Shown here: piece by piece, positions 1 to 60,213 of the stretch
Numbering within the stretch: position 1 is the stretch's first letter
Layout: the number at the start of each line of letters is the position of its first letter
NCBI GenBank assembly: GCA_003167255.1
Contig: PMTR01000165.1
Span: 47,867 to 108,079, forward strand
DNA from: Bryobacterales bacterium
Lineage (GTDB): Bacteria > Acidobacteriota > Terriglobia > Bryobacterales > Bryobacteraceae
DNA length: 60,213 nt
Direction of reading: 5' to 3'
Made by a program: the position numbers and the translations under genes
The notes under the pieces: generated by a model
What the model saw: only the letters and a program-made list of their open reading frames with translations
Told to the model about the DNA's origin: nothing
Database searches by the model: none

Positions 1-679
1 GCTCGATGGTTTCGAGCGTGGCCTTGGGACCCACCGAGCAATTGAGACCGATGGCATCCACCGGCCAGGAATTCATCTCGCGCGTGAAGGTCTCGGTATC
101 GGTGCCGCCAGGCAAGTGGCCGAAGTCGTCGATGGTGACCTGCGCGACGATCGGGATCGAGTCGCCGCCGGCTTCACGGGCCGCCAGGACGGCTTCGCGC
201 AGCTCGTCGAGATTGCCGAAGGTCTCAAGGATCAACAGATCGGCCCCGGCTTCGATCAGGGCTTCGGCCTGCTCGCGGAAAATGCCGCGCGCCTCGGTGA
301 AGGAAGTGGGGCCGAGCGGTTCAATGCGCACGCCCAGCGGCCCGATGGCGCCGGCCACAAAAGCGCCTTCGCCGGCTGCTTCGCGCGCCAGGCGTACGCC
401 GGCCTGGTTGATGGCCTTCAACTTCTCCGCTACCCCGAAAGCCGAGAGGCGCGCGCGGTTGGCGCCAAAGGTGTTGGTTTCGAGAATTTCGGCGCCGGCC
501 TTGACGTACTCCTGGTGGATCTGGCGGACCAGGTCGGGCTGGGAGAGGTTCAGCTCGTCGAAGCAGCGGTTGATGAAGACGCCGCGGGAGTAAAGCATGG
601 TGCCCATGGCGCCGTCGGCCACGATGACCCGGCGGGATAACTGTTCACGAAACTCCTGGGCACGATTTGGTGTCTTCAT
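1..679 (-). CDS. Homocysteine S-methyltransferase domain protein (MetH/YitJ type), 3' end beyond window
   Basis: The gene starts with ATG at 679 and runs off the left edge, so only about 226 N-terminal residues are visible. The protein opens with a short lead-in, then DGAMGTMLY, and continues through ETNTFGANR and GAIGPLG to GLNCSVGP. This is the order of the homocysteine S-methyltransferase barrel, and the Cys of GLNC is the first zinc ligand that activates homocysteine thiolate. The enzyme would transfer a methyl group to homocysteine to make methionine in the cytoplasm. Whether it continues into a methylenetetrahydrofolate reductase domain (YitJ type) or into full cobalamin-dependent MetH cannot be told from this fragment. 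The downstream zinc cysteines lie outside the window. Confidence 0.88.
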   Translation of the reverse strand, partial: MKTPNRAQEFREQLSRRVIVADGAMGTMLYSRGVFINRCFDELNLSQPDLVRQIHQEYVKAGAEILETNTFGANRARLSAFGVAEKLKAINQAGVRLAREAAGEGAFVAGAIGPLGVRIEPLGPTSFTEARGIFREQAEALIEAGADLLILETFGNLDELREAVLAAREAGGDSIPIVAQVTIDDFGHLPGGTDTETFTREMNSWPVDAIGLNCSVGPKATLETIE

Positions 680-741
680 GGGGAACGGATCGCAAGAGCC
701 GTTCAGCGCGGCAAATGCGACATTTCCGATTTTAGCTCAAA

Positions 742-787
742 GTGGGACAGCCTCCTGGCCTGGTAGCGCCGGCGGTCTTGCCGCCGG
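742..787. repeat. Partial GTGGGACAG-type repeat and adjoining GC hairpin
   Basis: The motif GTGGGACAG, which begins the long intergenic repeats elsewhere in the window, is followed by a hairpin with arms CCGGCGG and CCGCCGG at 769-787. It lies between the divergently read methyltransferase start and the receptor stop. It looks like a truncated or related copy, but only the first nine bases match closely. Confidence 0.45.
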
Positions 788-798
788 TGTTTGCCGGC

Positions 799-3060
799 CT
801 ACCGCTCGAATACCAATCCCGCCGAGGGCAGGATCGGGAACAGCTTATCGAGCGTGACGTAGGCCTGCTTGGTGCTGGTGGTGTAGCCGTCGAAGCTCTC
901 AAATACGTAGTTGGTGCGGTTGGTCAAATTGATCAATTCGCCGTAGAGCGTCAGCTTCCACTTGTCGTGCGTCCAGGCTTTATTGACGCGGAAATCGGCG
1001 CGCGAATAGGGGCCCAGGCGCAACTGGTCGCGGCTGTTCGAAAGGTAGTAGAGGGTTCCACTCTGCCGCAGGTAACCGGGAATGGGGAAGCCGGTGCCAT
1101 AGCTCCATTTCAGGCTCAGGTTGATGCTCGGCCGCAGCCGGTAGCCGCCATAAACGTTGACGGTGTGGCGCTGATCGTAATCGGAAGGGAAGCGCGCGCC
1201 GGTGACGCCGTCACGCATCTCGGTGCGGCCGAAGGCATAGGAGACCCAGCCGGTGAGGCGGTTGGCGCTCGAATGCTGTAAGAAGAACTCCACGCCGCGT
1301 GCGTACCCGCGAAGCGAATTCGCGTACGGCGGGTTGATGGGCGGCGCGAAGACTTTGCCGGTGGGAAGAATGCGCGGATCGTAGAGCGGTTGGAAGATCA
1401 GATCGCGATCGGAGCGGTCGTAATATTCCGCTCGCAGGCGGGTGCGCTGGCTCAAGCGCTGTTCGATGGCGGCTTGCGCGTGAATGGAACGCTCGGGCAG
1501 CAGGTGGCGGCTGCCGAGAGGAGAAGTCAACTGCGAGATTTCGGGGTATTGCGCGTATTCGCCCCATGCCAGTTGGATGCTGGTGGACGACGTGACGCCG
1601 AATGCGGCCGAGGCCGAAGGCGAAACCGTCGACACCGTGTCGATGGAGTGATGGTCCCAACGCGCGCCGGCGGTGAAGCGCAGGCGTCCGGAAAAAGCAT
1701 TCCAGGATTGCTGCAGGTAACCGCCCGCCAGCAGCGCGTTGCCGTTGAAATGGTCCAGCACGCTGGGCGCGGTGACCACGGTCTGGTACTGGTCGGAGAA
1801 GCCCTGGTCGCGCAACTGGCGCAACGACCAGCCGCCTTCCAGCGGGCTCTTGGAATTCCACATCCAGGTGGCCGAGCCGTTCCAGACCCACTCGCCGTAA
1901 AAGCCGCCGCTGGTGGGCAGCTTGTTGGGGTTCTGGTCGTTGAATTTTTCGCGCATCCAGGCGAAATGGTTGACGATCAGCAGCCGCTCGACCGGCGAGT
2001 AGCGCCATCCGAGATTGGCCAGCGTGTAGTGGTAGCCGGCCGTGACGATCGAGTTGATACCTAGATTCGTGCCCACACTGGCGCGGTTGAGGTCGGAAAA
2101 GCTCTCCAGAAAATAGAGTGTGATGTTGTTCTTGGGAGTGAGGTCGTAGGTGAGGCGCGTCTGTACATCTTCCAGTCCGAAGATCAGCGTGGTGTCCGGG
2201 AAGGTGCGCGCCAGGATGTATTGCAGGTAGCTCTTGCGCACCACCGCCAGCCAGCTTCCGCGCTTCTTCTTGCCGAACGGGCCCTCGCCCACCAGGCCTG
2301 CGTTGGAAACGCTGGCGGCCAGGCGGAATGTGGTGCCGGTGCGGCTGCCATCTCGCGTGGTGACATCGAGGACGCCCGCGGAGCGATCGCCGAAGCGCGC
2401 GGGGAACGCGCCCTCATGGAGTTCCATCTCATCCACCATGTCGCCATCGAAGGTGCTGCCGGTGCCGCTGAGGCTCTGGCCCTGAATCATGTGAAACGGC
2501 TCGTGCAGCAGCACGCCATCGACGTACAGGCCGATGCGGTCGAAATCGGCCCCGCGGAGCGAAAAGCGGGCGTCGAAATCGTTGTTGGATGAGACGCCGG
2601 GAAGGCTCTGCACCGCGCGAAGCGGGTCGTCGGCCAGCACGCTGGCGAGGTTCTTGGCATCGTTGCCGGCCAGAACCAGTGCGGCGGGGCTGTCGGCGCG
2701 CGCGGCTTCGAACGGATCGGCCTTGGCTTCCACGGTATCGGTCTGGTGAAAGGTGTCGGGGCTGAGGATCACTTCGAAATCCTTGATGTCGCCGGCGTCG
2801 AGACGGAAGGCCTTCTTGATGAGGTGATAGCCCACGGTGGAGACGTTAAGGACGTAGTCGCCCGGCGCCACCTCCTTGAGCATGAAGTGGCCGGTCGAAT
2901 CCGTGGTGGTGCGATAGCTGCCGCCACCGAGCAGGATTTCCACCTTGGCCAGGGCCTCACCGCCGCGCGCGTCGACCACTGACCCGCGGACTTCGCCCAG
3001 GGTCTGCGCCTGGGCTGAGCACGTCAGGGCCAGAGCCCCGAAAACAAGCAACCGAAGCAT
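799..3060 (-). CDS. TonB-dependent receptor with carboxypeptidase-regulatory-like N-terminal domain
   Basis: The 753-residue protein begins with a signal peptide ending near CSAQAQ. Residues about 22-105 form a carboxypeptidase-regulatory-like (transthyretin-like) domain, with the pattern GEVRGSVVDARGG and GHFMLKEVAPGDYVLNV. A plug domain follows at roughly 120-240 (LPGVSSNNDFDARFSLRG, then YVDGVLLHEPFH), and the rest is a barrel rich in aromatic alternating strands. This is the outer-membrane receptor architecture common in Acidobacteriota and Bacteroidota, which imports ligands using TonB energy. No SusD partner is adjacent, so the ligand cannot be named. It ends about 120 bp from the methyltransferase start and shares its orientation. 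Confidence 0.88.
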   Translation of the reverse strand: MLRLLVFGALALTCSAQAQTLGEVRGSVVDARGGEALAKVEILLGGGSYRTTTDSTGHFMLKEVAPGDYVLNVSTVGYHLIKKAFRLDAGDIKDFEVILSPDTFHQTDTVEAKADPFEAARADSPAALVLAGNDAKNLASVLADDPLRAVQSLPGVSSNNDFDARFSLRGADFDRIGLYVDGVLLHEPFHMIQGQSLSGTGSTFDGDMVDEMELHEGAFPARFGDRSAGVLDVTTRDGSRTGTTFRLAASVSNAGLVGEGPFGKKKRGSWLAVVRKSYLQYILARTFPDTTLIFGLEDVQTRLTYDLTPKNNITLYFLESFSDLNRASVGTNLGINSIVTAGYHYTLANLGWRYSPVERLLIVNHFAWMREKFNDQNPNKLPTSGGFYGEWVWNGSATWMWNSKSPLEGGWSLRQLRDQGFSDQYQTVVTAPSVLDHFNGNALLAGGYLQQSWNAFSGRLRFTAGARWDHHSIDTVSTVSPSASAAFGVTSSTSIQLAWGEYAQYPEISQLTSPLGSRHLLPERSIHAQAAIEQRLSQRTRLRAEYYDRSDRDLIFQPLYDPRILPTGKVFAPPINPPYANSLRGYARGVEFFLQHSSANRLTGWVSYAFGRTEMRDGVTGARFPSDYDQRHTVNVYGGYRLRPSINLSLKWSYGTGFPIPGYLRQSGTLYYLSNSRDQLRLGPYSRADFRVNKAWTHDKWKLTLYGELINLTNRTNYVFESFDGYTTSTKQAYVTLDKLFPILPSAGLVFER

Positions 3061-3120
3061 GAATACGAATGATGATACCGCATGGCGCCCACTCTGACTT
3101 CCTCGACTTCGCGCCGAAAA

Positions 3121-3272
3121 GTGGGACAGACCATCGGTTTTTGTGGTCTGTCGCAGGGGGGCTTCGGCCGCGAAATTTCACGAAAAAGTCGGGGAGCCTG
3201 GATGTCGACGGGCGGGCTGGGCAGCACCGGAAGCCGGCTGAAGCCGGCTGCGGCCAGAATTGGCCGCCCCAC
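3121..3272. repeat. 152-bp interspersed intergenic repeat (GTGGGACAG...CGCCCCAC), copy 1
   Basis: This block starts GTGGGACAGACCATCG and ends GGCCGCCCCAC. It contains a strong palindrome, GCCGGCTGAAGCCGGC, next to GGCCAGAATTGGCC. A second copy of exactly the same length lies inverted at 55208-55359 and matches closely along its whole length. Related, more divergent copies lie at 41029-41115, 52205-52376 and 60179 to the window end. It fills the gap between the receptor and the secreted repeat protein. Confidence 0.8.
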
Positions 3273-3281
3273 TTTGCCAGC

Positions 3282-4109
3282 TCAGTTCGCCCCGACGCCG
3301 AATCGGACGTTCAGCTTGTCGAGTTCCTTGCGGTAGAGCCGGTTCTCCGGATAATCGTGCGCCAACTCTCCCAACAGCCTTTGCGCCTCGCGTGGCTTTT
3401 TCTCGCGCAGATCGATGATCCCCAGAAAGACCTTGGCGAGCGGCTTGAGGTAATGCCCATCGCGGGCCACCAGTTCGAGTTGATGCACGCCCCGCTGCTT
3501 GTCGCCCTCGACGCTGTCGAAATGCACGAACCAGCGGATGAAGAACGGCAGGCTGCCGATCATGTATTCGGAGAAGCCGGAGGTGAGGTAGGCATCGTAA
3601 AACGTGGGATCGAGTTTGAGCAGGCGCTGCGCGTAACCGTTGCCACGTTTGGCGGGCGAGAGGCTTCCGATCTGGCGTTTCTCCACCAGCGCCATGTAGT
3701 CCGTGGCAACGCCGCTGGCCACCACCATGGCAAATAGCGCGGACCGGTCATTGGGATTGACTTTGAGCGCCGCCTCGGCGCGGTGTTGCGCGTCGTCCAA
3801 TGCCGCGAAAAACTGCTTGCGGATGGCGGGGTCGGGGTCGGGGCGGGTCTTCGCGACGATGCGGTCGTCATCCATCAGGAATTCGCTCTCCAGGACGCTC
3901 AGACGGTCGAGTTCATAGAAAAGGTACGCGGAAGCCTGGAGGGCGTACGGCAGCGGTTCCTCGGGATGGACCGCGATATAGCGATCGAGCAACCCATGGG
4001 CGGCGGGGAAATCGAAACTGTACAGACGGCCAAGGGCCTCGTCGAGCGTTACCGGATCGGCGGCCAGCGCGGGAAAACACAGGACAGCGGCGAATAGCCA
4101 GAGTCGCAT
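3282..4109 (-). CDS. Secreted TPR-like protein at the 3' end of the kdp operon
   Basis: This 275-residue protein has a signal peptide (MRLWLFAAVLCFPALAA) and a helical mature part with TPR-like pairs, such as LDEALGRLYSFDFPAAHGLL and AEAALKVNPNDRSALFAM. I do not recognise a named family beyond a tetratricopeptide-like fold. Its start lies five bases after the stop of the upstream KdpD-N protein, so it is probably translated from the same mRNA as the potassium genes. That placement suggests an envelope role linked to potassium stress, but the sequence shows no catalytic motif. It could also simply be carried along by operon structure. Confidence 0.7.
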   Translation of the reverse strand: MRLWLFAAVLCFPALAADPVTLDEALGRLYSFDFPAAHGLLDRYIAVHPEEPLPYALQASAYLFYELDRLSVLESEFLMDDDRIVAKTRPDPDPAIRKQFFAALDDAQHRAEAALKVNPNDRSALFAMVVASGVATDYMALVEKRQIGSLSPAKRGNGYAQRLLKLDPTFYDAYLTSGFSEYMIGSLPFFIRWFVHFDSVEGDKQRGVHQLELVARDGHYLKPLAKVFLGIIDLREKKPREAQRLLGELAHDYPENRLYRKELDKLNVRFGVGAN

Positions 4110-4114
4110 TCAGC

Positions 4115-5221
4115 TCACGTCGTACCGGAACGGCGCCGTTCAGCCACAATCGTAATCTGCAGATCGCGCGCCTGGCGCACTACCCGCTGCACCACGGTCT
4201 CGCGGAACGCTTTCCACCACGGCTGCGGCAGAGAGCGTCCCATGAAAATCTGGGTGATCTGCTTCGAGCGCGCAAATTCGGTAATGGCGCGCGCCGCATC
4301 CTTTGATTGTACGACATTCGTCTCGATGCGCAGGTTGCGGGCAAAGCTCATGTGGCGCTCCACCGCCTCGCGATCGGTCTCATTCACCTTCACGTGCACC
4401 GCCAGACAGTCGGCGTGAAGATAATCGGCCACCCGCTTGCCGCGCCGGATCAGTATGGCGGACGAAGGCCGGCCGGTGAGGCAGATGAGGATCCGCTCGG
4501 TGCGGGCGGGAGCCTGGGAATCTGGCTGACCGCCGGGAGTTTCGCCGGCGCCAGCCGGGTTGGCGACCAGTTTCTCTTCCACCTCGTACGCGGTGTGGCG
4601 CAGCGCCATTTCGCGGAGCGCCGTGAGGTTAGTCTCGGTGAAGAAATTCTCCATGGCGCGGCGCGCCTTTTCGGGGGCATAGACCACGCCGCGCTCCAGC
4701 CGGTTGCGAAGGGCGCGGGGAGTGAGATCGATGAACACCAGTTCGTCGGCTTCGTCCACCACCCAGTCGGGTACGGTTTCGCGCACATGAATGCCGGTGG
4801 CATGAAAGACCTGGTCGTTGAGGCTCTCCAGGTGCTGGACATTCATGGTGGTGAGAACGTCGATTCCGGCATCCAGCAGCGCGTGAACATCCTGCCAGCG
4901 TTTGAGGCGTTCAGATCCCGGCACGTTGGTGTGGGCCAGTTCGTCCACCAGGGCCACGGCCGGTTTGCGCCGCAGCACCGCTTCGACATCCATCTCTTCG
5001 AACTCTGAGCCGTTGTACGTCAGGATGCGGCGCGGGATCGCTTCCAGACCTTCGGTTTGTACAATGGTTTCCTGGCGGCCGTGCGACTCAAAGTACCCGA
5101 TGACAATGTCGACGCCCTTCTGCCGCAGGGCTTGCGCCTCCTGGAGCATGCGGTACGTCTTGCCCACGCCGGCGGCATATCCCAGATAGATCTTGAGCCG
5201 CCCCTTGGTCCCTATGCTCAC
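4115..5221 (-). CDS. KdpD N-terminal sensor/USP protein, canonical copy (no kinase domain)
   Basis: The 368-residue protein matches only the cytoplasmic N-terminal half of KdpD. Residues about 8-215 hold the KdpD domain with a good Walker A (GYAAGVGKTYRML) and the signature VDELAHTNVPGS. Residues about 245-362 form a UspA-like domain (RILICLTGRPSSAILIRRG, ITQIFMGRS). There is no transmembrane segment, GAF or histidine-kinase region. In E. coli these parts are joined in one 894-residue KdpD, which senses low potassium and turgor. Here the kinase half is encoded separately at 13706-15136. The start overlaps the stop of the upstream paralogue by four bases (ATGA), which implies coupled translation in the kdp operon. 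Confidence 0.88.
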   Translation of the reverse strand: MSIGTKGRLKIYLGYAAGVGKTYRMLQEAQALRQKGVDIVIGYFESHGRQETIVQTEGLEAIPRRILTYNGSEFEEMDVEAVLRRKPAVALVDELAHTNVPGSERLKRWQDVHALLDAGIDVLTTMNVQHLESLNDQVFHATGIHVRETVPDWVVDEADELVFIDLTPRALRNRLERGVVYAPEKARRAMENFFTETNLTALREMALRHTAYEVEEKLVANPAGAGETPGGQPDSQAPARTERILICLTGRPSSAILIRRGKRVADYLHADCLAVHVKVNETDREAVERHMSFARNLRIETNVVQSKDAARAITEFARSKQITQIFMGRSLPQPWWKAFRETVVQRVVRQARDLQITIVAERRRSGTT

Positions 5222-6324
5222 GGCTTGCCCCCGTGCGGAAACAGCCGCACATCAAAACCATCGGCGCCATCGATCAGGCGGTCCACCGGAGTGCGCCCGA
5301 ACCACGCCCTCTGCGGGCGGCCCGAGTGCCCCAGGAAGAGTTGCGTGATGCGCTGCTCGCGCGCGAAATCCAGAATGGTCTGGACAAAGTCGAGGCCTTG
5401 CAGGCAGTGTACTTCCGCGCCCAGTTCGCGCGCCAGCGCAAGGTTGGCGTCGAGTTTGTCGCGATCGGCCCCGCGAAGATCGGGCTGCTCCACGTAGGCC
5501 ACCAGCAGCGCGCCGTGGAAGCGGGCTTGGTTGCGCAGACCGCTTCTGAGCATTTCGCGAGCGTCGCTGCGCGCGGTGATACAGACCAGGATGCGCTCCT
5601 GCGCGCCCCACCGCGCGGCCACGTCATGCGCCTCGAGATAATCCTGCAACTGGCGGTCCACCACGTCGGCGGCCAGCAGCAGGGCCAGTTCGCGCAGTTC
5701 CGCCAGGCTCCGGGAATCGGAGATATCCTTGCTCCCGGTGCGACCCACAAGCGCTTCGGGCGGGGCGTCCACCACCTCGATTTCATCGGCTTCGTGGAGA
5801 AATTCCTGGGGAATGCTGTTGGCGGCGCGCTTTCCGGTGATCCGCTCCACTTCGGCCTGCTGCTCGCGGATATGCTGGATGTTGACGGCGCTGATCACCG
5901 CGATGCCGCGGTCCAGGAGTTCCCGCACATCCTGCCACCGCTGCGGATTGCGGCTCCCGGGAGGATTATCGTAGGCCAAACCATCCACCAGGCAGACCTG
6001 CGGATGGCGGCGGAAGAGCGCGGTCATATCCATTACTTCGTAGCTCCGGCCCGCGTGTTTCGTCGAGATGGAAGGCACTACGTCCAGGCGCGCGAGGATC
6101 TCCGCGATGTCCGGCGTGACCTCGCGCTGTACCGCGCCTACCACCACGTCCTGCCCGCGCTCCTTGCGGCGCCGGCCCTCATCGAACATGCGGAACGACT
6201 TGCCGACACGCGAGGCGTAGCCCAGGAAGATTTTGAGGCGTCCGCGGCTCTCGCGGCGCTCCGTGTCCTGGACGCGGCGCAGCAGCTCTTCGGGATCGGG
6301 TCTGCGATCGGCCGGAGTCGGCAT
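5218..6324 (-). CDS. KdpD N-terminal sensor/USP protein, divergent copy with altered ATP-site motifs
   Basis: This is a second 368-residue KdpD-N plus UspA-like protein, directly upstream of the first and in the same operon. It keeps the overall fold (RGRLKIFLGYAS, NPQRWQDVRELLDRGIAVIS, VNIQHIRE), but the signature residues differ. Walker A reads GYASRVGKS, with Arg where Gly is usual, and the VDELAHTN motif reads VDGLAYDN. These changes suggest weakened or lost nucleotide handling and a regulatory or scaffolding role beside its canonical neighbour. An N-terminal extension of about 25 residues is charged. The gap to kdpC upstream is about 105 bp, without an obvious terminator. Confidence 0.85.
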   Translation of the reverse strand: MPTPADRRPDPEELLRRVQDTERRESRGRLKIFLGYASRVGKSFRMFDEGRRRKERGQDVVVGAVQREVTPDIAEILARLDVVPSISTKHAGRSYEVMDMTALFRRHPQVCLVDGLAYDNPPGSRNPQRWQDVRELLDRGIAVISAVNIQHIREQQAEVERITGKRAANSIPQEFLHEADEIEVVDAPPEALVGRTGSKDISDSRSLAELRELALLLAADVVDRQLQDYLEAHDVAARWGAQERILVCITARSDAREMLRSGLRNQARFHGALLVAYVEQPDLRGADRDKLDANLALARELGAEVHCLQGLDFVQTILDFAREQRITQLFLGHSGRPQRAWFGRTPVDRLIDGADGFDVRLFPHGGKP

Positions 6325-6429
6325 CTCTCACAGGATAATCCGGCGCGCCGGCATTATGTGTGACAAACCTGAAATCCAGACTGGGTTCTTTGCCGGTCAT
6401 TCCTAAACAAGGCTGGCTCACCAATTACT

Positions 6430-7011
6430 TTATTTCTTGAAAGGAGCGGCCTGGTCCAGGGCCAGGTTCAGTCCCAGCACATTGACGCGCGGCTCGCCCA
6501 AAATTCCGAACTGGCGACCGTCGGTGTGGGCTGCAACCAGTTGCCGCAAGGCATCCGGGCTCATGCCGCGCGCGGCCGCCACCCGCGTCACCTGCGCGTC
6601 CGCGGAAGCCGGGCTGATATCGGGATCAAGGCCGCTGCCGGACCCCGTCAGCAGATCGGCGGGCACTGGACCGGTGAACGTAGGATTCTCGTCGCGGAAT
6701 TTCTTGAGGTCGGCTTGGACACGATCCACCAGGGCCTTATTCGTGGGACCGAGGTTGGAGCCGCCTGAGGCAAGGCCATCGTAGCCGTCGCTTCCAGCGG
6801 CCGAGGGGCGGCCGTGGAAATACTCGGGCCGCGTGAATCTCTGACCGATGAGTTCTGAGCCGGTGGTTTTCCCGTTCGTCTGAATCAGGCTTCCGTTCGC
6901 CTGGTGCGGGAACACGGCTTTCGCCAGCCCCGTGACCAGCAGCGGATACAACACTCCGGTCAGCAGCGTGAACGCCAGGGTTACGCGAATCGCAATGATG
7001 AGCTGTTTCAT
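6430..7011 (-). CDS. kdpC: Potassium-transporting ATPase subunit C
   Basis: The protein has 193 residues, close to the usual length of about 190. It has one N-terminal membrane anchor ([21 protein letters not shown]) and the conserved periplasmic segments [31 protein letters not shown] and [15 protein letters not shown]. KdpC assembles with KdpFAB and stabilises the complex, perhaps raising ATP affinity. It follows kdpB by 13 bp in the expected F-A-B-C order. Nothing in the sequence suggests loss of function. Confidence 0.96.
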
Positions 7012-7024
7012 ATTTCTCTATCCT

Positions 7025-9136
7025 CTACGCCAGGTGCAGAAGCCCCAGCAACCGGTCGATCAGCCAGATTCCCGGGAACGGCGCGATTACGCCGCCCACG
7101 CCATAGACCAATAAATTGCGGCGCAATAGAGCCGCGGCGCTCATCGGCTTGTATTTCACGCCGCGCAGCGCCAGCGGAATCAACACGATAATAATCAGCG
7201 CGTTGAATATGACGGCGGCCAGCACGGCGCTCTGTGGGCTGTGCAGACCCATGATGTTGAGCTTGCCCATTACCGGATACATGGTCATGAACATGGCCGG
7301 CAGAATGGCGAAATACTTGGCGATATCGTTGGCGATGGAAAATGTGAAGAGCGCGCCGCGCGTCATTAGCAACTGCTTGCCGATGGCCACCACTTCGATC
7401 AGCTTGGTGGGATTGCTGTCGAGGTCCACCATGTTGCCGGCTTCCTTGGCGGCCATGGTGCCGGTGTTCATCGCCAGGCCGACATCGGCCTGCGCCAGCG
7501 CGGGAGCGTCGTTGGTGCCGTCTCCGGTCATCGCCACCAGGCGGCCCCCGGCCTGCTCCTTCTTAATGAGGTCCATCTTGTCTTTGGGAGTGGCCTGCGC
7601 CAGAAAGTCGTCAGTGCCGGCTTCGGCGGCGATGGCCGCGGCGGTCAGCGGATTGTCGCCCGTAATCATAACCGTGCGGATTCCCATGGCGCGCAGTTGC
7701 TGGAAGCGCTCGCGCATGCCACCCTTGACGACGTCCTTCAGGTGGATTACGCCCAGGGCGCGCTCGCGGTCGGCCACCACCAGCGGTGTGCCGCCGGAGC
7801 GCGAGATGCGTTCGGTGACGTCCATCAGTTCGGTGGGCGCCGTGCCGCCGTGTTCGTGTACGAACTCGATTACCGAATCAGTTGCGCCCTTGCGGATGCG
7901 GCGGGCATCAATGTCCACACCGCTCATGCGCGTCTGCGCAGTAAAGGGGATGAAGTGCGCTTCGTGTGCCGCCACTTCGCGCCCGCGAATGTTGTATTTC
8001 TGCTTGGCCAGCACCACGATGGAGCGGCCCTCGGGGGTTTCGTCGGCCAGGCTGGAGAGCTGCGCGGCGTCGGCGAGTTCCGCTTCGGTGACGCTGCCCA
8101 GCGGGATGAACTCCACAGCTTGGCGGTTCCCGAGCGTAATCGTGCCGGTCTTATCAAGCAACAACGTGTTGACGTCGCCGGCAGCCTCCACTGCCTTGCC
8201 GCTCATGGCCAGCACGTTGTGCTGCATCACGCGGTCCATGCCGGCGATGCCGATGGCGGAGAGTAAGCCACCGATAGTGGTGGGAATGAGGCAGACCAAC
8301 AAAGAAATAAGTACAGTGACGGACGGTGCCGTTCCGCTGCCGCTGGCATTGACGCTGAAGATCGCGAACGGGTGCAGCGTGACCACCGCCAGCAGGAACA
8401 CCAGCGTCAGTCCTGCGATCACGATATTGAGCGCGATCTCGTTGGGAGTCTTCTGCCGTTCCGCGCCTTCCACCAGCGCGATCATGCGGTCCAGGAACGT
8501 CTCGCCCGGGTTGGACGTGATCTTCACCTTGATCCAGTCGGAAAGCACCTTGGTGCCGCCGGTCACGGCACTGCGGTCGCCTCCCGATTCGCGAATCACC
8601 GGGGCGGATTCGCCGGTGATGGCCGATTCGTCCACGCTGGCGATGCCTTCGATGACGTCGCCGTCGCCGGGGATAGTTTCACCCGTCTCCACCCGCACCA
8701 GGTCGCCGCTGCGCAGTTCGGTGGCGGCCACGGTCTCAGTCTTGCCGTTGCCGTTCACCAAGCGGCGCGCGGTAGTTTCCGTCTTGGTCTTGCGCAGCGT
8801 GTCGGCCTGGGCCTTGCCGCGGCCTTCCGCCATGGCTTCGGCGAAGTTGGCGAACAGCACCGTAAACCACAGCCACAGCGTGATCTGGAAGGTGAACCCG
8901 GCAATGCCGGCGCCGGAAGCGATGTCTCTGGCCGCCAGGATCGTGGTCATCGCCGCGCCAACTTCCACCACGAACATGACCGGGTTCTTCATCATGGTGC
9001 GCGGATTCAACTTGACGAACGAGTCCTTGAGGGCCCGCTTCATGATGGTCTGGTCGAACAGCGGGCGTGCCCGCGAGCCCTTCTTGGGCATCAGCGTCAC
9101 GGGGTCGGCGGTAGGAGGAGTCATAGTGGTCGCCAT
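7025..9136 (-). CDS. kdpB: Potassium-transporting P-type ATPase, catalytic subunit B
   Basis: About 703 residues of the P-type ATPase KdpB. The TGES-type loop reads ITGESAPV, the phosphorylated Asp lies in DKTGTITLG (near residue 328), and the hinge motif is [17 protein letters not shown]. An upstream in-frame ATG at 9166 exists, but it overlaps kdpA by 23 bp. I chose the ATG at 9136 because GGAG lies about ten bases upstream and the start then falls just after the kdpA stop. The protein hydrolyses ATP to drive high-affinity potassium uptake through KdpA in the inner membrane. Confidence 0.96.
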
Positions 9137-9143
9137 GGGTTCA

Positions 9144-10874
9144 TTAGCTCCAAAGTCTGCCTGCATGCATGAGGAAGTGCTCCACGATCGGTCCCAGCGA
9201 CAGCGCCGGGAAAAACGTGAGTGCGCCCACGATCACCATCACACCCACTAGCAGGGCTACGAATAACGGTCCGTGCGTGGGGAAGGTTCCGGCCGATACC
9301 GGGACCAGCTTCTTCTGTGCCAGGCTGCCGGCGGCGGCCAACAGCGGGATCAACATCAGGAATCGGCCGGACAACATCGCCAATCCCAGGGTGGTGTCGA
9401 GGTAGGGCGTGTTGCCGTTGATGCCTCCGAATGCGCTGCCGTTGTTGCCGGTGGCACTGGTGTATGCGTAGAGAACCTCCGAAAAGCCGTGCGGCCCATG
9501 ATTCCCAAGGCTGTTGCCGACGGTGCCCAGGTTGGCGCCGGCGCCCGCGAATCCCAGAATCGTGAACGCCAGCACCAGCACCGCCAGCATCATCATCTTG
9601 ACTTCCTTCTGTTCGATCTTCTTGCCCAGGTATTCGGGCGTGCGGCCCACCATCAGGCCGGCGATGAACACCGCCAGCACAGCAAACATCAGCACGCCGT
9701 AGAGCCCCGAGCCCACACCGCCGAAAATCACTTCGCCCAGTTCGATGTTGATTAGCGGCACCAGGCCCGCCAAGGGCGTCAGGCTGTCGTGCGCATTGTT
9801 GACCGCGCCGCAACTGGCATCGGTGGTAACGGTGGTGAACAGAGCGGAATTGGCGATCCCGAAGCGGACCTCTTTGCCCTCCATGTTGCCGCCGGATTGC
9901 GTGTCGGTGGCGGCGCTGGCGATCCCGAGCTTGGTCAGGTTCGGATTGCCGGCTTGTTCGAAGTAATAAGTAACCCACACCCCGGCAAAGAACAGCACGC
10001 TCATGGCGGCGAAGATGGCCCAGCCTTGCCGCGTGTCCTTCACCATCTTGCCGAAGGTGTAGGTGAGGCCCGCCGGAATGATGAAGATGAAGATCATCTG
10101 CAGAAAGTTCGAGAACGGTGTGGGGTTCTCGTAGGGATGCGCCGAGTTGGCGTTGGTGAAGCCGCCGCCGTTGGTGCCGATCATCTTGATGGCTTCCTGC
10201 GACGCCAGCGGGCCCTGCGGAATGGTTTGTACGGCGCCTTCCACCGTGGTGGCCTTAGTGTACGAATCGAAATTCTGAATCGCTCCCTGCGAAACCAGCA
10301 GCAGCGCGCCCACCACCGAAAGCGGCAACAGCACGTAAATCGTCGCCCTGGTGAAATCCACCCAGAAGCTGCCCAGCGTCTTCACCGAGTGACGCGCGAA
10401 CCCGCGGACGAAGGCGATGGCCACCGAGATTCCCACCGCGGCGGACCAGAAGTTGTGCGTGGCCAGCCCGATCATTTGCGTGAGATAGCTCATGGTGGTT
10501 TCGGGTGTGTACGATTGCCAGTTGGTGTTGGTTGTGAAACTCGCCGCCGTATTGAACGCCAGGTGTTGCCCCACGTTGCCGAGGCCCTGGGGATTGAGCG
10601 GCAGCCACTGCTGGATGCGCTGCAGCACGTACGTGAACAGCAGGGTGACGACGCTGATCAGCAACACGCCGCCGGCATACCGGGTCCAGTGCTGCTCGCC
10701 ATTTTCATCGATGCCGCACACCTTGTAGATGCCCGTTTCGAGCGGCCGCAGCAGACCACGCATCCACGTGCGCTCTCCGGCGAAGACCTTCGCCATGTAG
10801 GCGCCCAGGGGCTTGGTGAGCGCCAGCAAGACCAAAAAGAACAGCGCGATTTGAAGCCATCCGTTGCCAGTCAT
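9144..10874 (-). CDS. kdpA: Potassium-transporting ATPase, channel-like subunit A
   Basis: The 576-residue integral membrane protein shows KdpA landmarks: [17 protein letters not shown] in the first pore region, [19 protein letters not shown] in the second, and GNNGSAFGG in the third. KdpA is a member of the SKT channel superfamily and binds and translocates potassium. It starts nine bases after the kdpF stop, preceded by AGGAGAGG. The length is slightly above the E. coli protein (557). Confidence 0.97.
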
Positions 10875-10883
10875 GAGCCTCTC

Positions 10884-10967
10884 CTAGAACTTTTCCGGAC
10901 GAAGCAGTGCGTAGAACAGATACGCGCCCAGCCCCGCCGCGACTACCAGTGCCAATATGTATTCCAT
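10884..10967 (-). CDS. kdpF: Potassium-transporting ATPase small subunit F
   Basis: A 27-residue hydrophobic peptide, MEYILALVVAAGLGAYLFY followed by ALLRPEKF. This is the standard KdpF pattern: one membrane helix and a C-terminal LLRPEKF. KdpF is a lipid-like stabiliser of the KdpFABC complex. AGGAG lies six bases upstream of its ATG. It sits between the other 27-residue membrane peptide and kdpA, in the canonical position. Confidence 0.95.
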   Translation of the reverse strand: MEYILALVVAAGLGAYLFYALLRPEKF

Positions 10968-10975
10968 GGGTTCTC

Positions 10976-11059
10976 CTAGAGGCGGTCGCAACCCTTCACA
11001 AACGCCCAAGCGACGAAGAAAAACAGAATCGCGAGCAACACGAACACGAGATCTAGCAT
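10976..11059 (-). CDS. 27-residue membrane peptide upstream of kdpF
   Basis: The reading frame from the ATG at 11059 to the TAG at 10976 encodes MLDLVFVLLAILFFFVAWA followed by FVKGCDRL. It is a single predicted membrane helix with a short polar tail ending in GCDRL. It lies seven bases after the upstream gene and eight bases before kdpF, with the kdpF ribosome-binding site overlapping its stop. From memory, peptides with a similar C-terminal xCDRL tail occur before kdpF in other phyla, but their function is not established. It may be an extra small subunit. Confidence 0.7.
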   Translation of the reverse strand: MLDLVFVLLAILFFFVAWAFVKGCDRL

Positions 11060-11066
11060 GATTCAC

Positions 11067-11516
11067 CTATTCGACGTGTATTAGAGCGACTTTATGGCCG
11101 TCGCGGGCCAGGGAGCGCGCGAGTTGCTCTTCCGCGGTCCGCCACAAATGCTTGAAGGTCCCCACCAGGATGGTGGATGCGGGCTTGAGGGCATAGCGGA
11201 ACCCTTCTTCGCGGCCGCGCGCCAAGACGACTTGGGGATTGACAGGCAACACGCATTGGCTGGCCAGCTCCACCAGTTGCTCCACCAGGTGCGCATGCAC
11301 AACAGTGGGGCAGACGAAAGGCAGGGGGTACGGTAGTGTGTGTACGGCAACCAGGCTGACGCGGGCGTTCAAGCCCGCGGTGAGGATGGGGACGCGCTTC
11401 AGAACCGCCGCCGTAACCGAGGGTTCGGTATAGGGGATCACCACCTCCAACTCGCTGCCGACCCCGTCGGTCTCCAGACAACCCGGGTCAATCCGAAACT
11501 CGCCGCGCGTCTCCAT
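11067..11516 (-). CDS. Small UspA-like cytoplasmic protein, first gene of the kdp operon
   Basis: The 149-residue protein has alternating strand-helix segments (SELEVVIPYTEPSVTAAVL, VSLVAVHTLPYPLPF, STILVGTFKHLWRTAEEQLA, KVALIHVE) that resemble a universal-stress-protein fold. A nucleotide-binding glycine motif is not evident. It heads the kdp gene run and ends seven bases before the 27-residue peptide. Its start lies immediately after two tandem copies of an 11-base sequence. A UspA-like protein fits the USP domains of the two KdpD-N proteins downstream, but the assignment rests only on fold-like pattern. Confidence 0.65.
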   Translation of the reverse strand: METRGEFRIDPGCLETDGVGSELEVVIPYTEPSVTAAVLKRVPILTAGLNARVSLVAVHTLPYPLPFVCPTVVHAHLVEQLVELASQCVLPVNPQVVLARGREEGFRYALKPASTILVGTFKHLWRTAEEQLARSLARDGHKVALIHVE

Positions 11517-11542
11517 AGTTGAGCCTTAGTTGAGCCTTGCAG
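11517..11542. repeat. Tandem 11-base duplication before the kdp operon start
   Basis: The 11-base unit AGTTGAGCCTT occurs twice in tandem directly before the first codon of the minus-strand operon. Read on that strand, each unit contains AAGG, so the only Shine-Dalgarno-like bases are duplicated within the leader. Confidence 0.7.
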
Positions 11543-11562
11543 TTCTACAGTAAGCAGCGGGA

Positions 11563-11580
11563 CATAAAGAAGTCGTAAAG
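11563..11580 (-). promoter_or_regulatory. Candidate KdpE operator upstream of the kdp operon
   Basis: On the minus strand the heptamers CTTTACG and CTTTATG occur as direct repeats 11 bases apart, about 50-60 bases upstream of the first gene's start. OmpR/PhoB-family regulators such as KdpE bind T-rich direct repeats with 11-base spacing. The site lies in the 93-base region shared with the divergent DUF2254 gene. This is a pattern match, not a proven operator. Confidence 0.4.
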
Positions 11581-11609
11581 AAAGGATCAGGATTGAATTA
11601 ATTGTACGC

Positions 11610-12974
11610 GTGGGGCTGATCCACTACACTGAAACAGAAATAGCCGTGGGCAAAAGCCTTCCATTGATGCTTCGCCACGCAATGTATAACCTGCGTGGCG
11701 GCTTTTTGATTCGCCCGCTCACCATCGCGCTGGCGTTGGGTTGCGCGGGCGCATTCCTGCCATGGTTGGAAGGGGAGTTTCCGGCCGTCAGCGCCTGGGT
11801 GCCCACGTTCCTGTTCCCCTCGCACGCCGACCCGCAAGTCGCCCAGGTCATCCTGGCGGGAATCGCCGCCTCCATCATGACGGTGGTGTCCATCGTGTTC
11901 GCCATCCTGCTGATGACGCTCACCCTGGCGTCCATGCAGTTCTCCCCGCGCATCATCGTCAGCTTTTCCAGAGACCGCGTGACACAATGGACGCTCGGTA
12001 TCTTCCTCGGCACCTTCTCGTACTGCATGGCGGCGCTCCCGGCGGCGCACTCCCTCCCTCACCCCTTCGCGCCAGTGGCCACCGTTCTGGGTGCGATGGC
12101 GCTGGCGCTGGTCTGCGTCGGTCTGCTGCTCTTTTTCATTCACCATATCTCCCAGGCCATCAGCGTCAATCACATCGTCGACAGAATCGCGGAAGAAACC
12201 GAAGCCATGATCGATGAGCTGATGCCAGGGCCGCGACGGCTGATCCGCTTGAAGTATGCTGAACCGCTCACGCCCAACCCGAGCGAACAGGCCGTTTTGA
12301 GCGATGTTTCCGGCTACATCCGCTTCATCGATACGCGACGCCTGGTCGCCCTTGCGAAGCACTACCACGTCAGCATCCGCGTTCTGCGGCGGGTCGGCCA
12401 CTTTGTTCCGGCGGGAATCCCACTGATGATGGTCTCAAAGGGAAACCGCCTGCCCCCCGAAGGAACCGCCGAGTTGCTTGCCGCGTTCGACTTTGGCCCG
12501 GCCAGAACGTTGCAGCAGGACGTGGAATTTGGCGTCCTGCAGATTGTCGATATTGCGTTGAAGGCGATCTCGCCAGCCGTAAACGACCCCACCACCGCCA
12601 TCAACTGCATCGATCAATTGAGCCGCATTCTGATCCGCTTTGCGTCCCGGGAGCCGCCCGAGGACCTGCTCTACGATCCGCCGGGCATCGTTCGCGCCAG
12701 CATTGGATGGATCCACTTCGAGCGCCTGCTGAACGCAGCCTTTGAACAGATCCGCATGTATTCGAAGACGGACGTAGCCGTCAGCTTGCGGTTGCTGCGA
12801 GCCCTCGGCGACATCGCCGCCTCGACGCCCGATCCGGAGTTCCGCCAGATACTCGTCGAGCACGAAATGCGGATTGTGGCAGGCTGCGCCGAAAAGCTCA
12901 GTGAAGAGGAACTGAGAGCGTTACGCGCTCGTCAGGCAGCGATCGAGAGCGCCACCGCCATCTGGCAACCATAG
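11610..12974 (+). CDS. DUF2254 family membrane protein, divergent from the kdp operon
   Basis: The protein of about 454 residues has four N-terminal membrane segments (around residues 32-55, 70-105, 125-145 and 150-172) and a soluble C-terminal part with the family motifs AISPAVNDPTTAINCIDQLS and DVEFGVLQIVDIALKA. DUF2254 proteins are predicted inner-membrane proteins of unknown function. The listed GTG at 11610 has no clear ribosome-binding site; ATG codons at 11667 or 11682 are possible starts. Its position between the kdp operon and its regulators is suggestive of an ion-related role but proves nothing. Confidence 0.8.
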   Translation: MGLIHYTETEIAVGKSLPLMLRHAMYNLRGGFLIRPLTIALALGCAGAFLPWLEGEFPAVSAWVPTFLFPSHADPQVAQVILAGIAASIMTVVSIVFAILLMTLTLASMQFSPRIIVSFSRDRVTQWTLGIFLGTFSYCMAALPAAHSLPHPFAPVATVLGAMALALVCVGLLLFFIHHISQAISVNHIVDRIAEETEAMIDELMPGPRRLIRLKYAEPLTPNPSEQAVLSDVSGYIRFIDTRRLVALAKHYHVSIRVLRRVGHFVPAGIPLMMVSKGNRLPPEGTAELLAAFDFGPARTLQQDVEFGVLQIVDIALKAISPAVNDPTTAINCIDQLSRILIRFASREPPEDLLYDPPGIVRASIGWIHFERLLNAAFEQIRMYSKTDVAVSLRLLRALGDIAASTPDPEFRQILVEHEMRIVAGCAEKLSEEELRALRARQAAIESATAIWQP

Positions 12975-13016
12975 ATCAGAACACTGGCGACCCGCTACCG
13001 GCGTCGGAGAGATCCC

Positions 13017-13709
13017 TCAGCCCTCGGTGGAACTCGCGAACCGGTAGCCCACCCACGGCTCCGTCACGATGTATTTCGGCTTGGCAGGATTGGCCTCGAT
13101 CTTCTTGCGCAACTGGTTAACGAATACCCGCAGGTATTCCGGCTCGTCGCCATAATCCGGCCCCCAGACAGCTTGCAGCAGCTCGCGATGGGTCACCGGC
13201 TTGCCGGCGTGTGCCACCAGGCAGCGCAGCAGATCGAATTCCTTGGGCGTCAGCCGCACGTCTTTGCCGCGCGCATGAACGCGCCGGCTCTGGAAGTCGA
13301 CTTCCAGGTCCTCCGAATGGAACGCCTGCGGTCCGCCTTCCGGGGACGTCCGCCGCAGCGCCGCACGGATGCGCGCCAGCAGTTCCTCGATGCTGAAAGG
13401 CTTGGTGACATAGTCGTCGGCGCCGGCATCGAGCGCCGCCACCTTGTCCTTTTCGCTGTTCCGCACGGAAAGAATAATCACCGGAATATCGGAACCGGCG
13501 CGCAACGCCCGGCACGTTTCAAGGCCCCCCATTCCCGGCATGTTCAGGTCGAGCAGCACCAGGTTCGGCATCTCTTGCGCGGTCTTCTCGAGTGCGTCTT
13601 CGCCGGTGCGCGCTTCGATGACTTCGTAGTTGTGGCCCACCAGCGTCGCCTTCATCACCCGGCGAATCTGCGGGTCGTCATCCACCACCAGGATTTTCCC
13701 GGCGCTCAT
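13017..13709 (-). CDS. kdpE: KdpE-type response regulator (OmpR family)
   Basis: The 230-residue protein has a receiver domain with the acidic pair at residues 10-12, phospho-acceptor D54 in LLDLNMPGM, and Lys in VTKPFSIEEL. A winged-helix DNA-binding domain follows (LTPKEFDLLRCLVAHAGK, YLRVFVNQLRKKIE, EPWVGYRF). It is the expected activator of kdpFABC under potassium limitation. Its start overlaps the kinase gene stop by four bases, so the pair is coupled. The pair lies on the far side of the divergent DUF2254 gene from kdpFABC. Confidence 0.92.
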   Translation of the reverse strand: MSAGKILVVDDDPQIRRVMKATLVGHNYEVIEARTGEDALEKTAQEMPNLVLLDLNMPGMGGLETCRALRAGSDIPVIILSVRNSEKDKVAALDAGADDYVTKPFSIEELLARIRAALRRTSPEGGPQAFHSEDLEVDFQSRRVHARGKDVRLTPKEFDLLRCLVAHAGKPVTHRELLQAVWGPDYGDEPEYLRVFVNQLRKKIEANPAKPKYIVTEPWVGYRFASSTEG

Positions 13710-15136
13710 GTATGGCCGCCTCCGGCGCTCGCTACCAGCGAAAAATAGAACGCCGAACCCTGACCCGGCTCGCTTTCCACCCAGATCCGTTCGCCGTGCG
13801 CTTCCACGATCCCTTTGGCGATTGCCAGTCCCATCCCGGTTCCTTTGGTGTCGAAGCGATGCCGCCGGCCGCGGAAGAATTTCTCGAAGATCCGGACGCG
13901 TTCGTTCTCCTCGATTCCCGGTCCGCGGTCCGCCACCCCGATCACGATTTTCCCACTCTTCAACTCCGCCGATATGTCGATCGGCGAACCTTCCGGCGTA
14001 TACTTGAGCGCATTCTCCACGAAGTGCTTAACCACCTGCATGGCGAAATCGTGGTCCGCCTCCGCCGCCGGCAGTCCGTCCGGCACCCGCACCTTCATCG
14101 GCCGATTCTGAATCGCCGGCGCCAGATCCGCGAGCGCACCCGAAATCAGTTCAGCCACCTCCACCAGTTGCTTTTCCAAATGCAGTTTGCCGGCCTCGAT
14201 GCGCGCCATCTCGATGACTTCCGCCGCCAGTTGATTCAGCCGGTCGGTCTCTTCGTTGATGATGGTGAGAAGTTCGTTGTCGGCCGCCGCGGAGTTCCCC
14301 AGCAGGCTGGTCACCGCGGCTTTGATCGACGTGAGCGGCGTCTTGATATCGTGCGCCAGCGAATCCAGCAGCGCTGACTTCAAGACTTCGCCCTGCCGTG
14401 CCGCCTCCGCGTGGCTCGCCTCCTCGCTGGCCCGCGCCCGCTCGATGGTGAGCGAGATCAGATTCACGATGGCACACACCATCTGCTCCGAGGGCAGCCG
14501 CCCGATGAGCGTCATGCTCCCCAACGGACGCAAGCCCAGCCGCACCGGCGCCAGCGCTACAACCCGGTCCGAATCGACTGATACGGCCTCGATCTCCGCC
14601 GCTGCCAGAAGTTCGTGGTCCGTCACCACGTTGCTCTCCGGCCCCGAGCGAAAAACCTCCTCGGTGGAACGATAATACAGCGCCGCCGCCCGGCAACCGA
14701 ACACCCGCACTACCGTGTGCACGAATTCCCGGATGGTCTTTCGCGCGTTGCCGCTGAGCATCATCGACTGCACCAGAGCGTACAGCCGCTCGATTTCTGT
14801 GCGCCGGGCTTCCGCTTCCGCCGCCCTCCGGCGCGCTCGCGCGGAAAGCTGGCTGGCCGTCACCGCGGTCGCCAGAAATGCCGCTAGGGCGATCCAGTTC
14901 TGCGGATCCTGAATGGTGAGTCTCCCGATCGGCGGCAGGAAGAATATGTTGAACCCCAGCGCCGCCGCCACCGATGCGACCGTGGCTTCCGCCAGGCCCC
15001 ACCACGCCGAGATTCCCAGAATGGCCAACAGCAGGCTCAGCGCCACCGTCGTATTGTTCACGGCCAGCGCCGTGCCGTAGAGCCCAAGGATTCCCGCGAT
15101 GATCGCGATCGACGCGGCAAACCGCAATGCTTTCAT
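13706..15136 (-). CDS. KdpD-type histidine kinase lacking the N-terminal sensor domain
   Basis: The 476-residue protein begins directly with the KdpD four-helix membrane region (DUF4118, about residues 5-95, with FNIFFLPPIGRLTIQDPQNW). A GAF-like segment (about 118-240) and a kinase core follow: H-box SLAHDIKTPLTS with H262, an N-box containing ENALKYTPEGSPI, and GTGMGLAIAKGIVEAHGG-like G motifs (here GTGMGLAIAKGIVEAHGE). It equals the C-terminal half of E. coli KdpD. The missing KdpD/USP domains are encoded twice, at 4115-6324. It probably phosphorylates KdpE, the overlapping downstream gene. Confidence 0.9.
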   Translation of the reverse strand: MKALRFAASIAIIAGILGLYGTALAVNNTTVALSLLLAILGISAWWGLAEATVASVAAALGFNIFFLPPIGRLTIQDPQNWIALAAFLATAVTASQLSARARRRAAEAEARRTEIERLYALVQSMMLSGNARKTIREFVHTVVRVFGCRAAALYYRSTEEVFRSGPESNVVTDHELLAAAEIEAVSVDSDRVVALAPVRLGLRPLGSMTLIGRLPSEQMVCAIVNLISLTIERARASEEASHAEAARQGEVLKSALLDSLAHDIKTPLTSIKAAVTSLLGNSAAADNELLTIINEETDRLNQLAAEVIEMARIEAGKLHLEKQLVEVAELISGALADLAPAIQNRPMKVRVPDGLPAAEADHDFAMQVVKHFVENALKYTPEGSPIDISAELKSGKIVIGVADRGPGIEENERVRIFEKFFRGRRHRFDTKGTGMGLAIAKGIVEAHGERIWVESEPGQGSAFYFSLVASAGGGHT

Positions 15137-15201
15137 AGGCGCACTTTGACGCCGCCTGGCCTTGCGGCCCGGAAATTTTCAGCGTAACCGAGCTTATTGT
15201 A

Positions 15202-15975
15202 CTAGGTCTTGAATTTCCGGCCGAGACCAATCAGGGCCGCCAGGCCCAGGCTCAACAGCCCAAAGGTGGCAGGCTCCGGCACGAAGTCGAGGGTGACCGT
15301 CGAATCGGCGATCAGCTTTTCCTTCACGTTGTAGTCGATGGTCACATTCCGGTCGGGGTTGTTCACCGGGTCATAGCCGGAAAGATCGGCGGTAAATTGA
15401 ACGTCTCCGGCGCGGATGCGAGTTTTCAGGAAAACACCCGTCGTGTCAAAAGCATCTTCGACCAGAATCGAGTCGGGACCCACCAGACCCAAGAGATACG
15501 GCATCAAATCCAGCGACGACGAAAACGTCACGTCCACCCTATCGAGCGTGACACCGCTAATATCCTTGAAAGCCAGAGTGACTTTAAAATTCTCATTGTC
15601 GACCCCAAACACCGGGTTGGTCTGAGCCCTGCTCGGGTTATCCCCCCCTGTATCCGTCACGCTCCTGTTGGAAGCGAGGCTGAATGCGTAGCTCAAGTCG
15701 TACTCCGCCGAAATCAAATCTTCGCCCGGCGGCAGAAACATCACTCCGCTATTCGGCTCAAACATGTTCGGCCTGTCGGCGACTTCGAGGCCGCTTAAGG
15801 TCGAACTCCCATCAGTGAATGTACTGGAGGTGATCACCTTTTTGTTGTTTGCGTCCAGCGTGTAACTCGCGCTGGCGAAATTATTGTTCGTGATGCTGTC
15901 GGAATAGGTGATGATTCCAGCGGAAGCGGTGATACAAAATCCCGCCACCATGGCCACTGCGCGGACAAGCCTCAT
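15202..15975 (-). CDS. PEP-CTERM sorting-domain secreted protein
   Basis: About 257 residues from the ATG at 15975, chosen because GGAG lies seven bases upstream; a longer frame to 16032 lacks such a site. The signal peptide is MRLVRAVAMVAGFCITASAG. The body is beta-rich with no recognised catalytic motif. The C-terminus reads VPEPATFGLLSLGLAALIG followed by a basic tail, the PEP-CTERM signal processed by exosortase and used for surface or exopolysaccharide association. No exosortase gene is in the window. The function of the body is unknown. Confidence 0.85.
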   Translation of the reverse strand: MRLVRAVAMVAGFCITASAGIITYSDSITNNNFASASYTLDANNKKVITSSTFTDGSSTLSGLEVADRPNMFEPNSGVMFLPPGEDLISAEYDLSYAFSLASNRSVTDTGGDNPSRAQTNPVFGVDNENFKVTLAFKDISGVTLDRVDVTFSSSLDLMPYLLGLVGPDSILVEDAFDTTGVFLKTRIRAGDVQFTADLSGYDPVNNPDRNVTIDYNVKEKLIADSTVTLDFVPEPATFGLLSLGLAALIGLGRKFKT

Positions 15976-16129
15976 AACTTTTTCTCCAAGCATGCTCCAG
16001 AGGAAATAGTACCTTTTTGCCTGAAACAGCACCCAAGATTATATCAGAACGTCGGGTTATGCCGCCACGCAAGTTGCATTGGTGGCAAGTGGCATTGGGA
16101 TACTACTAGGGTTGCTTACCCTTACTAGT

Positions 16130-16162
16130 CTAGTCTAGACTAGTGTAGTGTCCAGGAATTAA
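16130..16162. repeat. Left arm of a 33-bp terminal inverted repeat
   Basis: This 33-base segment ends in GTGTCCAGGAATTAA. Its reverse complement occurs at 16723-16755 with a single mismatch. The two arms enclose about 560 bases containing the inner inverted repeat and a broken GxxExxY gene. The left end merges into short CTAG-rich tandem units (ACTAGTCTAGTCTAG). Confidence 0.85.
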
Positions 16163-16194
16163 CTGGACAACTAAAGTCCAGCCAGGCAGCCCAT

Positions 16195-16304
16195 AAATCT
16201 GCGTTCATCGGTGTTTATCGGCGGCTAATAATAATCTTGAGAGGTATTGGTTTACGACGGCACATAAGATTTGGCCGCCGATGAACACCGATGAACGCAG
16301 ATTT
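16195..16304. repeat. Inner inverted repeat (31-base arms) before the GxxExxY gene
   Basis: Arms at 16195-16225 and 16274-16304 are inverted copies with one mismatch, built on TCTGCGTTCATCGGTGTT. The 48-base loop lies between them. The right arm contains the start codon of the GxxExxY reading frame at 16281. From memory this CGTTCATCGG motif is common next to GxxExxY genes in many phyla, so the hairpin belongs to the gene unit rather than to the outer repeat. Confidence 0.85.
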
Positions 16305-16702
16305 GATTTGCTGACCGAGCGCGTGCTGGCGCAATCTTTGACGTCTCCAACACGCTGGGCGCCGGATTCCTCGAGAAAGTCTACCAACGGGCTCTGCTCA
16401 CAGAACTCCGACTTCGTGGCATCCGGGCTACCGCTGAAGCATCTATTTCAGTAAGCTACAAGGGCCACTCCGTCGGAGAATACTTTGCCGACCTCCTCGT
16501 CGAAGACGTGCTGGTGGTCGAGTTGAAATGTGCGGAGCGGCTCGCCAGCGAGCACACCGCGCAGTGCCTCAACTACCTCCGAGCCTCCGGCCTCGCCGTC
16601 TGTCTTCTGGTCAATTTCCAGAAGCCCAAAGTCGAGTGGAAGCGTATTGTCTTTGGATTCCCGGCTCCAGAGCCGCTTGAGGCCCCAGCAGTGGCGGGTT
16701 AG
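16281..16702 (+). pseudogene. GxxExxY family protein gene, frameshifted
   Basis: The start frame encodes MNTDERRFDLLTERVL, the usual N-terminus of GxxExxY proteins, then goes out of frame at about 16326. The next frame continues GAIFDVSNTLGAGFLEKVYQ, which holds the family signature GxxExxY as GFLEKVY. It runs on through YKGHSVGEYFADLLVED, VVELK and CLNYLRASGL to the stop at 16702. One missing base near GTGCTGGCGC explains the break. GxxExxY proteins resemble PD-(D/E)XK nuclease-like folds and have no settled function. All other parts look intact, so the mutation is recent or is bypassed by frameshifting. Confidence 0.85.
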
Positions 16703-16722
16703 ACACACCTGGGTCTGTCTAC

Positions 16723-16755
16723 TTAATTCCTGGACACTACACTAGCCTAGACTAG
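16723..16755. repeat. Right arm of the 33-bp terminal inverted repeat, overlapping the glnE stop
   Basis: This is the inverted partner of 16130-16162, beginning TTAATTCCTGGACAC. Its last bases contain the TAG stop codon of glnE (16752-16754), so the element abuts or supplies the gene's end. Confidence 0.85.
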
Positions 16756-19559
16756 CGTCCAAACACCCGGTTGAAGAACTCCCGCGTCAGCCCGCGGATT
16801 TCACCGAGCACCGTGTCGATGCGCCGGTCGTGAAGGTGCTCCGGAGTCCATCTCCTTACCAGGTTGGTCAGTACTTCCAACTGCGCGGGCGATGCCGGCA
16901 GGCTGCCCTCCGCGTGTCCCGTCGAGACCCGCTGGCCATGGTCCACCGCGCGGTAGAAAGTCGCCGCCTCGCGCAGGAAATCGGCATCTTCGCGGTCCAG
17001 GTGCCCCATCTTCTCGATCACGTCAATGCGCTCAGGCGTGTTCAGCACTCTGTAAAAGATGCCCGCGCTCTTGAGCCGCAGATACATCAGCGCAAAATCG
17101 ATATCGTAGTAGCCGCCGGGGCCGGCCTTGAATGGATTGCGCCGCCCCTGCTCGCGCTCCAGGCGGGCCCGCATTTCCGCCAGTTCTTCGCGCGAGCGCA
17201 TGCTCTGTCCGTAGCGGCGCCAGTCCAGCTCCTGCAACTCATGCAGAAAACCGGTGGCCCGTTCCACGTCGCCCGCCACGGCCCGCGATTTCATGTAGGT
17301 GATGCCTTCCCAAGCTTCCGCGTGGCCCGCGAAATAACTCTTGTAGGCGCCTTCCGGCTGCACCAGGTCGCCCGCGCGGCCGTTCGGCCTCAGCCGCGTA
17401 TCTACTGCGAACATCATTCCCTCGCCGGTGTAGGCGCTCATGGTTTGGATCATGCGCTCGGCCACACCGGTCCAGAAGGCGTGCTCGCCCGCCTCCTCGT
17501 CCGGCATGACGAAAACCAGGTCGGCGTCGGAACCGAGATCGAATTCGCTCATGCCGAGCCGGCCCAGCGCGATCACCATCATCTGCCGATGGCGAGAGCC
17601 GGCGTCACGCGGCGCGTCCCTCAAAGCGATCCGGTAGGCCGCGTCGATCACGCCGTCGGCCAATGCCGATGTCTTCTTCAACGTGTCGAAGATGGGCGCT
17701 GCCTCCAGCAGGCTTTCGCTTTGGATGCGCATCATCTGCCGGCGGTAGAAACGGCGCAGACCGTCGCTGTTCTCGAGCGGCTCGCCTTCGAAGCATGGGA
17801 CACGGCCGATTTCATCCAGCAATTCCGGAAAGCGCAGCAGGTCGTCGGCAAAATGCGCGCTGTGCTCGAAAATGTCCAGCACTCCGGCCGCCAGCTTGGC
17901 GTCCGCATCCAGGCGGGCGAGCACCTCCGGGCTGGCCATCGCTTTTTCCAGGAAATGCGTGAACCGCTCTCGGCCGCGATGCAGGCTGGCGCCGGCGGCC
18001 GCCGCCAGCCGCGGTGCTCGCTGCTCCAATGCCCGGGTGAGATTGCTGGCCGGCGCCGCCGCTTCCACTTCTTCTTCCTCCACCGCGGCCGCCGCTGCCG
18101 CCGGCCGGTCATCCGCGGGCTGCTGCATGTGGACTACCCGGGCGTAGGCTTCCAGCACCGCCGCCTGATGTTCCGCCACTCGCTGCTTCAGCGTTTCGCC
18201 ATCGAGTGGCGCGCCGGTGGTTTCGAGCGGCATTTTGCGCGCCAGCAGATCGAGTTCCGCGGCGTCCGTGGGCAGAGTGTGAGTTTGCCGGTCCTCGTCC
18301 ATCTGCAGACGATGCTCCAGGTGGCGCAGAAACTGGTAGGCCGCAACCAGCCGCGCGTATTCCGCGCCCGAGAGCAGCCCCTTATCGCGCAAGCGGAACA
18401 GCGCAAACATGGTGCCGCCATGCCGCACCCATTGTTCCCGCCCGCCGTGCAGACGCTGCAGGCACTGCGCCAGAAATTCGATGTCGCGGATGCCCCCCGC
18501 CGCCAGCTTCACATCCAGGCCGCGCCGCCGGCCCTTCTTCGCCGCCATTTTTTCGCTGATGCGCTGCCGCGTTTCCGATACGGCTTCCACTCCGCGAAAA
18601 TCAAGCGAGCTCTGGTAAATCAGCGGTTCCACGAAATCCAGCAGCGCCGCGCCCGGCTCGGGCTCGCCCGCCGACACCCGCGCCTTGATGAGCATCTGCT
18701 TTTCCCAATCGCGCGCCCGCTCCGCGTAATAAGCCCGGGCGCCTTCTTCGGAGATGCAAATCTCGCCCAGCGTTCCATCCGGCCGCAACCGCAGATCCAC
18801 ACGGTAGCACTGGCCCTCGGCGGTATAGGCCGAGAGCAATGCCGTATAGTCGTTCGCGACCTTCTTATAGAACTCTTTGTTGCTGAGCCGAAGCGGGCCA
18901 TCCGTTTCGCCGCTCCCGCCATACACGAACATCAGGTCGATATCCGAACTGTAGTTCAACTCCTGGCCGCCCAGCTTCCCTAGCGAAATGACGGAAAAAC
19001 CGCAGGGCGTTCCGTCCGCCAGTCGTGGCTCGCCGTACCGCCCGACCAACTCCGCGTGAATTCGGCCGTAGGTGACATCCAGAATCGCGTCCGCCAGGTT
19101 GGAGAGCTCTTCGGTCACTTCCGAAAGCGCCGCAACACCCATCACGTCGCGCAGCACGATGCGCAGCAACTGCTGCCGCCGGAAGCGCGCCAGATCCACC
19201 GCAGCCGGTGCGCCGGCTCGATCTTTTCCCAGAAGCTCCCTCAGCCGCTGCGCGTATTCCTCGGCCGGGAGCACACGATAGAAGCTCCCCGAATTCGCCA
19301 CGCGCAGAATCCGCTCCGGGTTCTGTAGAACTGTTTCCGAAAGGAACTGGCTGTAGGAAAACAGATTCACCGCGCAGCGTAGGGCCGCGGGAGAACTGGC
19401 GATGCGGTCGAATGCCGAAGGCGAATCCTGCCGGAGCCGCTCCAGCAACCGGACGGCTGCTGGCGGGTTGGGCGCAGCGGCCAGCAACATTTGAATCCGC
19501 GCCGCTACGCGCTCCGGCAGCCCCGCCCCCAACCGGAGGACGTCCAGCGAAGTCTCCAT
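16752..19559 (-). CDS. glnE: Bifunctional glutamine synthetase adenylyltransferase/deadenylylase
   Basis: The 935-residue protein has two nucleotidyltransferase domains. The N-terminal one contains SLGKLGGQELNYSSDIDLMF, and the C-terminal one contains ALGRLGMSEFDLGSDADLVF, each with the paired Asp residues that bind metal. The first removes AMP from glutamine synthetase and the second adds it, under control of PII. The target, GlnA, is encoded at 29459-30868. The start codon lies three bases after TGA within a 37-base remnant of the 3' end of a MOSC gene. A 5' fragment of glnE is duplicated at about 27804-28220. Confidence 0.94.
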   Translation of the reverse strand: METSLDVLRLGAGLPERVAARIQMLLAAAPNPPAAVRLLERLRQDSPSAFDRIASSPAALRCAVNLFSYSQFLSETVLQNPERILRVANSGSFYRVLPAEEYAQRLRELLGKDRAGAPAAVDLARFRRQQLLRIVLRDVMGVAALSEVTEELSNLADAILDVTYGRIHAELVGRYGEPRLADGTPCGFSVISLGKLGGQELNYSSDIDLMFVYGGSGETDGPLRLSNKEFYKKVANDYTALLSAYTAEGQCYRVDLRLRPDGTLGEICISEEGARAYYAERARDWEKQMLIKARVSAGEPEPGAALLDFVEPLIYQSSLDFRGVEAVSETRQRISEKMAAKKGRRRGLDVKLAAGGIRDIEFLAQCLQRLHGGREQWVRHGGTMFALFRLRDKGLLSGAEYARLVAAYQFLRHLEHRLQMDEDRQTHTLPTDAAELDLLARKMPLETTGAPLDGETLKQRVAEHQAAVLEAYARVVHMQQPADDRPAAAAAAVEEEEVEAAAPASNLTRALEQRAPRLAAAAGASLHRGRERFTHFLEKAMASPEVLARLDADAKLAAGVLDIFEHSAHFADDLLRFPELLDEIGRVPCFEGEPLENSDGLRRFYRRQMMRIQSESLLEAAPIFDTLKKTSALADGVIDAAYRIALRDAPRDAGSRHRQMMVIALGRLGMSEFDLGSDADLVFVMPDEEAGEHAFWTGVAERMIQTMSAYTGEGMMFAVDTRLRPNGRAGDLVQPEGAYKSYFAGHAEAWEGITYMKSRAVAGDVERATGFLHELQELDWRRYGQSMRSREELAEMRARLEREQGRRNPFKAGPGGYYDIDFALMYLRLKSAGIFYRVLNTPERIDVIEKMGHLDREDADFLREAATFYRAVDHGQRVSTGHAEGSLPASPAQLEVLTNLVRRWTPEHLHDRRIDTVLGEIRGLTREFFNRVFGR

Positions 19560-19620
19560 GGGTCAGGCTAACTGGGCCACGACTGCAATTATATCCGAGC
19601 GGCCGAACGGCGCAGTGTTT
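19204..19620. repeat. Direct repeat A: glnE 5' region, right-hand partner at 27804-28220
   Basis: About 410 bases covering the first 118 codons of glnE and 60 bases upstream are repeated in the same orientation at 27804-28220. I count about ten mismatches by eye. Together the copies flank 8.2 kb with two divergent genes. Confidence 0.92.
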
Positions 19621-19657
19621 GCCGTCGTCTCGACACTCTGGTGGGGTATGGACATTC

Positions 19658-19728
19658 TGGCGGCACCGGGCGTCGGCATGAGTGCCGACGCGGCACGCAT
19701 GAGTGCGTCGCATGAGTGCGTGCGCCAC
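19658..19728. repeat. Second-family intergenic repeat with nested hairpins
   Basis: Ends at GTGCGCCAC and contains small palindromes around GAGTGCCGAC and GCATGAGTGCG. The inverted counterpart at 55095-55159 shares GTGGCGCACGCACTC and the nested hairpin order. The copies differ mainly by one extra hairpin here. This covers most of the stretch between glnE and the downstream regulator gene; the rest (19729-19886) shows nothing I can name. Confidence 0.65.
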
Positions 19729-19886
19729 ATCATCACCACGGAATGTTTGTGAGAAGAGCGGGCTAACCCTGGAAACGCGGTTCAAATCATTGGCGGCCGC
19801 CCGCATGCCCGCAGGTTGTCAGATTGGAGAGAGACCTCCAAACCAGCCGGGCGCCGATAGAATGCCGGCGTTGCGGGTGGACCGTT

Positions 19887-22118
19887 CTACAACGCCCGGC
19901 GGGCTTCGGCTAGTTCGTGGAGGTCGGAGTCGGCGTGCTTCCAGAGAGCCAGGAACTGCTGGAATTGGGCTTTGGCTTCGGCAGTGCGGCCGCGGCGCTG
20001 GTAGGACAGCGCCAGGTGGAATCGCGCCAAAGCCATTCCCGGAAAGACGCGCAGAGCACGCTCGTATTCGACAATCGCGTCATCGGTGCGGCCTAGTTCG
20101 AAGTAGGCTTCGCCGAGGGCGTCCTCGCGCGGCTCCATATCAGACCAGGCGGTCCTCACCCGCAGCATTTGACGCAGCATGTCGAGGCGGTCTTCCGGGC
20201 GTCCGCGCAGTCTGGCCTGCTCCGCCAGGAAATAATACTGATGCCTGGAACCGAATTTTCCGCCACGGCCCACCACAGACGTTGCGGGCAACTGAAAATC
20301 GATCGTTCGGATCAGGAGATAAGCCGGGTTGGAGTTCACCCAGCCATCGATGGGGATCTTCAACGCCTGCTCCGCCTCGCTTCGCGCGGCGTCCCAGTGG
20401 CGGAAGCGCCAGTCGATCCACGCAGCCTGATCCCAACCCCTCCGGCGATCCCTATCGCCCAGTCCCGCGCCGGTGTTCCGCAGGGACTCCCGCACGCCGT
20501 CGCGGACCCGTCCCATTTGCGCATAGAGCAGACCCCGATGAAGCGAGGCGATGCGGAACGCCGGGTCGAGCTCGAGGGCTTTCCGGTATGCCTCCAGCGC
20601 ATCGTCAAACTGACCGGCGGACTGGTACGAGAGCGCCAGGCTATCGTAGGCATTGGCGTCGGAAGGCGCCAGCGCGATGTAACGCTCCGCCATCGCGATC
20701 GCGTCGGAGTGACGGCCCATCTCGGACGAGACGGAGCTCAGCGCGTTATAGATCTTGGGGTCATCCGGATCCATCGCGTTGGCATGACGGAGCAATTCAG
20801 CGGCCTCTTCATGCCTCGACTCGCCGCGCAGCAGCATCGCCAGCCGGAAGTACGCCTCCTCCTCGTTCGGATAGGCGGCGATCAATTCCGAGTATGCCCG
20901 GATGGCGCGATCGTAATCCTGATTGGCGATGGAGTACCAGGCCAGGATGTGCTGCCGGTCCTTTTCGGTGAGGCGGGCGGCGGCGCGGAACGCTTTTTCG
21001 AGATACGGGCGGCCCTTGCCCGGGTAGGCGCCCGGAACGGCGTAGGCATATCCGATGCGGGCCTGTGCCATGACGAAAGAAGGGTCGAGCGCCAGCGCCT
21101 TTTCGAGGAGTGCGATGGCTTCGGGAGTTTGCAGAGACTCGGCCTTTTCCAGCCCCAGCGAGTAGTAGCGGTACGCTTCCAGGTTGTCGGTCATCAGCGA
21201 CGACAACTGCCGCCGGTCCCGATCCTGACTGCGCGGCGCCAATCGTGCGGCCAGACGAGCGCCCAGAAAATCCAACTGAGAGAGAAGCTGTCCTTTGCGA
21301 TCGACCGTCATGTTCTCGGCGGCGAGGATGGCGCCGTTGGCGTCGGTGGCCCGGGCGTCGACGCGCATGCTCTCGCCCAGCATGGAAAAGCTTCCGGCGA
21401 TGACCACCGAAGCGCGGGTGGCGCGAGCCCGCTCGAGATCGCTGCCGGATCCCGCCTGATTGGAGGTCCGCAGGCGCGAGTTGACCTGCTCGCGGCTCAG
21501 GACTTCGAAAACCAGAGAGCGGGAAAGCGTGGTGGCGAGCATGTCCGGCAGGCCATCGCGGAGCCAGTCGAGATCGGCCTGGCCGGAGAGATTGTCGAAC
21601 CGCACCACCGCGATCTGCCGTTTGGCGCCGACGGTGGGAATCGGTCCGGGCGCGGCAACCCAGTAGGCCCCTCCGCCCAGGGACACGGCTAACAGGACAG
21701 CAACCGCCCGCAGGAACGGGCGGCGGGAGCGGGGCGCCGGTACCGCCGGAGTCTCACGGACGGGAACCTCGGTCACCGTGCCGACGAACCGGTAACCCAT
21801 TCTGGGAACGGTCTTCAGATAAGCCGGATTGCGATGGGTGTCTCCCAAGGCGCGGCGGACATAGGCGATGCACTGGGTGAGCGCGTCGTCAGTAACGGCG
21901 GTGTCCTTCCAGTAGAGGTCCAGCAGTTCTTCCTTGGCAATCAGGCGGTCGGGGTTCTGCAGGAAGTGAACCAGAACGCGGAAGGCCTTGGGCTGCAGAG
22001 GGATTTCGACACCGCCGCGGCGCACAACCGCGCGGATGGCATCAACCTCAATGTCATCAATGCGATAGATGGACGGACCAAGACCTTCCGGCAAACCCGG
22101 GTCTCCCTTATTGGGCAA
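19887..22118 (-). CDS. CadC/ToxR-like winged-helix regulator with TPR repeats
   Basis: The 743-residue protein has an OmpR-type winged helix at about 15-115 (LQPKAFRVLVHFLQNP, DDALTQCIAYVRRALGD, PRMGYRFVGTV). A membrane segment follows at about 135-155 (FLRAVAVLLAVSLGGGAYWV). A TolB/FlgO-like domain comes next (IAVVRFDNLSGQADLDWLRDG), then about eight TPR units (AIALLEKALALDPSF, AYRKALELDPAF). There is no receiver domain, so it would be a membrane-bound one-component regulator. It is divergent from the giant secreted protein, with about 120 bases between starts, and may control it. A related protein lies at 49484-51355. Confidence 0.85.
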   Translation of the reverse strand: MPNKGDPGLPEGLGPSIYRIDDIEVDAIRAVVRRGGVEIPLQPKAFRVLVHFLQNPDRLIAKEELLDLYWKDTAVTDDALTQCIAYVRRALGDTHRNPAYLKTVPRMGYRFVGTVTEVPVRETPAVPAPRSRRPFLRAVAVLLAVSLGGGAYWVAAPGPIPTVGAKRQIAVVRFDNLSGQADLDWLRDGLPDMLATTLSRSLVFEVLSREQVNSRLRTSNQAGSGSDLERARATRASVVIAGSFSMLGESMRVDARATDANGAILAAENMTVDRKGQLLSQLDFLGARLAARLAPRSQDRDRRQLSSLMTDNLEAYRYYSLGLEKAESLQTPEAIALLEKALALDPSFVMAQARIGYAYAVPGAYPGKGRPYLEKAFRAAARLTEKDRQHILAWYSIANQDYDRAIRAYSELIAAYPNEEEAYFRLAMLLRGESRHEEAAELLRHANAMDPDDPKIYNALSSVSSEMGRHSDAIAMAERYIALAPSDANAYDSLALSYQSAGQFDDALEAYRKALELDPAFRIASLHRGLLYAQMGRVRDGVRESLRNTGAGLGDRDRRRGWDQAAWIDWRFRHWDAARSEAEQALKIPIDGWVNSNPAYLLIRTIDFQLPATSVVGRGGKFGSRHQYYFLAEQARLRGRPEDRLDMLRQMLRVRTAWSDMEPREDALGEAYFELGRTDDAIVEYERALRVFPGMALARFHLALSYQRRGRTAEAKAQFQQFLALWKHADSDLHELAEARRAL

Positions 22119-22240
22119 TCCTCACCCAATGCTCAGCCATCGCTCAGGACTTCCATCGGGGGATCGCCCCACAATGACCGTTAGCTGTCATCTTACCCAA
22201 TATTCCCGACCGTAAGGAAGATTGGCTGGGGGGTCTACGC

Positions 22241-25200
22241 ATGAGAACGGCATGGGGCGCGGCGACGTTGATTTCGGCGGTGGTGTTTTGGGCATGTCCG
22301 GCGATGGCGCAGGGGACGCTGCAACTGGTACCTACCGATCCGGTGGTGAGTTTCAATAACTCGGGAGGCGGCGCCACAGTCGCGACGACACAGGGCTCGG
22401 CCACGATTACGATCCATGACACCAATTCTCCCGGCAACCCCGTGGTCAGCACCGGCAGCATCGGCGTCACCGCACCCATTTCCGTGGATTTCAAGTACCC
22501 GCTCACCAATAACTTGTACAGCCTCACCAACGGCGCATATTTCCATGTGACATTTTCCTTCACCGGCCTCTATCAGGCAGTGATCGACGTGTCCAACGAT
22601 CCCAACATCACCACGGCAGGAGGCGGCAATTGCAGCAAAGTGGCCAACTACCCAGGCAGTTTCGACTGCGGTCTGTTCTACATGTACGGTACGCCGGACT
22701 ACGCCGCCATCAGTGTGGCGTTGACGTACGAGCCCCATTACCTGGACTCTGCACGGTTGGTGCGGTTGCAATTCCGCTGGACCACCGGCCCTGTGTCCAC
22801 ACTTGCAATCGATCATGCCGAGGTCCTCCAGTCCATCCAAAGCGCCGACGGCAAGGGTGTCCGCTACATCGCCAACAAGAACACTCTGGTGCGGGCCTTC
22901 GCAAAGACCGACACCGGCTCGCTGTTCCTGGCCCAGAACTCATATGACCCTGGCCTGCAGCAACAGGGCTTCGCCACGCCTAACGTTGGGGACCGCGGGG
23001 ATGCGGGCAGTTCCTCGAACCACGTGATCTACCCCAACATTCCCGGGCCGGACGACGTAAGCTACTCGGTCAGCACCTACTCTGATTATTCCGGCTACTA
23101 TAGCGGCGTCCACACTCCGCAGACCGTTTCCGGTAGCGTGAAAATCAATTTCCAGGAACAAAAGAGTCTCCCCAGTTTCTATGTGGCGCATATCGGAATC
23201 TGTTTTGACCCCGGAACGGGGACCCTCGATTGCCCCAACCAGCGGAATATGGCGGAGCAGGAAACCGGCAATTCCCTCTTCCCTTTCCCCGACCATACTT
23301 TCCAGTACGTTCAGATTCCACTTCCGGATCTGGTCTTTCCAATCACGTCCAAGGGAGCGCCCCTCAGCTACCCCAAACTCGATTTCACTCTCAGCCGGTT
23401 GTTGTACAAATACTTCATCGTGCAAAAGATGTTCTCCAATCTCTCCAAGACCTATCTGTCCGGCATCGACCATCTGGTTGGCTGGATTCCCGACTATGAA
23501 TCCAAGGCCGCCGATGGCACGTCACAGACTCTCCGATATGAAGACTTCGCCCAGGCGTACGGGGGTCCCCGGCAGATCTCCTGGCAGCCCGTCCTGCCTG
23601 ATTACGTGTATGACAGCGAACTTCCTCATCGTCTGGGTCACCAATTCGGCTTGGCCGACGAAGCCCCTGGTCCTATCGGCGACGTTGGATTCGATGGAGA
23701 GAGGAACAAAGTCATGCCGCCAGGGTCCCCCAAACTCATGGATCCGACTTTTGGCGCCAGCAAGTGGATAACGGTCGACGAATACAACCAGATACTCGCC
23801 CGCTATCCCCTGACCTCCACCCCCCCCACGCAACCCCGCGCCGCCGCCGTTTCCGGTGAGTATGCCGTGATCACCGGCGTCGTCCAGCGCGATGGCTCCG
23901 GCGCGCAAATCGACCCGGTCTTTCACCTCAACGGCACGGTGGCTGCCGATCCATCCAATCCCGCGGGCAATCACTGTCTGCAGTTCGCCAACGCCACCAC
24001 CGTCCTCGGGCAGTATTGCTTCGATCTCGATGTGACCCCGGCAGCCGGACTGGATCAGCAGATGTTCGCCGTCATCGCACCCTGGCCCGCCGGAACCACT
24101 CAGCTCACTTTGCTTCGCGGCGCCGGCGCCTTGCAGACGTTGAAGGCAGCCGCGGTCGATCCCGCCGTCACCATCGTCGCGCCCAAGCCGGGCGACCGCT
24201 GGCAAGGCGTCAACACGGTCTCCTGGTCCGTCACCGGCGCAGCCTCCAGCGTAGTCTCCAGCCTGCTCTACTCCCCCGACGGCGGCACAAGCTGGCTCCC
24301 GCTTGCAACCGACCTCACCGATACGCAGTACTCCTTCGACACCAGTAAGATTCTCGGCGGGCCGCAAGTTTTTTTCCGCGTCATCGCCGCCAGCGGGCTG
24401 AACTCCGGCACCGCAACCATGGGACCTCTTGCGGTGCTCCAAACCCCTAAAATCAGCGCAGCCGTTGCGTCGTTGGATTTCGGTAACACCGTTGCCGGAG
24501 ACATGCTGCTACAGAGATTCACCATCTCCAGCAGCGGCACCGGTCCCCTCACCGTCACCAGCATCTCCAGCGATAACCCGGCCTTCACCATCGCCTCCGG
24601 AGCCTCGGCCAGCCCGCTCATGAGCGGCGGCGTCGCCACCGTGGCCGTCACTTTCACCGCCTCCTCGGCTGCGGGCAATCAAAAGGCCACCCTCACCATC
24701 AACAGCAATGACCCCCTCACCCCGTCTCTTTCCATTCCTCTGACCGCCGCCATCTATGCCACCGCCCAGCCCAGCCTCTCTGCATCGCCGACCGCAATCG
24801 ATTTCGGCACTGTCCCCGTTGGCCAGACCGGTGAAGCCATCCTCCCGATCGCCAATCGCGGCTCTACCGAGCTCGATATCGCCTCCATTGCCAGCTCCAG
24901 TTCCCAATTCACCGTGGCCTCGCCGGCTACGCCTCTGGTCATACAGCAAGTCGCGTCGCAAGATGGCATCCTGCGATTCACGCCCTCCGCCACCGGGCTG
25001 CAAACCGCCAACGTCACCCTCGCCAGCAACGACCCAACCCACCCCAGCACCATCGTCAAACTGCAAGGCACGGCGGCCCCCGCCAGTTCCACCTCGCCGC
25101 AGATCAAATCCGGCGGCGTCGTCAACGCGGCCAGCTTTCAGGGCGCGCTGGTTCGCGGAGGACTGGCGGCGCTCTTCGGTTCCAACTTCACTACCGGCGG

Positions 25201-27781
25201 AGCGACGGCGCAGGCCACGGTTCTGCCCCTGCCGTTTTCGCTACTGGGAGTCAGCATCACGGTGGGAGGGGTTCCCGCACCGCTGATTTACCTGAACTCC
25301 GGCCAGATCAATTTTCAAGTTCCGGTGGAGGTGCCCGCGGGAGCGCTGACGCCCGTGGTGGTGACGGTGAACGGAGTGTCGTCGCCCGCCGTCATCGCGA
25401 AGATGGCGGACTACGCGCTAGGCGTCTTTATGTACGCGCGAACGGCTACGGCGATCGACCCGATCATCGTGCATGGCGCGACGAATCAACTGGTGACGCC
25501 CTCGGACCCGGCGTTGCCCAATGAAACGGTGGTGGCGTATGCGACCGGTGTCGGCAAGCTGAGCTTTCTTCCGGTCACGGGCGCCGGTTCGCCGTCGAGT
25601 CCCTTCTCCCAAGCAATCGACACGCCCACAGCCGCGCTCGGCGGTCAGCCGGCGGTGGTTGGTTTCGCGGGGCTGACGCCGGCCCTGGTGGGGCTGATTC
25701 AACTCAACATCCAATTGCCTGCCCAAATTGCCGCGCCGGGCAGCGGCGGCTCCCTGCCGCTGACGATTCAATTTCCGGGCGATGCATTGGTCACCGTCAA
25801 TCTGGCGGTGAAGGGCAATGTCACGGCGGCGCCTAAGCTAGGGCTCTCGAGCACGTCGCTGGCGTTTGGCGGAGTAACGGTGGGTCAGACGAAGGATCTT
25901 ACCGTACAGGTGTCGAATACCGGTACAGCGGCGCTCAGCGGCACGGCCAGTGTGTCCGGTAGCGGATTCACGCTGGTTTCCGGGAATCCGATCCAGGTGG
26001 CCGCGGGCGGCACTCCTCAGACCATAACGGTGCGATACGCACCTACGGGCGCGACTAACGCCGCGGGCACGCTCACGATTTCGAGTAACGACCCGGCATC
26101 GCCGGCGGCGGTGGCGCTGAGCGGAAACGGAGTCGCAGCGGCCGCGGCAACCATCAAGATCACACCGACGACGCTCGATTTCGGCAGCGTGAATGCGAAT
26201 CAAACGAAGGACCTCACACTCACCGTCAGCAACAATGGATCGGCACAGCTCACCGTCAACTCGGTGACGAGCTCAAATGCACGATTCGCGATGGTGAGTC
26301 CGGGCGCGCCGTTCAATGTGGGACAGGAATCGTTCCAAACGGTGACGATCCGCTTCTCGCCGACCACCGGCGGGGCACAATCCGGCAACCTGACGTTTAC
26401 GAGTAACGCCCCGTCGTCGCCGACCATCATCCCGGTAACAGGTACGGGCGTGGCGGCGGCAGCCCCGGCGATCAGCATCACGCCTGCTACGCTCGATTTC
26501 GGGAGCGTGAACGCGAATCAAACGAAGGACATCGTGCTGCAGGTCAACAACAATGGATCGGCGCAGCTCACCGTCAGCGCATTCGCGAGTTCGAACGCGC
26601 GCTTCACGATGCTCAATCCGGGCGCGCCGTTCAACGTGGGACAGGGATCGTTCCAGTACGTGACGATCCGCTTTTCGCCGACCACCGGCGGAGCGCAGTC
26701 GGGCAACCTGACGTTTACGAGTAACGCCCCGGCGTCGCCGACCATCGTCCCTGTGACGGGCACGGGCGTCGCGGCGGCCGCACCGGCGATCAGCATCACG
26801 CCCGCGACGCTCGATTTCGGGACGGTGGCCGCGAATCAGACCAAGGACCTGGTACTGCAGGTCAACAACAACGGCAGTGCGCCGCTCACCGTCAGCGCGT
26901 CCGCGAGCTCGAACGCGCGCTTCACGATGCTCAATCCGGGTGTGCCGTTCAACGTGGGGCAGGGGTCGTTCCAGTACGTGACGATCCGCTTCTCGCCGAC
27001 GGCGACCACGGCGCAGACCGGCACGCTGACGTTCACGAGCAACGACCCTACGTCGCCGACCACCATCGCGGTGAGCGGAAACACGTCCGGCGGAACGGGC
27101 GGCGGGTGCGTGGCAGCGCCCGCGAACCAGTTGACGTGGATCACGGGCGATGGCAACGCGAACGACTCGGCGGGGTCGAACAACGGCACGGTCGTGGGCG
27201 GGACGACGTTCGTTACGGGCGAAGTGGGGCAGGCGTTCCAGTTCAACGGCAGCACGGGGTACGTTTCGCTCGGCAATCCGGCAAATTTGCAACTAACCTC
27301 CGGGATTACGTTGGAGGCGTGGGTCAACCCGGTGACAGCACCGGCGACGGGCGCGCTCACGGCGATCGTCACCAAGTGGGGCCAGGTGGCCACCACAGCG
27401 TCGAATGCGGATGCCTATGGCTTGTGGCTGGAGCTGGTGAGCGGGCACGTCGCGGTTTTTGCCGCGGTCAACACGGCGGCCGGCGAGCCGCACATCGACG
27501 GCGGCGTGATTCCGCTCAATACGTGGTCGCACGTGGCGATGACGTTCAACGCGGCGAGTGGGGCGCTGGTGGTTTACGTGAACGGTACGGCAGTGGGAAA
27601 CACTACTTTCCCCGGCGCGATTCTGGCGACAACCCGGAACGTGCTGATCGGCCGTGAGGATTCGTTCCTGCCGCGAGCGTTCAACGGAGGGATCGATGAA
27701 GTGGGAATTTACGGGCGCGCATTAACGGCGGTGGAGATTCAATCGATCGCGACGGCGGGGGCTAAGGGGAAGTGCAAGTGA
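22241..27781 (+). CDS. Giant secreted multidomain protein: metzincin-like region, choice-of-anchor-D repeats, TIGR03437 domain, LamG
   Basis: The 1,846-residue protein starts with a signal peptide (SAVVFWACPAMAQG). Residues about 30-530 are family-specific and contain HRLGHQFGLAD at 463-473, which resembles the metallopeptidase motif HExxHxxGxxD but has Arg in place of the catalytic Glu. Two choice-of-anchor-D Ig-like domains span about 735-945. A TIGR03437-type domain follows (about 950-1185, NAASFQGALVRGGLAALFGS). Another anchor-D unit leads to three tandem 106-residue repeats from about 1307. A LamG-like domain (about 1625-1840, VSLGNPANLQLTSGITLEAW) ends the protein. It is probably surface-attached or released and binds carbohydrate or protein. 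It may be regulated by the divergent CadC-like protein. Confidence 0.85.
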   Translation: MRTAWGAATLISAVVFWACPAMAQGTLQLVPTDPVVSFNNSGGGATVATTQGSATITIHDTNSPGNPVVSTGSIGVTAPISVDFKYPLTNNLYSLTNGAYFHVTFSFTGLYQAVIDVSNDPNITTAGGGNCSKVANYPGSFDCGLFYMYGTPDYAAISVALTYEPHYLDSARLVRLQFRWTTGPVSTLAIDHAEVLQSIQSADGKGVRYIANKNTLVRAFAKTDTGSLFLAQNSYDPGLQQQGFATPNVGDRGDAGSSSNHVIYPNIPGPDDVSYSVSTYSDYSGYYSGVHTPQTVSGSVKINFQEQKSLPSFYVAHIGICFDPGTGTLDCPNQRNMAEQETGNSLFPFPDHTFQYVQIPLPDLVFPITSKGAPLSYPKLDFTLSRLLYKYFIVQKMFSNLSKTYLSGIDHLVGWIPDYESKAADGTSQTLRYEDFAQAYGGPRQISWQPVLPDYVYDSELPHRLGHQFGLADEAPGPIGDVGFDGERNKVMPPGSPKLMDPTFGASKWITVDEYNQILARYPLTSTPPTQPRAAAVSGEYAVITGVVQRDGSGAQIDPVFHLNGTVAADPSNPAGNHCLQFANATTVLGQYCFDLDVTPAAGLDQQMFAVIAPWPAGTTQLTLLRGAGALQTLKAAAVDPAVTIVAPKPGDRWQGVNTVSWSVTGAASSVVSSLLYSPDGGTSWLPLATDLTDTQYSFDTSKILGGPQVFFRVIAASGLNSGTATMGPLAVLQTPKISAAVASLDFGNTVAGDMLLQRFTISSSGTGPLTVTSISSDNPAFTIASGASASPLMSGGVATVAVTFTASSAAGNQKATLTINSNDPLTPSLSIPLTAAIYATAQPSLSASPTAIDFGTVPVGQTGEAILPIANRGSTELDIASIASSSSQFTVASPATPLVIQQVASQDGILRFTPSATGLQTANVTLASNDPTHPSTIVKLQGTAAPASSTSPQIKSGGVVNAASFQGALVRGGLAALFGSNFTTGGATAQATVLPLPFSLLGVSITVGGVPAPLIYLNSGQINFQVPVEVPAGALTPVVVTVNGVSSPAVIAKMADYALGVFMYARTATAIDPIIVHGATNQLVTPSDPALPNETVVAYATGVGKLSFLPVTGAGSPSSPFSQAIDTPTAALGGQPAVVGFAGLTPALVGLIQLNIQLPAQIAAPGSGGSLPLTIQFPGDALVTVNLAVKGNVTAAPKLGLSSTSLAFGGVTVGQTKDLTVQVSNTGTAALSGTASVSGSGFTLVSGNPIQVAAGGTPQTITVRYAPTGATNAAGTLTISSNDPASPAAVALSGNGVAAAAATIKITPTTLDFGSVNANQTKDLTLTVSNNGSAQLTVNSVTSSNARFAMVSPGAPFNVGQESFQTVTIRFSPTTGGAQSGNLTFTSNAPSSPTIIPVTGTGVAAAAPAISITPATLDFGSVNANQTKDIVLQVNNNGSAQLTVSAFASSNARFTMLNPGAPFNVGQGSFQYVTIRFSPTTGGAQSGNLTFTSNAPASPTIVPVTGTGVAAAAPAISITPATLDFGTVAANQTKDLVLQVNNNGSAPLTVSASASSNARFTMLNPGVPFNVGQGSFQYVTIRFSPTATTAQTGTLTFTSNDPTSPTTIAVSGNTSGGTGGGCVAAPANQLTWITGDGNANDSAGSNNGTVVGGTTFVTGEVGQAFQFNGSTGYVSLGNPANLQLTSGITLEAWVNPVTAPATGALTAIVTKWGQVATTASNADAYGLWLELVSGHVAVFAAVNTAAGEPHIDGGVIPLNTWSHVAMTFNAASGALVVYVNGTAVGNTTFPGAILATTRNVLIGREDSFLPRAFNGGIDEVGIYGRALTAVEIQSIATAGAKGKCK
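26159..27112 (+). repeat. Three tandem 318-bp coding repeats in the secreted protein
   Basis: Units begin at 26159, 26477 and 26795, each exactly 318 bases (106 codons) and starting ITPxTLDFG. They encode choice-of-anchor-D domains with shared segments such as NQTKD, NNGSA, SSNARF and TIRFSPT. Units two and three are nearly identical over long stretches, which suggests recent duplication or gene conversion. Confidence 0.9.
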
Positions 27782-27803
27782 GCGAGGCCGGCTAGAATGC
27801 CAG

Positions 27804-28220
27804 ACCCGGTGCGCCGGCTCGATCTTTTCCCACAAACTCCCTCAGCCGCTGCGCGTATTCCTCGGCCGGGAGCACACGATAGAAGCTCCCCGAATTCGCC
27901 ACGCGCAGAATCCGCTCCGGATTCTGTAGAACTGTTTCCGAAAGGAACTGGCTGTAGGAAAACAGATTCACCGCGCAGCGTAGGGCCGCGGGAGAACTGG
28001 CGATGCGGTCGAATGCCGAAGGCGAATCCCGCCGGAGCCGCTCCAGCAACCGGGCGGCTGCTGGCGGGTTGGGCGCAGCGGCCAGCAACATTTGAATTCG
28101 CGCCGCTACGCGCTCCGGCAGCCCCGCCCCCAACCGGAGGACGTCCAGCGAAGTCTCCATGGGTCGGGCTAACTGGGCCACGACTGCAATTATATCCGAA
28201 GGGCCGAACAGCGCAGTATT
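27804..28220 (-). pseudogene. Truncated glnE 5' fragment (direct repeat A copy)
   Basis: This is a near-identical copy of 19204-19620 in the same orientation. It encodes the first ~118 residues of GlnE (METSLDVLRLGAGLPERVAA onward), ending in a short foreign tail and a stop at 27792-27794. All catalytic domains are missing, so it cannot act as GlnE. A TGA present at the real locus is CGA here, so the remnant of the MOSC reading frame (VAQLARP) runs into METSL. The copy lies immediately beyond the stop of the giant secreted protein gene. Confidence 0.92.
28163..28199. repeat. Direct repeat B, left copy (37 bp, MOSC 3' end)
   Basis: The 37-base block, beginning GTCGGGCTAACTGGGCCACG, matches 28886-28922 with two mismatches and 19562-19598 with one. 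It encodes the last residues and stop region of the MOSC protein. The pair at 28163 and 28886 flanks the DUF433/DUF5615 cassette. Confidence 0.88.
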
Positions 28221-28265
28221 AGGCCCCCGTGCAGGAGGTATCCTAGTGACGATGGGGTGAAGAGA

Positions 28266-28490
28266 ATGGACGCAACGGATCGCATCGAAGTCAATCCAGC
28301 CATTTGCGGGGGGAAACCGGTCATCCGCGGAACTCGAATCATGGTGCGAAACATCCTCGGCATGGTTGCTGGCGGATACGCAATCGACAAGATCCTCACT
28401 AGCTATCCCGACCTGACCGCGGAGGACGTTACAACCGCGCTCGAATACGCCGCCCGTGTCGTGGACGAGGACCAGGTCATCGCGCGGTGA
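28266..28490 (+). CDS. DUF433 family antitoxin-like protein
   Basis: About 74 residues from the ATG at 28266; an in-frame GTG at 28257 is the alternative. The sequence DRIEVNPAICGGKPVIRGTR followed by ILGMVAGGYAIDKILTSYP and LTAEDVTTALEYAA is the standard DUF433 pattern, a small winged-helix-like DNA-binding fold. Such genes usually precede a DUF5615 PIN-like gene and are predicted antitoxins. The stop overlaps the toxin start by four bases. The cassette sits in the opposite orientation to the flanking MOSC and glnE genes. Confidence 0.85.
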   Translation: MDATDRIEVNPAICGGKPVIRGTRIMVRNILGMVAGGYAIDKILTSYPDLTAEDVTTALEYAARVVDEDQVIAR

Positions 28491-28867
28491 TTCTTCGAAT
28501 CCTGCTCGACCAGAACATCCCTCCGTCCGTCTGCGAATTTGTGCGGGGGCGAAAGCCCTCCTGGGAAGTGCGGCACGTCAACGACGTGGGACTCCGGGGC
28601 GCAACGGACGACACAATTTTCCGATGGGCGCAAAAGGATGGCTCGCTTGTCATCACTTTCGATGAGGACTTTGCCGACGCGCGAATGAACCCGATCGGCT
28701 CCCACGCAGGCGTCGTGCGTCTTCGGGTTTGGCCGACGACGGTCGAGAACACGCAAGCAGCTCTGGCGCGGCTGTTCGATTCGATAACCGATGAAGAGCT
28801 GCCGGGAAGTCTCCTTATTATCGATCAGCGGAGAATCCGAATGAGACGATCAGCCCGCCATGGATAG
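28487..28867 (+). CDS. DUF5615 PIN-like toxin candidate
   Basis: The 126-residue protein begins with a GTG that overlaps the DUF433 stop. It shows the DUF5615 pattern: RILLDQNIPPSV with the first acidic residue, HVNDVGLRGATDDTIFRWA, and VITFDEDFADAR with the central acidic pair. The fold is PIN-like, so a metal-dependent RNase activity is predicted but unproven for the family. It forms a two-gene toxin-antitoxin-like module with the upstream gene. The module is bounded by direct repeat B. Confidence 0.85.
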   Translation: MILRILLDQNIPPSVCEFVRGRKPSWEVRHVNDVGLRGATDDTIFRWAQKDGSLVITFDEDFADARMNPIGSHAGVVRLRVWPTTVENTQAALARLFDSITDEELPGSLLIIDQRRIRMRRSARHG

Positions 28868-28885
28868 CCGACGCTACATTGATCC

Positions 28886-28922
28886 GTCAGGCTAACTGGG
28901 CCACGACTGCAATTATGTCCGA
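28886..28922. repeat. Direct repeat B, right copy (within the MOSC 3' end)
   Basis: This is the intact MOSC gene's terminal 37 bases, including its TGA stop. The same block occurs at 28163-28199 and 19562-19598, always followed on the minus strand by a different sequence. Confidence 0.88.
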
Positions 28923-29381
28923 CACGCCAATGGGGCCCGCTTCCACCACGCTGGCATAGAAGCCGCTCATGCCCCAACGCGGTGACGTGTGGTCCAGCGC
29001 CTTCACCTGTTTGTCATAGATGGCGCGGCCCAGCGTCTCGCCGTAAATCTCCAGCGCCCGGCACGGCCCGCGCGGTTGCGTGATTTCGATCAGCGCTCCG
29101 CCCGCGCGAAGCCGGTCTCCAATCCGCAACCGGCGCACGTCGATCCCGCGGGTAGTGAGGTTTTCGCCCATGGCGCCGAAAAAAACCGGATAGCCGGCTG
29201 TCTGTAATTCCTCCACAACTTCGGCGGCAATCAGCAGCAGCGCCTTGCGCGGCCCGCCGTGAATTTGGGGATGCGCGTGTTGGTCGCCGTCAATTCCCAG
29301 CGGCGTACAGAAGCCTCCCGAAACCGGACGTTTCGGGAGGCCCCCTGGAGAGATATTAAGCTGTACGATCGTGCCCTGCAT
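28887..29381 (-). CDS. MOSC domain protein downstream of glnA
   Basis: The 164-residue protein starts at the ATG at 29381; the longer frame to 29612 would overlap glnA and reads as non-family sequence. Family features are ISPGGLPKRPV, GIDGDQHAHPQIHGGPRKAL, GAMGENLTTRGID and the cysteine in TQPRGPCRALEIYG. MOSC domains occur in molybdenum cofactor sulfurases and in YiiM-like proteins that reduce N-hydroxylated compounds. The exact substrate is unknown. It follows glnA by 77 bases in the same orientation. An 11-bp palindrome lies in its first 25 codons. Confidence 0.88.
   Translation of the reverse strand: MQGTIVQLNISPGGLPKRPVSGGFCTPLGIDGDQHAHPQIHGGPRKALLLIAAEVVEELQTAGYPVFFGAMGENLTTRGIDVRRLRIGDRLRAGGALIEITQPRGPCRALEIYGETLGRAIYDKQVKALDHTSPRWGMSGFYASVVEAGPIGVSDIIAVVAQLA
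29314..29340 (-). other. Perfect 11-bp hairpin inside the MOSC coding start
   Basis: Arms CCTCCCGAAAC (29314-29324) and GTTTCGGGAGG (29330-29340) flank a five-base loop. The stem is strong, but no T-tract follows on either strand. It encodes part of the conserved GGLPKRPVSGG segment. It could slow or attenuate expression between glnA and the MOSC gene, or may be chance within a GC-rich coding start. Confidence 0.5.
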
Positions 29382-29385
29382 GCGG

Positions 29386-29425
29386 TCTGTCTTCTGACTC
29401 CTGACTCCTGTCTTCTGACTTCCAA
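29386..29425. repeat. Short pyrimidine-rich direct repeats between glnA and the MOSC gene
   Basis: The 40-base segment holds repeated units GTCTTCTGACT and TGACTCC (two tandem copies of the latter). This kind of TCTTCTGACTCC run is found in intergenic regions of several bacterial phyla, in my recollection. It separates the glnA stop from the MOSC start and offers no obvious gene. Confidence 0.55.
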
Positions 29426-29458
29426 ATCCCGCAGGGATTTCAAGGGCTTTGCCCTTGC

Positions 29459-30868
29459 CTAGATGTCGTAATACAGCGCAAATTCGTAGGGATGCGGACG
29501 CAGTCTCACCGCCTCCGCCTCGTTCTTGCGCTTGTATTCGATGTAGGTTTCGATCAGCTCTTCGGTGAACACGTCGCCCCGCATCAGGAACCCGTGATCT
29601 TCCTCCAGACAATGCAGCGCTTCGTCGAGCGAACCCGGCATCGACGGCACGCTCTTCATTTCCTCCGGCGAGAGGTCGTAGATATCCTTGTCCAGAGGTT
29701 CGCCGGGGTGGATCTTGTTGATCACTCCGTCCATCCCCGCCATCAGCATGGCGGCGAACGCCAGGTATGGATTGGCGGCCGGATCGGGCGGCCGGAACTC
29801 CACGCGCTTGGCCTTGGGGCTAGCCGAATACATCGGGATGCGGCAGGCCGCCGAGCGGTTGCGCCGCGAATACGCCAGGTTCACCGGCGCCTCGTAACCC
29901 GGCACCAGCCGCTTGTAACTGTTGGTGGTCGGGGCGATGATCGCAGAAAGCGCCCGCGCGTGCTTCAGCAGCCCGCCAATGTAATGGAGCGCCATCTGGC
30001 TCAGCCCCGCATAGCCGTCGCCCCCGAACAGAGGCTTGCCGTCTTTCCACAAACTCTGGTGGCAGTGCATGCCGCTGCCGTTATCCTGGAACAGCGGCTT
30101 GGGCATGAACGTCACCGTCTTGCCGTACTGGTTCGCCACGTTGCGGATGATGTACTTATAGAGCATCATGTTGTCCGCCGACTTCACCAGCTTGTCGAAC
30201 CGTTGATCGATCTCGCACTGCCCGCCCGTGGCCACTTCGTGGTGATGGCACTCGATGTGGATACCGCACTTGATCATGGTCTGCACCATTTCGCTGCGCA
30301 GATCCTGGTAGTGGTCCGTCGGCGGCACCGGGAAGTAGCCTTCCTTGTAGCGCGGGCGGTAGCCCAGGTTGTTCTCCCGCCGCCCGGAGTTCCAGCGCCC
30401 TTCCTCGGCGTCGATAAAGTAAAAACCGCAATGCTGATTCTGGTCGAAACTGACGTTATCGAAAATGAAGAACTCCGCTTCCGCGCCGAAATAGGCCGCA
30501 TCGGCCACGCCGCTATTCTTCAGGTAGAGTTCGGCCTTCTGCGCGATCCAGCGCGGGTCGCGTTCGTATCGTTGTTTGGTGATGGGGTCCTTGACGTCGC
30601 CGTACATCACCAGCGTGGGAATCTCCGCGAAGGGATCCATGAAGGCGGTGTTCGGATCGGGGATCAGGAGCATGTCGCTTTCGTGGATCGCCGCCCAACC
30701 GCGGATACTCGATCCATCCATGCCGAAGCCTTCTTCAAAGCTGCTTTCGTCCAGCTCGCTGATCGGGTAGGAAACGTGATGCTGCAAACTCGGGATGTCG
30801 GTAAACCTCAGGTCGAGTTGCTTGGCATCGTTTTTCTTGGCAAATTCCAAAACTTCGTGCGGGCTCAT
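29459..30868 (-). CDS. glnA: Type I glutamine synthetase
   Basis: The 469-residue enzyme has the GlnA-I layout: beta-grasp start, [18 protein letters not shown], the metal-binding [29 protein letters not shown] and [16 protein letters not shown]. Near the C-terminus DIYDLSPEE keeps the tyrosine that GlnE adenylylates in the E. coli enzyme, so both target and modifier are in this window. It makes glutamine from glutamate and ammonia using ATP. The start has GGAGG four bases upstream. A sigma-70-like promoter precedes it. Confidence 0.97.
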
Positions 30869-30926
30869 TCATCCTCCAGGAGGGGATTCAGATTGGTTGG
30901 GATTGTCGCAGTCGCAGAATGGCCCT

Positions 30927-30956
30927 AGAATAGCCTACTGCGACATCTACGGTCAA
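30927..30956 (-). promoter_or_regulatory. Sigma-70-like promoter of glnA
   Basis: On the minus strand TTGACC (30951-30956) and TATTCT (30927-30932) are separated by 18 bases, about 60 bases upstream of the glnA start. No clear sigma-54 element (GG-N10-GC with conserved flanks) was seen in the same leader. Confidence 0.5.
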
Positions 30957-31004
30957 TCGGGGTCCCGTTACCCGCCCGTTACCCGCCATTACCCGCCATT
31001 GCCC

Positions 31005-31187
31005 GTGCTACTTGGCGCCGATCAATCCGCCGGCATCGAATGGGGCCGTCGTGCCGGCGCGCGCACCATCCTGGTCATGACCGGCTGCGGCTCCGAGCAG
31101 ACCTGCTCCTCCGACTGGCGCGCCCCTGACGTCACCCAAGCCATCCGCCTGGTGCTCGATCTGGAAGTCTCGTTTCGGGCAAGCTAA
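31005..31187 (+). pseudogene. C-terminal remnant of a HAD-type phosphatase
   Basis: About 60 residues read VLLGADQSAGIEWGRRAGAR, TILVMTGCGSEQ and PDVTQAIRLVLDLE. This resembles the end of HAD-IIIA phosphatases such as GmhB (the DxxxDxxAG-type turn, then ILVxTG, then a final helix), but the usual GDRxSD motif is changed to GADQSA. The upstream nucleophile and lysine motifs are absent. Before it lie short tandem units of TTACCCGCC (30966-31003). It is therefore a decayed fragment, not an enzyme. Confidence 0.55.
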
Positions 31188-31207
31188 AGCATGCCCCCCA
31201 CCAATAC

Positions 31208-33646
31208 TTAGTCTGCACGCAGAGCTATGGACGGATCGATCCGCGAAGCGCGGCGAGCGGGAAGATAGCCGGCGATCGCAGCAACCACCGCAAGAACCAC
31301 CGGCATGCCGAGAAACGTCAGCGGATCCGTCGCTGTCACTCCGAAGAGTAGTCCCCCGAGCGCTCGTGCCAACACCAGGGACGCACCTGCTCCCACGAGC
31401 ATGCCAACTGCGGCGAGCCCCAGCGTCTGTCCGATGATCCGGGCCTGAAGGCTGGACGCGGAGGCGCCCAACGCCATACGAATTCCGATTTCCTGCGTGC
31501 GCTGGCTCACGCCGTAAGAGACCACTCCGTAAATTCCGAGCGATGCAAGGAGCAACGCGAACAAGGCAAATCCGCCGAGCAGCAGCACCACGAACCGTCT
31601 GGGCGAAACTGCTTTGTCCACCAGTTGCTGGATTGTTCGAAAGTTGTTTCCGGGAAGGTTCGGAGCTATCGGCTTGAGGGCAGCGCGCACTCGAGCGGCG
31701 AGATCTCCCAGGGGCAGCGAACTCCGGACTACCAGATCCACGGATGAGATATCGTTGCATTGCCGCATGGGCAGGTACATCTCCATGCCCGAGGCCTGCT
31801 CGAGCGCGAGGTGCCGCACGTCCGCAACCACGCCCACCACCTGCCGCTCGCCACAAGCAAGCATCGTCTGACCGACCGCGCTCTGCCCCGGCCACAGCGT
31901 ACGCGCCAGGGTTTCGTTGATCACGATCACCGGTTGGGTCGCAGGTGTGTCTCTTTCCGAAATATCGCGCCCCGCCATCAGCGAGATGCCCATCGCTTTC
32001 ACGTAGCCATCGCTTACTACGCGCACAAACGCCGTTGGGAACTTTCCCTTCGGATACACCTGCCCTTTCGCCGGCGCGCCCCAACTGCGATTGCGCCCCA
32101 GCGGGAGCGCGTCGGTCAGTCCGGTGGCCTCGATGCCTGAGATGGCTCGAACCCGCCGCAGCACGTCGTCGAAGTACCCATTCTGCTGCGCCTGCGTGGA
32201 GTAACTGGCATCCGGATCTACCCGGACCGCGGCGGCGTGTTCCGGCCGGAAGCCGAGGTTCACATCAAGCACCCGTAGAAAACTCCGAACCAGCAGGCCG
32301 GCGCTCACCAGAAGCACGCAGGCAAATGCGATCTCCGAAACCACCAGCGCGCCGCGAATCCAGTTTCGGCTTTTGCCCGCCGTGGAACCGCGGGTAGCAT
32401 CCTTCAGTACGTCGTGCACGGTGTCGGTGGGGACCTGCAGGGCGGGGGCCAGGCCGAAGACCACGCCGGTCAGCACCGCCGCCATCAGGCAGAAGCCCAA
32501 CACCGTGACGTCCACGCGGACGCTGCCGAGAAGCGGAATACTGAGCGCCTCGAGGCGCGTCAAAACGTACGTTCCGCCGGCAGCCAGAATCACGCCCAAT
32601 GCCGCGCCGCAGCACGCGAGCACCATACTTTCGGTCAGCATCTGGCGGACCAGCCGTCCCCGCCCCGCCCCCAACGCCGTGCGGATGGCAATCTCCTTCT
32701 GCCGCGTCGCAGTCCGTGCCAGCAACAGGTTCGAGAGATTCGCGCACACAATCAGCATCACCACCCCGACGGCGCATGCCAGCACCAGCAACGCCGGCCG
32801 CATTCGGCCGCTCACGTGTTCCGCCAGCGGAGTGATTTTCCCTTCAAAATTGTTGCGTTCCGGATGGGCGCGCGTGATCTGTTCGGCCAGGATCTTCAAC
32901 TCGGCCTCGGCCCTTCCGATCGAGACGCCAGGCTTCAACCGGCCGATGATCGCCATCGTGTTTCCCCACCGGTTGGTCTCATCGCTGAGCGGAAACGGAA
33001 AATACAGATCGAAGTGACTGCCGGGGGCGAAGGCCGAGGCCATGTCGAACGAAGCCGGCAGTACGCCGGCTACCGTGACCGGCTCATCGTTGATCGTGAG
33101 CTTGCTGCCGGCGATTCCGGAATCGGAACCGAACCTCCTGGCCCACAGACCATGGCTCAACAGCACGGCCTTGGGCCCGTGCCATTTGCATTCCTCGGCG
33201 GTGAACAGTCTGCCGATCTGCGGCTGAATCCCCAGCACTTCGAAGAAATTCCCCGACACCGGAACCCCGCTCAACCGCTCCGGCTCGCCGTGGCCGCTCA
33301 GCAGATTGTCACCGACGCCGTAAAAAGCGAAGTAGCCCGCCAAGTCGGAGAAGGACTGATTGCGTTCCCGCAGGTCCAGGAGATGGCCTACTTGAGTAGT
33401 CTGGCCCGAAAGGCCGCTGGTGTCGTGGTTCGCGATCCAGACCAGCCGCTCCGGTTCGTGAAACGGCAACGGGCGAAGAAGAAGGGTGTCGACGACGCTG
33501 AATACCGTGGCGCTCGCGCCGATACCGAGTCCCACAATTAGAACGGCGAAGGCCGCGAATCCGGAGTCCCGGCGCAACGCCCGAAACGTGTAGCGCAGGT
33601 CCTGCAGGATGCTGTCGAATGCGGGCAGAGCGCGGGTATCGGACAT
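31208..33646 (-). CDS. ADOP-family permease (MacB/FtsX type)
   Basis: About 812 residues from the ATG at 33646, which follows AGAGG; a longer start at 33676 is possible. The protein has four-helix FtsX units at both ends (FAAFAVLIVGLGIGASATVF at the N-terminus, LLLGGFALFALLLASLGIYG near the C-terminus) and MacB periplasmic domains (LSGVPVSGNFFEVLGIQPQI; RVVSDGYVKAMGISLMAG). SQRTQEIGIRMALGA is typical of the family. This is the 'Acidobacterial duplicated orphan permease' type, with no ATPase gene adjacent. Substrates are unknown. Confidence 0.9.
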   Translation of the reverse strand: MSDTRALPAFDSILQDLRYTFRALRRDSGFAAFAVLIVGLGIGASATVFSVVDTLLLRPLPFHEPERLVWIANHDTSGLSGQTTQVGHLLDLRERNQSFSDLAGYFAFYGVGDNLLSGHGEPERLSGVPVSGNFFEVLGIQPQIGRLFTAEECKWHGPKAVLLSHGLWARRFGSDSGIAGSKLTINDEPVTVAGVLPASFDMASAFAPGSHFDLYFPFPLSDETNRWGNTMAIIGRLKPGVSIGRAEAELKILAEQITRAHPERNNFEGKITPLAEHVSGRMRPALLVLACAVGVVMLIVCANLSNLLLARTATRQKEIAIRTALGAGRGRLVRQMLTESMVLACCGAALGVILAAGGTYVLTRLEALSIPLLGSVRVDVTVLGFCLMAAVLTGVVFGLAPALQVPTDTVHDVLKDATRGSTAGKSRNWIRGALVVSEIAFACVLLVSAGLLVRSFLRVLDVNLGFRPEHAAAVRVDPDASYSTQAQQNGYFDDVLRRVRAISGIEATGLTDALPLGRNRSWGAPAKGQVYPKGKFPTAFVRVVSDGYVKAMGISLMAGRDISERDTPATQPVIVINETLARTLWPGQSAVGQTMLACGERQVVGVVADVRHLALEQASGMEMYLPMRQCNDISSVDLVVRSSLPLGDLAARVRAALKPIAPNLPGNNFRTIQQLVDKAVSPRRFVVLLLGGFALFALLLASLGIYGVVSYGVSQRTQEIGIRMALGASASSLQARIIGQTLGLAAVGMLVGAGASLVLARALGGLLFGVTATDPLTFLGMPVVLAVVAAIAGYLPARRASRIDPSIALRAD

Positions 33647-33730
33647 GCTAGCCTCTGGATACTTATACTCCCGCACGGCGATTTGGTTACGCGGTGCCAG
33701 ACTGTTCCGGCCTGGGCGTAAGATGCGACC

Positions 33731-34078
33731 CTACCCCCTATCCTTCGCCCGGTCCACCAGCTTCTGCAAATCCAATAAGTGCTGCGGCTTGTATCCTTTC
33801 TTCGACCATCGCGACTGCGGGTCGAATTCCACCCCCACGAAGTACCCGATCTCCCGATACACGCAGTAGCGGACTTCACCGGCGAACTCCTGGTTGGGAC
33901 AGCTCCAATGGAGCACCACTCCCAGCGGCACCGCCGACTCGAATTGCAGGCATGCCCCGCAGGCCGAAATGTCCTCCAGCAGCGCGGTGGCCGTGCGCTT
34001 CCTGCCGGCCTTGTCCATCCACGACACTGCCACCATATCGGCGCACAACATCCGAACTTCCGAACGCCTATCCTCCAT
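33731..34078 (-). CDS. Single-domain PilZ protein
   Basis: The 115-residue protein begins MEDRRSEVRMLCADMV; the longer frame upstream overlaps the divergent lipoprotein gene and is not family-like. RRSEVR resembles the RxxxR arm, and DISACGACLQFE matches the (D/N)xSxxG motif of PilZ domains, which bind cyclic di-GMP. PEFAGEV-like strands and GYFVGVEFD complete the barrel. It could control a motility, exopolysaccharide or envelope process through a partner. It is divergent from the RlpA-like gene with about 80 bases between. Confidence 0.8.
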   Translation of the reverse strand: MEDRRSEVRMLCADMVAVSWMDKAGRKRTATALLEDISACGACLQFESAVPLGVVLHWSCPNQEFAGEVRYCVYREIGYFVGVEFDPQSRWSKKGYKPQHLLDLQKLVDRAKDRG

Positions 34079-34158
34079 ACACCCCGCATATCGGCGTAAC
34101 CGCCGGAGATCTTTATTGATAACGCCGCAGCCAACTCGTGGCATAATCGAAACCAAGC

Positions 34159-34917
34159 ATGAGAAATGTTCTCGCGCTGCTCGTAACCGTTCTGTTTTTA
34201 TCGGGTTGCGCGCACAAGAAATACACGCGGCAGATCCCTTCGCCGCCCGCCTCGCCGGCGTCGCCCGCCGCCGGCGCCCCGGCGTCGCGGCCCACCGCGC
34301 CGGCAACACCCACGCCTGCAGCGGTTCCTGGGACTGCGCCGGCTACCGCGCCCGTTCCCGCGTCCGCCTACAGCGAAGCCGGAGTAGCGAGCTGGTACGG
34401 CCATCCCTATCACGGCCGTCCGGCAGCCGATGGCGAAATTTACGACATGGAACAACTGGTCGCCGCCCACCGCACTCTCCCCTTCGACACCTGGGTGCGC
34501 GTCTACGATCTCGACAACAACAAGAATGTCGAGGTCCGCATCATCGACCGCGGCCCCTTCGTCGATGGACGAATCATCGATCTCTCGCACGCCGCCGCGC
34601 AGGCCATCTCCCTGATCGGGCCCGGCATCGCGAACGTGCGGCTCGAAGTCATCCACACGCCGGCCAACGTGCCCCCGGCCCTCTTCGCCGTCCAGATCGG
34701 CGCTTTCCGCGACCCCCAAACCGCCGAGCGCGTCCGCGCCCAAATGGCCGCGCGCTATGGCACCGCCCGCCTTGTGGAACGCCCCGAAAAGCCCGGGGTC
34801 TGGCGGGTCATGGTCGGCGCCGAGCCCACTCCCGATGCCGCGCGCGCCCTTTCCTCCCGAATCCGCAAGGAATCTGGTGAGAGGAATACCTTCGTCGTCC
34901 GACTAGATTCCGAGTAG
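34159..34917 (+). CDS. RlpA-like lipoprotein with SPOR domain
   Basis: The 252-residue protein has a lipoprotein signal (VLFLSGC, Cys at residue 17) and a Pro/Ala/Thr-rich linker (about 25-75). A double-psi beta-barrel RlpA domain follows (GVASWYGHPYHGRPAADGE, AAHRTLPFDTWVRVYDLD, RIIDRGPFVDGRIIDLS), and then a C-terminal SPOR domain (FAVQIGAFRDPQTAERV). RlpA proteins bind denuded peptidoglycan at division sites, and some are lytic transglycosylases. The Asp of DRGPF is kept. The next gene starts seven bases later, so the two may be cotranscribed. Confidence 0.93.
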   Translation: MRNVLALLVTVLFLSGCAHKKYTRQIPSPPASPASPAAGAPASRPTAPATPTPAAVPGTAPATAPVPASAYSEAGVASWYGHPYHGRPAADGEIYDMEQLVAAHRTLPFDTWVRVYDLDNNKNVEVRIIDRGPFVDGRIIDLSHAAAQAISLIGPGIANVRLEVIHTPANVPPALFAVQIGAFRDPQTAERVRAQMAARYGTARLVERPEKPGVWRVMVGAEPTPDAARALSSRIRKESGERNTFVVRLDSE

Positions 34918-34924
34918 AATCTTC

Positions 34925-35932
34925 ATGAATCGTTCCGCGCCGTCGCCGGCGTTCGGATTGGTAGGCCGGTCGCCCGAGATCGGCGCCGTCCGCCGGCTCA
35001 TCGAAAAGGCTTCGCGCAACCGCCTGCCCGTGCTGCTTCTAGGCGAAAGCGGCACCGGCAAAGAGGTGGTGGCGCGCGCCATCTACCAGGCCAACCCGTG
35101 CGGCCAGTTCGTTCCCATCGATTGCGGCTCGCTCGTCGGGACGCTGGTCGAGAGCGATCTGTTCGGCCACGTCAAGGGCGCCTTCAGCGGCGCCGTCGAG
35201 AACAAGAAGGGCCTGGTCGAAGTGGCCGCCGGCGGCACCGCTTTCTTCGATGAAATCGGCGACCTCCCGCTCGAAATGCAGGTCAAGCTCCTGCGCCTCC
35301 TCCAGGAGCGCGAGTTCCGCGCCGTGGGCGCGCTGCAGTGGCGCAAGATCGATCTCCGCATCATCGCCGCCACCCATCGCACGCTTCGCGCGGAAGTGGC
35401 CGCCGGCCGTTTCCGCGAGGATCTATTCTACCGCCTTAACGTTTTCATCATTCACCTGCCGCCGCTGCGCGACCGCAAAGAAGACATTCCGCCGCTGGTG
35501 GAACATTTTCTCGACGGCTCCGGCTTCTCGCCCAGCCCGGAAATTCTGGCAACCCTCCAGTCCTACGATTGGCCCGGCAACGTGCGCGAGCTGAAGCATT
35601 GCCTGGACCGCATGGCCGCCCTGCAATCGGAAGGCGTGGTCCAGAGGGCCGACATGCCCTCGGCCCTGCAATGTCACCTGGCGGCCTCCAGTTTGCGGCA
35701 GCTTTCGGCCGCCATTGTCGCCGTTTCCGGGCACGCCGCCGGGCCTGCAGCCGAGCTGCCGCAAATCTCACTGGCCCCCAAGTCGCCCGTCATCTCCCTG
35801 CCCGAATCCGAGCGTCAGGCCATCTCGAGCGCGCTCGCCGCCACCAACGGAGACCGCACCAGAGCCGCGCGCCTCCTCAGCATCGGCCGTACCACTTTGT
35901 ATCGAAAGATGAAAGAATACGGATTCGATTGA
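34925..35932 (+). CDS. Sigma-54-dependent activator (AAA+ and Fis HTH, no receiver)
   Basis: The 335-residue protein starts directly with the AAA+ domain: Walker A GESGTGKE (40-47), the sigma-54 contact loop GAFSGA (85-90), Walker B GGTAFFDEIGDL, and R-finger region HRTLRAEVAAGRFREDLFYR. A Fis-type helix-turn-helix ends the protein (NGDRTRAARLLSIGRTTLYR). The loop is GAFSGA rather than the usual GAFTGA. There is no N-terminal sensor domain, so it must be regulated by abundance or a partner. Its stop overlaps the start of the glycosyltransferase gene (TTGA). Confidence 0.92.
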   Translation: MNRSAPSPAFGLVGRSPEIGAVRRLIEKASRNRLPVLLLGESGTGKEVVARAIYQANPCGQFVPIDCGSLVGTLVESDLFGHVKGAFSGAVENKKGLVEVAAGGTAFFDEIGDLPLEMQVKLLRLLQEREFRAVGALQWRKIDLRIIAATHRTLRAEVAAGRFREDLFYRLNVFIIHLPPLRDRKEDIPPLVEHFLDGSGFSPSPEILATLQSYDWPGNVRELKHCLDRMAALQSEGVVQRADMPSALQCHLAASSLRQLSAAIVAVSGHAAGPAAELPQISLAPKSPVISLPESERQAISSALAATNGDRTRAARLLSIGRTTLYRKMKEYGFD

Positions 35933-36957
35933 GAATCGCACTCGACGCAACGTATAGCTTGGGCGAGGCGCTTTCCGGGGTCGGGCTGTATTCCCGCGAG
36001 ATCCTGCTCGGGGCGGCCGCGGCGCATCCGGAAGTGCGCTTCGATTTCTGCTACCGGCCGCACCGCTACTTCCGCTCCTGGTCGGAGGAACTGCCCTCCA
36101 ACGCGCGGCGCCGCCTGTTGGCGGAACCGTGGGGCCCGCGCTCGGCCGGCCTGTTCCACGGTCTGAACCAGCGCCTGCCTCGCCTCCCCATGCGCCGCGC
36201 CGTGGCCACCTTCCACGACCTGTTCGTGATGACCGGTGAGTACTCCACGTCCGAGTTCCGCCTCCGCTTCACGGCGCAGGCTCGCGATGCGGCCGCGCGC
36301 GCCGATCTCGTCATCGCCGTCTCCGAATTCACCAAAAGCCAGGTGGTTGCGCTGCTTGCCGTCGAGCCATCTAAAGTCCGCGTGGTGCATCACGGCGTGC
36401 GCGGGCTGGCCTATCCGCCGGCCGCGCGTGCCAAGGTCATCCTAAACGTGGGCGCCATTCAGAAGCGCAAGAACATCGCCCGCCTGGTGGAAGCTTTTGA
36501 GAGCGTCGATCCCTCCTGGAAACTGGTGCTGGCCGGCTCTTGCGGCTACGGCTCGGCGGAGATCCTCGCGCGCATTGAGCGCAGCCCGGCGCGCGGCCGC
36601 ATCAGTGTGCTCGGCTACGTCTCGCCCGCGTCGCTCGCCGCCCATTACGCCGCGGCCGGGATCTTCGCGTTCCCCTCGCTCGACGAAGGTTTCGGCATGC
36701 CGGTGCTGGAGGCCATGGCGGCCGGCGCGGCCGTGCTTACTTCCCGCACTTCGGCGCTGCCGGAGGTGGCTGGCGACGCCGCCCTTCTGGTGGATCCCAC
36801 CGACACCGCCTCGATCGCCCAGGCGCTGCGCGACTTGACGGAGAGGGAAGACTTGCGGCGGGAATTGGCGCAACGCGGGACGGCTCGGGCGCGCCTCTTC
36901 ACCTGGGAAAAAGCCGTTCGCGAAACCTGGGATATCTACCGGGAACTGGTAGCTTAG
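35929..36957 (+). CDS. Family 4-type glycosyltransferase
   Basis: The 342-residue protein starts at TTG 35929, which overlaps the upstream stop by four bases and gives the expected N-terminus MRIALDATYSLGEALSGVGL; upstream frame sequence is an echo of the previous gene. The C-terminal domain has ILNVGAIQKRKNIARLVEAF and the EX7E motif in DEGFGMPVLEAMAAG. It is a GT-B fold, retaining transferase that likely adds a sugar from a nucleotide donor during polysaccharide assembly. The pairing with a sigma-54 activator suggests coupled control, though which sugar is used cannot be read. Confidence 0.88.
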   Translation: MRIALDATYSLGEALSGVGLYSREILLGAAAAHPEVRFDFCYRPHRYFRSWSEELPSNARRRLLAEPWGPRSAGLFHGLNQRLPRLPMRRAVATFHDLFVMTGEYSTSEFRLRFTAQARDAAARADLVIAVSEFTKSQVVALLAVEPSKVRVVHHGVRGLAYPPAARAKVILNVGAIQKRKNIARLVEAFESVDPSWKLVLAGSCGYGSAEILARIERSPARGRISVLGYVSPASLAAHYAAAGIFAFPSLDEGFGMPVLEAMAAGAAVLTSRTSALPEVAGDAALLVDPTDTASIAQALRDLTEREDLRRELAQRGTARARLFTWEKAVRETWDIYRELVA

Positions 36958-36963
36958 GACATA

Positions 36964-37077
36964 GTTTCAGAAGTTCGCGACGGATCCAAGAGGCGTTTGC
37001 TGACGCGCGCGGCTCCAATGCGAGCCGCGACCGTGAGGGAGCGGTCTTTGCGAACTACGAGAGTGTGTTTCTGAAAC
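36964..37077. repeat. Palindromic intergenic element with GTTTCAGAA ends
   Basis: Arms GTTTCAGAAGTTCGC (36964-36978) and its interrupted complement (GCGAAC at 37050, TTCTGAAAC at 37069-37077) enclose GACCGTGAGGGAGCGGTC, itself a palindrome-like block. Similar GACCGTxAGGGAGCGGTC blocks recur in acidobacterial genomes as I recall. The segment separates two convergent genes and may end transcription of the glycosyltransferase. Confidence 0.6.
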
Positions 37078-37108
37078 GGTGTACTTAGCCTGAACCGCGC
37101 GAGGGCGG

Positions 37109-37429
37109 TCAGCGGCTGTCGTCATCCACTGCGATTTTGAGAGCTCGCAGGAAACGATGGTCCTGGGTGGTGAGTTTGATTTTGCCGGTGGCTTCGAAAG
37201 TCCGCTTGGGCTCTTCTGCGGTCACCTCAAGCTCCTCGTCCTCACCCTCGCCGCTTTCGCTGTTCTCGTCGCGGCGGTTGAAACCGATGGTCGCCTCCAA
37301 AACCAGAAATACGTCGTAACCGGCCTTCTTGATTTCGCCGATCGCCTCCGCGATCCGGTCGGACTCGGATAGGGAATCGTTGATCGCGTTCCCTAATTCC
37401 TGCATCAGGCGCTTCAATGGCTCTTCCAC
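37109..37429 (-). CDS. Small acidic protein of unknown function
   Basis: The 106-residue protein has an N-terminal amphipathic helix (LKRLMQELGNAINDSLSES), a short strand-helix part (AGYDVFLVLEATIGF), an acidic linker (SESGEGEDEELEV) and a C-terminal part with LTTQDHRFLRALKI. It shows no catalytic motif and no signal peptide. I do not recognise the family. The flanking gap to the phosphatase gene (37430-37645) shows no other gene or clear structure. Confidence 0.55.
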   Translation of the reverse strand: MEEPLKRLMQELGNAINDSLSESDRIAEAIGEIKKAGYDVFLVLEATIGFNRRDENSESGEGEDEELEVTAEEPKRTFEATGKIKLTTQDHRFLRALKIAVDDDSR

Positions 37430-37645
37430 GCAGTACTCCCTCTTACACCAGTGGATGCGCCGGACCCAAGCGGCGTTCCACCCAACGGGCGAGTATCCAC
37501 CCGTTTCGATTGTAGTGGACCCAAACCCGGTTCACAAGCGGTACCAACCTTACTATCGGCAATTTGCGCGCACCGCTGCATGGCGCCGCAACTTGTAAGG
37601 GAACGCTCACCGATTCCCGGGCGGCCTATGTCATCCTATTAGTTC

Positions 37646-39214
37646 ATGTTCCACAGGCGCAACGTCTTTTGTTTGCTGGCTGTAGCGGTGGCCCTGGCGG
37701 CGCCGCAGGCCTCTGACCCCAGGAAACCCCGCCTGGTGCTGGCCATCGTCATCGACCAGTTCCGGTACGATTACCTGCTCCGCTTCCGTGCCGATTACCA
37801 TTCCGGCCTGGCTCGCCTGCTGGATCGCGGCGCCGTCTTCACCGACGCCCACTTCCTGCATGCCGCCACCGTCACGGCGGTGGGCCATGCCGCCTTCCTC
37901 ACCGGCGCCACCCCATCGCAAAGCGGCATCATCGGCAACGAGTGGTACGACCGCTCGAGCAGCCAGACCGTGACTAGCGTTTCCGATCCGGATGCCAAAG
38001 CCGTGGGCGCCCTGCCCGGCGCTTCCGGCAGTTCTCCCCGCCGCCTGCTGGTGAGCACCCTGGGCGACGAGGTGAAGATGAGCATGCCGGGCTCCAAGGT
38101 GATCGGCGTCTCCATCAAAGACCGCGGCGCCATCCTGCCCTCGGGCCACATGGCCGACGGCGCATATTGGTACGACCCGCCCAGCAACCATTGGATTACC
38201 AGCTCCTACTACCGGGCCGAGCTGCCGCCCTGGGTGAAGAGCCTGAACGACGAGAAGACCTACCAACGTTACGTGGACGCGAAGTGGCTGCCCGTGGATG
38301 CCAAGGACGAGTCCGCGCAGCCTTTCTGCACCATGGTGCGCGGCACGGCCGTCCGCTACTGCGGCAGTCTGGAGGCTACCCCGTGGGGCAATGAGATGAT
38401 CGAGGAGTTCGCCGAGCGGGCTCTTGTCAATGAAGATCTCGGGCATCATGCCGGCGTGGACCTCCTGACCGTCAGTTTCTCCTCCAACGATTATGTGGGC
38501 CACGACGTCGGCCCGGACGACCCGGCCATTCGCGACCTTTCCATCCGCACCGACCGGCTGTTGGGTAAGCTTTTCGATGCCGTCGAGCAACGCGTCGGCG
38601 CGGGCAATACGTTGATCGTGCTCACCGCCGACCACGGCGTTTCGCCGATGCCGGAAGTCAACCAGGCCCGCCACATGCCCGGCGGCCGGCTTTCCGAGGT
38701 TCGCGTCAAGAAAGCCATCGTCGACGCGCTCGCCCGGCGCTTCGGGCCTGGCGAATGGTTGCTTCCCGGCGGGATCGAAATGCCCTACCTCAATCTCAAA
38801 CTGGTGGCCTCTCTGAAGCTCGACCTGGCCGAGGTGGAACGCGTCGCCGCCGCCGCCGCCCGCGCCCAGGAACACATCGCCCGCGTCTACACCTCAGAGG
38901 ACCTGCGCACCGGCAACGTGCAGCAGGATGCCATCGGCCGCGCCTACAGCGTGCAGTATTACGCGCCGCGCTCCGGCAACCTGTTTATCCTGCCCGAGCC
39001 GTACTACACCTTTTACGCGACCATCGCATTCCACGGCACCCCGTACGACTACGACACGCACGTCCCCGTAATGTTCCTGGGGCCCGGCATCAAGCCCGGC
39101 ACGTATCCGGAAAGAATCGCGCCCAACGACATCGCCCCCACGCTTGCCGCGCTGCTGGGTGTAGCGCAGCCCAGCGGCTCCATCGGCCGCGTGCTGAGCG
39201 AGATGATCCAGTGA
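37646..39214 (+). CDS. Secreted PafA-like alkaline phosphatase
   Basis: The 522-residue protein has a signal peptide (CLLAVAVALAAPQA) and the alkaline-phosphatase-superfamily metal sites: VIDQFRYDYL, then HAATVTAVGHAAFLTG with the likely Thr nucleophile (about residue 77), TADHGVSPMPE, and a C-terminal THVPVMFLGPGIKPG with a His ligand. This arrangement matches the PafA/type I phosphodiesterase family that hydrolyses phosphate esters in the periplasm. It could supply phosphate. It is followed after 24 bases by a small membrane protein in the same direction. Confidence 0.9.
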   Translation: MFHRRNVFCLLAVAVALAAPQASDPRKPRLVLAIVIDQFRYDYLLRFRADYHSGLARLLDRGAVFTDAHFLHAATVTAVGHAAFLTGATPSQSGIIGNEWYDRSSSQTVTSVSDPDAKAVGALPGASGSSPRRLLVSTLGDEVKMSMPGSKVIGVSIKDRGAILPSGHMADGAYWYDPPSNHWITSSYYRAELPPWVKSLNDEKTYQRYVDAKWLPVDAKDESAQPFCTMVRGTAVRYCGSLEATPWGNEMIEEFAERALVNEDLGHHAGVDLLTVSFSSNDYVGHDVGPDDPAIRDLSIRTDRLLGKLFDAVEQRVGAGNTLIVLTADHGVSPMPEVNQARHMPGGRLSEVRVKKAIVDALARRFGPGEWLLPGGIEMPYLNLKLVASLKLDLAEVERVAAAAARAQEHIARVYTSEDLRTGNVQQDAIGRAYSVQYYAPRSGNLFILPEPYYTFYATIAFHGTPYDYDTHVPVMFLGPGIKPGTYPERIAPNDIAPTLAALLGVAQPSGSIGRVLSEMIQ

Positions 39215-39238
39215 CGCCCCGCCACCTGTTACGATAAA

Positions 39239-39532
39239 GTGGTGTGGCAGCAGGTTCTCAGCCAGCCGGGCACGTTTCTCAAACACATTCTCCCCGCTAT
39301 CATCAAGCCCATCCACACCCTGTGGAATGAAGTCATCGGGTTTCTATTCCTGTCCTTCGCGGTGGTTTTCGGATTCCGCACGGTGACCTATGTCCGCCAA
39401 CTCCTGCACTCGACCGATGCCACCGCCGGCGCCGCACTGTTGCGCGTGGCGCTGGCCGGTTTCTGTGCCTTGCTCCTGGGTTGGCACGGCGTCTCTTCGT
39501 TCCTCCGCGCACGCAAAATCTCACGATCATGA
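39239..39532 (+). CDS. Small membrane protein upstream of the acyl-CoA mutase subunit
   Basis: The 97-residue protein starts at GTG 39239 and has two membrane segments (about 33-53, [18 protein letters not shown], and 68-85, [17 protein letters not shown]). It resembles no family I can name. Its stop overlaps the mutase start by four bases (ATGA), so translation is coupled. A similar two-gene order with the mutase might indicate that it has a linked role, but a soluble cytoplasmic mutase would not need a membrane partner. Confidence 0.65.
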
Positions 39533-41028
39533 ATCAGCCATTGGGTAAACCGGGCGAGTTCCCGTTCACCCGCGGCGTCTACCCCGACATGTACCGCAGC
39601 CGGCTCTGGACCATGCGGCAATACGCCGGATTCGGCAACGCCGGGGAGAGCAACCGACGCTACCGCTACCTGCTCTCTCAGGGAACCACCGGCCTCTCCG
39701 TAGCCTTCGACCTGCCCACCCAGATGGGCTTCGATTCCGACCACCCCATGGCCTCCGGCGAAGTGGGCCGCGTGGGCGTGGCCATTTCCTCGCTGGCCGA
39801 TATGGAAGTGCTCTTCCGGGAGATCCCGCTCGAGCGAGTCTCCACGTCCATGACCATCAACTCCACGGCCGGGATTCTGCTGGCGTATTACGCGCTGGTG
39901 GCCGAACGCCAGGGCGCCAGCCGGCGCAAGCTGGCCGGAACCATCCAGAACGACATCCTCAAGGAATATATCGCGCGCGGCACCTACATTTATCCGCCGC
40001 GGCCGGCCATGCGCCTCATCACCGACATCTTCGCCTGGGCGGGGCGCGAAATGCCGGAGTGGAACACCATCTCGATCAGCGGCTACCACATCCGCGAAGC
40101 CGGATCCACCGCCACGCAGGAGCTGGCTTTCACCTTCGCAAACGCCATCGCTTATATCGAATCGGCCATACAGGCCGGCCTCGCGGTGGATTCCTTCGCG
40201 CCGCGACTCTCTTTCTTCTTCAACTCGCACAACGATTTTCTGGAAGAGATTGCCAAGTTCCGCGCCGCCCGCCGCATCTACGCCCACCTGATGCGCCGTC
40301 GTTTCGGCGCCGCCGACCCGCGTTCCACCATGCTCCGCTTTCACGTGCAGACCGCCGGCAGCACTCTCACCGCGCAGCAGTCCGACGTCAACATTGTGCG
40401 CACCGCCGTGCAGGCGCTGGCCGCCGTGCTGGGCGGCGCGCAATCGCTGCACACCAACTCGCGCGACGAAGCGCTGGCATTGCCCACCGAGGATTCCGCG
40501 CGCATCGCCCTGCGCACCCAGCAGATTATCGCCTACGAAAGCGGCGTCACCAATACGCCCGACCCGGTGGGCGGAAGCCAGGCCATCGAGGCCCTGACCG
40601 ATTCCATCGAACGCGGCGTCCTCGATTATCTCGAGCGGATCGATGCGATGGGTGGCACGCTCGCCGCCATCGAAGCCGGCTACATCCAGGGCGAAATCCA
40701 GAACGCCGCGTATGAGTATCAGCGCGAGATCGAATCCGCCAAGCGCATCGTGGTGGGAGTCAACCGTTTCCAGCAGGACGAGCGGGCCGTCCCCACATTC
40801 CACCTGGACCCGGCGCTTGAGCGCTCGCAGGTAGAGTCTTTGCGGCAGGTGCGCGCTTCGCGTAGCGCGTCCGCGGCCGCTGAGAAGCTGGCCGCGCTGG
40901 AAGAGGCTGCGCGCGGCACGGCTAACCTGATGCCGCCGATCCTGGAAGCCGCCGGCGTCTACGCCACCGTGGGCGAGATTTCAGACACCCTTCGCCGCGT
41001 ATTCGGCGAGCATCGGGAAGGCCGGTAA
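39529..41028 (+). CDS. Methylmalonyl-CoA mutase-type large (catalytic) subunit
   Basis: The 499-residue protein begins [19 protein letters not shown] and continues [18 protein letters not shown], then [19 protein letters not shown]. It carries the catalytic barrel only. There is no C-terminal cobalamin (DxHxxG) domain, so a separate B12-binding subunit must exist elsewhere. The tyrosine in RQYAGF and the arginine in ARGTYIYPP match residues that define methylmalonyl-CoA selectivity in known mutases. It interconverts methylmalonyl-CoA and succinyl-CoA, or a related branched acyl-CoA. The repeat starting at 41029 touches its stop. Confidence 0.92.
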
Positions 41029-41115
41029 GTGGGACAGGCCATCGCCTTCCGTGGCCTGTCATGCCTCGCTCAACGGCCAGGGTGACAGACGACAAAAAAC
41101 GATCGTCTGTCCCAC
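41029..41115. repeat. Interspersed intergenic repeat, short copy
   Basis: Begins GTGGGACAGGCCATCG directly after the mutase stop and ends CTGTCCCAC. It has inverted terminal arms, GTGGGACAG and CTGTCCCAC, and lacks the central block of the long copies. The arms enclose GGCCTGTC- and GACAGACG-type subpalindromes. Confidence 0.75.
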
Positions 41116-41135
41116 ACTTAGCTGTGAGGCCTGTC

Positions 41136-41606
41136 CTACGCCACGCCGCTGACCGGTGGCTGGTACGCTTCCGCGTACATCACCTCGGCCACCCGCCGGC
41201 GCGTGCGCGTGCGTTCGCGCAATCCCAGACGGTGCATGATGCGGCCCACGTGGTCCGGATCGTACCGCACGGCGAACCGGGCGAAGATCGCCTCGGCGAA
41301 GCGCGCGGTGGTCCAGCGGTCGGTTTCGAAACCGGCTGTCCGCGGACCCAAGCGGTAGACTTCCGCCACACCGGCGAGTTGTTCCGTGTTGAGGCGGCAG
41401 GGACGGCCGGGAGCGCGCCGCTTGCGCAGCGATTCCAGGCCTCTCCCGCTCAACGAGCGGTGCCATCGGGACGCCGTGGTGCGGCTAACCCCGAATTTGC
41501 GGGCGACTTGGGACTGCGAGAGCCCCCTTTGCAGGTCCTGCGCAGCTAGCAAGCGCCTGCTCTCCATTTCATCGCGAGTCAGAATACCTTCTGCTAATGT
41601 GTCCAT
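41136..41606 (-). CDS. IS630-like helix-turn-helix protein, transposase domain missing
   Basis: The 156-residue protein has a helix-turn-helix (LSQSQVARKFGVSRTTASRW) and a winged-helix segment (WTTARFAEAIFARFAVRYDPDHVGRIMHRLG) found in the N-terminal part of IS630 transposases. The DDE catalytic domain is absent, and the frame ends cleanly with a stop. No terminal repeats or TA target duplication were seen. It is therefore either a relict of an insertion sequence or a stand-alone DNA-binding protein. Confidence 0.6.
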   Translation of the reverse strand: MDTLAEGILTRDEMESRRLLAAQDLQRGLSQSQVARKFGVSRTTASRWHRSLSGRGLESLRKRRAPGRPCRLNTEQLAGVAEVYRLGPRTAGFETDRWTTARFAEAIFARFAVRYDPDHVGRIMHRLGLRERTRTRRRVAEVMYAEAYQPPVSGVA

Positions 41607-41718
41607 ACGCGACGCGGTTTGTTGAGTGCCAGAGCGACTCTAGAATAGCAGAAAACATTCCCAGTGCAAATTGTTTTTTACAGAATTCTTGGGGAGTGCC
41701 TGAAAAGTGCGTCGGCCA

Positions 41719-41737
41719 GGCGGGCGCGAAGCCCGCC
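41719..41737. repeat. Short GC hairpin (GGCGGGC/GCCCGCC)
   Basis: A seven-base-pair palindrome with arms GGCGGGC and GCCCGCC and a loop CGCGA lies just beyond the retropepsin-gene stop, on its minus-strand exit side. It could be a terminator stem but lacks a T-run. It resembles the small palindromes in the other intergenic repeats. Confidence 0.4.
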
Positions 41738-41742
41738 AGCCG

Positions 41743-42210
41743 TCATGGGTTCGTAATCACGGCCGGCGCGGGTGGATCGTCAACTTCAACGGCAAAAACC
41801 CCATCGCGATGATGGAACGAGACGTTGACGCGGTCAAAGAATCCGCCCTGGCCCAGCAGGCCGAAACCGGCCCCTATCGCGTCCATGCTCGCGCTGAATC
41901 CCGCATAGACATCCAATTGGAGTGTGGTCCCGGGAAACTCCAATCTGACCGGCCAATACAGCGTGTTGCTGACGCCACCCAATCCGGCCACAGAACTTCC
42001 TTTCATTGCCAATGGGTCCAGTCCCAACTGCGTGGCAAATGACAAAGGAAATATGCAGTGATCCGCTCCGGAATCGATAATTGCAAAACCAGAGAGTCGC
42101 TTGCTGCCGTTTAGAAGGTCAAGTTGGAGTGCTGGTCTTTTCGCAGTGTGGCCGTCGGAAAAGACGGGTCCGCGCCACCGGGAAATATCGAATACGGAAT
42201 CGTATACCAC
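41743..42210 (-). CDS. Retropepsin-like aspartic protease
   Basis: The 155-residue protein contains IIDSGADHCIFP (Asp46) and a second loop with GLGGVSNTLYWPV, the layout of retropepsin-like proteins that form a homodimeric active site with one DSG per chain. The start is GTG 42210, with a GGGG-rich bind site just upstream. No signal peptide is seen, so it would act in the cytoplasm. The gene follows the small protein at 42219-42428 after eight bases; the pair is a likely operon. Confidence 0.78.
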   Translation of the reverse strand: MVYDSVFDISRWRGPVFSDGHTAKRPALQLDLLNGSKRLSGFAIIDSGADHCIFPLSFATQLGLDPLAMKGSSVAGLGGVSNTLYWPVRLEFPGTTLQLDVYAGFSASMDAIGAGFGLLGQGGFFDRVNVSFHHRDGVFAVEVDDPPAPAVITNP

Positions 42211-42218
42211 ATCCCCGT

Positions 42219-42428
42219 TCAGAACACGAAAGTGGATGATGTAGACGGTACCCGGATGACAAGCGGGTGTTCTTCGCCTGCTTCGACGGCTAAGCGGATG
42301 GCCTCGTGCATTTCAGCAGAATATGCGACGACGCGCTCCCCGTCAGCCGATACGGCGACCCAAGCTCCAGGCGGTACGCCGTCGAGGAGCTTGGCAAAAT
42401 CGATAACCAGCGGTGCCATTGTTGCCAT
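42219..42428 (-). CDS. Small DUF5678-like protein paired with retropepsin
   Basis: About 69 residues from the ATG at 42428, chosen because GAGGAGTG lies close upstream. The pattern GAWVAVSADGERVVAYSAEM followed by helices with EAIRLAVEAGEEHP and LVIRVPSTS resembles the small DUF5678 family. Such proteins are often encoded next to retropepsin-like genes in my recollection. No catalytic residues are evident. It may be an activator, inhibitor or substrate of the protease, but this is inference. Confidence 0.65.
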   Translation of the reverse strand: MATMAPLVIDFAKLLDGVPPGAWVAVSADGERVVAYSAEMHEAIRLAVEAGEEHPLVIRVPSTSSTFVF

Positions 42429-42632
42429 TTCACTCCTCAATTCAGTAGACGATACTTCCGGCATGGTTAGTCTCACTATCGTGCCCTACATTGGACAAAA
42501 TAGAACACTACACCCGATCTCAGGTTAGCCGATTTTTACAAGGGGTCCTGGCCGGATCGACAAACGCTGGCGATCCGCGTTTAGGGCACTACGAAAATGT
42601 GAGAGTCCGGCAGCCTGCTAAGATGACAATTC

Positions 42633-43142
42633 ATGACGCCGCTTCGCAAGACCTTCCTCCTGGCGCTGTTTCTTTGCGCATCCGCTGCCTTGGCGCAAAC
42701 CGGCAAAAACCTGGCTTTGCACCGGCCGGCCACCGGCAGCACACCCTGCAACGAGGATGAAAACCCCGGGCAGGCATTCAACGGAAGCGTCTCCGGCGGC
42801 ACCGGCGACAAATGGTGCTCCACCGCAGATTCCAAATGGTTGCAGGTGGACCTAGGTTCGAACGCCAGGATCTCGAGCGTCATCCTGCGGCACTCGGGCT
42901 CGGGCGGCGAAAGCAGCGACTGGAACACCCGCGCCTTCAAAATCCACGTCTCCACCGACGGCAAGGCCTTCACCACGGTGGTCACGGTGACCGATAACAC
43001 CGCCGACGTGAGCACGCACAAGTTCGAACCCGTCATCGCGCGGTATGTTCAGTTGGAAGTCGTCACGCCCACGCAGGATGGCGACCCCGCCGCGCGCATC
43101 TACGAGTTCGAAATCTACGGCGACGCGGCCGCCGGCAAGTAG
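42633..43142 (+). CDS. Secreted discoidin (F5/8 type C)-like domain protein
   Basis: The 169-residue protein has a signal peptide (FLLALFLCASAALAQ) and one discoidin/F5/8C-like jelly-roll domain: KNLALHRPATGSTPCNEDEN, KWCSTADSKWLQVDLG, FKIHVSTDGKAF and ARYVQLEVVTPTQDGDPAAR with a final YEFEIYG. Such domains bind glycans or lipids. No enzyme domain is attached. Its stop is three bases before the ABC ATPase start, so it may be the cargo or partner of the adjoining exporter. Confidence 0.88.
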   Translation: MTPLRKTFLLALFLCASAALAQTGKNLALHRPATGSTPCNEDENPGQAFNGSVSGGTGDKWCSTADSKWLQVDLGSNARISSVILRHSGSGGESSDWNTRAFKIHVSTDGKAFTTVVTVTDNTADVSTHKFEPVIARYVQLEVVTPTQDGDPAARIYEFEIYGDAAAGK

Positions 43143-43145
43143 CGC

Positions 43146-43835
43146 ATGCGCCCACCCCTGGCCCGCCTGGAATTGCGTAACGTTTCCAAGACCTACGCCG
43201 ACGCCAGCCAGCCGGTGGAAGTCCTGCACGGCATCTCTCTCACGGCCGAAGCCGGCAGCATCACGGCGCTGGTGGGGCGCAGCGGGTGCGGCAAGACCAC
43301 GCTGCTCAACCTGGCGGGGGCCATGGACTTCCCCACCACCGGCGAAGTGCTCATCGACGGGCGCTCCACCGCGTCGCTCAACGACCGCGAACTCACCGCC
43401 CTGCGCCGCACGCGGGTGGGCTTCGTGTTTCAATTCTTTCAGTTGCTGCCCACACTCACGGTGCTGGAAAATGTGGAACTGCCGCTGCTGCTGGCGGGTG
43501 CGGCCAAGCCGGCCGAAACCGCGCGCGACCGGCTGCGGTGGGTGGAGCTCGAAGACAAGGCCGCCAGCCTGCCGCACCAGCTTTCGGGCGGCCAGATGCA
43601 GCGCGTGGCCATCGCGCGGGCGCTGGCGCATTCGCCCGACATTCTGATTGCCGACGAACCCACCGGCAATCTCGATACGGCCAGCGGCGACCAGGTACTC
43701 GACCTGCTGCGCGACGCCGCGCGGAATTTCGGCTCGACTGTCCTGATTGCCACGCACAGCGCCGAAGCCGCCTCCATAGCCGGGACGCGCGTCCAACTGC
43801 GCGACGGCCGCATCCAATCCATCGACCGCGCATGA
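43146..43835 (+). CDS. LolD/MacB-type ABC transporter ATPase
   Basis: The 229-residue protein has Walker A GRSGCGKTT, Q-loop QFFQLLPTLTVLENVE, signature LSGGQMQRVAIARA, Walker B ILIADEPTGNLD and a final switch His in IATHS. This is the ATPase of FtsX-type export systems for lipoproteins or envelope substrates. Its stop overlaps the permease start by four bases. Confidence 0.95.
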   Translation: MRPPLARLELRNVSKTYADASQPVEVLHGISLTAEAGSITALVGRSGCGKTTLLNLAGAMDFPTTGEVLIDGRSTASLNDRELTALRRTRVGFVFQFFQLLPTLTVLENVELPLLLAGAAKPAETARDRLRWVELEDKAASLPHQLSGGQMQRVAIARALAHSPDILIADEPTGNLDTASGDQVLDLLRDAARNFGSTVLIATHSAEAASIAGTRVQLRDGRIQSIDRA

Positions 43836-46258
43836 AACTTCTGCGCTCGCTGATCCTCCGTCCTTTGCGCCGCGACCCGTTGCGGACCGCCCTCACCATC
43901 CTTTCGGTGGCGCTGGGCATCGCCGTCATCGTGGCCATCGATCTGGCGGGCGATGCGGCCACCGGCTCCTTCCGCGCTTCCATGGAAACGCTCGCGGGCA
44001 AGACCGATCTCGAGATCCTGGCCAACGGCGGCATCGACGAACCTTGGATCGGCGCGCTCGATGCGCTGCCGGTGAGGGCCACGTTCTCGCCCGTGATGGA
44101 AGGCCAGGCAGTGGTGGATGGCGCCGGCCCGATTCCGTTTTACGGCGTGGACCTGGTGGCAGCCGCGCTCGAGGCTCCCGAGCCGGGCGGCTCCCAAACC
44201 GTGACCGCGACAGTTTCCGGGCGGCGGCAGGAACTGAAGCCGGCGCGGCTGGTTCACTCGGACTCGGGCGATATTCTGGTGGCCGATATCGCCGCCGCGC
44301 AACAGGCGCTCGGCCGGTTCGGCAAGCTCGACCGAATCGATGTCACCATCGGGCACGGCGAAGATCTGGCCCGCGTGGAACAGGCCATCCGCGCGATGCT
44401 GCCGCCGGCCTACCTGGTGGAGCGGCCGGGCGTGCGCAGCGACGAAAACCAGCGCATGCTGCGGGCCTTCCGCTGGAACCTGCGGGTGCTGGGCTACATT
44501 TCGCTGGTGGTGGGCGCCTTCCTGATTTACAACACCATCTCCATCAGCGTGGTGCGGCGGCGCGGCGAGATCGGCGTGTTGCGCGCGCTGGGCGCCGGGC
44601 GCGCCGCCGTGCTCGGGCTGTTCCTGGCGGAAGCGCTGCTGCTGGGCGTGGCCGGCGCCGCGCTGGGAATCGCACTCGGCCGCCTGCTGGCGGGCGTCAC
44701 CGTGCGGACGATTTCCGAAACCGTGAACGCGCTCTACACCACCAGCCGCCCGACGCCGGTGGAACTCACCTGGAGCGAAGCCTGGATGGGCCTGCTAACG
44801 GGCGCGGTGGTGGCGCTGGCCTCGGCCTTTGCGCCAGCGCGCGAAGCCATGATGGTGGCGCCGGTGGAAGCCATGGGCCGCGGCGCGCATGAACACCGCG
44901 CGCGCCTGCGCTGGCGGCGCGGCCTGGTCTGGGCGGGGCTGTTTGCGGCTGCCGCTCTGGCGGCTTCGCAGGCCCGGCCGCTCGACGGCTATCCGGTGGG
45001 CGGCTACGTGGCCGCGCTGTTTTCAATTGGCGCGGCGGCCTTCGCGGCGCCAGCGCTGGTGCTCGCGGCGAACTACTTTACGCGCGCGGTGACGCGGCGG
45101 CGCGTGGCGGCGCTGCTGGCCGGCCGCAGTTTGACGGCCTCGCTTTCGCGGTCGTCGGTAGTGGTGGCGGCGCTGGCCACCGCCATCGCCATGATGGCCA
45201 GCGTGGGGATCATGGTCGGCAGCTTTCGAGAGACCGTGGCGCTGTGGCTGGATGTGCAGCTTCGCGCCGATTTCTACGTGCGGACGTCGGCGCGCTCGGC
45301 GGCGGGCCAGTTCCCGGCGCTGGCCGATGGGGCGGTGGCGGCGCTCCAGTTCATTCCGGGAGTGGCCGCGGTGGACGCCTTTCATGGGACGGAACTCCAC
45401 TTTCGGGGCGAGCGCTCGACGCTCGGCTCCGGCAATCTGGAGATTGTCCGCCGCTACGGGCGGCTGCGCTTCATCGCCGGGGAAAACCGCGATGCCATTC
45501 TGCGCTCGCTCCCCGGCCGCGACCGCGCGATTATCAGCGAGCCATTCGCGCTGCGGAATAGCATCCACGCCGGCGACCGCCTCACCATTCCGATTGGCGC
45601 CCACACGGTTGTGCTGACGGTGGCCGGCATCTATTACGATTATTCGAGCAGCCAGGGTTACGTGATTCTGGATAACTCCACCCTGCTGCGATATCTTCCG
45701 AACCAACCGGCCACCAATGCCGCGGTGTATCTGGCGCCGGGCGCCGACCGGGCGGTGGTGCTGCGGGCACTGCGGCTGCGCACGGCGGCGTACGGCGTTT
45801 CCGTCGCACCCAACTCCGAGCTGCGCCGCGCATCCATCGAGATCTTCGACCGCACCTTCGCCATCACGTGGGCGCTCGAAGCAGTGGCCATCTTGGTGGC
45901 GATGCTGGGCGCGGCCAATTCGCTGCTGGCGCTGGTGCTCGACCGGCGCCGCGAACTCGGCCTGCTGCGCTACCTGGGCGCTTCGGCGGCGCAGATCCGC
46001 GGCATGATTCTCACCGAAGCCGCGTTCTTGGGGCTGCTGGCCGCCATCCTCGGATTGGCGTTAGGGGGCGCACTTTCGCTATTATTGGTATTCGTAGTCA
46101 ATAAGCAGAGCTTTGGCTGGACCATCCAGTTTCATCCCCCTCGAGAGCTGCTTGCCGGCGCACTGGCCCTGGTCTGGTGCGTCACCGTATTAGCCGGACT
46201 GTATCCGGCGCGAGTCGCTTCGCGCCTGAACCCGATCGACGTGATTCATGAAGAGTGA
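43832..46258 (+). CDS. FtsX-type ABC permease (single polypeptide with two FtsX units)
   Basis: The 808-residue protein starts MKLLRSLILRPLRRDPLRTA at ATG 43832, overlapping the ATPase stop. FtsX units are near the middle (LGYISLVVGAFLIYNTISI, VVRRRGEIGVLRALGAGRAA) and at the C-terminus (ALVLDRRRELGLLRYLGASA, FLGLLAAILGLALGGAL). Two periplasmic domains sit between. It resembles YbbP-like permeases that work with YbbA-like ATPases. Together with the discoidin protein it forms a three-gene operon. Confidence 0.92.
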   Translation: MKLLRSLILRPLRRDPLRTALTILSVALGIAVIVAIDLAGDAATGSFRASMETLAGKTDLEILANGGIDEPWIGALDALPVRATFSPVMEGQAVVDGAGPIPFYGVDLVAAALEAPEPGGSQTVTATVSGRRQELKPARLVHSDSGDILVADIAAAQQALGRFGKLDRIDVTIGHGEDLARVEQAIRAMLPPAYLVERPGVRSDENQRMLRAFRWNLRVLGYISLVVGAFLIYNTISISVVRRRGEIGVLRALGAGRAAVLGLFLAEALLLGVAGAALGIALGRLLAGVTVRTISETVNALYTTSRPTPVELTWSEAWMGLLTGAVVALASAFAPAREAMMVAPVEAMGRGAHEHRARLRWRRGLVWAGLFAAAALAASQARPLDGYPVGGYVAALFSIGAAAFAAPALVLAANYFTRAVTRRRVAALLAGRSLTASLSRSSVVVAALATAIAMMASVGIMVGSFRETVALWLDVQLRADFYVRTSARSAAGQFPALADGAVAALQFIPGVAAVDAFHGTELHFRGERSTLGSGNLEIVRRYGRLRFIAGENRDAILRSLPGRDRAIISEPFALRNSIHAGDRLTIPIGAHTVVLTVAGIYYDYSSSQGYVILDNSTLLRYLPNQPATNAAVYLAPGADRAVVLRALRLRTAAYGVSVAPNSELRRASIEIFDRTFAITWALEAVAILVAMLGAANSLLALVLDRRRELGLLRYLGASAAQIRGMILTEAAFLGLLAAILGLALGGALSLLLVFVVNKQSFGWTIQFHPPRELLAGALALVWCVTVLAGLYPARVASRLNPIDVIHEE

Positions 46259-46460
46259 ATCCGCCAAGGTTCCACCTGAGCGCTCTTGTTACTCTACCGG
46301 TGAATGACAAGCCTGAGTCTTCGGGCGATGGCTATCGCCGCGGCTTTCGCGTTACTCCCGTGGAGAGCCACCAGCCCAAAACCGTCTTACAGGAGGAGTC
46401 GGTGCGCGGCGACGCCCAGCTGTGATAGAGTAGCACTACACTGAGAATGCGGAGAGATCC

Positions 46461-46658
46461 ATGTCGAAAAAACTAGAAGTACTATTGGCTGCATCGCGAG
46501 AACGATCATTCACGCCTGCCCAACAGGAGGCGCAAAGGAGAAGTTTCGCCTTCGGCAATACCCACTTTGAAAACGAGCGGATCACTCGCGAAACAATTGA
46601 CCGCGCGGCGGAAGCGCTGGGACGCGAACATGCGAAGAACGGACATCCAGCGCGATAG
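46461..46658 (+). CDS. Small Fic-associated antitoxin candidate
   Basis: The 65-residue protein has a strong ribosome-binding site (GGAGAG) and contains SFAFGNTHFENERITRETID followed by a helix. The FGNTxFENxxIT part is similar to the inhibitory region of Fic proteins and their antitoxins, where a Glu blocks the ATP pocket. The overlap with the Fic start is 29 bases, so the two are coupled. I infer an antitoxin role from the position and motif, not from a tested family match. Confidence 0.65.
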   Translation: MSKKLEVLLAASRERSFTPAQQEAQRRSFAFGNTHFENERITRETIDRAAEALGREHAKNGHPAR

Positions 46659-47280
46659 TAAACCGGCATCCCACCAACTCTTTACGGATCAGGATCAAAA
46701 AGCTGCTCTGGAGGCCAGAAATGGCCTCCTTCAATTTGATGAGGTTTTGAAGCTTATTGATCAGGCCAAGAGCGGCTTCAAGTTGCGGCCCAGCACGATT
46801 CAACGGTTGCAGCGCTTGGCTATACAAGACATCTATACGTGTGCTGGGAACTACCGAACAGGGCCGGTATACATCAACGGCACGACCCATCAACCTCCCC
46901 CGGCGCACGAGGTGGCGGAGCACGTAGAGGAGATGTGCGAGTACATAAACTCGAACTGGGATCACAGCGCACTCCATCTCTCGGCCTATATCATGTGGCG
47001 GCTGAACTGGATTCACCCATTCTCGGGAGGAAACGGTCGGACCTCCCGCGCTACCTCTTATTTGGTTCTGTGCGCCAAACTTGGCTATAGACTGCCCGGT
47101 ACGAGTACAATCCCAGAGCAGATCGTTGCTGACCGGCAACCTTATTACGTGGCGCTTGACGAGGCGGATGCCGCCTGGGGCTATAGGGTGATCGATCTGA
47201 GCGCAATGGAAGCGCTTCTGGAGCATGCGCTGGCGGTTCAGTTGTCGTCCGTACTAGAGGCGGCAAACGCTCCAGATTAG
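46630..47280 (+). CDS. Fic-domain AMPylase toxin candidate
   Basis: The 216-residue protein from ATG 46630 contains the core HPFSGGNGRTSR (catalytic His129), with all residues of HPFxxGNGRxxR retained, so it should be enzymatically active. The upstream part of the listed frame (46567) overlaps the antitoxin and is unlikely to be translated. Fic proteins transfer AMP or other NMP to target proteins. No separate inhibitory helix is seen within the protein, consistent with a class I arrangement in which the inhibitor is a second protein. Confidence 0.85.
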   Translation: MRRTDIQRDSKPASHQLFTDQDQKAALEARNGLLQFDEVLKLIDQAKSGFKLRPSTIQRLQRLAIQDIYTCAGNYRTGPVYINGTTHQPPPAHEVAEHVEEMCEYINSNWDHSALHLSAYIMWRLNWIHPFSGGNGRTSRATSYLVLCAKLGYRLPGTSTIPEQIVADRQPYYVALDEADAAWGYRVIDLSAMEALLEHALAVQLSSVLEAANAPD

Positions 47281-47391
47281 AAGGAAAGAGCGCGGCACAA
47301 CTTTCATGTCCCGCACCCAGGTGAGATCGGGCTTGCGGCGTCGCCGTGATAAACTCGAAGAGTAGCACCGCCGAAGGCTTTCCCCCCTTAC

Positions 47392-49188
47392 ATGAAGAGT
47401 AACAACACCACCATTCGCAATATCGCCATCATCGCCCACGTGGACCATGGCAAGACCACGCTGGTTGACGCCATGCTGAACCAGAGCGGCATTTTCGGCT
47501 CGCATGAGGAGCACGTGGACCGCGTGATGGATTCGAACGACCTGGAGCGCGAGCGCGGCATCACCATCCTCGCCAAGATCACCGGCGTGCGCTACCACGG
47601 CGTCAAGATCAACATCGTGGATACGCCCGGCCACAGCGATTTCGGCGGCGAAGTGGAACGCGCGCTCAAAATTGTGGACGGCGTCATGCTGCTGGTGGAT
47701 GCCAGCGAAGGGCCTCTGCCGCAGACCCGCTACGTGCTCTCGAAGGCTCTCGAAGCGCACCTGCCGCCCATCGTGGTGATCAACAAAATCGACCGGCCCG
47801 ACGCGCGCGTGGCGGAAGTCCTGGACGAAATCTACGACCTGTTCATCGATCTCGACGCCACCGAAGACCAGCTCGATTTTCCGGTCCTCTACACCATCTC
47901 CAAGACCGGCGTGGCCAAGAAGACCATGGAGGATCCGTCCACCGATCTGCGCCCGCTGTTCGACGCCATTCTGGAACACATTCCCGCGCCGGTGGGCGAC
48001 CCGGACGGCATGCTGCAGATGCTCATCGCCAACCTGGATTACAGCGACTACCTGGGCCGCCTGGGCATCGGCCGGGTCTTCAGCGGGACGCTGAACTATG
48101 GCGATACCGTGGCCATTGCTAAGCTCGACGGCACGTTCCACACCACCAGGATCACCAAGCTGTATTCGTTCGAAGGCTTGAAGCGCGTGGACGAGAAGAT
48201 CGGCCGGCCGGGCGACATGCTGGCCATCGCCGGCGTGGAGGGCATCACCATCGGCGAGACCGTCACCAACGCCGAGACGCCCGTGCCGCTGCCGCACATC
48301 CACATCGACGAGCCCACCATTTCGATGGCCTTCACCATCAACACCTCGCCGTTCGCCGGCCGCGAAGGGCAATGGGTGACGTCGCGGAACCTGCGCGACC
48401 GGCTCGACAAGGAACTGCTGACCAACGTTTCGATCAAGGTGGAGGAACTGGGGCACGACACGTTCCTGGTGATGGGCCGCGGCGAATTGCAGCTCGCCAT
48501 TCTGATCGAAATGATGCGGCGCGAAGGCCACGAACTGGCGGTGGGCAAGCCGGAGATTCTCACCAAGACCATCGACCACCAATTGAAGGAGCCGCTGGAA
48601 TTGCTGGTCATCGACTGCCCCGAGAATTTTCTCGGCGTGGTAATTGAGAAGCTGGGTTCGCGCAAGGGCAAGATGAGCAAGATGGTGAACCATGGCTCGG
48701 GGCGGGTGCGGCTGGAATTCCACGTGCCGTCGCGCGGGCTGATCGGGCTGCGCAGCGAAATCCTCACCGATACGCGCGGCACAGCAATCATGAATTCGCT
48801 GTTCCACGGCTACATCGACTGGCAGGGGGACATTCCCACGCGGCCCACCGGTTCGCTGGTGGCCGACCGCGCCGGCAGAACCACCGGGCACGCCATCTTC
48901 AATCTGCAAGAGCGCGGCGAAATTTTTGTGTCGCCCGGCATGGAAGTGTACGAAGGTATGATTGTGGGAGAGAATGCCCGCGATGCCGACCTGGACGTGA
49001 ACATCGTCAAGGAGAAGAAGCTCACCAATATGCGCGCGTCGACGGCGGACGACGCCATCCGGCTGGTGCCGCCGCGGATTCTGAACCTGGAACAGGCCAT
49101 CGAGTTCGTCCGCGACGACGAGCTGGTGGAAGTGACGCCGCAATCCATTCGCCTGCGGAAGAAGATTCTGAAAGAAAATCAGAGATAG
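47392..49188 (+). CDS. typA: Ribosome-associated GTPase TypA/BipA
   Basis: The 598-residue GTPase has G1 [11 protein letters not shown]2 ERERGITI, G3 [13 protein letters not shown]4 NKIDRPDAR and the EF-G-like domains III and V, followed by the BipA-specific C-terminal region ([24 protein letters not shown]). It binds the ribosome and helps growth under stress and low temperature. It is transcribed alone, with a palindromic hairpin element after it at 49212. Confidence 0.97.
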
Positions 49189-49211
49189 GGCCGCAAGGTC
49201 TTGCGCCAAAG

Positions 49212-49235
49212 GTGGGGCTGGCGCTTTCGCCTGCC
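49212..49235. repeat. GTGGGGC(T)GGCGCTTTCGCCTGCC hairpin element, copy 1
   Basis: A 24-base stem-loop with arms around GGCGCTTTCGCC sits between typA and the next gene. An almost identical copy lies at 56203-56226. It shares the GTGGG start with the larger repeat family. Confidence 0.7.
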
Positions 49236-49251
49236 AAGCCTGTTAGTTAAG

Positions 49252-49479
49252 TTAGCGCTTCGGCGCGAAGGCACGATCCAGTTTCGCCAGAAGAGCCAGG
49301 CCTGTCCGCCTGGAACCGCGCGCGGCCATCGCCCGGAAGCGGATCTCGCCGTCATGTTCGGCCAACGCCACGGTGGCCAGTTCATCCATCAGGCGGTTGA
49401 TGCTGATGCCTCTGGCTTTCGCCAGTGTGCGCAACCTGGCATGTTTGCTTTCGGGAATTCGAATGGTCAGCGTGCTCAT
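49252..49479 (-). CDS. Ribbon-helix-helix (CopG/HicB-like) protein
   Basis: The 75-residue protein starts MSTLTIRIPESKHARLRTLA and then has GISINRLMDELATVALAEHD, the strand-helix-helix pattern of ribbon-helix-helix regulators such as antitoxins. No toxin gene is adjacent; the gene upstream is the TPR regulator, with a four-base gap to its stop. It may be an orphan antitoxin or a simple repressor. Confidence 0.72.
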   Translation of the reverse strand: MSTLTIRIPESKHARLRTLAKARGISINRLMDELATVALAEHDGEIRFRAMAARGSRRTGLALLAKLDRAFAPKR

Positions 49480-49483
49480 GGCT

Positions 49484-51355
49484 TCATTCGGCCAAGCCGG
49501 TCCTTTTCAGCAGCTCGGCATACCGCGGATCGCCGCGCAGCGGGTCCATCGCGGGATGCACTTTGAGAAACCACACGCTCCGCTGCTCGTAGGCGCGGTT
49601 CAGCCGTTGGAAAGCCGTGTCGCGATCGCCCAGTGCCGCATACATCGCCGCCAGATCGAAAGCGCTGGTGGGCGACTCACCGGCCTTGGGATTTTCGAGC
49701 GAGGCCAGCATTTTTCGAGCCTCGCCCTGCCTGCCCATGGTAGCGAGCAGAAGTGCGATATGTGAATTCACCTGGTCCGGTATCTTCGGGAGCGCCAGTT
49801 GGTATTCGGCCATGGCTTTGTCGAACTGGCGTTTCTCTTGCCACACCGCGCCGACGAGCGGGTGTATGGCGATGAGATCCGGGTGCAGATCGCGGACTTT
49901 GAGGAACTGCCGCAGAGCGTCATCGTACCGGCGGGCCATGTAATAGGCCAGCGCCGTCCCTACCCCAGGCGCCAGCGGATCCAGGCTCTCGGCGGTGCGG
50001 TGCTCCGCGATGGCTTCCGGGAAACGTCCCCGCGCCAACAGCACGGTGCCTAGCCATCTGTGGTTGCCTGCATTCTGCGGCATCAACTCAACAGCCTTGC
50101 GAAGCTCCCGTTCTCCCTTGTTCCAATCGAGCATAATCAAGCTGTCGACGAATCCCTGGGCGGCATAGGCGCGGCTGCACGCCGGATCCAGCTCGAGCGC
50201 AATGGCTGCGTCGGCCTTGGCTCTGGAGGCGTAATCGGGTGGCTCATGCGCGAAGTTCACAGCGCCACTGGCATACTCGCTGGCGAGCGCGGCGTACGCA
50301 TCGGCATATTGGGGATCGTGCTCGATTGCCTGGTTCAAATATGTGATGGCTTGATCGAACGCGTCACGCGTACCCTTGGCGCGGTACGCACGAGCCTTCA
50401 AATAGAGATCGTAGGCCTGCGGATCGGGCGTCCGGCGGCTGGCAGCCGCGCTCCCCGGCCGCAACACTGCCACAACCGGGGGAACCATCTCGTTTTCCAG
50501 CCGGCCCAGTTCCGGCATTGCGCCGTCGGACATCCGCGAGAAAATGTGATAGCCGTCGGCGGAGCGGTTCACCTGTACCGTGAGCCGGAGCTTGCCGTCG
50601 AGGTACTGCAGGCTCCCCTCGATTACCGCATCGGCGTCCAGGCGCCGTCCGATCTCGCGGATGTCGGCGCCTTTGCCTTTGAACTGGAACGCCGACGTCC
50701 GCGCCACCACGCGCAGAGACGGTATCTGCGCCAGCGCATCGGTGAGCTGTTCGGTGATGCCATCGGCTAGATATTCATTGTGCGCGTCGCCCGTGAGATT
50801 CTCGAATGGAAGCACCACCACGGAGCGGATGGCGGACTTCCCGGGATGCCAGTACCGCGCGGCCAGGATAGCGCCCGCCGCTGCTATCGCCAGCGCCAGC
50901 GCCACCATCTTGACCAGCTTGTACCGCGGCGCCGCGCGCGCAGGGGACGGTGCTGGCAGGGCTTCGACCGTTTCGACGGCCGGCCGGAGGTGCGACTGAA
51001 GGATGGGAACATATCCGCGCCCGGGCAGTTCGATTAGCCACGGGTCAGCCGCGCCGGCGCTCTCATAATGGTCCGCCAGAGCTCGGCGCAGCCGGCTCAT
51101 CTCCACGCGCACGGTTGCCTCAATCCGGGGATCGAACGAGGTGGGCTTCTCGAACACATCGAGCGCGATTCCGTACTCGGTCACCTGGCCGGCATGACCG
51201 GCAAGCTTCTGCTCCACCAAGTATCGAAGGAGTTGGCCGCGGCGCCGCGCGGCGAACAGTGGCAGCGCGAGGAGGTGCTCCAGGTAGCCCCGAAAATCGG
51301 CCACCCGGGCCGGATCCAGCTCCGCAGAGCCCGAGCCCGCGCTCGCCACATCCAT
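49484..51355 (-). CDS. Winged-helix/TPR membrane regulator, second copy
   Basis: The 623-residue protein has an N-terminal DNA-binding-like segment (RRGQLLRYLVEQKLAGHAGQ, TVRVEMSRLRRALADHYES), a membrane segment (about 144-166), a TolB/FlgO-like domain (VVVLPFENLTGDAHNEYLAD) and about seven TPR units. It differs from the 19887-22118 protein in its winged-helix subtype, which lacks the classical CadC wing. It probably senses or binds through its TPR part in the periplasm or cytoplasm. Its start is divergent from the PEP-CTERM gene by about 130 bases, so it may regulate it. Confidence 0.8.
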   Translation of the reverse strand: MDVASAGSGSAELDPARVADFRGYLEHLLALPLFAARRRGQLLRYLVEQKLAGHAGQVTEYGIALDVFEKPTSFDPRIEATVRVEMSRLRRALADHYESAGAADPWLIELPGRGYVPILQSHLRPAVETVEALPAPSPARAAPRYKLVKMVALALAIAAAGAILAARYWHPGKSAIRSVVVLPFENLTGDAHNEYLADGITEQLTDALAQIPSLRVVARTSAFQFKGKGADIREIGRRLDADAVIEGSLQYLDGKLRLTVQVNRSADGYHIFSRMSDGAMPELGRLENEMVPPVVAVLRPGSAAASRRTPDPQAYDLYLKARAYRAKGTRDAFDQAITYLNQAIEHDPQYADAYAALASEYASGAVNFAHEPPDYASRAKADAAIALELDPACSRAYAAQGFVDSLIMLDWNKGERELRKAVELMPQNAGNHRWLGTVLLARGRFPEAIAEHRTAESLDPLAPGVGTALAYYMARRYDDALRQFLKVRDLHPDLIAIHPLVGAVWQEKRQFDKAMAEYQLALPKIPDQVNSHIALLLATMGRQGEARKMLASLENPKAGESPTSAFDLAAMYAALGDRDTAFQRLNRAYEQRSVWFLKVHPAMDPLRGDPRYAELLKRTGLAE

Positions 51356-51483
51356 ACTTTTTGACTCTGTGGCTCAGCATATCACATTGAAACTACGGCC
51401 CTGAAACGTTTCGTACCTACAGAAACTGGAGTTGCAGGCGGAATCCTGGCAATATCCCAGAGGCAGATTCGAAAGGACACCTA

Positions 51484-52191
51484 ATGACACCGGCAAGATC
51501 AGTTTCAACCATCGGCAGCTTCGTGTTCGCGGTCTTGTGTTCGCCGCTAAACGCGGGAACAATCGACCTCAGCACCGGACCCGCGAACTGGACTGTATCC
51601 ATCCCCAGCGCCGGAGTCTCCAACGCGACTCCTTTCGGCAACGGCGGCAGCGACGGCACGAATCTTAAACTCGACAGCGTGGGCAACGGCTCTGGCACTT
51701 GGGTGACCGGGGGAAGTTTCGGCACGTTCGACGGATTCTGGGTCGCCGATTTGACCTTCACCATTCCCGCCGGCGCCACCGGAGTGACCCTCAGCTTCTC
51801 AGGCTTGCATGTCGACGATCGCGCGGTCGTCAGTCTCAATGGCGCGAGCTTTGCCAGCTTGGGAGGTGGTGGCGGAGGATTAGGAGAGATGATGTTCGTC
51901 GATGGCGGCCCTAACAATTCATATACCTTCCTGCAAAACTTGACGGGAACCCTGACGAGTGGCTTCAACATCGGTGGACCGAACACGATTGAATGGATTA
52001 TCAACAATACAGGCAATGGGATCAGCGGAGCGCCCCACGGCCTATCGGGCGGAGATTACACTAGCTTCGCGTTGGACGGCACTCTCTCATACTCGCCGGG
52101 TGATACGTCCACGCCGGAGCCGGGATCAATGGGCCTGATCGCGGCAGGTCTCGCGTTGGTTGCCGGGCGGGCAGTTCGAAGACGTCCGTGA
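51484..52191 (+). CDS. PEP-CTERM secreted protein, second copy
   Basis: The 235-residue protein has a signal peptide (SFVFAVLCSPLNAG) and a Gly/Ser/Asn-rich beta body. The C-terminus is TPEPGSMGLIAAGLALVAG with a terminal RRRP, the PEP-CTERM export signal. No exosortase is in the window. Upstream lies the divergent TPR regulator. Confidence 0.88.
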   Translation: MTPARSVSTIGSFVFAVLCSPLNAGTIDLSTGPANWTVSIPSAGVSNATPFGNGGSDGTNLKLDSVGNGSGTWVTGGSFGTFDGFWVADLTFTIPAGATGVTLSFSGLHVDDRAVVSLNGASFASLGGGGGGLGEMMFVDGGPNNSYTFLQNLTGTLTSGFNIGGPNTIEWIINNTGNGISGAPHGLSGGDYTSFALDGTLSYSPGDTSTPEPGSMGLIAAGLALVAGRAVRRRP

Positions 52192-52204
52192 TGCTCGCCG
52201 CGCA

Positions 52205-52376
52205 GTGGGGCGGCCAATCCTGGCCGCAGCCGGCTTTAGCCGGCGACTGCGGCTCCGAAGACTCGTTCACCGCGCGAAAAAGCCGCCTAAAAGGCGGCTG
52301 CGGGCAAGGTTGCCCGCCCCACGAACAGTGAGGTCCCCCGCAGGCCCTCTGCAACAGGCCAGGGGGCCTGTCCCAC
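52205..52376. repeat. Interspersed intergenic repeat, long divergent copy
   Basis: Begins GTGGGGCGGCCAATC, ends GGCCTGTCCCAC, and holds the AGCCGGCTTTAGCCGGC palindrome plus a second hairpin around AAGCCGCC/GGCGGCT. The ends match those of 55208-55359, but the middle differs. It lies between convergent genes (PEP-CTERM and M3 peptidase). Confidence 0.78.
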
Positions 52377-52377
52377 T

Positions 52378-54426
52378 CTACGCCAGTCCCGACCTCTCCA
52401 GCAACGCCCGCGGATCGGGTTCGCGGCCCATAAAGCTGCGGTATAGTTCCGCCGGATCGTCGCTATCGCCTTTGGCCAGGATCTTCTCGCGAAACTCGTG
52501 GCCGATTTCGGGGCTGAAGATGCCGTGCTCGCGGAACCGCGTGAAGGCGTCGGCGTCCAGCACTTCCGCCCACTTGTAGGAATAATACGCCGCGCCGTAA
52601 CCCACCGGGCTGGCGAACAGGTGGCTGAAGGCGGCGATCATGGCGTGCCACGGCGGCAACGGCGCGGGGCTGTAATCAGCCAGCACGCGCCGCGTGTACT
52701 CCACCACATCGCCGTCGCGCTCCGGCGAGTAGATGCGGTGCAGCAGCAGGTCCATAAAGCCGAAGCCCAGTTGGCGCATCTGCGCGTTAGCGGCGCGGAA
52801 GGTGCGGGCGCGCTTCATTTTCTGGAACAGATCCTCGGGCACCGCCTCGCCGGTTTCCCAATGGCGCGCGAACAGGTCCAGCGCGGCGCGCTCCCAACAC
52901 CAGTTTTCCATGATCTGCGAAGGCAGCTCGACGAAGTCCCAGGCCACGCTGGTGCCGGCCATGGAGCGGATCTCCACCCGGCTCAGCAGCAGGTGCAGCA
53001 GATGTCCGAACTCGTGAAAGATGGTCTCGACGTCGCGGTGGGTAAGCAGCGCCGGCTTACCGCCGATGGGCTGGCTCAGATTGCCGCAGATCAGCCCCAG
53101 GTGCGGCTCGAAGCGGCCCTCTTGGATTGGGCCGCCGACCATCAGCCCGTCCATCCAGGCGCCGCCGCGCTTGTTCTCGCGCGGATACCAGTCGGCGTAG
53201 AAGCCGCCCAACAGCGCTCCGGTTTCATCCTGGACGTTGTAGTAGCGGACTGCCGCATCCCATGCCGGGACGCCGGCCTCTTCGGTTACGCGGATGCCGT
53301 AGAGCCGCCCCACCAGTTCGAACATCCCGGCGACCACGCGTTCCAGCGGGAAGTAAGGCCGCAGGGTTTCTTCGTCGAAATCGTAGAGCGCGGCGCGCTG
53401 TTTCTCCGCGTAGTAGGCCACGTCCCAGGGCTCGAGCTCGGGCGCACCGGGGCCTTCGAGCGAGCGGCGGTATTCGAACAGCTCGCGGTTCTCCTCGCGG
53501 AAGCGGCGCTCGGTTTTTCGCTTGAGGTCTTCCAGAAACGCCATGGCGCGCGCGCCGTTGTGAGCCATGCGGTCTTCGAGCACCAGGTCGGCGAAATCGG
53601 CGAAGCCTAGCAGGCGGGCCTTTTCGCGGCGCAGTTCCAGGATGCGGTTGATCAGCGGCCGGTTGTCGCGCCCTTGCTCGGTCGAGCGCACGGCAAAGGC
53701 TTGGTAGAGCTGGCGGCGCACCGCGGCATTGTCGAGGTAGGTCAGCACGGCCAGGTAATCGGGCGCCTGCAGGGTGAAGCGCCAGCCCTCCAGTCCCTTG
53801 CGTTGGGCGCTCTCGCGCGCCGCCGCGATGGCGCTTGCAGGCAAGCCGGCGAGACCGGCTTCCGTCGGGAGGACCAGTTCGAAGGCGTTGGTGGAATCGA
53901 GGACGTTTTCAGAAAACTTGGTGGTGATCTGGGTCAGTTCGACGTCGATCTCTTCGAGGCGTTGCTTGCCGGCCGGGTCGAGGTCGGCGCCATGGCGGCG
54001 GAAGGCCTCGATGGTTTTTTCGAGGAAGCGGTGGCGCACGCGGCCGGCGGCCTGAGCTTCGGGGGTGGCCGCGAATGCCTGTATGGCGCGCCACAATCCG
54101 GCGTCCAGCGGGATGCCGGAGTAGAACGCGCTGACTTCCGGCTGTACGGCGTTGAAGGCGGCGCGCAGTTCCGGATAGGTGGCTACGGCTTCCAGGTGGC
54201 GGACCACCGACATGGCCCAATCGAGCGATTCGGTGAACCGGTCGAGCACCGCCATGGTGTTGGCGAAGGTGCGCGGGCCGGGTTCCGCATAGATGGCGGC
54301 CAGCCGTTGGCGCGCCTCGAGCAACAGTTCGGCGCAGGCCGGCTCCACGTGAGCGGCTTGAATGCGGTCGAAGGGAATGCGGAACTGGACCGAAAGGAGC
54401 GGGTTGGGGGGTTCGGAAGGCGACAT
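52378..54426 (-). CDS. M3 family oligopeptidase (PrlC/Dcp type)
   Basis: About 682 residues from the ATG at 54426 (MSPSEPPN); the longer frame overlaps the divergent gene and reads as non-family sequence. The zinc site is HEFGHLLHLLLSR (H471-E472-F473-G474-H475), with an expected downstream Glu in FVELPSQIMENWCWE. This matches M3 oligopeptidases that cut short peptides in the cytoplasm. No signal peptide is visible. The divergent 2H gene begins 54 bases away, so both promoters share this space. Confidence 0.94.
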   Translation of the reverse strand: MSPSEPPNPLLSVQFRIPFDRIQAAHVEPACAELLLEARQRLAAIYAEPGPRTFANTMAVLDRFTESLDWAMSVVRHLEAVATYPELRAAFNAVQPEVSAFYSGIPLDAGLWRAIQAFAATPEAQAAGRVRHRFLEKTIEAFRRHGADLDPAGKQRLEEIDVELTQITTKFSENVLDSTNAFELVLPTEAGLAGLPASAIAAARESAQRKGLEGWRFTLQAPDYLAVLTYLDNAAVRRQLYQAFAVRSTEQGRDNRPLINRILELRREKARLLGFADFADLVLEDRMAHNGARAMAFLEDLKRKTERRFREENRELFEYRRSLEGPGAPELEPWDVAYYAEKQRAALYDFDEETLRPYFPLERVVAGMFELVGRLYGIRVTEEAGVPAWDAAVRYYNVQDETGALLGGFYADWYPRENKRGGAWMDGLMVGGPIQEGRFEPHLGLICGNLSQPIGGKPALLTHRDVETIFHEFGHLLHLLLSRVEIRSMAGTSVAWDFVELPSQIMENWCWERAALDLFARHWETGEAVPEDLFQKMKRARTFRAANAQMRQLGFGFMDLLLHRIYSPERDGDVVEYTRRVLADYSPAPLPPWHAMIAAFSHLFASPVGYGAAYYSYKWAEVLDADAFTRFREHGIFSPEIGHEFREKILAKGDSDDPAELYRSFMGREPDPRALLERSGLA

Positions 54427-54480
54427 CCTATCCAGCGTACCAGCAGCGGGGCGGCGCAATATGGTTACCATAGAAAGTGC

Positions 54481-55053
54481 ATGCATTCCGACCCTATGGA
54501 GGGCCCCAGTCGCATCCCGCCAGACCAGCGGCTGAACGTCTTGGCCCTCGTCATGTATATCCCCGGCCCGCTGGGGATTTTTCTGGATGACCTGCGCCGC
54601 GAGCTGGCTCCGCACTGCAACCCGCACGCGCACGTGAGCGTGCTGCCGCCACGGTCGGTGGCAGTGTCATGGGAAGCGGCCTCCCAGCAGGCCCGCGCCC
54701 TGACGGAAAGCTGGCCGGCCTTCGACGTCGAGCTGACCGGCATCCGGATTTTCCCCGTGACCGAGGTCATCTATATCGAGTTGGGCGCCGGAGCCGGCCA
54801 GTTGCGGCGCATGCACGCGGCCATGAGCACCGGCGCGCTGGAATTTCCGGAGCCGTTCCCCTACCATCCGCACATCACCCTGGCACAGGAGCTTCCACAC
54901 GAGCAGGTGGCGGCCGCCGACGAGTTGGCGCGGCGGCGCTGGCGCGAATTCGAGGGGGAGCGGCGGTTCCAGGCGGCCAGGGCCACTTTTGTGCAAAACA
55001 CCCTGGGAAACTGCTGGCTCGACCTGGCCGAGTATTCGCTAAGGAAAACTTAG
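54481..55053 (+). CDS. 2H phosphoesterase (2'-5' RNA ligase family)
   Basis: The 190-residue protein has two conserved HxT/S motifs, HAHVSVLP and HPHITLAQ, that form the 2H active site. The start is ATG 54481; upstream in-frame sequence belongs to the opposite strand gene. Members act on 2',3'-cyclic phosphates or 2'-5'-linked nucleotides. It is divergent from the M3 peptidase. The substrate cannot be deduced. Confidence 0.9.
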   Translation: MHSDPMEGPSRIPPDQRLNVLALVMYIPGPLGIFLDDLRRELAPHCNPHAHVSVLPPRSVAVSWEAASQQARALTESWPAFDVELTGIRIFPVTEVIYIELGAGAGQLRRMHAAMSTGALEFPEPFPYHPHITLAQELPHEQVAAADELARRRWREFEGERRFQAARATFVQNTLGNCWLDLAEYSLRKT

Positions 55054-55094
55054 GACCGCCGCAAGAATAACTTCACATTGGCTGACCGGCAGAT

Positions 55095-55159
55095 GTGGCG
55101 CACGCACTCGTGCGTGCCGCGTCGACACTCGTGTCGACGCCTCGCGGGCGGTGCGCCAC
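55095..55159. repeat. Second-family intergenic repeat with perfect GTGGCGCAC/GTGCGCCAC ends
   Basis: A 65-base element with nine-base perfect terminal inverted repeats and an inner palindrome, CGTCGACACTCGTGTCGACG. It is inverted relative to 19658-19728. It occupies the start of the 435-base gap between the 2H gene and the response regulator, just ahead of the larger repeat. Confidence 0.75.
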
Positions 55160-55207
55160 AACCGCAACTGCAAAGTTATTATTGCGTGAACCCTTAGCGC
55201 CGGCCGA

Positions 55208-55359
55208 GTGGGGCGGCCAATTCTGGCCGCAGCCGGCTTCAGCCGGCTCCCGGTTCTGCCCAGCCCGCCCGGCGACATCCAGGCGCCTCCACTTTTTCAT
55301 GAAATTTCGCGGGCCTAAGGCCCTCAGCGGCAGACCACAAAAGCGATGGTCTGTCCCAC
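55208..55359. repeat. 152-bp interspersed intergenic repeat, copy 2 (inverted)
   Basis: Same length as, and closely similar to, 3121-3272 when reverse-complemented. It shares GGCCAGAATTGGCC, the AGCCGGCTGAAGCCGGC palindrome, and the GTGGGACAGACCATCG end. The remainder of the gap (55360-55489) shows only a leader with AGGA near the next start. Confidence 0.85.
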
Positions 55360-55489
55360 CTTCGCTAGGGAAAACTTGGCGAATACTTGAGATCTCTTTC
55401 TCCCAAAAGCAACTATCCCATTCACGGCGTAGCGCCGATAGAGGGAATAGAAGCGCCCGCCCGGCGGTGTGCTTCAGGATAAATAATTC

Positions 55490-56149
55490 GTGGAAACTGT
55501 CGCGGTATGTGATACGGAGCCGATTGCCATCGAAGGCTTGCGAAGCCTGTTGGAATCGGCGGATGGCTTGCGCGTAGTCGCTGCCGAGACCTCATTGGTG
55601 GAGGGAATGGATGCGGCCTGCGATCTGCAGCCATCCATCCTGGTGGTGGACAAGGACTTCGGCACGCGCGCTGTGATGGACTGCCTGAGGACCTTGCACA
55701 AGGCCGGCGCCCGGACCGCGGTGGTGGTTTGGGGCGGGTCGATACCGGAAGCGGAAGCGCTGCGGTTTCTGCAGGCAGGCGCGGCGGGGGTGATTCGCAA
55801 GACGGCTTCCCTCCAATTGCTGTTGAGTTGCCTGCGGTCGGTGGCGGCCGGCACGACGTGGATGGAAAAAGACCTGCTGCGCGAGCCGGACCGGCCGGTC
55901 CGGCTGGCGCGAAGCCCGCTGACCGCGCGGGAGCTACAGGTGATGGAGTTGGTGGAACGCGGGATGAAGAATAAGGATATCGGCACGTCACTGGGAATCC
56001 GGACGGGCACGGTGAAGATTCACCTGAAGCACATTTTCGAGAAGACCGGCATCCGCGGCCGCTACGGGCTGGCCCTGTCAGGGCTGAAGGAGAAGGGCCT
56101 GCTTTCGGTGACAGCGCTGGAGGCCGTATCGGCGGTAAGGAATCAGTGA
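55490..56149 (+). CDS. NarL/FixJ-family response regulator
   Basis: The 219-residue protein starts at GTG 55490 and has a receiver-like domain with the phospho-acceptor D54 in LVVDKDFG and Lys in GVIRKTASLQ. The LuxR-type helix-turn-helix follows (LTARELQVMELVERGMKNKD, then IGTSLGIRTGTVKIHLKHIF). No histidine kinase is adjacent, so it is an orphan. The receiver is somewhat atypical at its N-terminus (a single acidic pair in CDTE). Targets are unknown. Confidence 0.9.
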   Translation: METVAVCDTEPIAIEGLRSLLESADGLRVVAAETSLVEGMDAACDLQPSILVVDKDFGTRAVMDCLRTLHKAGARTAVVVWGGSIPEAEALRFLQAGAAGVIRKTASLQLLLSCLRSVAAGTTWMEKDLLREPDRPVRLARSPLTARELQVMELVERGMKNKDIGTSLGIRTGTVKIHLKHIFEKTGIRGRYGLALSGLKEKGLLSVTALEAVSAVRNQ

Positions 56150-56202
56150 TTTAGCGTTCCGGTTCTGCAAGGGCTCCGATCCGAGCCGCGCGCGTACAGT
56201 AC

Positions 56203-56226
56203 GTGGGGCAGGCGCTTTCGCCTGCC
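56203..56226. repeat. GTGGGGCAGGCGCTTTCGCCTGCC hairpin element, copy 2
   Basis: The stem GGCAGGCG pairs with CGCCTGCC, enclosing CTTT. It lies between convergent genes, the response regulator and the cyclophilin-FKBP gene, and could act as a shared terminator. It is almost the same as 49212-49235. Confidence 0.75.
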
Positions 56227-56257
56227 AACCGATTTTCCACAGCACGTTTCCTGGCGG

Positions 56258-57364
56258 TCAGGGAACTAACACCTCAACGTCATAGACCAGAAGGGCGTTG
56301 GGCGAAATCACGAAGCGGCGCTGGCCCCGGGTTTCAGGCGGGTAAAGGCCGGCGCGGCCGTAGCCCAAGGAGGCCGGCACAATGACCACGCAACGTTCGC
56401 CCGGCTGCATCGTCGAGATCACGCTATCCAGGCCGGAGTTGAGTTTGGTCTTACCCGGCTCCACGCTGAAGACCTGCGGTGGATCGATAAAACCGGGAAC
56501 GCCGCGCTCGCCACTGGCGAAGGAGACGACATCGAGCGGCGGACCAAGCCGCCCAAGCACGTCTCCCACATAGCGGACTTCGCTACCGCGGTAACGCACC
56601 CGCAATGGGCCGCCGCCGGCGGGCGCACCTTGGTCCCCTGTAGCTCGCGACGCGGCCAGCCGCTCCGTCAGAACTCCGCCGGCCGGCCCGCTAGCCTTCG
56701 GATAGTTGCTCGCGATCCAGTCGAGCTCCACCAGCCGCTTCTTTTCCGTTTGCTCGGCCGCGCGCTGCTCGGCCGCCTGAAGCAGGGCGTGGAAGGATTC
56801 CGTGGTCGGGTGGAAGGCCTGGGCCTTCGAGCCGGCGCGCAGGATGCGCACGCTCTCCACCACGTCGCCCTGCACGATGCGCATCACGACATCGAGCCCC
56901 TCCACGACGCCACCGAAGACCGTGAAATCGCCGTCCAGGTAGGAGCGATCGCCCAGCATGATGCAGAACTGAGAGGCATTGGTGCCCGGCCCGCCGTTGG
57001 CCATGTTCAGCGCACCGGCGTGATTGTGGCTCAGCCTGGCGTGGATCTCGTTGGGAAAGGTGTAGCCGGGATTCCTGGCGCGATCCGACTGCGGGATGCC
57101 GGTCTGGATGACGTGGCCGGGTACCACCCGATGATAGATCGACCCGTCGTAGAAGGGCCGCCCGAGGTCGAAGGCGGCGTTGGCGATGGTGCCTTCGGCC
57201 AAGCCTACGAAGTTCGCGACGGCCAGTGGCGTCAGCTCGGGCTCAAACCGGGCGACAATCAGGCCCTTGGAAGTGCGGATCTCGGCATACAACCCGTCCG
57301 GGCGCGTCGCCTGGTTCGGCGCGGCCAGCAGCAGGGCCGCGGCCAGCGTTGTCAGCAAGTGCAT
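56258..57364 (-). CDS. Secreted cyclophilin-FKBP fusion peptidylprolyl isomerase
   Basis: The 368-residue protein has a signal-like N-terminus (LTTLAAALLLAAPNQA). A cyclophilin domain occupies about 28-180: SIYHRVVPGHVIQTGIPQSD, GALNMANGGPGTNASQFCIM and DGDFTVFGGVVEGLDVVMRI. A helical linker follows, then an FKBP-like domain (about 250-368) with LDSVISTMQPGERCVVIVP and ISPNALLVYDVEVL. The start at 57364 was chosen because the upstream part of the frame is antisense to the neighbouring genes. It would speed proline isomerisation of exported proteins. The pairing of both fold classes in one chain is unusual in bacteria. Confidence 0.88.
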   Translation of the reverse strand: MHLLTTLAAALLLAAPNQATRPDGLYAEIRTSKGLIVARFEPELTPLAVANFVGLAEGTIANAAFDLGRPFYDGSIYHRVVPGHVIQTGIPQSDRARNPGYTFPNEIHARLSHNHAGALNMANGGPGTNASQFCIMLGDRSYLDGDFTVFGGVVEGLDVVMRIVQGDVVESVRILRAGSKAQAFHPTTESFHALLQAAEQRAAEQTEKKRLVELDWIASNYPKASGPAGGVLTERLAASRATGDQGAPAGGGPLRVRYRGSEVRYVGDVLGRLGPPLDVVSFASGERGVPGFIDPPQVFSVEPGKTKLNSGLDSVISTMQPGERCVVIVPASLGYGRAGLYPPETRGQRRFVISPNALLVYDVEVLVP

Positions 57365-57378
57365 CGAGATCCATCTTA

Positions 57379-57942
57379 CTACCGCTCGGTTCGGGCGCCG
57401 AGGCCTTCGGCGATTTCCAGAAGCTTGGTTACGCTGTTCCAGTTTCGGCCGGTATAGGGGAGCTTGAGCGCCTTGTCGACGTGGGCCCACTTCAGTGCCG
57501 CACGCCCCTGGCCGTCGGGGAAATAAATGTAGAGCTCTCTTCCGCTGAAGTGCAGCTCGTCCGGCGCGCATTCGATGGCAAGCAGCTTGTCGCGCGCTTC
57601 CGGAGCGGGATCGGCGGCGAGAAAGGCCACCAGCAGTTTGGCGGGATTGATGCCGGTGCGCTTCTCGAAAGGGTTGCGGGCGATGACGTCTCTTAACTCG
57701 GGAGTCGTGCGCAGGATGACCGGGGGGCGGAAGGCGAACTGGCGTTCGATCGCGTCCTCGATCTTCCGGGCGAGCTTCACGAGGTCGGTGGCTTCGGTCT
57801 GGAAGACGACGTTGCCGCTTTGCACGTAGGTTTGCGGCTGGCGGAGCTTGAGAGATTCGTACAGGGCGCGGAGGGCGTCCATCCTGATCATGTTGTGGCC
57901 GCCGACGTTGACGCCGCGGAGCATCGAGATGACAGCGGGCAT
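57379..57942 (-). CDS. DUF1697 family protein
   Basis: The 187-residue protein begins MPAVISMLRGVNVGGHNMIR, followed by ALYESLKLRQPQTYVQSGNV, IEDAIERQFAFRPPVILRT and a final NWNSVTKLLEIA. This is the DUF1697 pattern of small cytoplasmic proteins of unknown function that resemble a tandem ferredoxin-like fold. It lies 14 bases from the cyclophilin-FKBP start and five bases from the ketosynthase stop, all on the same strand, so it may share their transcript. Confidence 0.9.
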   Translation of the reverse strand: MPAVISMLRGVNVGGHNMIRMDALRALYESLKLRQPQTYVQSGNVVFQTEATDLVKLARKIEDAIERQFAFRPPVILRTTPELRDVIARNPFEKRTGINPAKLLVAFLAADPAPEARDKLLAIECAPDELHFSGRELYIYFPDGQGRAALKWAHVDKALKLPYTGRNWNSVTKLLEIAEGLGARTER

Positions 57943-57947
57943 ACGGA

Positions 57948-59162
57948 TTAGTGTGCCACAGCGCGCAGCGCCAGGACGGCGTTGAGGCCACCGAAGGCGA
58001 AAGAGTTCGAGAGCGCGTACTCCACCTGGGCGGCGCGGGGATGGTTGGGGACCACGTCGAGGTCGCACTCCGGGTCGGGTTCGTTGAAGTTGGCGGTGGG
58101 AGGCAGGATGCCGTCGCGAAGGGCCACGATGGCCGCCAGACATTCCAGAGCGGCGGCGGCGCCCAGCGCGTGGCCGTGCATGCTCTTGGTGGAACTAACC
58201 GGCAGATTCTTGACGCAGGAACCGAAAACGGCGTGGATGGCGGCGGATTCGGAGATATCGTTGGCCAGCGTGCCGGTGCCGTGGGCGTTGATGTAGCCGA
58301 TCTGTTCGGGGGAGAGCCCGGCGTCGCGGAGGGCGGTGCGCATGGCGCGGGCGGCGCCTTCGGCCGAGGGTTGGGTGATGTGCGAGGCGTCCGCGGACAT
58401 GCCGAAGCCGACGATCTCGGCGTGGATGCGCGCGCCGCGGGCCCGCGCGGCTTCAAGAGGTTCGAGCACGAACATGGCAGAGCCCTCCCCGAGGATCATG
58501 CCGTGGCGGTCCTTGGAAAACGGCCGGCAGGTGTCGGGCGAAACCACCCGCATGGCTTCCCAGGCTTTGAGGATGCCGCAACTGAAAGGCGCTTCACTGC
58601 CGCCGGTGATCGCGAGCGGAGCCGCGCCGGAGCGGATCATCCAATAAGCCTGGCCGATGGCGTGGGCGGCCGAGGAGCAGGCGGTGGAAATGGTGAAGCT
58701 GGGGCCGGTGACGCCGAACTCCATGGAAATGTGGGAGGCGCCGGCGTTGGCCATGGTCTTGGGGATGGTGAGCGGGTGCACGCGATTGCGGCCGTGCTTG
58801 TAAATCTCCTGAAATCCGATGTCCTCGGTGGACTGGCCGCCGACGCAGGAGCCGGTGATGATGGCGGCGTTTTCGCGCAGCTCGGCGGTCCACTCGGGGG
58901 CGGCGGCGGCGACCGCTTCGCGCGCGGCGATGACGGCAAACTGGGCGAAGCGGTCCATGAAATCGGCGCGGCGATCGTCGAAGTAAGGAGTGTGGGAGTA
59001 GTCGGGGACCTCGGCGCCGTTCTGGAAACGGACCCGGGACATGTCGGTGGAGCGGATGGGTCCGATGCCGGAGCGGCCGGAGCTGATGGCGGCGGCGAAT
59101 TCGGAGGCGTTGCGGCCGAGCGCACAGATGGCGCCGGCGCCGGTGATGGCCACGCGCACCAT
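57948..59162 (-). CDS. Beta-ketoacyl-ACP synthase (FabF type)
   Basis: The 404-residue protein has the thiolase-fold catalytic set: Cys162 in TACSSAAHAIGQ, His294 in NAHGTGTLAND, and Lys326/His331 in STKSMHGHALG. It condenses malonyl-ACP with an acyl chain. The location next to an ACP and a deacetylase suggests a dedicated lipid or polyketide-like pathway rather than the housekeeping FabF. The start is two bases upstream of the ACP stop. Chain-length selectivity cannot be inferred. Confidence 0.93.
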   Translation of the reverse strand: MVRVAITGAGAICALGRNASEFAAAISSGRSGIGPIRSTDMSRVRFQNGAEVPDYSHTPYFDDRRADFMDRFAQFAVIAAREAVAAAAPEWTAELRENAAIITGSCVGGQSTEDIGFQEIYKHGRNRVHPLTIPKTMANAGASHISMEFGVTGPSFTISTACSSAAHAIGQAYWMIRSGAAPLAITGGSEAPFSCGILKAWEAMRVVSPDTCRPFSKDRHGMILGEGSAMFVLEPLEAARARGARIHAEIVGFGMSADASHITQPSAEGAARAMRTALRDAGLSPEQIGYINAHGTGTLANDISESAAIHAVFGSCVKNLPVSSTKSMHGHALGAAAALECLAAIVALRDGILPPTANFNEPDPECDLDVVPNHPRAAQVEYALSNSFAFGGLNAVLALRAVAH

Positions 59163-59164
59163 GG

Positions 59165-59431
59165 TTACTGGGCCGCCGGAGGGCCGGAGGCTTTATCGGT
59201 GATCAATTTATCGATGCCCTCGCACATCTGCCGCACGTTGCGCACGCCGCGCACCGCGTCGTCGGGGATGCTGATGTCGAATTCGTTTTCCAGGGCGAAC
59301 AGGATTTCGACGGCATCCATCGAATCGATATTCAACTGGGCGAAGTCGCTATCGATGGTGACCGTTTCGGGGGGAATGCGCTTGGAGGTCGAGATCACCT
59401 TGAGCACGCGCTGAATCAAATCGTCGGACAT
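59165..59431 (-). CDS. Acyl carrier protein
   Basis: The 88-residue protein has the helical ACP fold with the 4'-phosphopantetheine serine in NIDSMDAVEILFALEN (Ser37, DSM in place of the common DSL). The start overlaps the deacetylase stop by 16 bases, so it is translated with it. It carries acyl intermediates for the neighbouring ketosynthase. It is likely a specialised ACP. Confidence 0.92.
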   Translation of the reverse strand: MSDDLIQRVLKVISTSKRIPPETVTIDSDFAQLNIDSMDAVEILFALENEFDISIPDDAVRGVRNVRQMCEGIDKLITDKASGPPAAQ

Positions 59432-60123
59432 ATCAAGTGGCTTATCGTTTCAAAAACGTAACCGCGATCCAGGAGCATCGGAACCAGGCGGCGTACCGCG
59501 TGGAGAGTCACGCCGATATCGGGCCTGGCGCGCAGCTCACGACCGTCGTGAAGACACAGGATAGCGCCATTTGAGGTCCGTCTCGCCAGGCGGTCCACAA
59601 CGGCGCCGGCCGGCCGTTTCCAATCATAGCCGATTGCCGTCCACATGACGCCGGTGAGCGCGAGCCGCCGCTGGGCGCGCCGCATGCCGAACCAGCGCAC
59701 GCCGAACGGGGCGCGGAACCAGACCGGGGTAACGCCGGTATGGGACTGGATGGCCTCCTGCGCGCGGCGGAGTTCCTGCTCGATGAAGCCCGGCGAGCGG
59801 AAGCAGAAAAGCGGATGCGTCTGGCTGTGATTGCCGATGGCGTGGCCGGCGGCGGCGACTTCGCGGGCCACAGAAGGCAAGCGTTCGACATTGGCGCCGC
59901 ACTGGAAAAAAGTAGCAGGCACTTTGTAGCGCGTGAGGATTTCGAGAAGTTGGGGCGTGTTCTCGCTGGGGCCATCGTCGAAAGTGAGTGCAATAGCGCG
60001 CCGCGCGGGATCGCCGCGCCAGAGGGAAGGCCCGAAGACCGCCGAAGAGCGCCCGCGGACGGCCCAAGCCAGGAACGACCCGGCGGCCAGAGCGCCGGCC
60101 CCAGCGATGGGCAAGGGGTCCAT
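59416..60123 (-). CDS. Polysaccharide deacetylase (NodB homology)
   Basis: The 235-residue protein has an N-terminal membrane anchor (IAGAGALAAGSFLAWAV) and the NodB motifs: TFDDGPSENT with the Asp pair, GNHSQTHPLF with two His ligands, and RAPFGVRWFG. It would remove acetyl groups from amino sugars at the membrane or cell surface. Being upstream of ACP and ketosynthase genes, it may act on a glycolipid intermediate. The next 90 bases to the window end hold a partial repeat. Confidence 0.92.
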   Translation of the reverse strand: MDPLPIAGAGALAAGSFLAWAVRGRSSAVFGPSLWRGDPARRAIALTFDDGPSENTPQLLEILTRYKVPATFFQCGANVERLPSVAREVAAAGHAIGNHSQTHPLFCFRSPGFIEQELRRAQEAIQSHTGVTPVWFRAPFGVRWFGMRRAQRRLALTGVMWTAIGYDWKRPAGAVVDRLARRTSNGAILCLHDGRELRARPDIGVTLHAVRRLVPMLLDRGYVFETISHLICPTI

Positions 60124-60178
60124 GAGAGTTTATTGTAGCGAGGGGGGAGCCGATATCCTGCCCGCTGGCGATTTGTAG

Positions 60179-60213
60179 GTGGGGCGGACAATTCTGGCCG
60201 CAGCCGGCTTCAG
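60179..60213. repeat. Interspersed intergenic repeat, cut by the window end
   Basis: Starts GTGGGGCGGACAATTC and continues into the CGCAGCCGGCTTCAG part of the family seen at 55208-55359. Only 35 bases are visible. Confidence 0.8.

Follow-up and report, generated by a model that had tools for sequence, protein, structure and literature searches.

Two adjoining genes for short KdpD-N/USP proteins, a canonical one (CAN) with the catalytic residues of the KdpD serine kinase and an altered one (DIV) in which this set is lost, are retained jointly by many Acidobacteria, and this suggests regulation of the live copy by the one that looks catalytically dead. The pair was analysed in a 60,213-nucleotide stretch of the genome of a soil bacterium of the Bryobacterales (GCA_003167255.1, contig PMTR01000165.1, positions 47,867 to 108,079), hereafter the window, and in its relatives. 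The KdpD N-domain has been reported in 2024 to be an atypical serine kinase (ASK) which phosphorylates KdpB at Ser162 at high K+ and stops the pump, the N-domain alone being sufficient for KdpB phosphorylation in E. coli, where KdpD interacts with KdpB (PMC11018627). With regard to the control of this serine kinase, the authors state that further characterization remains (PMC11018627). Because the KdpD N-domain is a KdpB serine kinase (PMC11018627), the pair, which a first-pass annotation of this DNA had viewed only as sensor halves of a histidine kinase, is better read as a kinase and a pseudokinase for the pump.

Gene content of the kdp region

On the minus strand, the gene order is histidine kinase, response regulator, then kdpA (9144..10874; PF03814, 798 bits), kdpB (7025..9166), kdpC (6430..7011; PF02669, 259 bits), DIV (5218..6324) and CAN (4115..5221). 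DIV and CAN are both 368 residues long, with a GTG start in CAN, and by their ORF coordinates DIV stops and CAN starts within a shared 4 nt (5218..5221, minus strand), which makes translational coupling likely. The two tandem KdpD-N/USP proteins of the first-pass annotation are thus real as ORFs and as PF02702 matches, and the motifs it quoted are those of the sequence. In DIV, RVGKS (6196..6210, minus strand; residues 39-43) has Arg for the P-loop Gly with Lys and Ser kept, and VDGLAYDN (5965..5988, minus strand; residues 113-120) keeps the Walker-B Asp while the catalytic Glu is replaced by Gly and His by Tyr. The corresponding motifs of CAN are GVGKT as Walker A (5156..5170, minus strand) and VDELAHTN as Walker B (4925..4948, minus strand). 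CAN is predicted to act on KdpB as a stand-alone atypical serine kinase, with DIV as the proposed pseudo-serine-kinase partner. The KdpB of the window keeps the Ser of its TGES motif at residue 187, the position that is phosphorylated in E. coli KdpB (Ser162), and this target Ser is conserved in all 43 loci with a covering alignment, window included.

The histidine-kinase half of KdpD, with DUF4118, HisKA and HATPase domains and without a KdpD-N domain, was thought to lie elsewhere but is located in the window at 13706..15136 (minus strand), where its gene overlaps by 4 nt that of a KdpE-like response regulator (13017..13709, minus strand; receiver domain PF00072 and DNA-binding domain PF00486). 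The best NCBIfam match of the kinase covers positions 420-882 of the 895 of the KdpD model, the C-terminal half, below the curated cut-off, and the best match of the regulator is KdpE at 222 bits, under the curated cut-off of 325; homologues of the regulator with 59-72% identity adjoin the kinase half in relatives. Both genes share the strand of kdpA and precede it, with 2.1 kb from the regulator end to kdpA, an interval that holds a DUF2254 gene on the opposite strand and a 149-aa ORF.

A full-length KdpD elsewhere in the genome would weaken the notion of a split KdpD; none was found in the own genome (98.85% complete), as DIV and CAN are its only PF02702 matches. Of five DUF4118 matches in this genome, the best is the window kinase. 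With a separate DUF4118 histidine kinase, a KdpE-like regulator and no full-length KdpD found, KdpD is split here, as had been proposed. The genome also encodes a diadenylate (c-di-AMP) cyclase. No known c-di-AMP riboswitch was seen in window positions 1-20000, since Rfam found nothing there at gathering score.

Domains and fold of the two proteins

DIV and CAN both consist of KdpD-N and USP without the histidine-kinase part and are 31% identical to each other. With PF02702 scores of 316.1 bits for CAN and 197.4 bits for DIV at a curated Pfam cut-off of 26.1, both are members of the KdpD-N family; the USP match is slightly under the Pfam cut-off in each. Against NCBIfam NF038185 (KdpD_non_kinase), CAN scores 373.6 and DIV 226.2 bits, both below the cut-off of 550. 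A structure model of DIV (mean pLDDT 84.9, pTM 0.61) finds as its best PDB match the KdpD N-domain 2r8r (E 2.4e-19), and as the next match, which is the first to a USP domain, the c-di-AMP-bound KdpD USP domain 7ji4. The N-domain assignment of DIV is also backed by sequence search, and CAN matches 2r8r by sequence; given the lower mean pLDDT of the CAN model (73.6), the fold comparison is that of the DIV model alone.

The c-di-AMP-binding KdpD USP domains of Firmicutes share the motif (A/G/C)XSXSX2N...(Y/F) (PMC8214093). In the DIV family, the small first residue is Cys in 82 of 88 sequences and the aromatic residue Tyr in 73 of 88, Thr replaces the first Ser, and the second Ser and the Asn are absent in register; CAN fits this consensus less well than DIV. 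Outside Firmicutes the motif is not decisive, as a relative from Deinococcus geothermalis, a short KdpD/Usp form, is reported to be stimulated by c-di-AMP (PMC11018627) while the D. radiodurans row of the alignment fits the motif at the first position only.

Active-site residues

Sequences of 87 distinct DIV, 74 distinct CAN, 18 solo short and 13 full-length forms were compared at the positions that have been tested in E. coli KdpD (PMC11018627). In E. coli, E110A, D109A and a Walker-A triple mutant abolish KdpB phosphorylation, and W39A/R190A almost abolishes it (PMC11018627). CAN sequences retain this set: G36, K37, T38 and an aromatic residue 39 are found in 73/74, the remaining row being gapped there, and D109, E110, H113, R190, E61, H63 and R65 in 74/74. 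In DIV sequences, the core of the nucleotide site is retained, with G36, K37, S/T38 (mostly Ser) and the Walker-B Asp D109 kept in 87/87, while E61 is replaced by Gln in 87/87, E110 is lost in 71/87 (Gly 64, Gln 5, Ala 1 and Pro 1, with Glu in 16) and H113 is kept in only four. Glu61, His63, Arg65 and His113, invariant in CAN, are thus altered in nearly all DIV, and the E. coli 196-202 stretch is largely deleted, residues 200-202 in 87/87. Around E. coli 190-205 the DIV alignment is uncertain, and in the adenine pair, where this deletion makes the segment hard to align, Arg190 is aligned in 48/87 and residue 39 is mostly Phe or Leu.

The first-pass annotation had taken the nucleotide site of DIV as probably weak or lost. 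As no DIV sequence has given up the Walker-B Asp or the Lys and Ser/Thr of the P-loop, ATP binding may well persist, and it is the catalytic set that has been lost instead. The Walker A Lys and Thr/Ser of an ASK (E. coli K37, T38) are present in CAN as well as in DIV, whereas the Walker-B Glu (E110) is present in CAN and missing in the window DIV; because this Glu is kept in 74/74 CAN and lost in most DIV including the window protein, CAN is classed as an ASK and DIV is not. The solo short forms keep the catalytic Glu in 18/18. A catalytic and a degenerate partner, as put forward on the basis of the window alone, is still the best description of the pair. DIV looks like a conserved, catalytically dead pseudokinase, although not every DIV is certainly dead, since 16/87 keep Glu110 and five of these also keep Arg190.

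The P-loop Arg for G34 (RVGKS) is found in 33/87 DIV and requires one change on the tree, while GVGK[S/T] is found in 54/87; the Glu state requires five changes. All 16 DIV that keep E110 are among the 33 with the P-loop Arg, an association (16/33 against 0/54, Fisher p about 1e-8) that counts related sequences. The window protein has both positions changed, and none of the 87 DIV has both Gly34 and Glu110. Restoration of the canonical motifs in orthologues, which would have spoken for local drift, is accordingly seen for the P-loop in the 54 sequences and in none for Gly and Glu together.

Distribution and conservation

Among 61 genomes searched whole (own and relatives), 24 have PF02702 matches, which were sorted by score, position and frame length: 17 have a DIV-type (151-207 bits) together with a canonical match (277-318 bits), and the other seven have one long match (five genomes; four of 905-922 aa and one cut by a contig end), a solo short form (one) or a fragment (one). 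In a larger sample from the phylum (297 genomes), 105 are over the cut-off, 42 with full-length, 64 with short canonical and eight with DIV forms. All eight DIV genomes, own included, also carry the short canonical form, compared with 56 of the other 97 (Fisher p=0.02, relatedness ignored), and one of the eight has a full-length KdpD in addition to the DIV/CAN pair (G126).

A scan with the DIV alignment over one genome per species (84,980 species) yielded 482 relatives, and the analysis went on with the best 80. With our own profiles, a frame at each of these 80 loci fits DIV better than CAN by score, and the record titles are those of acidobacterial groups, including Bryobacterales, Solibacteraceae, Candidatus Solibacter, Candidatus Sulfopaludibacter, Acidobacteriaceae, Terriglobia and one Vicinamibacterales. 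Every one of the 81 DIV rows has a frame that stays open for at least 250 aa. No relative of the window DIV was found in viral contigs. In the plasmid database PLSDB, 440 records matched, and the eight best listed are 37-39% identical, seven annotated as KdpD and one unannotated. No DIV outside Acidobacteriota was seen among the PLSDB matches listed and the best 80 of 482 relatives. Most sequences derive from metagenome assemblies, and what is counted throughout is sequences rather than independent events.

Linkage and copy number

Among the best 80 of 482 relatives, 70 loci have CAN directly downstream of DIV in the same orientation; at the other ten, DIV is followed by some other gene or lies shortly before the contig end. 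A possible CAN start overlaps or abuts the DIV stop in 36 of 67 measured pairs and is at most 30 nt from it in 61, the window included in both counts. Whole-genome searches covered 50 DIV genomes, namely those of the ten loci and 40 more from the set of 80. A canonical match in a number equal to that of DIV is present in 49 (45 with one of each, four with two of each), the sole DIV without a canonical match being in a draft assembly (G357), and no full-length KdpD was found in any of the 50, where the longest matching open frame has 631 aa.

In nine of the ten genomes in which CAN is not beside DIV, the canonical gene is elsewhere, and these nine are of the CAN type, with 588-610 bits against the CAN profile; pair members complete in their locus score 467-653, solo and full-length forms 249-386. 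The equal copy number and the CAN-type scores of the nine distant copies argue that DIV and CAN are kept in step even where they are apart.

DIV follows kdpC within 1 kb in 35/80 loci and KdpE in 3/80, and in several genomes the pair is located away from kdpABC. Of 27 DIV genomes tested for KdpA, the majority picked for having the pump genes out of view beside the pair, 26 contain it, and the remaining one has no KdpA match (G356). ORF clustering of 12 loci with pairs outside the kdp operon found, besides kdp genes and ORFs antisense to the pair, no neighbour of the pair that recurs in more than three.

Phylogeny and selection

In a tree of 91 KdpD-N domains, each of three groups is set apart by a branch with 100/100 support, namely 32 DIV, 28 CAN of pairs and 13 full-length forms, while the 18 solo forms need two changes. 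According to this unrooted tree, DIV and CAN are two old families rather than recent copies, and the DIV family has invariant residues of its own. Pairwise dN/dS values (Nei-Gojobori; five comparisons each, dS 0.2 to 1.35) are 0.14-0.26 for DIV and 0.14-0.24 for CAN, so DIV is under purifying selection. The suggestion that the altered copy is under selection, with changes conserved across species, has in this way been borne out. Local drift or decay of DIV as the origin of the motif changes is ruled out by monophyly (100/100), dN/dS and pairing in 49/50 genomes, barring a strong bias in the sample. Across 74 pairs, DIV distances correlate with CAN distances (r=0.87), as shared ancestry alone can bring about.

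A segment like RPDPDxLL ahead of the first strand, a pattern written after viewing the sequences, is present in 12/13 full-length, 14/18 solo and 86/87 DIV, but in 0/74 CAN sequences. The window DIV has RRPDPEELL, and the DIV model places the segment in a helix of residues 11-26. Together with the catalytic-residue counts, these numbers indicate that each pair member is without something that most single-gene forms combine. Judged from the sequences, this is reciprocal loss, by which DIV keeps the N-terminal segment and CAN the active site.

Function of the pair

The explanation we favour, and hold for probable if only just, is that DIV regulates CAN, likely as a complex, with CAN as the KdpB serine kinase and DIV as its dead sister. 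As the domain is a KdpB serine kinase that needs the Walker-B Glu (PMC11018627), CAN fits the expected kinase and DIV would be the pseudokinase. KdpD would then be divided into three proteins. The membrane histidine kinase together with KdpE would form the transcription arm; CAN, a soluble atypical serine kinase, would by homology phosphorylate KdpB at Ser187 when K+ is plentiful and shut the pump; and DIV might bind ATP and/or a second messenger without phosphotransfer, associate with CAN, probably as a heterodimer, and set the activity of CAN toward KdpB. The DIV-CAN contact, the ligand and the direction of control are what we infer from the sequences. Counting against this explanation are the 16 DIV that keep Glu110, the exceptional genomes G357, G126 and G356 and the location of the pair apart from kdpABC in several genomes. 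In a more specific version, which we put forward tentatively as somewhat short of probable, the ancestral KdpD input domain was divided by reciprocal loss into an obligate two-subunit serine kinase, in which dead DIV, with the N-terminal segment and the ATP pocket, would sense the state of the cell and CAN would depend on DIV for KdpB phosphorylation and pump shut-off.

DIV might alternatively serve transcription, replacing the E. coli KdpD N-domain in binding the histidine kinase and/or in stabilizing KdpE-P on DNA, while CAN alone handles KdpB. Though itself unlikely, this is the strongest of the rivals, because in E. coli the KdpE-DNA complex is a further target of the N-domain; the Usp domain serves there as a scaffold site, and KdpD/1-395, the N-domain by itself, is enough for constitutive expression of kdpFABC (PMC2714519). 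Retention of the N-terminal segment of full-length KdpD by DIV and not by CAN is consistent with such a role, as is KdpE preceding DIV in three loci; however, kdpC takes this position in 35, DIV equals CAN in number and usually lies close enough to it for translational coupling, and solo forms, 14/18 with the segment and 18/18 with the catalytic Glu, show that a separate DIV is unneeded in other species. The pairs away from kdpABC fit a transcriptional role too. That DIV docks on the KdpB A-domain without phosphate transfer and so shields the Ser from CAN appears rather improbable: the predicted fold of DIV, with 2r8r as its best match, the retained ATP-site core, the mostly lost catalytic Glu and the KdpD-KdpB interaction in E. 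coli (PMC11018627) would agree with such a competitive protector, but since nearly every DIV deviates at the CAN-invariant Glu61, His63, Arg65 and His113, and 196-202 is largely deleted, docking on KdpB may itself be lost.

More improbable still is an active DIV enzyme with changed chemistry or another substrate, which would account for the Lys, Ser/Thr and Asp in 87/87 and for Glu110 in 16 but has to contend with the absence of this Glu in 71 and with Gln for Glu61 throughout the family. To a decaying duplicate without a role, in line with the motif loss in the window DIV, we give next to no credence, as this is one family with invariant residues of its own, low dN/dS and an intact frame in all 81 rows, which is retained with the canonical copy in 49/50 genomes, also where the genes lie apart.

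Regulation of CAN by DIV, if true, would explain the two KdpD-N genes in many Acidobacteria and would mean that a Walker A/B kinase family includes a conserved pseudokinase. The report of KdpD as a serine kinase dates from 2024; a soluble live/dead pair, separated by nature and probably co-translated, allows the control of that activity to be tested directly without membrane parts.

Relation to known systems

A split KdpD is known from Deinococcus, cyanobacteria and Acidobacteriota (PMC5716572, PMC11018627), and in Acidobacteriota the KdpD N-domain is often a separate chain (PMC11018627). It is the altered partner DIV that appears to be new. The main text of PMC11018627 has no mention of a paralog, pseudo-, duplicate or second copy, and no description of a DIV-type partner gene was found in the open literature on KdpD, a scope that leaves out most subscription journals. 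Closest to the pair is the short KdpD/Usp kinase, as in D. geothermalis (PMC11018627) and in NF038185, 'KdpD-like non-kinase potassium sensor', with the same KdpD-Usp order in a stand-alone protein. Like it, CAN keeps the catalytic positions tested, and as in the D. radiodurans and Synechocystis plasmid loci, where a short KdpD is encoded downstream of kdpC, the pair here follows kdpC; unlike in those systems, there are two proteins, the upstream one without the catalytic set. The split KdpD systems of Deinococcus, cyanobacteria and Acidobacteriota likewise have the same KdpD-N in the pump operon with the histidine kinase and the regulator encoded separately nearby, but in contrast to those described (PMC5716572, PMC11018627), a second, altered KdpD-N paralogue is added here, in step with the first.

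With the N-domain of E. coli KdpD, the pair shares the domain and its motifs, DIV keeping the N-terminal RPDPxxLL segment, whereas a transmembrane and histidine-kinase part is absent and the catalytic features reside in one protein, the N-terminal ones in the other. In pseudokinase-kinase pairs generally, a dead paralogue is kept beside a live one with the core of its ATP site retained. DIV and CAN would differ from such pairs in the type of the live enzyme, a Walker A/B serine kinase instead of a eukaryotic-type kinase.

The altered KdpD-N/USP protein (DIV) and its canonical sister (CAN) are not adjacent in every relative, since in genome G057 they are carried on separate contigs (loci L053 and L052), one contig of this genome reading kdpK-kdpE-kdpA-kdpB-kdpC-DIV, where kdpK encodes the separate histidine kinase half of KdpD. 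G057 is a natural example of the pair set apart. At another relative's locus, a gene for a BBP2-type outer-membrane porin lies between kdpC and DIV (L090, 8456-9946), and such a porin beside DIV may provide an outer-membrane path for K+. ORFs which by eye resemble the L090 porin occupy the same position between kdpC and DIV at L095, L098 and L103.

Upstream of kdpA, the window holds a 149-aa ORF (11067-11516, minus strand) for which a Pfam search returned nothing at E 0.01. As its relatives are found close to kdpA in 16 of 80 DIV loci (the best 80 of 482 relatives), it is probably a genuine conserved gene, whose product is perhaps, as a guess, USP-like. Between the kdpE-like gene and kdpA, and on the strand opposite to both, a DUF2254 membrane protein is encoded (11610-12974, plus strand). 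Elsewhere in the window, ARAGORN reported a single odd tRNA-like match with a four-base anticodon (30484-30582, plus strand), which is probably spurious.

Two kdpA matches, approximately 4.5 kb apart and in the same orientation, are present on each of two contigs from DIV genomes (G375:C301 and G410:C198), and several other DIV genomes also have at least two. Alteration of the P-loop is found in full-length KdpD too: genome G218 (L164) encodes two full-length KdpD proteins, with their KdpD domains approximately 7.5 kb apart, in one of which GVGLT replaces the canonical GVGKT.
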